A stretch of DNA of 24,729 nucleotides. Origin: a virus. The stretch covers positions 1 to 24,729 of the IMG/VR virus record IMGVR_UViG_3300028073_000041, one strand, 5' to 3'. Positions 1 through 24,729 of this stretch are shown here, piece by piece. The translations under genes and the position numbers were made by a program. Position 1 is the first letter of the stretch. Each line of letters starts with the position of its first letter. Under the pieces are notes generated by a model, which saw only the letters and a program-made list of their open reading frames with translations, did no database searches and was not told the origin of the DNA.

Positions 1-561
1 GCGAAAGTTGGAGAAAAGGTAATTCGTGATATGTATGATAAATTTATGAAAACTCCGATTGATCGTGATCTCCCAAAATGGGAACCTAATCGACTATATA
101 ATTGTATTATTGTTGATATTGATGGTACTCTTGCTCAAATGAAAGATCGTGGACCTTATGATGAACATAAAGTATATCAAGACGATGTTCGAAATCATGT
201 CTTAATGACTGTTAAGGCATTGAAGATGATCAATCCGAATTTTAAAATATTTATTTTTACTGGACGTTCTGAAAAGTGTTCAACTGAAACTGTTAAATGG
301 CTAGAAGATAAATGTGGCTTTTATGTTCTGAATCATCATGATGAATATGATGATTTTCGATTAAATGTTGAACTTCATATGAGACAAGAAAATGATCGTC
401 GTAGAGATTCAGAAGTAAAAATGGATATGTACAATCAATTCATCAAGTATAAATATAATGTATTTGCTGTTTTTGATGATCGCCCACAAGTCATCAGAGA
501 ATGTTGGAAAGTATTAAATGTTCCAGTTTTTAATTGTGGATTAATAGATTTGGAGTTCTAA
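1..561 (+). CDS. pseT: Polynucleotide kinase/3'-phosphatase, C-terminal part (5' truncated by window edge)
   Basis: This is the phosphatase half of a T4 PseT-like end-healing enzyme, which removes 3' phosphates (including 2',3'-cyclic phosphates) and rephosphorylates 5' ends of broken RNA or DNA. The reading frame is open to base 1 with no stop, so the N-terminal kinase domain should lie outside the window and the ATG at 31 is probably internal. Visible HAD-family signatures are the nucleophile motif IVDIDGTLA, then GRGPYD-like RGPYD, the threonine motif FTGRS, and the acidic motif FDDRPQV. T4 PseT carries close equivalents (DVDGTLA, GRGPYD, SGRE, IDDRTQV) in the same order. The stop overlaps the next ATG by one base (TAATG), so translation is likely coupled. 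The function call is strong for the phosphatase; the kinase is inferred. Confidence 0.87.
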   Translation, partial: AKVGEKVIRDMYDKFMKTPIDRDLPKWEPNRLYNCIIVDIDGTLAQMKDRGPYDEHKVYQDDVRNHVLMTVKALKMINPNFKIFIFTGRSEKCSTETVKWLEDKCGFYVLNHHDEYDDFRLNVELHMRQENDRRRDSEVKMDMYNQFIKYKYNVFAVFDDRPQVIRECWKVLNVPVFNCGLIDLEF

Positions 562-722
562 TGTCACCACCTGTATTTTTTACTGCACTAGCTGTTATTC
601 TTTGTTATCTTTGTTATAAATTAGGAGTAGCTTTAGAGAGAGAAAAATGGATTTACCATCTACACTTTCTTGAACGTGGTGTTGCGAAATGTTACAGAAA
701 TGGTAAAGTAGATCTTCTTTAA
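561..722 (+). CDS. Small single-pass membrane protein
   Basis: A 53-aa protein starting at the ATG that overlaps the preceding stop (TAATG). A longer frame with TTG at 534 exists, but it would overlap the upstream gene and the ATG position fits translational coupling. The N-terminus is one hydrophobic helix (FFTALAVILCYLCYKLGVAL, about residues 6-25) followed by a charged, soluble tail of about 28 residues (EREKWIYHLHF...). It is most likely an inner-membrane protein with a cytoplasmic tail. I recognise no family; small membrane proteins of this kind are common in T4-like phages and their jobs are mostly unknown. Confidence 0.65.
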   Translation: MSPPVFFTALAVILCYLCYKLGVALEREKWIYHLHFLERGVAKCYRNGKVDLL

Positions 723-730
723 GAGGAAAT

Positions 731-913
731 ATGTACGAGAATTTAATTGGAAAAAATGTTGATGAAGTTAGAGATTTTTTAAAAGAAAATCAAATTCCTT
801 CAAGAGTTGTAAATATTGATGGTGTCCCATTCATGTTGACAAATGATTATAATCCAGCCAGATTAAATCTTTCTGTTGAAAATGGTTTGGTTACTGAAGT
901 AATTATAGGTTAA
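731..913 (+). CDS. I78-type peptidase inhibitor-like small protein
   Basis: A 60-aa protein with a good ribosome site (AAGAGGA) just ahead of the ATG. The arrangement LIGKNVDEVRDFL, RVVNIDGVPFMLT, DYNPARLNLSVENG, VTEVIIG matches the general plan of peptidase inhibitor I78 proteins: an N-terminal helix after a Gly, then a strand pair, the D-x-x-P-x-R-L-N motif and a C-terminal Gly. Usual I78 proteins are of similar size, often with a signal peptide and paired Cys residues; neither is present, so this form would be cytoplasmic. Known I78 members inhibit serine proteases. If the fold call is right it could protect phage proteins from a host protease, but that is inference. Confidence 0.5.
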   Translation: MYENLIGKNVDEVRDFLKENQIPSRVVNIDGVPFMLTNDYNPARLNLSVENGLVTEVIIG

Positions 914-914
914 T

Positions 915-1448
915 ATGAAACGTTGGGTGATTTCTGATACACATTTTGGTCATGAGAATATTATTAAATATTGTAATAGACCATTTCAAACAAAAGAACA
1001 AATGGATGAAGTTCTAATAAATAATTGGAACAAATGTGTATCAGAAAATGATATTGTTTATTTTCTTGGTGATTTTTGTTTTGGTCGTCCAGGACATCAA
1101 GTTTCAAAAAATTATCGTGAGAAATTAAATGGAAAAATACATTTGATTCGTGGTAATCATGATAAATATATTGACGAATCTTTGTTTGAAACATCACAAA
1201 ATGATCTAGTATTAAATATCATGGATAAACAAATTTATCTTTGTCACTATCCAGAAGAAGATAATAGATTTAATAAGCCATACTATGATTTTTATCTGTA
1301 TGGTCATATTCATGATAAAATAAAATTTCACCCAAGAAAATTCAATATGTGTGTTGAAAATTGTGATTATACACCAATTGATTTAGATTTTTTTGTTGAT
1401 TTTATTTCTAGACATTATGGAGACAATTATGAACCAAAAGAAAGTTAA
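915..1448 (+). CDS. Calcineurin-like metallophosphoesterase
   Basis: A 177-aa single-domain phosphoesterase. The five metal-site blocks are visible in order: SDTHFGH near the N-terminus, GDFCFG around residue 52, RGNHDK around 80, LCHYP around 110, and YGHIHDK around 130. This is the compact prokaryotic form of the family, a cytoplasmic di-metal hydrolase acting on phosphodiesters or nucleotides; the substrate cannot be read from the sequence. It starts two bases after the preceding stop. Placed near a PseT-like enzyme and upstream of a cREC-like gene, a role in nucleic-acid end processing or cyclic-nucleotide removal is plausible but unproven. The last 20 bases overlap the next gene. Confidence 0.85.
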   Translation: MKRWVISDTHFGHENIIKYCNRPFQTKEQMDEVLINNWNKCVSENDIVYFLGDFCFGRPGHQVSKNYREKLNGKIHLIRGNHDKYIDESLFETSQNDLVLNIMDKQIYLCHYPEEDNRFNKPYYDFYLYGHIHDKIKFHPRKFNMCVENCDYTPIDLDFFVDFISRHYGDNYEPKES

Positions 1449-1644
1449 GGTTATTCCTGAACAAATTATTCCTTCACGAATGATTGGTTCATGTTATCAA
1501 TGTGATTTTTATTTCACAGATTCTTTAGGCGATTCTAGATTCTGTAAAAAAGTTAATAAAGAAGTAGATTTGCGAATTGGTGAAAAATTTCCAAAATGGT
1601 GTCCACTAGAAGAAAAAGAAATTGATGAAAATATTTTCCTCTAG
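1429..1644 (+). CDS. Small Cys-containing (possible zinc-binding) phage protein
   Basis: I place the start at ATG 1429, because GGAG lies six bases upstream; a longer frame from 1393 would lie deeper inside the phosphoesterase and lacks a comparable site. The 71-aa protein has CYQC in the middle, a further FCKK, and WCPLEE near the end, so four cysteines could hold a zinc ion. The end pattern PKWCPL is one I associate with small conserved phage and mobile-element proteins of unknown role. It ends just before the promoter that drives the first tRNA cluster. Function not assigned. Confidence 0.6.
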   Translation: MNQKKVKVIPEQIIPSRMIGSCYQCDFYFTDSLGDSRFCKKVNKEVDLRIGEKFPKWCPLEEKEIDENIFL

Positions 1645-1647
1645 CAC

Positions 1648-1676
1648 TTGACAAACCATAAAATTTTTGATATTAT
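1648..1676 (+). promoter_or_regulatory. Sigma70-type promoter for first tRNA cluster
   Basis: TTGACA at 1648-1653, a 17-base spacer, and TATTAT at 1671-1676. Transcription would start near 1683, a few bases ahead of tRNA-Pro. A consensus -35 with exact spacing directly upstream of tRNA genes makes this a convincing early, host-polymerase promoter. Confidence 0.75.
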
Positions 1677-1690
1677 AAATATATAAACAT

Positions 1691-1769
1691 AGGGAAATAG
1701 AGGAGCCTGGTTTATCTCGTCTGTTTTGGGAACAGAAGCACGTCGGTTCGAATCCGACTTTCCCTACCA
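1691..1769 (+). tRNA. tRNA-Pro (anticodon UGG)
   Basis: Full cloverleaf by eye: acceptor AGGGAAA/TTTCCCT, a D arm with GCCTGGTTTA in its loop, anticodon stem TCTGT/ACAGA with loop TTTGGGA (anticodon TGG, with G37 as expected for proline tRNAs), variable loop AGCAC, T arm GTCGG-TTCGAAT-CCGAC, discriminator A and encoded CCA. It would read CCA and other CCN codons. First of two tRNAs in this transcript. Confidence 0.92.
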
Positions 1770-1775
1770 AATTTT

Positions 1776-1850
1776 TCTGGAATAGCTCAATGGTAGAGCG
1801 TCTGGCTGTTAACCAGAATGTTGTAGGTTCGAGTCCTACTTCCAGAGCCA
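1776..1850 (+). tRNA. tRNA-Asn (anticodon GUU)
   Basis: Acceptor TCTGGAA/TTCCAGA, D arm GCTC-AATGGTA-GAGC, anticodon stem TCTGG/CCAGA with loop CTGTTAA (anticodon GTT), T arm GTAGG-TTCGAGT-CCTAC, discriminator G and encoded CCA. It lies six bases after tRNA-Pro and is surely co-transcribed. AAT/AAC codons are abundant in this AT-rich genome, which gives a reason for carrying it. Confidence 0.95.
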
Positions 1851-1944
1851 AGATGCGGCTCATGGCAATAGTCACCCACGGTAAGGAGAGATTAGAAACT
1901 CGCAGACTATAAAAATCCGCAAACAAGATTAGTGAGGATAAATT
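1851..1944 (+). ncRNA. Structured segment after tRNA-Asn, possible small stable RNA
   Basis: No T-arm signature is present, so this is not a tRNA, but it can fold. An outer stem TGCGG/CCGCA (1854-1858 with 1917-1921) encloses ATAGTC/GACTAT (1868-1873 with 1905-1910), which encloses CCACG, ten bases, then ATTAGAAA. The same CCACG-N10-ATTAGAAA arrangement inside a stem recurs at 2684-2706. T4 also has stable RNAs of unknown function beside its tRNA genes. It may alternatively be only the leader of the peptide gene at 1945. Confidence 0.35.
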
Positions 1945-2106
1945 ATGAAATATTTTTTATTTGCGTGTAGTTTTTTATTTTCTGGATATTTTGTTAATGC
2001 AAATGTTCCAAAGTTTTGTACTCCGCATGGATGTTGTGTAGATAAATGTCCGTGTGTGAAGAAATGTTTATGTGATTGTGCATGTAAACGAAAGAAGCGA
2101 TCATGA
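1945..2106 (+). CDS. Cysteine-rich secreted micro-protein
   Basis: A 53-aa gene with AGGA ten bases upstream of its ATG. The N-terminus is a clear signal peptide: MKY, a hydrophobic core (FLFACSFLFSGYF), then a V-N-A processing site near residue 20. The remaining chain of about 33 residues has nine cysteines, spaced as a CC pair, several CxC pairs and KKC, and ends in a strongly basic tail (KRKKRS). Mature it would be either a disulfide-knotted periplasmic peptide or a metal-binding, metallothionein-like chain. I know of no named family. The gene sits inside a tRNA/RNA cluster, co-transcribed with two tRNAs. Coding evidence is the ribosome site, signal peptide and Cys pattern; homologue searches would settle it. 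Confidence 0.65.
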   Translation: MKYFLFACSFLFSGYFVNANVPKFCTPHGCCVDKCPCVKKCLCDCACKRKKRS

Positions 2107-2110
2107 TCGC
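2097..2110. repeat. Perfect 14-base palindrome at gene end
   Basis: GCGATCATGATCGC spans the stop codon of the Cys-rich peptide gene. No T-run follows, so it is not a standard terminator; it could be a protein-binding site or part of an mRNA 3' end. Confidence 0.45.
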
Positions 2111-2118
2111 TATTAAGG

Positions 2119-2124
2119 TATAAT
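2119..2124 (+). promoter_or_regulatory. Possible -10 box for a leaderless transcript
   Basis: TATAAT lies seven bases before the ATG at 2131, and no Shine-Dalgarno sequence is seen there. No good -35 hexamer is visible at the right distance, so the promoter call is weak. Confidence 0.3.
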
Positions 2125-2130
2125 GAATAT

Positions 2131-2415
2131 ATGAAATTCTTTAGCTTTCTACAAAATAATTCTTTCGGTATTGATAAGCCTCCACCAAAAGTTGTTATTG
2201 TTGAGGCGGAAAATGCCGAAGATGCGAACAAGCGTATTTTAGAAGTAGATGGCGTTTATTTCGGTGGTAATAATCGCTGGTCCCGTCAGTTGTCTTATGA
2301 AGTTGGTGATGAAGTCCCGTCTCTTTGGGGTGATCCTCTTGAATTTGCTGAAGATGGAAACGTTTTAGTGGTTTATGCAAACGGTGAAAAAAAGTTTGGT
2401 GTTTTTCACTGGTAG
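2131..2415 (+). CDS. Conserved phage protein of unknown function
   Basis: A 94-aa soluble protein. The stretch EAENAEDANKRI, then GVYFGG and NRWSR, followed near the end by VVYANGEKKFG, recalls a small family common in T4-like phages in which AEN-x-x-x-AN is followed by YFDG and a CCGDRW cluster. Here the Cys cluster is missing and only the RW remains, so any metal site of that family would be lost. It sits between two RNA gene groups. Start chosen at 2131 as the only reasonable ATG; there is no obvious ribosome site. Its base composition is less AT-rich than its neighbours (codons such as CCC, GTC, GCG). Function unknown. Confidence 0.65.
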   Translation: MKFFSFLQNNSFGIDKPPPKVVIVEAENAEDANKRILEVDGVYFGGNNRWSRQLSYEVGDEVPSLWGDPLEFAEDGNVLVVYANGEKKFGVFHW

Positions 2416-2417
2416 TA

Positions 2418-2447
2418 TTGACTTCTCAATTCCTTTCGAGGTATAAT
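2418..2447 (+). promoter_or_regulatory. Sigma70-type promoter for second tRNA cluster
   Basis: TTGACT at 2418-2423, an 18-base spacer and a consensus TATAAT at 2442-2447. It lies immediately after the stop of the 94-aa gene and 15 bases ahead of tRNA-Thr. Confidence 0.72.
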
Positions 2448-2461
2448 GGTTGTATGGTAAA

Positions 2462-2537
2462 GCTATGATAGCTCAATTGGTAGAGCAACGGTTTTGTAAA
2501 CCGTAGGTTGTCAGTTCAAGTCTGACTCGTAGCTCCA
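2462..2537 (+). tRNA. tRNA-Thr (anticodon UGU)
   Basis: Acceptor GCTATGA/TCGTAGC, D arm GCTC-AATTGGTA-GAGC, anticodon stem ACGGT/ACCGT with loop TTTGTAA (anticodon TGT), variable loop AGGTT, T arm GTCAG-TTCAAGT-CTGAC, discriminator T and encoded CCA. It would read ACA and other ACN codons, which are very common in the fibre and structural genes here. Confidence 0.93.
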
Positions 2538-2556
2538 AAGATTGTGGTTGATGGAC

Positions 2557-2651
2557 GTATAGTGATGTTAGGTTAATGGTAGACCGCCGGAACGGTTAGC
2601 TAACCTTTGTAAATCCGGAGGCCCTGGTTCGACCCCAGGACATTGTTATAC
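2557..2651 (+). tRNA. Aberrant tRNA-like gene with interrupted anticodon loop (Tyr- or Thr-like)
   Basis: The D arm (GGTT-AATGGTA-GACC, 2571-2585), G26, anticodon stem (CCGGA/TCCGG, 2587-2591 with 2614-2618) and T arm (CCTGG-TTCGACC-CCAGG, 2623-2639) are canonical. The anticodon loop, however, is 22 bases (2592-2613) instead of 7 and contains the perfect palindrome GGTTAGCTAACC (2594-2605). Removing 15 bases would give loop TTGTAAA (anticodon GTA, Tyr, resembling the usual Tyr loop CTGTAAA) or TTTGTAA (TGT, Thr). The acceptor stem GTGATGT/ACATTGT has three successive G-T wobbles and continues outward through GTATA/TATAC, giving 12 pairs. No CCA is encoded, unlike the three normal tRNAs. It may be a degenerate tRNA, a tRNA mimic, or one carrying an insertion. 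Confidence 0.5.
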
Positions 2652-2655
2652 AGGA

Positions 2656-2834
2656 GTCTAAAAAGTATGCATGAGATTGGCTACCACGAATAGACAGAAT
2701 TAGAAATTTCTAGATAACTTCTAAGGATGTTTATAACAATCTCAAATATAAATTTTAAGGTTGCTCGTTACCTTATGGTAACGATGAGGCTTCTGGTCCC
2801 GTGAGCCATCTCAATCACGGGACATTAAACAGTT
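2656..2834 (+). ncRNA. Structured RNA or 5' leader with competing long-range pairings
   Basis: No gene is seen in this stretch. It holds TGAGATTG/CAATCTCA (2672-2679 with 2737-2744), the inner palindrome TAGAAATTTCTA (2701-2712), a hairpin TCGTTACC-TTAT-GGTAACGA (2765-2784), and a hairpin GTCCCGTG/CACGGGAC (2796-2803 with 2816-2823). The 12-base loop of the last one can pair over 10 bases with 2672-2682, one T bulged, which would compete with the first stem. This lies directly upstream of the SLOG-type gene, so it may be a regulatory leader; it may instead be an independent stable RNA. Confidence 0.42.
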
Positions 2835-3254
2835 ATGAATATTGGAATTATTGGTTCAAGAAAAAGAAATTCTTCATCCGATTTTGAAAAGCTTTTGAAT
2901 ATATTAGTAGAAATAGATTGTTCTGAAGTTAATATTATTTCTGGTGGTTGCAAAACTGGTGGAGATCTTTTTGCAGAAATTCTTGCTAAAGTATATTTTG
3001 TTCCTATCACAATTCACCATCCCAATCAAGAAAATTTAAAAACACTGATGGATTCTGGTATATCTTATAAAACCGCATATGCTAAAGTTGCATATGCAAG
3101 AAATACTCTAATTGCTAGAGATTCAGATATATTAATTGCAGTTGTTTCTCCAGATAGAAAAGGTGGAACTGAAGACACTATAAAAAAGTTTCTCAAGAAG
3201 TTGACTATGACTGAAGAACAAGCTATACTTAATTATAAGTTATATTTAATATGA
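2835..3254 (+). CDS. SLOG-superfamily Rossmann-type nucleotide-binding protein
   Basis: A 139-aa protein of a single Rossmann-like domain. It opens with strand-loop MNIGIIGSRKR, has an SGGCKTGGDLFAE motif (about residues 34-48), HHPNQ-like strand, then YARNTLIARDSDILIAVVSP-type region and GGTEDTIKKF near residue 112. The GSR start, the SGG-x-x-x-G-D loop and the late GGT motif are characteristic of the SLOG group (YspA/cpYpsA and DprA relatives), which bind nucleotides or nucleotide-derived signals. Phage members are widespread without known targets. It follows a structured leader and overlaps the next gene by four bases (ATGA). Fold call fairly sure; ligand unknown. Confidence 0.72.
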   Translation: MNIGIIGSRKRNSSSDFEKLLNILVEIDCSEVNIISGGCKTGGDLFAEILAKVYFVPITIHHPNQENLKTLMDSGISYKTAYAKVAYARNTLIARDSDILIAVVSPDRKGGTEDTIKKFLKKLTMTEEQAILNYKLYLI

Positions 3255-3505
3255 TAAATGAAAAGAAAAGAATTGAAGATGGCGAAGAAGTCACTTATGT
3301 AGTGATTAACGAATCTTACGATGACGATTATGGTTCGTTGATTATGGATTATGTTCCATATAGAATTGATTCTAAAGGCAACAAAAAGAGACTTTCTCCA
3401 GAGAATTACGCATTAGGTCCATTTGAAGCGCAACAATATATTACATTCAAGAAGAACGTTCGTTGTGAACATTGTAATTCTGTAATTAAGACGGAGTATT
3501 TATGA
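3251..3505 (+). CDS. Small protein with C-terminal CxxC
   Basis: An 84-aa protein, start overlapping the previous stop by four bases. The first two thirds are acidic with several Tyr (ESYDDDYGSLIMDY), the C-terminus carries VRCEHCNS, a CxxC pair that could be half of a zinc site or a dimer-formed one. The sequence reads like an mRNA-interacting or adaptor protein, but I recognise no family. It overlaps the cREC-like gene downstream by four bases, so the three genes 2835-3888 are one translational unit. Confidence 0.62.
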   Translation: MINEKKRIEDGEEVTYVVINESYDDDYGSLIMDYVPYRIDSKGNKKRLSPENYALGPFEAQQYITFKKNVRCEHCNSVIKTEYL

Positions 3506-3888
3506 AACTTTGGTTAGATGATGTTAGAAAGTGTCCTTTTATTGGAAACTGGAAAACTGCTAAAAATTTTGATGAAGCAGTAAACATTATGCAAGAAAAT
3601 GAAATTGAAGAAGCATGGTTAGATCATGATCTTGCATATGAGCATTATGGACATGTAAAGCCAGAAGATTATGTAGAAAAAACTGGTTATGATTTTGTTC
3701 TTTGGATGAAAGAGAATAATCGTTGGCCTACAAAATTGTGTATAGTTCATTCCTTAAATCCTGTTGGTTCTGAACGAATGTGTGAAGTTATCGCAGAACA
3801 TTATGGAACTCAAAATCCAAAACGTCATTATATTTCTTATTTAAATATTGACAAATATTTTCAGGGTTTTAAATATGCCAATCTATGA
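3502..3888 (+). CDS. Cyclic-phosphate-processing receiver-like (cREC) protein
   Basis: A 128-aa protein with the features of the cREC family: start MKLWLDDVRKCP, then DHDLAYEHYG (about residue 41), GYDFVLWM (about 66) and IVHSLNPVGSERM (about 87). The LDD-x-R, L-DHDL and HS-x-NP-x-G motifs are the conserved set of this receiver-like domain, which comparative genomics has linked to handling of cyclic-phosphate-containing nucleotides or RNA ends. In this window it joins a PNK/phosphatase, a metallophosphoesterase and a SLOG protein. Family recognition is good, the biochemical role is predicted only. Start overlaps the preceding gene by four bases. Confidence 0.75.
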   Translation: MKLWLDDVRKCPFIGNWKTAKNFDEAVNIMQENEIEEAWLDHDLAYEHYGHVKPEDYVEKTGYDFVLWMKENNRWPTKLCIVHSLNPVGSERMCEVIAEHYGTQNPKRHYISYLNIDKYFQGFKYANL

Positions 3889-4066
3889 CTTTAAATGCCA
3901 AGTATGCAATAAAGAGTTTGAGATGATTTTAAAAATGGATGAAGATATTACTCGTTATCCAGGATGCGAAAATGTTGAGTGTTTTATTAAAAAAATTCCT
4001 AGTGCCTGTGGTATTAAATTTAATGGTTCTGGATTTTATATAAATGATTATAAGGAGAAAAAATGA
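3875..4066 (+). CDS. FmdB-like zinc ribbon protein
   Basis: I place the start at ATG 3875 (MPIYDFKCQVCNKEFE), which is the usual beginning of FmdB-family zinc ribbons; AGGG lies about nine bases upstream. The longer frame from 3848 would add nine residues not seen in the family. The 63-aa protein has CQVC, then a degenerate second half (GCENVEC instead of CP-x-C), followed by FNGSGFYINDYK, which matches the family's FKGSGFY-x-TDY end. Such proteins are small and occur in many phages; function is unknown, with a regulator role often assumed. The stop overlaps the next ATG (ATGA). Confidence 0.72.
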   Translation: MPIYDFKCQVCNKEFEMILKMDEDITRYPGCENVECFIKKIPSACGIKFNGSGFYINDYKEKK

Positions 4067-5082
4067 AGTTTATTTTAGTAAGTATTTTTAGTATTGGGTT
4101 GATGTTCTCTCAACCTACTGTGTCGCCTTCTAGTGTGAATGTGACTTTTGATTTAGCAACAGATACAATTGTTGCTGTACCTGACGTAACAATTTCTTCA
4201 AATGCAGCACCTTTTGCATTTACTACAGTTGTTCCATCCAATCAGCAAGCTGTTCTTGTTTGGCCTGTTCAGGGTTTTCTGGCACCTGGAACAAATCAAG
4301 TTGTAAAGATGTCTGTAGTAAATAATGGTCTTTCTGTTGGATCTTATAATATTCCAGTTAACTTTGTTCAGAATTCACCATCTGTATCTGTTTCTGTGGG
4401 TATTAATCTTACAGTAATTGATTCACGAACCTTTACTACTTCAACCGATCCAATTATTCCCCATATTGCATCCGGTGGTGGTTGGACAACAACTGTCAGA
4501 CTAACAAACACATCCAATTGGATCAGTCTAGTTACTCTGAAGTTTTATGAACCTTCGGGAACAAATTCACCATTCTTTATTAATGGAAATTATGTTTCTG
4601 AACATTCTGTCGTTGTTCCTGGAAATGGTTCCGTTGATGTAGTTCTATCAGATCCACTTTCACTAAAGACTGGTTCTTTGGATATTAAGACTGTATATGG
4701 TTCTGGTGTAGTTGCTCAGGCAACATATTCAAATGCTTCTTTTGAAGCAACGATTTCAAGTTCTATTGCTAATCGAGATGGATTCTCATTACCATACGAT
4801 AATTATGGTTCTTTTTCAACTGGATTAGCTCTAGTTAATTATCTAAATTATACACAAGAAGTAGCATTTACTTTTTATGATAATCTAGGAAATCAAATCC
4901 ATACAGATAAAATTACTCTTCCTGCAAGGGGTCAAACTGCCTTAACACTAGACGTAGCTTTCCCACAAACAAAAGGAAAAGTTGGTTCTGTTCGTGTTAA
5001 GACTACACGTTCTGCACTAACTGGATTTGGTTTGAAGTTTAATCGTGATAAGGGTTATTTCACAACAATTCCTATCTTCTAA
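4063..5082 (+). CDS. Secreted acidobacterial-type beta-rich protein
   Basis: A 339-aa exported protein with an N-terminal signal peptide (MKFILVSIFSIGLMFS, cleavage near residue 16-17). Residues about 20-120 look like a BACON- or Ig-like beta domain (alternating V/T/S, PSSVNVTF, GTNQVVKMSV, GSYNIPVNF). The rest has HIASGGGWTTTVRLTN (about 134), then LPYDNYGSFSTGLALVN (about 247), then LPARGQTALTLD, and near the end LTGFGLKFN and FTTIPIF. I know this order of motifs from extracellular proteins that are abundant in Acidobacteria (GGGW-x-TT-x-L-N, LPFDN-x-G-x-x-TG-x-AL-N, LGLRFN-x-x-G-x-FTSIP). It lies at the end of an operon closed by a strong terminator. Its role in the phage, such as surface decoration or virion attachment, is unknown. 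Transfer from a host is likely. Confidence 0.75.
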   Translation: MKFILVSIFSIGLMFSQPTVSPSSVNVTFDLATDTIVAVPDVTISSNAAPFAFTTVVPSNQQAVLVWPVQGFLAPGTNQVVKMSVVNNGLSVGSYNIPVNFVQNSPSVSVSVGINLTVIDSRTFTTSTDPIIPHIASGGGWTTTVRLTNTSNWISLVTLKFYEPSGTNSPFFINGNYVSEHSVVVPGNGSVDVVLSDPLSLKTGSLDIKTVYGSGVVAQATYSNASFEATISSSIANRDGFSLPYDNYGSFSTGLALVNYLNYTQEVAFTFYDNLGNQIHTDKITLPARGQTALTLDVAFPQTKGKVGSVRVKTTRSALTGFGLKFNRDKGYFTTIPIF

Positions 5083-5115
5083 TATGGGAGGAGAAATCCT
5101 CCCATATATATTTTT
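5082..5115 (+). terminator. Rho-independent terminator
   Basis: An 11-bp perfect stem (ATATGGGAGGA with TCCTCCCATAT) closed by a GAAA tetraloop and followed by ATATATTTTT. It separates the 2835-5082 operon from the thioredoxin-like gene, whose ATG directly abuts the T-run. Confidence 0.88.
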
Positions 5116-5364
5116 ATGCCAAAAATATATAAATTAATAGTCTGTGGTATTAAGGGTTCAACGCTTTCGAGAAGCTTATTTAAGCTATGTATGGAATTAC
5201 CAATAAAAGGTAATTATGTAGAAGTATTATTTGTAAATGTTGAAGAAGAAAAAGAATATGTTTATGAATATAATATAAACGTAGTTCCATCATTATTAGT
5301 TTTTGAAAATGGTCAATTTTTGAAAAAAATGATTCTACCAATAAAAGCTGAAGATATTATATGA
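5116..5364 (+). CDS. Thioredoxin-fold protein lacking the CxxC pair
   Basis: An 82-aa protein with the thioredoxin-type ending VEVLFVNVEEEKEYVYEYNINVVPSLLVFENG: a central strand, a helix, the cis-proline loop VPS, and the strand-Gly turn FENGQ. The position of the CxxC motif after the first strand has VCGIKGSTLSRSL instead, with one Cys but no pair, so ordinary disulfide exchange is not expected. T4-like phages carry glutaredoxin/thioredoxin relatives serving ribonucleotide reductase; this one would be a non-catalytic or divergent copy. There is no visible ribosome site, because the ATG directly follows the terminator's T-run. Its end overlaps the next ATG by four bases. Confidence 0.6.
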   Translation: MPKIYKLIVCGIKGSTLSRSLFKLCMELPIKGNYVEVLFVNVEEEKEYVYEYNINVVPSLLVFENGQFLKKMILPIKAEDII

Positions 5365-6047
5365 AATCAGAATTATTTAAGAATATTTGTGCTGGAATTT
5401 TTTATTTAACTCTTTCTTGGGTAATATTTGACATGAGTTACTTTATAAAAAATAAAGTTTCTAATGAAATTAGTTTAATTAAAAATGAAACATTTTCATA
5501 TCTTTATCAAACCACAGATAAAATTGATAGAAGAATTTCTTCAGTAGAAAATAGATTATTTACAAGAATTTCTTCAATTGAAAATAATACATTTAAGAGA
5601 ATTGATTCTATTGAACAAAAAACTTTTGTTAGTGTAAAAAATATTGAAAATGAACTAATGTTATTGTCTAATGAATATAAAACAATTCCAAAAAACTCTG
5701 AAAAAATATTTGCAAGATTTGATACACAAACTAATTGTAATATAAATGATTATTGTTGGCAAAATTTGACTAGTGATTTATTAATTGATACTAGAAATAC
5801 TGTAAGAGAAACTTCAAAAACATTTCAGGTAGAAATACCTAAAATAACAAAAAATATTGGTTCAATGACAAATACTTTCGATCAGAAATTTCCTGTTATT
5901 GTTGATAACACTACAAAAATAACTGATAATGCTCAAAAGTTTACTGAAAATATGGATAGGTTGACAAAACCAAAATGGTATGATAGAATGATAGGGTGGG
6001 GTGTTAATAGTAGTATTATATATTTCAATTTGAGGAGATTTAGATGA
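5361..6047 (+). CDS. Membrane-anchored coiled-coil protein
   Basis: A 228-aa protein with one N-terminal membrane helix (about residues 8-28, ICAGIFYLTLSWVIFDM) and a long helical body. Between residues about 50 and 105 it repeats an 11-residue pattern built on R-I-S-S-V/I-E-N-x-x-F (RISSVENRLFT, RISSIENNTFK, RIDSIEQKTFV, then SVKNIENE), i.e. a hendecad coiled coil, and a second helix-rich stretch follows (residues 140-210). Two Cys (NCNINDYC) lie between the helices. It would project from the inner membrane. The layout resembles bacterial DUF948-like membrane proteins but I do not claim homology. Coupled by ATGA overlaps to the genes on both sides. Confidence 0.62.
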   Translation: MKSELFKNICAGIFYLTLSWVIFDMSYFIKNKVSNEISLIKNETFSYLYQTTDKIDRRISSVENRLFTRISSIENNTFKRIDSIEQKTFVSVKNIENELMLLSNEYKTIPKNSEKIFARFDTQTNCNINDYCWQNLTSDLLIDTRNTVRETSKTFQVEIPKITKNIGSMTNTFDQKFPVIVDNTTKITDNAQKFTENMDRLTKPKWYDRMIGWGVNSSIIYFNLRRFR

Positions 6048-6556
6048 TTTTAAATTATTATAAAGTGGATGAAGGTGCATTTGAACCAAAGTATGGAACA
6101 GAAAGTTCAGCCTGTTTTGATATTTTTTGTTCAATTCTTCCAGACAGAGAAATTAAGATTTTCACAAAAGATAATGAAGTTAAAAAAGAATTACCAATTG
6201 AAACATTGTTTGATAACTATATTTACATTAAACCAGGAGAACGTGCATTAGTTCCAACAAATTTAATTTTTGATATTCCAGAAGGATATTCTATTAGACT
6301 ACATCCAAGATCTGGAACATCAATTAAGAATGGTATTACCTTAGTAAATTGTGAAGGTGTTATTGATTCTGATTATGTAGAACCAACATTTATTCCAATT
6401 TTTAACAACAGTAATGAACCATTTAAAATTAATAATGGTGATCGTTTATGTCAGGGTGAAATTGTTCCGGTTATTAGAACTAGTTTTCAACAAATTTTCG
6501 ACAAACCATCCCAAAAAACAGATAGAGTTGGGGGAATAGGAAGTACAGGTGTCTAA
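6044..6556 (+). CDS. dut: dUTP diphosphatase
   Basis: A 170-aa trimeric-type dUTPase, which hydrolyses dUTP to dUMP and pyrophosphate and so keeps uracil out of phage DNA and feeds dTMP synthesis. All five motifs are recognisable: I, SACFDIFC (residues 21-28); II, HPRSGTSIK (about 87); III, GVIDSDYVEP (about 104); IV, GDRLCQGEIVP (about 132); V, RVGGIGSTG (about 161). There is an insertion between motifs I and II (PDREIKIFTKDNEVKKEL...), making it longer than the 145-155 aa usual forms. It is coupled to the upstream membrane protein gene and followed by an overlapping GTG-start gene. Confidence 0.93.
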   Translation: MILNYYKVDEGAFEPKYGTESSACFDIFCSILPDREIKIFTKDNEVKKELPIETLFDNYIYIKPGERALVPTNLIFDIPEGYSIRLHPRSGTSIKNGITLVNCEGVIDSDYVEPTFIPIFNNSNEPFKINNGDRLCQGEIVPVIRTSFQQIFDKPSQKTDRVGGIGSTGV

Positions 6557-6671
6557 TACAATAGAAGAAAAAAGACAAGATGTAATAGCTAGAAATTGGC
6601 TAAATAATTGGAAATTAAACGATAAAGACCAAAAAATCATAGATGAATATCTACAAATGTTAAAAAATAAA
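6549..6671 (+). CDS. Small helical protein, GTG start, coupled to dut
   Basis: A 40-aa frame starting at a GTG that overlaps the dut stop region (GTGTCTAA), with AGGAAG six bases upstream as ribosome site. The product is charged and probably helical (TIEEKRQDVIARNW, then LNDKDQKIIDEYLQMF). It stops immediately before the operon terminator, which supports it being a real last gene. No family recognised. Confidence 0.5.
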
Positions 6672-6701
6672 AAAACTCAGGATTTCTCCTGAGTTTTTTG
6701 T
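6671..6701 (+). terminator. Rho-independent terminator
   Basis: CTCAGGA/TCCTGAG stem with TTTC loop, extended by A6/T6. It ends the 5116-6671 operon just before a late promoter. Confidence 0.88.
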
Positions 6702-6705
6702 TTAT

Positions 6706-6713
6706 ATAAATAT
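6706..6713 (+). promoter_or_regulatory. T4-type late promoter
   Basis: TATAAATA, an exact match to the T4/cyanophage late -10 box recognised by the gp55-type sigma. It lies just after a terminator and 40 bases ahead of a virion structural gene with a strong ribosome site. Confidence 0.8.
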
Positions 6714-6752
6714 TTTTACATATTGAAAAATTTTACCTTATAAGGAGAAAAA

Positions 6753-7724
6753 ATGTCACTTTGGGGAAATAAAGATTCCAAAACAATTACAGGAACATCA
6801 ATTTCTGTAACACAAAATAGTGCAGCAGTCACAGGAAGTGGAACAGCATTCACAACAGATTTAGAACCAGGACAATATTTAGTTATTTCTGGTGTTGAAT
6901 ATAAAGTTTTATCAATCACAAGCGATACTGCATTAACATTAGCTGTAGTTTATGCTGGAACAACAGCAACAATTACAATTTCTGGAAACGTAACAGCTAA
7001 CGAAAAACCATCATATATTCCAACAGCAGATATTCCAAATGTTTATGGTGTTGACTCAACAGAAATTTCTGTTGGTTCAGACAATGTTGTAAACGTTGCA
7101 ATTATTTCTGGTGGAACACAATATATGGAAGCACCAGCCGTTTCATTTAGCGGTGGTGGTGGTTCTTCTGCTGCTGCAACTGCTACAATTTCAGGTGGTG
7201 TTGTAACTGCAATTGCTGTATCAAATGTTGGTTCATCATATACATCAGCACCAACAGTTACTGTTGGTAAGCCATTTGCAACAATCGCAACATCAGCAGT
7301 TAACACATCAACAGAAGTTATTACATATAATTCACATAGATTTGTAACTGGTGATGCTGTCACATATTCAAATGGTGGTGGTTCAACAATGGGTGGTTTA
7401 ACAAATGCCACTGTTTATTACATTAATAAAACTGGTGGCAATACATTTAAACTATATGATACATTAGCTAATGCACAAACTGGTGGTGCTACTGGTTTAA
7501 TGGATTTAACCGGAACTGGTAATAACGCACAAACATTAACACTAACTTCCGGTGAAGCAACAGCAGCATCAGTTTTAGGTTCTGGTAATAAAGGTTTCCA
7601 TGCTGGTTGGGTTAAGAAAACAGTAGGAACTGGTGGACGTGCTGGACGTGTTCAGTATGAAACACTAGTTGCTATGGGAACAATCACTGGTGACGCAGAA
7701 GATATTAACTTCCCAGACGCATAA
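6753..7724 (+). CDS. Virion structural protein of cyanophage/T4 type
   Basis: A 323-aa protein with a strong ribosome site (TAAGGAG) and a late promoter upstream. It begins MSLWGNKDSKTITGTSISVT, has repeated beta-rich GT/SV segments, a Gly/Ser/Ala tract (FSGGGGSSAAATATISGG, about residue 130) and a distinctive end (NKGFHAGWVKKTVG, then GGRAGRVQYETLVAM). I recognise this start (LWGNKDS) and the HAGW-x-x-RTVGTGGRAGR-type end from structural proteins of marine T4-like phages, where the gene is strongly expressed late. The central part (residues 100-180, GGTQYMEAPAVSF and YTSAPTVTVG) resembles the YxxxP-x-V-x-F fibre repeats. Whether it decorates the head or belongs to the tail is not readable. 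A terminator follows. Confidence 0.72.
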   Translation: MSLWGNKDSKTITGTSISVTQNSAAVTGSGTAFTTDLEPGQYLVISGVEYKVLSITSDTALTLAVVYAGTTATITISGNVTANEKPSYIPTADIPNVYGVDSTEISVGSDNVVNVAIISGGTQYMEAPAVSFSGGGGSSAAATATISGGVVTAIAVSNVGSSYTSAPTVTVGKPFATIATSAVNTSTEVITYNSHRFVTGDAVTYSNGGGSTMGGLTNATVYYINKTGGNTFKLYDTLANAQTGGATGLMDLTGTGNNAQTLTLTSGEATAASVLGSGNKGFHAGWVKKTVGTGGRAGRVQYETLVAMGTITGDAEDINFPDA

Positions 7725-7743
7725 TAAAAAATAAAAAATAATT

Positions 7744-7774
7744 AAATGGGGCTTGACAAAAGCCCCATTTTTTG
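7744..7774 (+). terminator. Terminator whose loop carries a promoter -35
   Basis: AAATGGGGCT/AGCCCCATTT, a 10-bp stem with loop TGACAAA and a T-run. It ends the structural gene transcript. The -35 of the next promoter (TTGACA, 7753-7758) lies in the stem top and loop. Confidence 0.88.
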
Positions 7775-7781
7775 TTATAAT
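7753..7781 (+). promoter_or_regulatory. Consensus sigma70-type promoter overlapping a terminator
   Basis: TTGACA at 7753-7758, 17 bases, TATAAT at 7776-7781: a perfect consensus. Transcription would begin near 7788, leaving about seven bases before the ATG at 7795, and no ribosome site is seen. Confidence 0.78.
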
Positions 7782-7794
7782 AAAAGTATATAAT

Positions 7795-7995
7795 ATGAAT
7801 CATATTAAATATAAAGATATAGATTTAGAATTTGATGATAATGTAGAAATTGTTATTGAAGGAGATAAAATTGTTGTTCGTTCTAAAAATCAATTTTATT
7901 TTTATCCTTATCCTCAATATCCTCAATATCCTCAATATCCTCAATATCCAACAATAACATGGACAAGTTCAAATACAGATTTTAATACCCCATAA
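7795..7995 (+). CDS. Short protein with tandem Pro-Gln-Tyr repeats
   Basis: A 66-aa product. I use ATG 7795 rather than 7753, since the latter lies inside the terminator/promoter. Residues 1-37 form a compact, strand-rich segment (LEFDDNVEIVIEGDKIVVRSK), followed by a YFYPYPQYPQYP-type tract: four identical nine-base units, CCTCAATAT, at 7912-7947. The tail is TITWTSSNTDFNTP. Aromatic-proline repeats like this are sticky, flexible linkers and could bind a surface or partner. The exact DNA repeats suggest recent slippage expansion. Expression is from a near-leaderless host-type promoter, thus probably early. No family recognised. Confidence 0.55.
   Translation: MNHIKYKDIDLEFDDNVEIVIEGDKIVVRSKNQFYFYPYPQYPQYPQYPQYPTITWTSSNTDFNTP
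7912..7947. repeat. Four tandem copies of a 9-base unit
   Basis: Four exact copies of CCTCAATAT, each coding Pro-Gln-Tyr, within the small gene at 7795-7995. Copy number may vary between relatives. Confidence 0.9.
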
Positions 7996-8001
7996 TGGTA
8001 T

Positions 8002-8009
8002 TATAAATA
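8002..8009 (+). promoter_or_regulatory. T4-type late promoter
   Basis: TATAAATA, exact late box, about 55 bases ahead of the Hsp20 start. A perfect 9-bp inverted repeat (TAATGAGAT/ATCTCATTA, 8011-8019 with 8030-8038) follows at the expected start of transcription. Confidence 0.72.
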
Positions 8010-8010
8010 A

Positions 8011-8038
8011 TAATGAGATGCCTAAAAGGATCTCATTA
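8011..8038. repeat. Inverted repeat in the hsp20 leader
   Basis: TAATGAGAT and ATCTCATTA around a ten-base loop, starting two bases after the late box. As RNA it would be a 5' leader hairpin, as DNA a possible operator. There is no T-run, so it is not a terminator. Confidence 0.5.
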
Positions 8039-8064
8039 AATCACTCGCTTAAATGGAGAAAAAC

Positions 8065-8490
8065 ATGACACTAAGACGTATTAATTTAGATACATTTCCT
8101 TTCCCTTCTTATGATAATTTAACCAGTTTTTGGGCAGAACAGGCCAAACAAACTGGAACTTATCCTCCTTACAATCTCACAAAAAATGAAGATTCAACCA
8201 AATTCAATATTACTCTAGCAGTTGCTGGATTTGGTCCTGAAGATTTGGATGTTTCAATTGAAGAAAATCAATTAATCATTCAGGGTAAGGTGAAGCCTAA
8301 GAATTTACCAGAAGGTATTTCTTATGTACATAAGGGAATTGCTGAACGAGTCTTTACTAAGACATTCACTTTAGGTGAACATGTTGAAGTAAAAGATGTA
8401 ACTTATCAAGATGGACTACTAGATGTTAGTCTAGAACTAGTTGTTCCTGAACATAAGAAACCAAAGAAGTTCACAATTTCAACTAAATAA
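8065..8490 (+). CDS. hsp20: Small heat shock protein (Hsp20/alpha-crystallin)
   Basis: A 141-aa chaperone of the alpha-crystallin family; such proteins hold unfolded proteins and are a regular component of T4-like cyanophages. I start at ATG 8065, because GGAG lies just upstream of it, inside what would be codons 1-3 of the longer frame from 8053. Family features: N-terminal aromatic segment (DTFPFPSYDNL), YPPYNLTK, the alpha-crystallin core FNITLAVAGFGPEDLDVSIEEN-region (about residues 47-68), IAERVFTKTFTL (about 92-103) and the strand DGLLDVSLE. The C-terminal I-x-I/V motif is not evident, which may limit oligomer size. Driven by a late promoter. Confidence 0.9.
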   Translation: MTLRRINLDTFPFPSYDNLTSFWAEQAKQTGTYPPYNLTKNEDSTKFNITLAVAGFGPEDLDVSIEENQLIIQGKVKPKNLPEGISYVHKGIAERVFTKTFTLGEHVEVKDVTYQDGLLDVSLELVVPEHKKPKKFTISTK

Positions 8491-8521
8491 GGAGGGGGGG
8501 AGAATCTCCCCCCAAAATAAA
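8490..8521 (+). promoter_or_regulatory. Shine-Dalgarno plus GC hairpin ahead of a GTG start
   Basis: AGGAG (8490-8494) is followed at once by an 8-bp hairpin (GGGGGGAG/CTCCCCCC, 8495-8502 with 8506-8513), then AAAATAAA and the GTG at 8522. Folded, the hairpin would bring the ribosome site to a normal eight-base spacing. It lacks a T-run and so is not a good terminator. Confidence 0.5.
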
Positions 8522-8803
8522 GTGAAAACATATATTGAATGTGAATGCACATCATTACAACATGTTGTTAGAATGGATCTTTACTTAGATCCATATGATA
8601 CAACCGAAACACCAGAACTGTTTTTAACAATGCATTTATCTCCACTTCCTTTTTATAAGAGGTTAGTTAATGGAATAAAATACATATTTGGTTATCGTTC
8701 TATATTTGGTGATTTTGATGAAACTATTGTCAGTCCTGAATCTGTCACACAAATAAAAAACTTGTGTGAAAAATATGAAGAACTTTATAAGAAAATTAAA
8801 TAA
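8522..8803 (+). CDS. Conserved small phage protein, GTG start
   Basis: A 93-aa protein beginning at GTG 8522; a longer frame would lie within hsp20 and the hairpin. The sequence pattern (TYIECECTSLQHVVRMDL, then LFLTMHL, FYKRLVNGIKYIFGY, FDETIVSPESV, and a helical end) matches a small protein seen in many tailed phages, with CEC-H near the start, a central R-x-x-x-x-I/W-K-Y-I-x-G segment and D-E-x-I-x-x-x-S. Function unknown. A hairpin ATGGATCT/AGATCCAT lies within its early codons. It probably shares the hsp20 transcript, with terminator-like hairpin downstream. Confidence 0.68.
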   Translation: MKTYIECECTSLQHVVRMDLYLDPYDTTETPELFLTMHLSPLPFYKRLVNGIKYIFGYRSIFGDFDETIVSPESVTQIKNLCEKYEELYKKIK

Positions 8804-8806
8804 AAA

Positions 8807-8835
8807 ATCGGGAACCAATGGTTCCCGATAAGTGT
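8807..8835 (+). terminator. Probable terminator
   Basis: A perfect 10-bp stem ATCGGGAACC/GGTTCCCGAT with a three-base loop, followed by a weak T-tract (AAGTGTTTT). It separates the hsp20 transcript from the receptor gene. Confidence 0.65.
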
Positions 8836-8877
8836 TTTAGGGGTAAAAAAATTAATTAAATTGTAACAAAGGAATCT

Positions 8878-11800
8878 ATGAAATATTTATTAAGTTTATT
8901 TTTATTAACGACTAGCCTATTCAGTCAAGAAGCTTCTATTAGAGGAAAGATTTTTGATAAGAATGAAGAAGTAATTATTGGTGCAACTGTTAAGATTCAG
9001 AACGAAAAAACTGGATCTGTAAGAGAAGTTGTAACAAATGAAGTTGGTGAATACATTATCACAAATCTACCTGCTTCATCTTATAATGTAAAAGCTTCTG
9101 CTCCTGGTTTTGCAAATACACAGAAAACAGGAATTAAACTATTAGTTAATGAATCTATTGGTATTAATTTCATCTTAGTACCTCAAATTATTAAGACTGA
9201 AATTATTGTTGAAGGTGGCGAAGTTACATCTATTGATACATCCTCAGCGAAGATTGGTGTTAATGTTTCTGAAAGAGAAGTTTCAAATCTGCCACTAAAT
9301 GGTAGACAAATTTCGCAGTTATATCTATTAGCTCCAGGCGCTTCAACTGCTGGTGGTGGTACATTTGATAATATTAAGTTTAGCGGTAGATCTAATCAGC
9401 AAAATGCTATTAGATATGATGGTATTGAAGGATCTTCTATTATTGATGCTTCTCCAGGTAATCTAAATGGACAGATTTCTTCATTTTTTAGATTACAATC
9501 TTCAATGGAAAATGTTCAAGAATTTCGTGTTGAATCTAATAATTATCCAGCAGAATATGGTACAGGAACTGGTGGTCAAATCACAATTGTAACTAAGTCT
9601 GGTGGTAATAAGATTCATGGTGGTGTTTTTGAATATCTTAGAAATAATGTATTAGATTCTAGAAATTTCTTTGATGCTACTAAGAATCCTTTACGTCTAA
9701 ATCAATTTGGTGGCTCTATTGGCGGTCCAGTAAAGCAAGATAAGACTTTTTGGTTTGCTTCATATGAAGGTCTAAGGCAGAGACAATCAGTTCCATTTAG
9801 AGAAGCTGTTCCATCAGAATCAGCAAAAGCAAGAGCAGTTCCACAAGTTAGAAATCTTCTAGCACTTTATCCAGTTGGAAATATTCCAACAACAGATCCA
9901 AATGCTTCTATTGTTGCTATTGATAGAAAACAGACTGTAGATGAAAATTCGTTTGGTCTAAGATTAGATTCAAAAATTTCAGATAATCTTTCTGGATATT
10001 TCCGTTACTTCAGAGATAATGGTAAGTCAATTCAACCACTAGGTGTTACTGGAAATTCTATTGATGTTACTGCGGTCCCACAAAATGCTGTAGCAAATGT
10101 TCAATGGATTATCTCGCCACAGAAAATTAATGAAACCAAGATTGGATTAAATGCTTATAAAACAAGAGCATGGGGAACTGCACCAATTGTAAATAACTTT
10201 AATCCAGCAGATATTTCAATTAATCTAACTGGTGGCGTTGCTTTATCTGGTATTACAACACAAGGTTCAAGCACAGGATTTGCTACTGCTGGTGGTCTAG
10301 TAAGATCAAATTCTGCTACAAATGGACGTGGACAACCTTATACTAATACTTCAATTACTTTGATTGATAATTTTTCATGGATTAATTCTTCTCATAATTT
10401 TAAGTTTGGTGGAGAATTAAGATTTATCCGTTTATTTACAGATCGTCTTGGTGGTACAACTTATAGCTTCTCAAACGTAGAAGATCTAATTAATAATCGT
10501 CCATTACAAATTCAATTTTTGGGAGATCTTTCTGCACCTTCTCCGTTTAATAATGGAGCAACTGGAGAAAGACAAATTACTCAGAATTATCTAATTGGTT
10601 ATGCACAAGATGAATGGAAAGTATTTTCTAACTTTACTGTTAATTATGGAATTAGATATGAATTCTATTCAGTTTTCAAAGAAAAGAGAAATCTATTAGT
10701 TAATTGGTCACCAGAAACAGGAAACATTTTACCAAATAATCTTCCTGTCTATCGTTCAAATAAAGATAATTTTTCACCAAGATTATCTGGAACTTGGAGT
10801 CCAAAATCTCTAAATGGTAAGACTGTATTTCGTGTAGGAACTGGTGTTTATTTTGGACCTGGACAACCAGAAGATCTAATTCAACCATTTGAATCTGATC
10901 GTGTTAGTAAGACTATAACTAATACAACTTATCCAATTAATCCTACTTCAATTATTGCTTCTTACAATATCAATGATCCAAATCTTCGATTTCAACCAAG
11001 AGCTTATTCTTCTGGTTATAATATTCCGGAAACTGTTTACTCATATACAGCATCAGTTCAACAACAAATTAAAGATAATGTTTTAACTGTTGCATATGTT
11101 GGTTCTCTTGGTAGAAATCTGTTTATTAGAACTCTTGGAAATCTAATCACAGATGTAACTCCTACTGGAACTGTAAAGAGACAATGGGGTGATAGATTTG
11201 CTGAAGTTGACGTAAAGACATCAGGTGGTAATGATCATTATAATGCTTTACAGGCAACTCTAAACAGAAAAACAAAGAGTGGTCTAACTTATGGTGCATC
11301 ATACACATGGGGAAGATCAATCGGTTCATCTGGTGGCTCAAATGAAACTGTAACTGTTGCAAATCCTTATAATTGGAGAACTGATTATGGTAATAATGCG
11401 GCGGATATTCGTCATAATTTAAATGTTGTTGGATTGTATGAATGGAAAACATGGCAGATCGGTTCTGTTATCAATACCAGATCAGGTCTTCCTCTTGATC
11501 CATTAATCGTCAGAAACGATATTATCTTCTTTGACAAATCATCTGGAATGTACTATAATAGTTCTGTAGGGTCTAATTCTGTAGCTGTTATTAATGTTCC
11601 TGGTGGTGGTCAAACAAGACAAATCCGCAGACCTGATTATGTATTAGGAGTTTCGCCATATATCAAGAATTCTGATAAAACAATTTTCTTGAATCCTGCT
11701 GCTTTCTCAGTACCAATGCCTGGAACTTTTGGAAATGCTTCTAGATACTCATTAAGAGGTCCAATGCTTTTCCAAGCAGATCTAACTCTTCAGAAAAAGA

Positions 11801-12063
11801 TTTACACTAAAGACAAATATAATTTAATTTTCAGAACAGAATTATATAACATCTTTAATAATGTAAATTTTGCAAATCCTCCAGCACAATTACCAAATGC
11901 AATTCCATCCAGAATTGGTCAGTCTAATACACTACAACCTGGACAGGTTTATTCAAATGCAACAAAAGGAGCAGCATTCGGAACAGTACAATCAACACTA
12001 GATAAAACTGTTGGTCTGGGAACTTCTAGACAGTTACAGTTAAGTCTAAGAGTCAATTTTTAA
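8878..12063 (+). CDS. Oar-like TonB-dependent-receptor-type outer membrane protein
   Basis: A complete 1061-aa outer membrane beta-barrel protein with AAGGAA ahead of its ATG. Order of parts: signal peptide (residues 1-16, ending SLFS before QEASIRG); a carboxypeptidase-regulatory-like beta-sandwich (about 19-90: IRGKIFDKNEE, GATVKIQNEKTG, TNEVGEYIITNLPAS, YNVKASAPGF); a plug-like region (about 130-245: VSNLPLNGRQISQLYLLAPG, FSGRSNQQNAIRYDGIEGSS, AEYGTGTGGQITIVTKSGGN); HGGVFEYLRNNVLDSRNFFD and GGSIGGPVKQDKTFWFASYEG; then a barrel ending in aromatic LSLRVNF. That exact plan is typical of the Oar/TonB-dependent receptor expansions in Acidobacteria. A TonB box is not obvious. The codon use is as AT-rich as the phage, so the gene is adapted, not freshly acquired. 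It is not part of any known T4 core module. Confidence 0.9.
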   Translation: MKYLLSLFLLTTSLFSQEASIRGKIFDKNEEVIIGATVKIQNEKTGSVREVVTNEVGEYIITNLPASSYNVKASAPGFANTQKTGIKLLVNESIGINFILVPQIIKTEIIVEGGEVTSIDTSSAKIGVNVSEREVSNLPLNGRQISQLYLLAPGASTAGGGTFDNIKFSGRSNQQNAIRYDGIEGSSIIDASPGNLNGQISSFFRLQSSMENVQEFRVESNNYPAEYGTGTGGQITIVTKSGGNKIHGGVFEYLRNNVLDSRNFFDATKNPLRLNQFGGSIGGPVKQDKTFWFASYEGLRQRQSVPFREAVPSESAKARAVPQVRNLLALYPVGNIPTTDPNASIVAIDRKQTVDENSFGLRLDSKISDNLSGYFRYFRDNGKSIQPLGVTGNSIDVTAVPQNAVANVQWIISPQKINETKIGLNAYKTRAWGTAPIVNNFNPADISINLTGGVALSGITTQGSSTGFATAGGLVRSNSATNGRGQPYTNTSITLIDNFSWINSSHNFKFGGELRFIRLFTDRLGGTTYSFSNVEDLINNRPLQIQFLGDLSAPSPFNNGATGERQITQNYLIGYAQDEWKVFSNFTVNYGIRYEFYSVFKEKRNLLVNWSPETGNILPNNLPVYRSNKDNFSPRLSGTWSPKSLNGKTVFRVGTGVYFGPGQPEDLIQPFESDRVSKTITNTTYPINPTSIIASYNINDPNLRFQPRAYSSGYNIPETVYSYTASVQQQIKDNVLTVAYVGSLGRNLFIRTLGNLITDVTPTGTVKRQWGDRFAEVDVKTSGGNDHYNALQATLNRKTKSGLTYGASYTWGRSIGSSGGSNETVTVANPYNWRTDYGNNAADIRHNLNVVGLYEWKTWQIGSVINTRSGLPLDPLIVRNDIIFFDKSSGMYYNSSVGSNSVAVINVPGGGQTRQIRRPDYVLGVSPYIKNSDKTIFLNPAAFSVPMPGTFGNASRYSLRGPMLFQADLTLQKKIYTKDKYNLIFRTELYNIFNNVNFANPPAQLPNAIPSRIGQSNTLQPGQVYSNATKGAAFGTVQSTLDKTVGLGTSRQLQLSLRVNF

Positions 12064-12064
12064 T

Positions 12065-12280
12065 ATGATGACAAATGAACAAAAGATAGAAATCTACGAA
12101 GAACTTCTGCATAGAATCCAACTCTATGCAGAAGTTACACTAGATTCAGAAAAACTAAATAATTTAATAAGAAATATTTGTAAATGGTCCTATGCACATA
12201 GAGTTGGAAATGGTTATTCACCAATTGAAGAGTTAGATGAAAGGATTGAAAATGCAACCAAAAAATTATTGGAAAGATAA
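12065..12280 (+). CDS. Conserved small phage protein
   Basis: A 71-aa helical protein. The motif ICKWSYAHRVGNG (residues about 39-51) is one I associate with a small protein conserved in many T4-like and other phages, where N-x-CxWSYAHR-x-GNGE is typical. No function is known. The start could be either of two adjacent ATGs (12065 or 12068). A perfect 14-bp hairpin, AACTTCTGCATAGA with TCTATGCAGAAGTT, lies in codons 13-24. The next gene overlaps its 3' end. Confidence 0.72.
   Translation: MMTNEQKIEIYEELLHRIQLYAEVTLDSEKLNNLIRNICKWSYAHRVGNGYSPIEELDERIENATKKLLER
12102..12136 (+). repeat. Perfect 14-bp inverted repeat within a CDS
   Basis: AACTTCTGCATAGA and TCTATGCAGAAGTT flank a seven-base loop (ATCCAAC) in codons 13-24 of the 71-aa conserved gene. 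No T-run follows. Confidence 0.85.
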
Positions 12281-12893
12281 ATTTGAAGATATTATGTATA
12301 GTGTAAAATATAGATATCATAATATCTTGAATTCTATTAGATATAGAACAACTAGAAGATATTATATTGTAAATAGTGGTTTAAAACCTGGATATTATGA
12401 CACAGGTGAACTCATTTTACATGTTAATTTCAAGCTTCTTGTTGATTTTGTTGAAATTGAAAAAGCATGGATGAATACATGGACTGATGATAGTGCATAT
12501 TCTAAGTTGTCTTGGTTTCAAAAGAAATTTTGCAGATTCCGTTCACCCCAAGATGGAATTGCATATCTAAATTGGGAAATTAATGAATCTCAATTAGAAC
12601 ATCAAACAAAATCAGCAAAAGAAATTTTAGAACTTTATACTTGGTGGAAAGTAACTAGACCAAATAGACCAGATCCATATATTGAAGCTGGTTATGATGA
12701 AGTTTTTAAAGATAAAAACTTATCTGAACATTTTATAAGAGAAGAAGGAAGTAATACTTATACTATGAAACCATTCACTAAGAAAGAAAGTGCAGTATTT
12801 GAAAAAGTAACAAAAATCGAAAATAAATATGAAAAAGAAGATGAAAAAATGTTAATTCGTCTGATGAAAATTCGCAAATCTCTTTGGACATAG
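12252..12893 (+). CDS. Conserved phage protein of unknown function
   Basis: A 213-aa soluble protein. I prefer ATG 12252, preceded by AAGGA with about seven-base spacing, over ATG 12237; both overlap the preceding gene. The recognisable stretch is LKPGYYDTGELILHVNFKLLVDFVEIEKAW (read as two parts: LKPGYYDTGELILHVNF, then KLLVDFVEIEKAW), found as PGYYD-x-D-x-x-x-LHACF-x-x-L-x-DFVE-x-E in a family common among large phages. Further motifs are W-x-TW-x, CRFRSPQDGIAYLNWE and LYTWWKVTRPNRPDPY. The C-terminus is charged and helical. Function not known. Confidence 0.75.
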   Translation: MQPKNYWKDKFEDIMYSVKYRYHNILNSIRYRTTRRYYIVNSGLKPGYYDTGELILHVNFKLLVDFVEIEKAWMNTWTDDSAYSKLSWFQKKFCRFRSPQDGIAYLNWEINESQLEHQTKSAKEILELYTWWKVTRPNRPDPYIEAGYDEVFKDKNLSEHFIREEGSNTYTMKPFTKKESAVFEKVTKIENKYEKEDEKMLIRLMKIRKSLWT

Positions 12894-12895
12894 AA

Positions 12896-13516
12896 ATGGA
12901 TAAACAACTTTTACAACCAATTTTAGATGCGTTTGTAGCACATGGAATTACTAACCCTTATTTGCAGAAAGCGATAATTGCTAACATGCAAAAAGAATGT
13001 GGTTTAATCCCAAGAGAAGAAAATCTAAATTATTGTAAAACTGACAACTCTAGAATCAAATCTATATTTGGTTCTAGAGTTTCTAAATTAACTGATTCTG
13101 AATTATCTACAATTAAATGTAATCCAAGAGAATTTGCAGAATTAATTTATGGTTCTAATAATTCTATCGGTCGTTTGATGGGCAATATAAATCCCGGTGA
13201 TGGTTGGATTTATCGTGGAAGAGGTTATATCCAATTAACAGGTAGAGCTAACTATAAGACATATGGTGATATGTGTGGATTCAATATTATTCAAAATCCG
13301 GACTTATTGGTAAGTGATAAAACTATTTCTGCTATTATTTCTGTTAAATTTATTTTAGTAGGTTTACATGGGAATACAAAATTTACTAATCAAGCAGATG
13401 CGGATAGAGCGGTTACACAAGTAATTGGTGGTAGGGGATTAAATTTAAATAGTGGATATGGTGCTGAACTTTTAGCAAAGGTTAATGATTTTTCATCAAA
13501 AATATTTCTTTCTTAG
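12896..13516 (+). CDS. GH19 chitinase-type endolysin
   Basis: A 206-aa enzyme of glycoside hydrolase family 19, here likely a muramidase or chitinase-like lysozyme that opens the host wall at lysis. Start at ATG 12896, three bases after the preceding stop; the frame from TTG 12884 is less likely. Family features: AIIANMQKECGLIPREENLNY with the probable acid/base Glu in KEC and a second Glu near REEN, GWIYRGRGYIQLTGRANYKTYG (around residue 105-125, the substrate-groove signature), and a final helix. No signal peptide is present, so it would need a holin, which I do not see in this window. A 16-pair hairpin lies in its codons 51-62. Confidence 0.87.
   Translation: MDKQLLQPILDAFVAHGITNPYLQKAIIANMQKECGLIPREENLNYCKTDNSRIKSIFGSRVSKLTDSELSTIKCNPREFAELIYGSNNSIGRLMGNINPGDGWIYRGRGYIQLTGRANYKTYGDMCGFNIIQNPDLLVSDKTISAIISVKFILVGLHGNTKFTNQADADRAVTQVIGGRGLNLNSGYGAELLAKVNDFSSKIFLS
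13046..13081 (+). repeat. 16-bp inverted repeat within the endolysin gene
   Basis: AACTCTAGAATCAAAT pairs with ATTTGGTTCTAGAGTT (one G-T wobble) around the four-base loop CTAT. It lies 150 bases into the GH19 coding sequence. Confidence 0.85.
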
Positions 13517-13545
13517 TTGACAACAACAAAAAACTGTGATATACT
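13517..13545 (+). promoter_or_regulatory. Sigma70-type promoter placed for a leaderless gp43 transcript
   Basis: TTGACA at 13517-13522, 17-base spacer, TATACT at 13540-13545. The expected start of transcription coincides with the gp43 ATG at 13552, and no ribosome site precedes the ATG. Confidence 0.75.
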
Positions 13546-13551
13546 ATAATT

Positions 13552-16047
13552 ATGAAATTTTATACAAATGTTGCCAGTATTGGTAATACTGTTTATGTTC
13601 GTGAAGTTAATAACGGAGTACCCTCAAATTATAAGTTTGAATATGCTCCATCACTTTATATTCCTTCAAAAAATAAATCTAACTTCAAATCTCTAGACAA
13701 TAAGTATCTAGAAAAAGTAGATTTTATAAATATCAAAGATTATAATGAATTTATTGAGAAATACAAGGATGTTTCCAATTTCTCAATTTATGGTGATATT
13801 AATCCTATTTTTTCATACATCTCAGAAAACTATCCAAATGATATTGAATTTGATATGAAACATATCAAGATTATGACTTTGGATATTGAGACAGAATCTG
13901 AACATGGTTTCCCAAAAGTAGAATACACTCAAGAACGTGTAAATTTAATTACCGTAAAAGTATTTAATTCAAAACATTATTTTACTTTTGGACTTGGTGA
14001 ATTTACTCCAAAAAATAAATATCAAAATTACATTCAATGTGAAGATGAAAGTGAACTTTTAGATAAGTTTTTACTTTTCATGGAAAAGATGCAACCAGAT
14101 ATTATTACTGGTTGGAATGTCAGATTTTTCGATATTCCTTATCTTGTAAGACGTATAAATATGATTCTTGGTGATGGAGCCAGTAAAAGACTTTCATTTT
14201 GGAAGTACATTCGTGAAAAAACTGTTATCATGAATGGAAAAGAAAATGTAACTTATGATCTTTATGGTACGTCAATTATTGATTATTATGAAATCTACAA
14301 GAAAAATGTACTTGAGCCAAGAGAATCATATAAACTAGATTTTATTGCTCAAGTAGAACTTGGTGATAATAAACTTCCCTTCGATGGTTCGTTCAAAGAA
14401 TTCTATTCAAACCATTACCAAACATTCGTTGAATATAATATTCAAGACGTTGCTCTTGTTGATAGATTAGAAGCAAAACTAAAACTAATCGAATTAACTT
14501 TAAGTGTTGCTTACTTTGGTCATGTTAATTACGTTGATGTCTTATCTCAGGTCAGAACTTGGGATACCACAATTTATAATTATCTAAAAAACAAAAACAT
14601 TATTGTTTCACAGAAGAAAAATTCATCAAAGAGTGATCAATTTGTTGGAGCATATGTTAAAAATCCAAAAGTTGGTTTCCATAAATGGGTTGTTAGTTTT
14701 GACGTTAACTCACTCTACCCTTCTATTATTCGTTTCTTAAATATCGGTGTTGAGACAAAATCCCCAAATAAGAAATTTTTTAATATTGAACAGGTATTAG
14801 AAAGTAATGACTTTTCTTTTGATAAAGATTATACTATTGGTGCAAATGGTGTAATGTATAGAAAAGATTTTATTAGTTTTTATTCTGAACTTGTTGAAAA
14901 ACTATTTAATGATAGAATTAAGTTTAGAAAATTAGCTAAGGAAATGGAGAAGAAAGCAAAAGAAAATCCCAACGATCCAGATATTGAAAATATTAATAAT
15001 CTTCAAAGTAAGTATGACTTAAAACAGAAAACAATGAAGATTCAATTAAATTCATTATACGGAGCTATGGGTAATGAATATTTTAGATTTTTTGATTTAG
15101 AAAATGCTCAAGCTGTTACAATGACTGGTCAGTTTATTATTCGTTATGTCGGTAATAAGCTAAATGATTTCTTAAACAAAAAAATTGGAACAGAAAATTA
15201 TGAATATGTGATTTATATTGATACTGATTCAAACTACATTACATTAGATCCTCTTGTATCCAAAATGTTTCCTAAAGAAACAGATAATAAAAAGATTGTA
15301 GATTATATTGATGATTTTTGTGTTAATGTAATTGAAACAGAAATTGAAAATATTTTTAAAGATATTTCTGATAATTTCTTAAACGGAATGAATCCAGAAA
15401 TCTTAAAAATGAAACGAGAAGTTATTGCTGATAAAGGTATTTGGCAAGCAAAAAAGAGATATATTTTAAACACCTATGATGTTGAAGGGTTAAGATATGA
15501 AACACCTAAACTAAAAGTCATGGGAATGGAGATTGTTAAATCTTCAACTCCAAAGTTTTGCAGAGAAGAAATGAAAAACTGCGTAAAACTAATTATGACA
15601 AGTAATGAAGAAACATTACAGAAATATATCATTGATGTAAGAAATAGATTTAATTCTTGTTCAGTTGAAGAAATATCATTTCCAAGATCAGTTAATGGTC
15701 TTGAGAAGTATTCTGATAAATCAAATATTTTTACAAAAGGAACTCCAATTCATGTAAAGGGTGCGTTAATTTATAATAACTTATTAACAGAGAAAAAGTT
15801 ATATAATACATATCCTTTAATTAATGAAGGTGAGAAAATTAAATTTATTCATTTGAAAAAACAAAATCCAACTTCAGATTCTGTTATTTCATTTAACACA
15901 AAACTTCCAAAAGAATTAGGTCTTCATAAGTATATTGATTATGAAAAACAATTTGAGAAGACATTTATTGAACCATTAAAGAGTATCTTAGATACAATTG
16001 GATGGGAATTAGAAAAAACAATCACATTAGAGGATTTATTCGGTTAA
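13552..16047 (+). CDS. 43: DNA polymerase, family B (gp43-like)
   Basis: The replicative polymerase of a T4-type phage, 831 aa, close to the usual size in cyanophage relatives and shorter than T4's 898. 3'-5' exonuclease motifs: LDIETE (Exo I, about residue 110), GWNVRFFDIPYLV (Exo II, about 190), YNIQDVALV (Exo III, about 295). Polymerase motifs: DVNSLYPSIIR (A, about 384), KIQLNSLYGAMGN (B, about 500) and YIDTDS (C, about 554). All catalytic acidic residues are present. The ATG has no ribosome site but the promoter would begin the mRNA on it. A 7-bp hairpin (CAGTATT/AATACTG) lies in codons 9-14; T4 gp43 binds its own mRNA near the start, so this could be an operator. UvsX follows three bases after the stop. 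Confidence 0.96.
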   Translation: MKFYTNVASIGNTVYVREVNNGVPSNYKFEYAPSLYIPSKNKSNFKSLDNKYLEKVDFINIKDYNEFIEKYKDVSNFSIYGDINPIFSYISENYPNDIEFDMKHIKIMTLDIETESEHGFPKVEYTQERVNLITVKVFNSKHYFTFGLGEFTPKNKYQNYIQCEDESELLDKFLLFMEKMQPDIITGWNVRFFDIPYLVRRINMILGDGASKRLSFWKYIREKTVIMNGKENVTYDLYGTSIIDYYEIYKKNVLEPRESYKLDFIAQVELGDNKLPFDGSFKEFYSNHYQTFVEYNIQDVALVDRLEAKLKLIELTLSVAYFGHVNYVDVLSQVRTWDTTIYNYLKNKNIIVSQKKNSSKSDQFVGAYVKNPKVGFHKWVVSFDVNSLYPSIIRFLNIGVETKSPNKKFFNIEQVLESNDFSFDKDYTIGANGVMYRKDFISFYSELVEKLFNDRIKFRKLAKEMEKKAKENPNDPDIENINNLQSKYDLKQKTMKIQLNSLYGAMGNEYFRFFDLENAQAVTMTGQFIIRYVGNKLNDFLNKKIGTENYEYVIYIDTDSNYITLDPLVSKMFPKETDNKKIVDYIDDFCVNVIETEIENIFKDISDNFLNGMNPEILKMKREVIADKGIWQAKKRYILNTYDVEGLRYETPKLKVMGMEIVKSSTPKFCREEMKNCVKLIMTSNEETLQKYIIDVRNRFNSCSVEEISFPRSVNGLEKYSDKSNIFTKGTPIHVKGALIYNNLLTEKKLYNTYPLINEGEKIKFIHLKKQNPTSDSVISFNTKLPKELGLHKYIDYEKQFEKTFIEPLKSILDTIGWELEKTITLEDLFG

Positions 16048-16050
16048 CAT

Positions 16051-17139
16051 ATGGCAAAAAAAGATAATTATTTTACAGATTTAGTTAAAACAACAGGAAA
16101 TAGTTACGCTGCATTAGCATCAGAAGGAATTGAAGCTGGAGATATAAACGGCTTCATTCCAACTGGTTCATATATGCTAAATGCAATTCTTTCAGGTTCA
16201 ATTTATGGTGGACTTCCAGATAATAAAATCACAGCAATTGCTGGTGAAGAAGCAACAGGTAAAACTTATCTTGTATTAGATATTTGTAAGTTTTTCTTAA
16301 ATCAAAATCCAGAAGCTGGTGTTCTTTATTTTGAAACTGAATCTGCAATTACAAAACAAACACTAGAAGAAAGAGGTATTGATACTTCTAGAGTAGCAAT
16401 TATTCCTGTAACTACAGTTCAAGAATTTAGAACACAAATGTTAAAAATTATTGAAAAGTATCTAACACAATCTAAGTCTGAACGTAAACCTATTATGTTT
16501 GTTTTAGATTCATTAGGAATGTTATCTACAACCAAAGAAATGGAAGATTCTGTTGCTGGATCAGAAACAAAAGATATGACAAGAGCAGGAATTATTAAAG
16601 CTGCTTTCAGAACAATTACATTGAAACTTGGACGTGCTGGTATTCCTCTTGTAGTAACAAATCACACATATGATGAACAAGGTAAAATGTTTTCTCAAAA
16701 AGTTATGTCGGGTGGTTCTGGTTTGAAGTATGCAGCATCATCAATTCTTTTCCTTTCAAAAGCAAAAGATAAAGATGCTCAAGGTGTTGTAGGTAATATT
16801 ATCACAGTAACTAATAAAAAAGGCAGATTAACAAAAGAAAATGCTCAAATTAAAATTAGTTTAAATTATGAAACCGGAATGAATCCATATTATGGTTTAT
16901 TAGAACTTGGTGAGAAATATGGTTTATTCAAAAAAGTTTCAAATAAGTATGAAGTTAATGGTGTACAAGCATTTGAAAAACATATTCTAAAAAATCCAGA
17001 AAAATTCTTTACAAAAGATATTTTAGATAAATTAGATGTATGTGCTAGAAATGAATTTTATTATGGTTTAAAGAAAAAGAATTTCAATGATGTAGAAACC
17101 GGAGAAACAGAAGAGGATTATGAAGATGGAGATGAATAA
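16051..17139 (+). CDS. uvsX: UvsX, RecA-like recombinase
   Basis: A 362-aa RecA/UvsX protein that coats single-stranded DNA and performs strand exchange for recombination-dependent replication. Landmarks: GSYMLNAILSGSIYGGLPDNK near residue 30-55 (two parts), Walker A AGEEATGKT (about 66-74), then ETESAI (catalytic Glu region, about 97), Walker B PIMFVLDSLGML (about 148), and VTNHTY / MSGGSGLKYAASS around residues 203-230, which is the DNA-binding loop region. The C-terminus is strongly acidic, as in RecA and UvsX. It lies between gp43 and gp41, an order shared with cyanophages. The next gene overlaps its last bases. Confidence 0.94.
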   Translation: MAKKDNYFTDLVKTTGNSYAALASEGIEAGDINGFIPTGSYMLNAILSGSIYGGLPDNKITAIAGEEATGKTYLVLDICKFFLNQNPEAGVLYFETESAITKQTLEERGIDTSRVAIIPVTTVQEFRTQMLKIIEKYLTQSKSERKPIMFVLDSLGMLSTTKEMEDSVAGSETKDMTRAGIIKAAFRTITLKLGRAGIPLVVTNHTYDEQGKMFSQKVMSGGSGLKYAASSILFLSKAKDKDAQGVVGNIITVTNKKGRLTKENAQIKISLNYETGMNPYYGLLELGEKYGLFKKVSNKYEVNGVQAFEKHILKNPEKFFTKDILDKLDVCARNEFYYGLKKKNFNDVETGETEEDYEDGDE

Positions 17140-17437
17140 TTTTAATGTCAGTATTGTAAGAATTAATGGCGAAGATAATTTTGCTATTAAAATTTTAGAT
17201 GAAAAGTACTTGAATTTAGTCTACAAGTATGATAAACTAGAAGTAGTGGATGATGTACTTTCATTTGAAATTAATGTTGTAGATAATCCAAACAATATTT
17301 CTGAAGAAGTTATATCTAATAAAGAATTTTCAGATTTTGTTGGTGAGTACTTAGTTTATTTATTAAAATCTCAGATGGAGAATGATGCATTAAATGACGT
17401 TAGAGAACATAATTCTGAAGAACTTAGTAAAGAATGA
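17120..17437 (+). CDS. Small protein between uvsX and gp41
   Basis: A protein of about 100 aa, with ATG candidates at 17120, 17126 and 17132. The site AGAGGA (17112-17117) is best spaced for 17126. The N-terminal half is strand-rich (FNVSIVRINGEDNFAIKILD), the C-terminus acidic (NDALNDVREHNSEELSKE). T4-like cyanophages have an unnamed small gene at the same position. I cannot give a function. It overlaps the gp41 start by 44 bases, so expression of the two may be linked. Confidence 0.68.
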   Translation: MKMEMNNFNVSIVRINGEDNFAIKILDEKYLNLVYKYDKLEVVDDVLSFEINVVDNPNNISEEVISNKEFSDFVGEYLVYLLKSQMENDALNDVREHNSEELSKE

Positions 17438-18791
17438 TGATTTCACAAGAAAGACTATTCCTTTCATTGAAGAGGAATATTTTAGTAATTCACATGAGAG
17501 AATTTTTTTCTCTCATGTGAAGAACTATTTCAATCAATATAATAGTTTACCTACAAAAGAAGCATTAGCTATTCTTGTAAGTAACGATAAGAATATTAAT
17601 GAGAGAGACTTTGAATCTATTAAAGAAACTTTAGAAGAAATTTCTAATGACACAGACGAAACCAACACACAATTTTTAATTGACAAGACCGAACAGTTTT
17701 GTAAAGATAGAGCAATTTATAATGCAATCATTAAGTCTGTAAATATTATTGAAGGTAAAGATGATAAGTTAGATAAAGGTGCTTTACCAAAACTTCTCAG
17801 TGATGCTTTAGGTGTTTCTTTTGATAGAAATGTTGGTCATGATTATCTTGAAAATTCCGATGAAAGATTTGAATTTTATCATCGCAAAGAAAACAAAATT
17901 CCATTTGCATTAGACTATTTTAATAGAATTACTTCTGGTGGTATTAGTGAAAAAACTCTTACTGTTATTCTTGCTGGAACTGGCGTAGGTAAATCCTTGT
18001 TCATGTGTGATATGGCTTCATCAGTTTTTATGATGGGTAAGAATGTCCTTTATATCACACTTGAAATGGCAGAAGAAAGAATTGCTGAAAGAATTGATTC
18101 TAATCTTTTAAATGTTCCAATTGTTGAAATGAGAAAATTATCTGAAGATAATTTCAACAAAAAGTTAACAGCAGTTAGAAGTAAAACAACTGGAAAATTT
18201 GTTGTAAAAGAATATCCAACCGCATCAGCTAATGCTAATCATTTTCGTGTTCTATTGAATGAATTAGCTATGAAAAAGAATTTTGTTCCAGATATTATCT
18301 TTATTGATTATCTAAATATTTGTTCAAGTTCAAGACTTAAAGTTGGTTCTAATGTAAATAGTTACACTTATGTTAAATCTATTGCAGAAGAGATTCGTGG
18401 TTTAGCTGTTGAATATTCAGTTCCAATTGTTACAGCAACACAAACCACTCGTTCAGGTTATTCAAATTCAGATGTTGGTTTAGAAGATACATCAGAAAGT
18501 TTCGGTCTTCCAGCTACAGCAGATTTAATGTTTGCTCTTATTAGTACTGAGGAACTTGAAAAGTTAAATCAGATAATGGTGAAGCAATTGAAAAATCGTT
18601 ATAATGATCCAGCCATGTATAGAAAGTTTGTTGTTGGTATTGATAGATCAAGAATGAAACTTTATGATGTCGATCAATCAGCACAAGATTTAGTTGATTC
18701 TGGACATGATGATGAAGAAGATGATTTAGAAGAAACAATTGTTAAATCTCCATTCAAATTCAAAAATAAATTTTCTGATTTTAAATTCTAA
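17394..18791 (+). CDS. 41: Replicative DNA helicase, DnaB/gp41-like
   Basis: A 465-aa hexameric helicase that unwinds DNA ahead of gp43 and works with the primase. The N-terminal helical domain begins MTLENIILKNLVKNDDF and includes SLPTKEAL, as in cyanophage gp41. The RecA-like domain has Walker A LAGTGVGKS (about residue 195), Walker B with FIDYLNIC (about 303), and motif H4-like VTATQTTRSG (about 345), followed by FGLPATADL. The C-terminus is acidic and then basic (DDEEDDLEETIVKSPFKFKNKF). ATG 17394 is chosen from the family start, although the ribosome site (GGAG) is distant. A 14-bp perfect hairpin lies at codons 32-43. Confidence 0.94.
   Translation: MTLENIILKNLVKNDDFTRKTIPFIEEEYFSNSHERIFFSHVKNYFNQYNSLPTKEALAILVSNDKNINERDFESIKETLEEISNDTDETNTQFLIDKTEQFCKDRAIYNAIIKSVNIIEGKDDKLDKGALPKLLSDALGVSFDRNVGHDYLENSDERFEFYHRKENKIPFALDYFNRITSGGISEKTLTVILAGTGVGKSLFMCDMASSVFMMGKNVLYITLEMAEERIAERIDSNLLNVPIVEMRKLSEDNFNKKLTAVRSKTTGKFVVKEYPTASANANHFRVLLNELAMKKNFVPDIIFIDYLNICSSSRLKVGSNVNSYTYVKSIAEEIRGLAVEYSVPIVTATQTTRSGYSNSDVGLEDTSESFGLPATADLMFALISTEELEKLNQIMVKQLKNRYNDPAMYRKFVVGIDRSRMKLYDVDQSAQDLVDSGHDDEEDDLEETIVKSPFKFKNKFSDFKF
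17489..17521 (+). repeat. Perfect 14-bp inverted repeat within gp41
   Basis: TTCACATGAGAGAA and TTCTCTCATGTGAA around a T5 loop, 95 bases into the helicase coding sequence. Confidence 0.87.
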
Positions 18792-18808
18792 TAAATATTT
18801 AATAAATA
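18790..18808 (+). promoter_or_regulatory. Tandem late-promoter-like boxes
   Basis: AATAAATA at 18790-18797 and again at 18801-18808, each one mismatch from TATAAATA, in an 11-base tandem. They precede a strong ribosome site (AAGGAG, 18813-18818) of a virion-type gene. The first gives a reasonable leader. Confidence 0.45.
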
Positions 18809-18825
18809 TTTCAAGGAGTTTGCGA

Positions 18826-19677
18826 ATGTTCAAAGAAGAAGCTGAAGGTAGAATGATATTAGCTCAACTGGAAAAAATTTCTAAGTTATCAGCAGCATTA
18901 ATGGATAAAATTTCTGATTCTGATGACTTAGAAGGTTGGGTTCAAAATAAAATTGATTTGGCAGAAGATTATATTCAAACAGTATATGATTATATGACAT
19001 ATAATTCTGATTCAGTTTCTGAAGATGTTAATGAAGATTTGCGTAAATGGTTTAGTAAAACTGATCCAAAAGGTAATTGGGTTAGAATTGGAACCGATGG
19101 TGAAATTAAAGGAGATTGTGCTAGAGAAGAAGGTGAAGGTAAACCAAAATGTTTACCCAAACAAAAAGCAGACTCTATGAGTAAAGAAGATAGAGCAAAA
19201 GCTGCTAGAAGAAAGCGCAGATTAGATCCACAAGCAGATAGACCAGGAACCGGAAATAAACCAATAAACGTAAAAACAGAAGAAGTTGAATATTTAGAAG
19301 AAAAGAATGTTCCTTCCAATGCTAAATTATGGGCTAGAGCAAAAGCTTTAGCTAAACAAAAGTTTGATGTTTATCCATCAGCATATGCTAATGGATGGGC
19401 AGCTAAATGGTATAAATCTAAAGGTGGAACTTGGAAAACAAAATCTGAACAATTCATAAAAGGCACAAAAATGAAAACATTTAAAGAGTTTAGAGAAAGT
19501 TTGAATGAATGTGGTTGTGATAGTGTTATTGTAGAGAAGTCACCAAATGATCCAGAAATTGAAAAATGGATCAAGTCAAACAAAGCAAGATTCAAGAAAG
19601 AATATGGTGAAAAGAAAGGAACAGAAGTTCTTTACGCTAAAGCATGGGATATGTATAATAAGAAACATAAGAAGTAA
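18826..19677 (+). CDS. Multi-segment phage protein with capsid-targeting-like internal start
   Basis: A 283-aa protein; start at ATG 18826 after AAGGAG, not the longer frame from 18739. Segments: helical N-terminus (1-60); RKWFSKTDPKGNWVRIGTDG with GDCAREEGEGKPKCLP (about 70-105), like the DUF5872 phage segment; a basic linker ending in TEEVEYLEEKNVPSN; KLWARAKALAKQKFDVYPSAYANGWAAKWYKSKGG (a cyanophage signature, two halves either side of VYPS); then an internal MKTFKEFRESLNE (19471) and a last block KWIKSNKARFKKEYGEKKG. The internal MKTFKEF resembles the N-terminal capsid-targeting peptides of T4 internal head proteins, so part or all may be packaged. It may be a fusion, or contain a nested gene from 19471. 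Confidence 0.75.
   Translation: MFKEEAEGRMILAQLEKISKLSAALMDKISDSDDLEGWVQNKIDLAEDYIQTVYDYMTYNSDSVSEDVNEDLRKWFSKTDPKGNWVRIGTDGEIKGDCAREEGEGKPKCLPKQKADSMSKEDRAKAARRKRRLDPQADRPGTGNKPINVKTEEVEYLEEKNVPSNAKLWARAKALAKQKFDVYPSAYANGWAAKWYKSKGGTWKTKSEQFIKGTKMKTFKEFRESLNECGCDSVIVEKSPNDPEIEKWIKSNKARFKKEYGEKKGTEVLYAKAWDMYNKKHKK
19471..19677 (+). CDS. Possible nested in-frame gene with capsid-targeting-type N-terminus
   Basis: ATG 19471 has AAGG eight bases upstream and would make a 68-aa product starting MKTFKEFRESLNE, followed by CGCDSV and a charged helical block. The start is typical of T4 internal-protein targeting peptides (T4 IPs begin MKTYQEFI). If used, the same frame yields both the long protein and this short one. 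This is inferred from the sequence pattern alone. Confidence 0.35.
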   Translation: MKTFKEFRESLNECGCDSVIVEKSPNDPEIEKWIKSNKARFKKEYGEKKGTEVLYAKAWDMYNKKHKK

Positions 19678-19682
19678 CTAAC

Positions 19683-20027
19683 ATGCTATCATTAAAAGAA
19701 TTTTTTCACTTACTAGAAAACGAATTAGAAGACTTAACTGAAGAGGAAAAGAAAAAAAATCCTCCTCTAAATAAACCTATGAGGGGTGATCGCAAAAAGT
19801 ATAAAGTATACGTCAAAGATCCAAAAACTGGAAATATCAAAAAAGTTGAATTTGGTGATCCAAACATGTCAATTAAAAGAGATAATCCAGAAAGAAGAAA
19901 AGCTTTTAGATCAAGACATGGTTGTGATGATCCTTCAGTTCCAAAACCAAAAACCAAGGCAAAATATTGGGCTTGTAAGTTTTGGCAAAAAAGTAAAACA
20001 GTATCTTCACTTTTAGGTAAAAAATAA
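19683..20027 (+). CDS. Conserved T4-like phage protein, Lys-rich
   Basis: A 114-aa very basic protein. It starts MLSLKEFFHLLENELEDLTEE, a helix that resembles the targeting-peptide pattern, then has NKPMRGDRKKYKVYVKDP, KKVEFGDPNMSIKRDNPERR, FRSRHGCDDP and YWACKFW. I recognise this motif chain (RGD-KKFKVYVKDPKTG, FGD-NM-IK, RH-CDNP, YWSC) as a protein conserved in cyanophage and other marine T4-like phages, of unknown function and probably virion-associated. Start is five bases after the previous stop and its own stop overlaps the next ATG (TAATG). Confidence 0.78.
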   Translation: MLSLKEFFHLLENELEDLTEEEKKKNPPLNKPMRGDRKKYKVYVKDPKTGNIKKVEFGDPNMSIKRDNPERRKAFRSRHGCDDPSVPKPKTKAKYWACKFWQKSKTVSSLLGKK

Positions 20028-20368
20028 TGGCTGGAATTACAATAAAACAACGCAGAGGAACCACAACAGAGCATTCATCTTTTACTGGCGCATCAGGTGA
20101 AGTAACTGTTGATACAACTAAAAAAGTTTTAGTTGTTCATGATGGTTCAACTGCTGGTGGATTCCCACTAAATAGAACATATAGTGTTACATTTACTGCT
20201 CAAACAACAGTAACTGTTAATCATAATTTAAATACATCAGATATTATAGTTGCTTGTTATAATGGTTCTAACGTACAAATTACACCATCTTCAGTAACTA
20301 TAAATACTAGTAATAGTTGCACAGTAGTTTTTTCTGGTGCAACAACTGGAAAAATTGTAGTAAAATAA
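20027..20368 (+). CDS. Short tail-fibre-type protein
   Basis: A 113-aa beta-rich protein. Its first half (KQRRGTTTEHSSFTGASGEV, then TVDTTKKVLVVHDGSTAGGFPL) is a recurrent tail-fibre N-terminal domain in which a leading RRGTT-x-x-H is followed by GE-x-T-x-DT-x-K-x-VHDG-x-T-x-GG. The second half (TVTVNHNLNTSDIIVACYNG) is a small beta domain with HNLNT, as found at fibre tips and knobs. The large fibre at 20851 repeats the same first domain. Coupled to the previous gene by TAATG. It is followed by a promoter. Confidence 0.72.
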   Translation: MAGITIKQRRGTTTEHSSFTGASGEVTVDTTKKVLVVHDGSTAGGFPLNRTYSVTFTAQTTVTVNHNLNTSDIIVACYNGSNVQITPSSVTINTSNSCTVVFSGATTGKIVVK

Positions 20369-20371
20369 AAC

Positions 20372-20400
20372 TTGAAACTATGTGTCTAAAAGAGCATAAT
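20372..20400 (+). promoter_or_regulatory. Sigma70-type promoter, moderate
   Basis: TTGAAA at 20372-20377, 17 bases, CATAAT at 20395-20400, just downstream of the short fibre gene. It would drive the gene at 20427, which also has a GGATAA-containing leader. Confidence 0.5.
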
Positions 20401-20426
20401 TTATATTAAATGAAAAGGATAAAATA

Positions 20427-20825
20427 ATGAAACTATCACTTGCACAAATTAAGAATGCAGAACCTGTCGTAGCCAAGCTACTAAATGTTGAGCTACCAAT
20501 TAAGGTGTCTTATAGATTTACCAGAATTGCAAAAGCTTTTGCGGAAGAAATAAAGTATTTTGAAGATTCTAGAATGAAGCTTTTTGATAAGTATGGTGTA
20601 GATCAAGAAGATGGAACACGAAAAATTAAGGATGAATATCAACAGCAATTTTTTGCAGATTTAACATCTCTTCTAAATGAAGAAGTAGATTTTAAGTTTG
20701 ATCATAAGATTGATATTAACCTTTTAGAAGATGTAAAGCTAACTCCAATTGAACTAAGTTCACTTGAACCTTGGTTAGATAATGTTGAGTTTGTAGACGA
20801 AGTAGCTGATACCGCTACAGTTTAA
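20427..20825 (+). CDS. Helical phage protein, possible DUF1617-like
   Basis: A 132-aa, charged, mostly helical protein with AAGGA upstream. Pattern: LSLAQIKNAEPVVAKLLNVELPIKVSYRF (in parts), then TRIAKAFAEEIKYFEDSRMKLFDKYG, and a short end with ELSSLEPWLDNVEF. This resembles the DUF1617-type proteins of tailed phages, in which a helix with R-x-x-x-x-x-x-E-x-x-x-x-E-x-x-R-x-x-L-x-x-KYG is followed by a strand-rich end. In siphophages these lie among tail genes. Here it sits between two fibre genes. Role unknown. Confidence 0.55.
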   Translation: MKLSLAQIKNAEPVVAKLLNVELPIKVSYRFTRIAKAFAEEIKYFEDSRMKLFDKYGVDQEDGTRKIKDEYQQQFFADLTSLLNEEVDFKFDHKIDINLLEDVKLTPIELSSLEPWLDNVEFVDEVADTATV

Positions 20826-20850
20826 TTAAAATCCACCAGTAGGTAAATAC

Positions 20851-22956
20851 ATGGGTAATATAGTTTTAAGAAAAAATAGAGTCACAGCGAACACTTTAAT
20901 TGGTAAAGTTGGTGAACTAACAATTAACACAACTGATAAAACTCTCTATATTCATGATGGTTCAACTACTGGTGGATTTTGTTTATTTAGATACAACACA
21001 TCTAGTGCAATAACATCAGGGGAGGTGCCGTTTTCAAACGGCACCCAAGGTGTTTTACAGACTAGTTCTAATTTAAAATGGACAAGTCCAAACTTATTAA
21101 TTAACACCTATAAAGCATTTCATTCTGGTAATTTAGTTGCTGGAACTGCAATTTCAATTACAGAATCACCAACAAATACATTTACTGTAGCAAATACTGG
21201 TGTAACAAGTATTACTGCTGGTACTGGTATTTCAATTACAGGGTCTACTGGTTCAATAACTATTAGTGCTACTGGGGGTGGTGCAACTGGAATTTCCGGT
21301 GTAACATCATTAGAAGGTTTAACTGGAGCATTAACATTCGTTGATGGAAATATTACTTTTGGAACTAGTGGTTCAACACAAATTACTGCTACAATTTCTT
21401 CCACACCAGCAAGCACATTAACTGGAACAATTCCATCTGGTGTTTTGGGTAATTCTACAGTTAATATTGGATCTACTGCTGTTGCATTAAATCGAGCATC
21501 TGCTAATTTGGCATTAACTGGTATTTCTAGTGTACAATTTCCAGGTTCAACATCAGGCACAATAACATTACAAGCAACAGCAATTGCTGGAACTACAACA
21601 ATTACATTACCAGCTACATCTGGAACATTAGTATTATCTGGTTCAATTGTTAATGCTGATATAGCAACTGGTGCCGCAATTGCTTATTCTAAATTATCAC
21701 TTTCAGGAACAATTGTAAATAATGATATAGCAACTGGTGCCGCAATTGCTTATTCTAAATTATCATTATCAAATTCAATTGTAAATAATGATATAGCAAC
21801 TGGTGCCGCAATTGCTTATTCTAAATTATCATTATCAAATTCAATTGTAAATGCAGACATCGCAACTACTGCCGCAATTGCTTATTCTAAATTATCATTA
21901 TCAAATTCAATTGTAAATGCTGATATTAGTACAACAGCAGCAATTGCAATTACTAAATTAGCAGCATCTACAATTTCTGGTGTTTCTCTTGGAAATAATT
22001 TAAATACATTAACATTTGGCTCATACTTAACAGGAACTTCTTATAATGGATCTGCTGCAAGAACAATTGCTGTTGATGCAACAACAGCAGCTACAGCAAG
22101 CAAAGTTGTAGCAAGAGATGCAAGTGGAACAGTTTTTGCTACAACATTTTCAGGTTCAGGTGCTTCACTAACAAATATTCCAAATGGCGCATTAACTAAT
22201 TCATCAATTACGGTAAATGGAACTGTAATTTCATTAGGTGGTTCTGGAACAGTTACCGCAAATACAACAAATTCAATAACATTTGATAATTTAGGAACTG
22301 GTGCTGTTTCTGGTTCAACTTTTAATGGATCTGCTGCACAAACAATTAGTTATAATACAATTGGCGCACCATCAACAACAGGTACAAATGCTTCAGGTTC
22401 ATGGGGAATTTCTGTAACTGGTTCATCTGCATCATGCACAGGAAATGCAGCAACAGCAACTGTCTTACAAACAAGTAGAACATTTTCATTAACTGGTGAT
22501 GTTACTGCATCTGCTGTTTCATTTAACGGATCAGGTGACGTTCAATTATCAACAACAATTGGAAACGGTACAGTTACTTCAGCTAAATTAGCATCATCTT
22601 TATCATTAACTACACCGACATTAAGTTCACCAACTATTTCTGGAGTTATTTCTTCTGGTCCACAAGGAAATAAAACAATAATTGTAGATTATGTTCCTAC
22701 AAGTGTTAGTGCTTCAGTTTCAGTTGGATATGGTTATACAGTTAATGCAAATTCAATAACATTAACTTTACCAAATACCAGTTTATCTGATGGTGATAGA
22801 ATTTCGTTTATTCCAGGAAGCAATTTAATTAACAGTTATACAATTTCCGGAAACGGAAATGCTATTATGAATACAGATACATCACTGACAATAGATTTAG
22901 CTGTTCCTTTTGATTTAATTTGGAATGGAACAAATACAAGATGGGTCTTAGGATAA
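20851..22956 (+). CDS. Large tail fibre protein with 22-residue repeats
   Basis: A 701-aa protein that is Thr/Ser/Ala/Gly-rich and has no Cys-dependent enzyme features. The N-terminus repeats the domain seen at 20027 (NRVTANTLIGKVGELTINTT, DKTLYIHDGSTTGGF). A central stretch (residues about 265-375) has five units of 22 residues, each like SIVNNDIATGAAIAYSKLSL, a pattern that resembles NADI-x-x-x-AAI-x-x-T/SKL repeats in fibres of marine phages and forms triple beta-helix shafts. After it come long repetitive beta segments (FNGSAAQTISYN, FNGSGDVQLSTTIGNG) and a C-terminal head with LPNTSLSDGDRISFIP and LIWNGTNTRWVLG, the usual fibre end. It probably binds the host surface. Confidence 0.82.
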   Translation: MGNIVLRKNRVTANTLIGKVGELTINTTDKTLYIHDGSTTGGFCLFRYNTSSAITSGEVPFSNGTQGVLQTSSNLKWTSPNLLINTYKAFHSGNLVAGTAISITESPTNTFTVANTGVTSITAGTGISITGSTGSITISATGGGATGISGVTSLEGLTGALTFVDGNITFGTSGSTQITATISSTPASTLTGTIPSGVLGNSTVNIGSTAVALNRASANLALTGISSVQFPGSTSGTITLQATAIAGTTTITLPATSGTLVLSGSIVNADIATGAAIAYSKLSLSGTIVNNDIATGAAIAYSKLSLSNSIVNNDIATGAAIAYSKLSLSNSIVNADIATTAAIAYSKLSLSNSIVNADISTTAAIAITKLAASTISGVSLGNNLNTLTFGSYLTGTSYNGSAARTIAVDATTAATASKVVARDASGTVFATTFSGSGASLTNIPNGALTNSSITVNGTVISLGGSGTVTANTTNSITFDNLGTGAVSGSTFNGSAAQTISYNTIGAPSTTGTNASGSWGISVTGSSASCTGNAATATVLQTSRTFSLTGDVTASAVSFNGSGDVQLSTTIGNGTVTSAKLASSLSLTTPTLSSPTISGVISSGPQGNKTIIVDYVPTSVSASVSVGYGYTVNANSITLTLPNTSLSDGDRISFIPGSNLINSYTISGNGNAIMNTDTSLTIDLAVPFDLIWNGTNTRWVLG
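21024..21045 (+). repeat. GC-rich perfect hairpin within the fibre gene
   Basis: GGTGCCGTTT-TC-AAACGGCACC, ten perfect pairs (in practice eight or nine with a loop), coding through GC-rich codons unlike the surrounding sequence. Confidence 0.55.
21644..21973. repeat. Five tandem 66-base repeats in the tail fibre gene
   Basis: The start of each unit (CAATTGT) falls at 21644, 21710, 21776, 21842 and 21908, an exact 66-base period. The middle units are nearly identical at DNA level; the last has diverged. They code for five 22-residue shaft repeats. Confidence 0.9.
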
Positions 22957-22972
22957 AAAATAGGATAAATAT

Positions 22973-23341
22973 ATGGCAAATTTAAGTTCATTTACAAGCG
23001 GTGGCGGAATTAAATCTATTCAACGTGGCACTGTTGACACAACAAATACATCAGCAGCAGGACCACATACAGGAACTATAACTGTTACTTCTGTAACCAC
23101 TTCAAAAGCTTTTTTAATAATAGAAAATGCTAGTCATTATAAAGTCGGTCCAGCTTTAGGGGGAAGTTATGGTGGTTCAACATATCCACTACCATATCTT
23201 GGTGTTCAAGCTGTGCTAACAAATGGCACAACTATCACTTGGACTAGTGGATCAACAGTAGCATATACTTATGATGGTATTGGAACCCCTTCATATGAAG
23301 CTAGAGTTAAATTTGCATGGACTCTTATTGAATATAATTAG
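22973..23341 (+). CDS. Short fibre or fibre-tip protein
   Basis: A 122-aa beta-rich protein with AGGA upstream, following the large fibre. It begins MANLSSFTSGGGIKSIQRGT, with IKS-x-QRGT, and ends FAWTLIEYN. This start and end are shared by small fibre-tip proteins in many tailed phages (IKS-x-QRG at the start, W-x-V-V-E-F/Y at the end). The middle (ITVTSVTTSKAFLIIENAS) is a beta sandwich. It is likely an adhesin or tail-fibre tip, in the module with the genes at 20027 and 20851. Confidence 0.65.
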   Translation: MANLSSFTSGGGIKSIQRGTVDTTNTSAAGPHTGTITVTSVTTSKAFLIIENASHYKVGPALGGSYGGSTYPLPYLGVQAVLTNGTTITWTSGSTVAYTYDGIGTPSYEARVKFAWTLIEYN

Positions 23342-23361
23342 AATTGTGTAATCATATTTAC

Positions 23362-23369
23362 AATAAATA
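23362..23369 (+). promoter_or_regulatory. Late-promoter-like box at the gp16 start
   Basis: AATAAATA (one mismatch to TATAAATA), six bases before the ATG at 23376. It would start transcription on or next to the start codon. No ribosome site is present. Confidence 0.4.
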
Positions 23370-23375
23370 CTTTAC

Positions 23376-23807
23376 ATGAACTCAGATAAAAAACTAACTG
23401 AGCTATTTGAAATAGCTGAAGAAATTGAGAATACTCAAGTTATGAAACCAAAACAAGTAGAAGTTATTCTCTCGGGAGAAGAAACTTCACATGAAAAATT
23501 AGACACAGATTTTGAAATTGTTCGTAAAAATTATATGAATCTAATCTTAAAAGGATCAGAAACATTGAATGATCTTTTAGAATTAGCTAAAGAAACTGAA
23601 CACCCAAGAACATATGAAGTTTTATCTGGACTAATATCAACATTATCTACACTTAATAAAGATTTAATTGAAATACATACAGCTAAATCAAAAATAGAAA
23701 ATGTTCAACATGTGAACAAAACTCAGATTACACAACAAAACGTTTTCGTTGGTTCCACTAGTGACTTACAAAAGATGTTAAAGAAAGCAACAGAAGAACC
23801 AGAATAG
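23376..23807 (+). CDS. 16: Small terminase subunit (gp16-like)
   Basis: A 143-aa protein resembling the small terminase subunit of T4-like phages, which binds DNA ends and regulates the large packaging ATPase gp17. Signals: DTDFEIVRKNYMNLILKGSETLNDLL (in parts, about residues 43-67), HPRTYEVLSGLISTL (about 76), LIEIHTAKS, and a C-terminal region with QNVFVGSTSDLQKMLKK. The helical centre with R-x-NY/L-I-x-x-G followed by PR-x-YEV, then the late NVFVGST, is the pattern I recognise from cyanophage gp16. The large subunit gp17 is not in this window and should lie beyond 24729. Confidence 0.82.
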   Translation: MNSDKKLTELFEIAEEIENTQVMKPKQVEVILSGEETSHEKLDTDFEIVRKNYMNLILKGSETLNDLLELAKETEHPRTYEVLSGLISTLSTLNKDLIEIHTAKSKIENVQHVNKTQITQQNVFVGSTSDLQKMLKKATEEPE

Positions 23808-23814
23808 ATAAATA
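23807..23814 (+). promoter_or_regulatory. Late-promoter-like box at a start codon
   Basis: GATAAATA (one mismatch) five bases before ATG 23820, with no ribosome site. Same geometry as at 23362-23369. Confidence 0.35.
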
Positions 23815-23819
23815 GTTAT

Positions 23820-24047
23820 ATGAAATCATTTAAAGAAATTCGTCAAAATTTATCAGAAGGTGTACAAGGAATTGATGCTATTATGATTTCAGTTCCTTTG
23901 ATGATTCGCTGTATGGAATATGCAAGAGAAGATGCAAAATCTGATCTTGACTTACATTTAGCTATGGAAAGAATGCTTCAGGTAGCTAAAACAAAAGGTT
24001 CTAGACCACTAGACTCAAACGATTACAGAAGAATTTTCAAAAAGTAA
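23820..24047 (+). CDS. Small phage protein with capsid-targeting-like start
   Basis: A 75-aa protein. It starts MKSFKEIRQNLSEG, resembling the targeting peptides of T4-type internal head proteins (Lys-aromatic-x-E at 4-6, then a Glu site for the gp21 protease, for example LSE|G). The remainder is helical (IDAIMISVPLMIRCMEYARED, AKSDLDLHLAMERMLQ) and ends DYRRIFKK. It sits between gp16 and several small genes. Function unknown; packaging in the head is an inference. Confidence 0.6.
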   Translation: MKSFKEIRQNLSEGVQGIDAIMISVPLMIRCMEYAREDAKSDLDLHLAMERMLQVAKTKGSRPLDSNDYRRIFKK

Positions 24048-24048
24048 T

Positions 24049-24216
24049 ATGATAAAAGATTTACCACAAACACTAATCGACGCCGTAAAAGAAGTTATCA
24101 ATAAAAAACAAAAAAAAGATGATAACAAACTAAGTGGTGAAAAAGAAGAAATTATCATAAATCCACAACCAAATTTATCAGCAAATAAATATCATACAGA
24201 TAGAATTTTACAGTAG
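24049..24216 (+). CDS. Small conserved T4-like protein between gp16 and gp17 region
   Basis: A 55-aa frame from ATG 24049, missed by length filters. MIKDLPQTLIDAVKEVINKKQ and the end GEKEEIIINPQPNLS show the pattern DLP-x-x-LI-x-AV-x-x-x-L/I-N-K of a tiny protein common in cyanophages near terminase genes. It is highly charged. There is no obvious ribosome site, but the ATG follows the preceding stop by one base. Confidence 0.58.
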   Translation: MIKDLPQTLIDAVKEVINKKQKKDDNKLSGEKEEIIINPQPNLSANKYHTDRILQ

Positions 24217-24225
24217 GATAAAGAA

Positions 24226-24486
24226 ATGAGTCTTCTAAGTTACATTTTAGAACGTAAATATCTTAAAGAAGCTGGTTCACAAATTACAAAGAAATCCTTA
24301 AAGGGTGGAGAATTAGTTGTATTCAGAAGCCAAAAGGGTTATCACGTTCAAGCAAACAATAAGAAATCTAACACATCAAAAACTATCGCCAATTACCCTT
24401 TCTTAAAATATAAAGAAGCAGAAGCAAAGAAATTAGCTATGGACTTTGTTAATGCTTATAAAACAAAGGGTGTAGAAATACAGTAA
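24226..24486 (+). CDS. Small basic phage protein
   Basis: An 86-aa lysine-rich protein with AGGATAAAG just ahead of the ATG. It starts MSLLSYILERKYLKEAG, a helix with a Glu-Ala-Gly that could be a head-protease site, followed by KKSLKGGELVVFRSQKGYHV (two strands) and a basic region with KYKEAEAKKLAMDFVNAYK. The fold of the latter part looks like a small beta-alpha unit. I recognise no family. The next frame starts two bases after its stop. Confidence 0.58.
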   Translation: MSLLSYILERKYLKEAGSQITKKSLKGGELVVFRSQKGYHVQANNKKSNTSKTIANYPFLKYKEAEAKKLAMDFVNAYKTKGVEIQ

Positions 24487-24487
24487 C

Positions 24488-24729
24488 GTGGTTCTGAATA
24501 AGAATAATTTCTTGATGTACTGCATCAAGAATTATGAAAATGTAGCATTAGATGAAAAAGAGTTTCGAGAAGATTTAGAACGAATTAAATATCTTAGAAA
24601 GTTATTTAAAAGATATAAAGCAAAAAAAATATTAAAAGAACGATTAATATTAAATCATTTGGTAATTTTATTTAATGTTTTTAATCATGACGCAGCAGTA
24701 AAAATATTATTTTTCGGTGTTGAAAAAGA
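24488..24729 (+). CDS. Conserved T4-like phage protein, 3' truncated by window edge
   Basis: An open frame from GTG 24488 to the window end (80 codons). The pattern NNFLMYCIKNYENVALDEKEF, then LERIKYLRKLFKRY and KERLILNHLVILFNVF, corresponds to a helical protein conserved in T4-like cyanophages near gp17 (ENF-x-x-YA-x-NY-N, RI-YLKKLF-RY, ERLILNHL-x-x-x-YNVF). GTG 24488 is used because the conserved part begins before the ATG at 24515; the ribosome site is weak. A hairpin TTCTTGATG/CATCAAGAA lies in codons 8-15. Role unknown; not related to defence or packaging as far as I can tell. Confidence 0.7.
   Translation, partial: MVLNKNNFLMYCIKNYENVALDEKEFREDLERIKYLRKLFKRYKAKKILKERLILNHLVILFNVFNHDAAVKILFFGVEK

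Follow-up and report, generated by a model that had tools for sequence, protein, structure and literature searches.

The window, which is the entire 24,729-nucleotide stretch of viral DNA analysed here, carries at positions 8878-12063 of the plus strand an intact open reading frame that starts with ATG, ends with TAA, has no internal stops and encodes a 1061-amino-acid protein, P0001. An AGGA ribosome site (8870-8873) lies immediately upstream of the ATG. The features of the locus are collected in Table 1.

Table 1. Features of the receptor locus and its surroundings (window coordinates)
Feature	Position	Strand	Basis or remark
Exported-looking protein P0002	4063-5082	+	Common to L076-L078 phages
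Hsp20 gene, left landmark of insertion interval	8053-8490	+	phrog_432
Small phage gene directly 5′ of receptor	8441-8803	+	phrog_12660
Hairpin just 5′ of receptor gene	8807-8829	.	Terminator-like on both strands
Block exchanged between two phage lineages	8832-12064	+	95.2% nucleotide identity to L004, sharp edges
Weak two-unit Pho-box-like sequence	8851-8868	+	Directly abuts ribosome site; unconvincing
TonB-dependent receptor gene, P0001	8878-12063	+	ORF, Pfam, AlphaFold2 model, structural alignment
Signal peptide, residues 1-18	8878-8931	+	Judged by eye
Carboxypeptidase-regulatory-like domain, residues 20-100	8935-9177	+	CarboxypepD_reg PF13620, E 5e-18
TonB-box-like stretch TEIIVEG, residues 107-113	9196-9216	+	Similar pattern, same place, in 20-row alignment
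Plug domain, residues 120-245	9235-9612	+	AlphaFold2 model and alignment to solved receptors
22-strand outer-membrane beta barrel ending in F1061	9613-12060	+	PF25183; strands counted on model
Small gene P0003, right landmark	12065-12280	+	WSYAHRVGNG motif
Phage gene annotated without function	12237-12893	+	Used for locating empty sites
Endolysin (GH19-type)	12884-13516	+	phrog_181; PF00182
T4-type DNA polymerase	13552-16047	+	phrog_262
UvsX	16051-17139		
gp41-type helicase	17394-18791		

Judged by its domains and modelled fold, P0001 is a full-length TonB-dependent receptor (TBDT) of the CarboxypepD_reg type. This agrees with the preliminary description, which had placed an Oar-like protein in a T4-type phage and listed a signal peptide, a regulatory-like domain, a plug, a barrel with terminal F and a ribosome site of its own, all of which were found. 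The signal-peptide region forms a helix (residues 2-12 or 2-13) in the structure models. TEIIVEG, which resembles the TonB-box pattern, lies in a region of low pLDDT (residues 104-117). The Pfam family OMP_b-brl_4 (PF25183) matched residues 319-1054 (E 3.8e-131), and the C-terminal F1061 is invariant across a 20-row alignment; no Pfam plug family was present among the matches of P0001 with E up to 0.1.

The plug was missing from the first structure model but could be modelled (residues 120-240) with a deeper alignment. In the AlphaFold2 model (pLDDT 80.8, pTM 0.74), 22 long strands, counted by hand on the element list, form the barrel with the plug inside. Comparison with solved TBDTs by VIA-align gave Z scores of 28.5-32.5 (for Cir, Z 32.5 and rmsd 2.9 over 554 residues), with alignments beginning at model residues 84-124; all 50 matches listed were TBDTs. 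Foldseek matched the model to FusA with E 9.1e-33.

The surroundings are likewise those of a T4-type phage: the window encodes Hsp20, endolysin, DNA polymerase, UvsX and a gp41-type helicase, and a 124-kb contig (G002) that is 99.96% identical to it over 22 kb encodes the gp23 major capsid protein. The best matches of the DNA polymerase among named phages are mostly cyanophages (about 45-47%), and the receptor gene is located in the hsp20-to-gp43 interval, with the gene order as in S-SKS1. Relatives of P0003 are found directly upstream of the TBDT gene in phage contigs L077 and L078 and also at sites where the receptor gene is absent. No sigma-70-like promoter was found directly upstream of the receptor gene. 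The T4 late promoter motif TATAAATA was rejected as a candidate: it occurs seven times in the window, but 26 of 100 shuffled sequences reached seven, and no copy lies directly ahead of the receptor gene.

As the preliminary description had suggested might be checked, other phages do carry the gene. It was present on eight further viral contigs, not all of them independent (L004 equals L006 over 23 kb), in four sequence versions including that of the window, and the reading frame is open in every phage copy fetched (five copies, plus L076-L078). A search with a phage-only alignment retrieved no phage copies beyond those already known, and 50,697 named phage records yielded a single match at E 1e-3, an unannotated 6-kb contig with 25% identity. 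Three related phages (L094, L095 and L096) have the same neighbour genes with the receptor absent, i.e., an empty site. Such variable occupancy of a single site is what moron-type cargo shows. Another apparent empty site, in L090, was left uncounted: the first 2.2 kb of this contig partly match L004 about 10 kb downstream, and it may be rearranged or misassembled.

Outside the exchanged block, the other long matching stretches between the window and L004 are 66-76% identical. With a dS of 0.15, against 0.8-1.6 in neighbouring genes, the receptor gene has moved between two phage lineages. By sequence comparison it is under purifying selection (dN/dS 0.06-0.12 for the window-L004 and L077-L078 pairs; 0.14-0.22 for the near-identical L076-L078). 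The plug is the best-conserved part among phage versions, with 86% identity between the window and L078 and 97% at residues 201-240. The codon usage of the receptor gene is phage-like and fully adapted, with a correlation of r 0.956 to four phage genes and a GC3 of 13.4%, versus 52-82% in the ten bacterial relatives compared.

In a tree of 44 rows, the five phage rows formed one clade (100/100), with L009 and L010 as its sister (98/96), within Acidobacteriota, which accords with the acidobacterial relationship anticipated in the preliminary description. The closest cellular relatives are 55-57% identical to P0001, the closest orthologue being L135 (57%), while among the ten matches listed from 37 plasmid records identity was 22-27%. 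By the tree, the phage receptor is of acidobacterial ancestry and shares a common ancestor with L009/L010. It resembles the pst/pho-linked Oar-like acidobacterial TBDTs (CarboxypepD_reg/OMP_b-brl_4) in domain plan, plug, terminal F and about 40-57% full-length identity, and differs from acidobacterial TBDTs in being phage-encoded, with phage codon usage, and somewhat shorter (1061 versus about 1081-1271 amino acids in open frames).

A host was also sought by DNA similarity among 399 genomes from the same class as a metagenome-assembled genome titled Terriglobia, with two candidates scored per genome. Of these genomes, 371 matched, and the matches listed comprised only a stretch of the TBDT plug, at 65-70%, and phage tRNAs, which reached 89% (91% where the match was shorter), with no prophage or spacer seen among them. 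In an Ignavibacteriae and a Bacteroidota genome, tRNA matches were weaker than in two relatives from the receptor's sister group, although they were too few to decide.

We next consider the genomic neighbourhood of the cellular receptors, with at least 40% identity to P0001 defining an orthologue. Seventy-eight cellular loci were tested, four of which (L060, L065-L067) gave no match at E 1e-20. Genes for pst, phoU or phoB were located within 6 kb of 12 out of 60 orthologues and of none of 14 other acidobacterial TBDTs; L051, one of the latter, has only a distant kinase nearby. PstS, PstC, PstA, PstB and PhoU, all above NCBIfam cut-offs, are encoded beside L015, and PstS, by the same cut-offs, beside L014 and L047. 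In Terriglobus roseus the orthologue, L035, is 2.5 kb away from pstS. The remaining 48 orthologues, including L135, have no counted pst/pho gene within the DNA at hand, which extended for at least 4 kb on both sides in 44 of the 60, on one side in 10 and on neither in 6.

A Pho-box pattern was learned from 29 pstS upstream regions (30 loci were fetched, L163 being too short), about 18 of which carry the motif. Pho boxes at p ≤ 0.05 were detected upstream of 34/55 orthologues, 12/351 flanking ORFs and 0/13 other TBDTs; at a score of at least 12, the counts were 23/55 orthologues and 2/351 flanking ORFs. The L015 match is not independent, since the divergent pstS shares this site and contributed its reverse complement to the training set, and L151 duplicates L027; with L015 and L151 omitted, 21/53 orthologues reach this score. 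Flanking ORFs were chosen mechanically (at least 150 amino acids, longest first), and those matching pst/pho genes were kept apart (10/40 at p ≤ 0.05). Near other TBDTs the flanking ORFs had a higher rate than near orthologues (7/69 at p ≤ 0.05). Shuffles for the upstream, array and flank tests were first-order resamplings, those of one other scan plain shuffles. Judged by their pst/pho adjacency and upstream Pho boxes, the orthologues in cells resemble a receptor belonging to the phosphate regulon.

Among the phage copies, L077 and L078 have a four-unit Pho-box-like array (11-nt units) 77 bp upstream of the receptor gene. In a periodic four-unit test, the only strong one and picked after the arrays had been seen, the L077 array ranked first of 29,778 positions (2/2000 shuffles) and that of L078 first of 46,384 (9/2000). 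With fewer units, L077 was still significant (30/2000 with two units, 10/2000 with three) and L078 was weaker (241/2000 and 84/2000, respectively). Upstream of the gene in the window and L004, three- and four-unit scans were insignificant, and two-unit scans gave 112/2000 and 100/2000. With a three-unit pstS matrix the upstream regions of the phage copies did not stand out (53 to 162 of 500 shuffles); with a two-unit pstS matrix the corresponding numbers were 33 for the window, 10 for L004, 18 for L077 and 46 for L078. In the L076-L078 branch, this array probably places receptor transcription under the control of host PhoB. PMC10976474 describes Pho-box predictions in phage genomes as unreliable. 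Neither PstS nor PhoD was found in the six phage records searched, which are fragments. PhoH was found in three of six phage records and is uninformative, since one of these three lacks the TBDT.

Phosphorus is among the chief factors that limit phage yield, and the help that phages are known to provide, pstS, acts in the periplasm. We consider it slightly more likely than not that the receptor gene is an auxiliary gene for phosphorus acquisition at the outer membrane, derived from the Pho regulon of Acidobacteriota. Uptake under phosphorus starvation is favoured by the pst/pho neighbourhood, the orthologue Pho boxes and the array in two phage versions. The phages would have acquired the gene, directly or indirectly, from an acidobacterial Pho regulon and retained it as an auxiliary metabolic gene. 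In an infected, presumably acidobacterial host, the receptor would leave the cytoplasm through Sec, be placed in the outer membrane by the host's BAM machine and draw its energy from host TonB-ExbBD. The receptor may then import phosphate or a phosphorus-containing molecule, a substrate suggested by association only, into the periplasm, from where host PstS-PstCAB or phosphatases would take the phosphorus source onward, leaving DNA synthesis less phosphorus-limited. Host PhoB would switch the receptor on in the L076-L078 branch; such control is not evident in the branch of the window.

The roles offered in the preliminary description (exclusion, iron or glycan import, decoy) are too unspecific given that the pst/pho and Pho-box evidence points to phosphorus uptake, although exclusion keeps some weight. 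A phage-encoded receptor version could replace the host's own and lower or decoy adsorption of competitors. TBDTs are frequent phage receptors, the structural neighbours of P0001 include FhuA together with T5 pb5 and FhuA together with the exclusion lipoprotein Llp, and the gene travels between phages as cargo. We nevertheless regard superinfection exclusion as unlikely: the transporter has been retained in full, most strictly in its plug, together with the TonB-box-like stretch, and a passive decoy would need neither. Moreover, 40-residue identity windows, in which loops were unmapped, revealed no very-fast-changing band except in the N-terminal domain and at 321-360, and the Pho-box array would be left unexplained. 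Should the receptor act on adsorption after all, it would represent a new class of exclusion protein.

A little less credit is due to a general TBDT that imports siderophore iron, cobalamin, oligosaccharide or peptide, its Pho linkage being incidental or regulatory only. Most of the structural neighbours transport siderophores, haem, cobalamin or glycans, and Pfam gives only a general barrel family, but Pst/Pho adjacency and Pho boxes distinguish the orthologues from the other acidobacterial TBDTs tested (0 of 14 neighbourhoods and 0 of 13 upstream regions). That the gene is a passenger, captured by accident and of no benefit to the phage, is quite improbable: L094-L096 manage without it, but low dN/dS in two phage pairs, open frames in the fetched copies, four versions and full codon adaptation argue against this. 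Finally, the chimera of bacterial and phage DNA by which the preliminary description would have fallen is very unlikely, even though Acidobacteria genomes are rich in cellular TBDT-like candidates (36 to 503 per matching genome at a first look), because eight other contigs carry the gene, the same junctions recur on several contigs, the empty site is conserved in related phages and codon usage, GC3 included, is phage-like rather than cellular.

The phosphorus reading has a precedent in cyanophages, which, according to PMC10976474, carry pstS controlled by host PhoBR. In both cases a host-derived phosphorus-acquisition gene would stand among phage core genes, with a predicted Pho-box array ahead of it in L077/L078. 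The same source reports that S-PM2d gp43, UvsX, gp41 and mazG rise in phosphorus-starved hosts, and that the S-PM2d Hsp20 gene neither bound PhoB nor responded; the window TBDT gene, beside hsp20 and gp43, adjoins counterparts of the rising genes. Unlike pstS, it encodes an outer-membrane TonB-dependent transporter and not a periplasmic binding protein, its ancestry is acidobacterial and not cyanobacterial, and Pho control is not evident in the window itself. Flavobacterium Pus TBDT/SusCD systems are induced by phosphate depletion (PMC8115612, in part); these are bacterial and partly SusCD-type, whereas no SusD-like partner was recognised beside the phage receptor, without a dedicated search.

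Phage products in the host outer membrane include the lambdoid Lc porin and T5 Llp, which are a porin and a small lipoprotein, whereas here a gated TonB-dependent transporter is predicted. The claim of a new kind of phage-carried envelope gene was nearly right. No paper on a phage TBDT was found in the literature searched; however, BFVD contains a predicted "TonB-dependent receptor SusC [uncultured marine phage]" (A0A8D9FQQ5), the TonB-system energizer ExbB is reported in phages (PMC11361711, in part), and a paper on phage colonisation lists SusC among its abbreviations (PMC12352455, in part). A0A8D9FQQ5, likewise a TBDT annotated in a phage record, matched the first, weaker model in Foldseek (E 5.7e-17) and differs in having 10% aligned identity, 805 amino acids and SusC by name.

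With a phage TBDT, viruses would control host nutrition at the outer membrane, and such control would reach beyond cyanobacteria into Acidobacteriota, a large phylum with few cultured members and about whose phages little is known. The phage aside, the Pho linkage gives one group of the very many uncharacterised acidobacterial TBDTs a testable function.

More tentatively, and at less than even odds, two unlike phage groups may share an exported phosphorus-scavenging kit, consisting of a Pho-controlled gate, activated by host PhoB in starved cells, and one or two secreted beta-sandwich proteins. If so, the phage would rebuild the first, outermost stage of uptake in its host; no report of a phage supplying this stage was found. 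Candidates for the secreted proteins are P0002, in the window and L076-L078, and an exported CarboxypepD_reg-type protein in L077/L078. In acidobacterial genomes, domains similar to P0002 occur in proteins of a secreted type.

The window, a 24.7-kb IMG/VR record, encodes a T4-type DNA polymerase, UvsX, a gp41-type helicase, Hsp20, a dUTPase and an endolysin, and is 99.96% identical across 22 kb to a 124-kb contig that carries gp23. The preliminary description had raised the question of whether other phages carry the receptor gene; it is present in eight other viral contigs, which together with the window represent four versions. The receptor-bearing contigs are not wholly independent, since L004 and L006 (both version 2) are the same over 23 kb; the L005 copy is truncated by the contig end, and contig L089 holds the last 68 residues only, also at its end. 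The receptor gene is real, phage-owned and unusual. The start of another contig, L090, is rearranged or chimeric and without the TonB-dependent receptor (TBDT), the rest being near-identical to L004, whose phage also has an IMP dehydrogenase/GMP reductase-type gene. L007, a 6-kb 'Bacteriophage sp.' record that comes from human faeces and lacks annotation, has a TBDT match at 25%; this record may be a piece of bacterial DNA.

Receptor versions and positions of features in the window and related records
Feature	Record	Position	Remark
TBDT reading frame	window	8878-12063 (+)	intact, 1061 aa
Ribosome site AGGA	window	8870-8873	ahead of receptor gene ATG
Receptor version 1	window, L002, L003		
Receptor version 2	L004, L005, L006		97% aa; L005 99.5% nt to L004
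Receptor version 3	L076, L078		about 72% aa to window
Receptor version 4	L077		about 72% aa to window; 78% nt vs L076/L078 version
Exported-looking protein P0002	window	4063-5082	
Exported-looking protein P0002	L078	6780-7844	
Exported-looking protein P0002	L077	6796-7857	
Small exported-looking protein upstream of TBDT	L078	9306-9683	CarboxypepD_reg domain
Small exported-looking protein upstream of TBDT	L077	9333-9677	similar, same place
WSYAHRxGNG family	window	12065-12280	
WSYAHRxGNG family	L078	7923-8138; 9671-9910	
WSYAHRxGNG family	L077	about 9677-9920	
Thioredoxin-like small gene	L004	9618-9884	
Thioredoxin-like small gene	L094	7533-7796	
Thioredoxin-like small gene	L095	7521-7784	
Empty-site order	L094-L096		Hsp20, small gene, 12065-12280 relative, 12237-12893 relative, endolysin, further ORF, polymerase
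σ70-like promoter (TTGACA, 17, TATAAT)	window	11531-11559	
Three phage tRNAs	window	1691-2537	
Tail-fibre-like gene	window	20851-22956	
Repeats	window	21627-21963	66 bp offset
IMP dehydrogenase/GMP reductase-type gene	L004	6618-7625	
TBDT match	L007 (MT837825.1)	2535-4382	
Rearranged or chimeric start	L090	1-2206	

The full-length receptor with a carboxypeptidase-regulatory-like domain, plug and barrel that the preliminary description had claimed was borne out by Pfam, structure prediction and structural comparison. Pfam assigns residues 20-100 to CarboxypepD_reg and residues 319-1054 to the OMP_b-brl_4 barrel family; neither PHROG nor NCBIfam gave a match at E 0.001, and nothing in the PDB sequences matched at E 0.1. 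The first AlphaFold2 model (20 rows, pLDDT 64.5) had the barrel without the plug; the second (48 rows, pLDDT 80.8, pTM 0.74) had the plug and a barrel, with 22 long strands by manual count. VIA-align superimposed the receptor model on Cir with a Z of 32.5 and an rmsd of 2.9 over 554 residues, the matches listed (50 rows) being TonB-dependent receptors, and Foldseek concurred (FusA, 9.1e-33). The phage protein is a member of the TBDT superfamily. A perfect σ70-like promoter lies within the TBDT gene, directed toward the lysis genes; the count of such sites in the surrounding region equals chance expectation.

Codon usage of the window receptor gene correlates at 0.956 with that of four other window genes pooled, compared with -0.17 to -0.36 for three bacterial relatives against the same genes. 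GC3 of the receptor gene is 13.4% in the window and 14.4% in L004 (both low-GC phages), and 47% in L078 and 53% in L077, where the loci themselves have 45 and 50% GC, respectively. Across 10 bacterial relatives used for comparison it is 52-82%. By two methods, dN/dS was 0.06-0.11 for the window-L004 pair, 0.09-0.12 for L077-L078 and 0.14-0.22 for the near-identical L076-L078 pair. The plug is the best-conserved part (86%, window vs L078), and the CarboxypepD_reg domain (50% in the same comparison) and signal peptide are the least conserved. The gene has evidently resided in phages for long and been kept under selection.

The receptor gene also moves between phages. Between the window and L004 its dS is 0.15, as against 1.14 for Hsp20, 0.84 for the 12237 gene, 1.02 for the endolysin, 1.56 for DNA polymerase and 1.22 for the helicase, and the similar block has abrupt edges at 8832, just beyond a hairpin, and at 12064, the receptor gene end. 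Three related phage contigs (L094, L095 and L096) keep the window gene order with the receptor gene absent; their polymerases are 82-84% identical to that of L004 and 42-44% to that of the window. The receptor site lies within the hsp20-to-gp43 interval, an interval that cyanophage S-SKS1 also has. In L076-L078 the receptor neighbours differ (an RNA ligase, an exported small protein and a WSYAHR gene); these contigs are fragments, and neither a polymerase nor gp23 was detected on them. Members of the WSYAHRxGNG small-gene family occur on either side of the TBDT in different phages and also at empty sites. A thioredoxin-like small gene (WCSAC/WCPAC/WCAAC by eye) is found in L004, L094 and L095; at the matching window position there is an unrelated 120-aa gene.

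Pattern scanning across 84,980 species genomes retrieved 60 receptor relatives, 56 of them acidobacterial by title, the best at 55-56% identity; a draw of 299 genomes from the class of the L015 genome added one at 57%. In a 44-row tree, the check proposed earlier for acidobacterial ancestry, the five phage rows formed one clade (100/100), sister to L009+L010 (98/96) within Acidobacteriota, so that the nearest relatives are indeed acidobacterial. The title of L009, Acidimicrobiia, is in our view probably mistaken, since its receptor, PhoB and PhoR resemble their L008 and L010 counterparts. The phage Asn and Thr tRNAs are up to 89% and 87% identical, respectively, to Terriglobia-class tRNAs (91% for a shorter part of the Asn tRNA), a hint as to the phage host.

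Kinase, OmpR-type regulator and transporter genes recur around the bacterial receptors. Using NCBIfam, PstS, PstC, PstA, PstB and PhoU, each above a cut-off, were identified beside the L015 receptor and PstS beside those of L014 and L047; the L008 regulator was nearest PhoB, and the two kinases scanned were nearest PnpS, PhoR models coming second or close behind, all below cut-off. Counting a Pst or PhoU relative, or a PhoB at least 60% identical to that of L008, within 6 kb, 12/60 orthologues (cellular proteins of at least 40% identity) had pst/pho neighbours vs 0/14 more distant TBDTs. Distant kinases and regulators by L019, L028, L029, L030, L149 and L150 were left out of this count, and for L148 the sole counted gene was PhoU, 6.0 kb away. 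The identities of the 12 orthologues so linked range over 43-55%, and that of Terriglobus roseus is among them. The remaining 48/60 had no counted gene in their flanks, for which short flanks account only in part, because the flanking DNA extends 4 kb or more in each direction for 44/60. By a rough estimate from size alone, a 5-kb operon would lie this near a given gene in a 5-Mb genome well below 1% of the time.

The DNA upstream of 29 pstS genes from the same class gave a motif of three 11-nt units, ttTaACa..gtTGTAACatg.cTGTAACA, whose spacing is that of known Pho boxes. When 300 bp upstream of each gene were scored, a Pho box at p<=0.05 was found for 34/55 orthologues vs 12/351 other ORFs of the same loci, and for none of 13 other TBDTs; a score of 12 was reached by 23/55 vs 2/351. 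With one duplicate taken out the score contrast was 22/54 vs 2/351 (Fisher p 1.6e-19), and 21/53 orthologues reached it when L015, where the scored site is a training site in reverse complement, was dropped as well. Together, the Pho-box and pst/pho contrasts indicate that the cellular orthologue group is, as far as sequence can show, a Pho-regulon receptor, and the phage gene belongs to this acidobacterial group by descent.

The receptor start of L077 and of L078 is preceded, at a distance of 77 bp, by four TGTAAC-like units at 11-nt spacing, of which the second is degenerate. In a test picked after the arrays had been seen, the four-unit array ranked first of 29,778 positions in the L077 locus (2/2000 shuffles) and first of 46,384 in the L078 locus (9/2000); with two and three units the figures were 30 and 10 of 2000 for L077 and 241 and 84 of 2000 for L078. 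L076 is almost identical to L078 in DNA and adds no independent weight. These predicted sites support Pho control of the receptor gene in two phage versions. Upstream of the window and L004 receptor genes no four-unit array was found; a two-unit resemblance at -27 (112/2000 and 100/2000 shuffles, respectively) adjoins the ribosome site in the window. No σ70-type promoter was found directly upstream of the window receptor gene, and this copy may be transcribed from a different promoter.

Phosphorus acquisition is a known kind of phage auxiliary function. One study (PMC10976474) describes cyanophages that carry pstS with host PhoBR in control; in PstS-less S-PM2d, it reports, genes around gp43 rise in phosphorus-starved hosts, some being PhoB-bound, with no response or PhoB binding for the Hsp20 gene, and it cautions that Pho boxes predicted in phages are unreliable. 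Two other papers mention phosphate-induced TBDTs in Flavobacterium (PMC8115612) and a constitutive Caulobacter TBDT, discussed in connection with phosphate (PMC2996285). By analogy, the phage receptor would provide outer-membrane entry for a phosphorus source. We lean slightly toward regarding the gene as a phosphorus-acquisition auxiliary gene shifted to the outer membrane, which placement is what would be new here. No PstS or PhoD gene was found in the phage records searched, and this, together with the post hoc nature of the four-unit test, slightly reduces our confidence. The main rival is exclusion of other phages by the receptor protein: the conserved plug argues against a mere decoy, and it is compatible with a working transporter that also alters adsorption.

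As to possible companions of the proposed phosphorus-acquisition receptor, a second exported-looking protein, P0002, is common to the window and L076-L078 phages (41-43% identity); no copy was detected in the L004-L006 and L094-L096 records. It had no Pfam, PHROG or NCBIfam match and none in named phages. A search matched 11/21 records or genomes, 5 phage and 6 bacterial; the latter, from 10 bacterial genomes searched, hold weak relatives of its domain in acidobacterial proteins, repeated in three. That the two phage groups share an exported phosphorus-scavenging kit, a Pho-controlled outer-membrane TBDT with secreted companion(s), is a speculative and rather doubtful proposal. The tail-fibre-like gene of the window begins with an Mtd_N domain and contains offset repeats.
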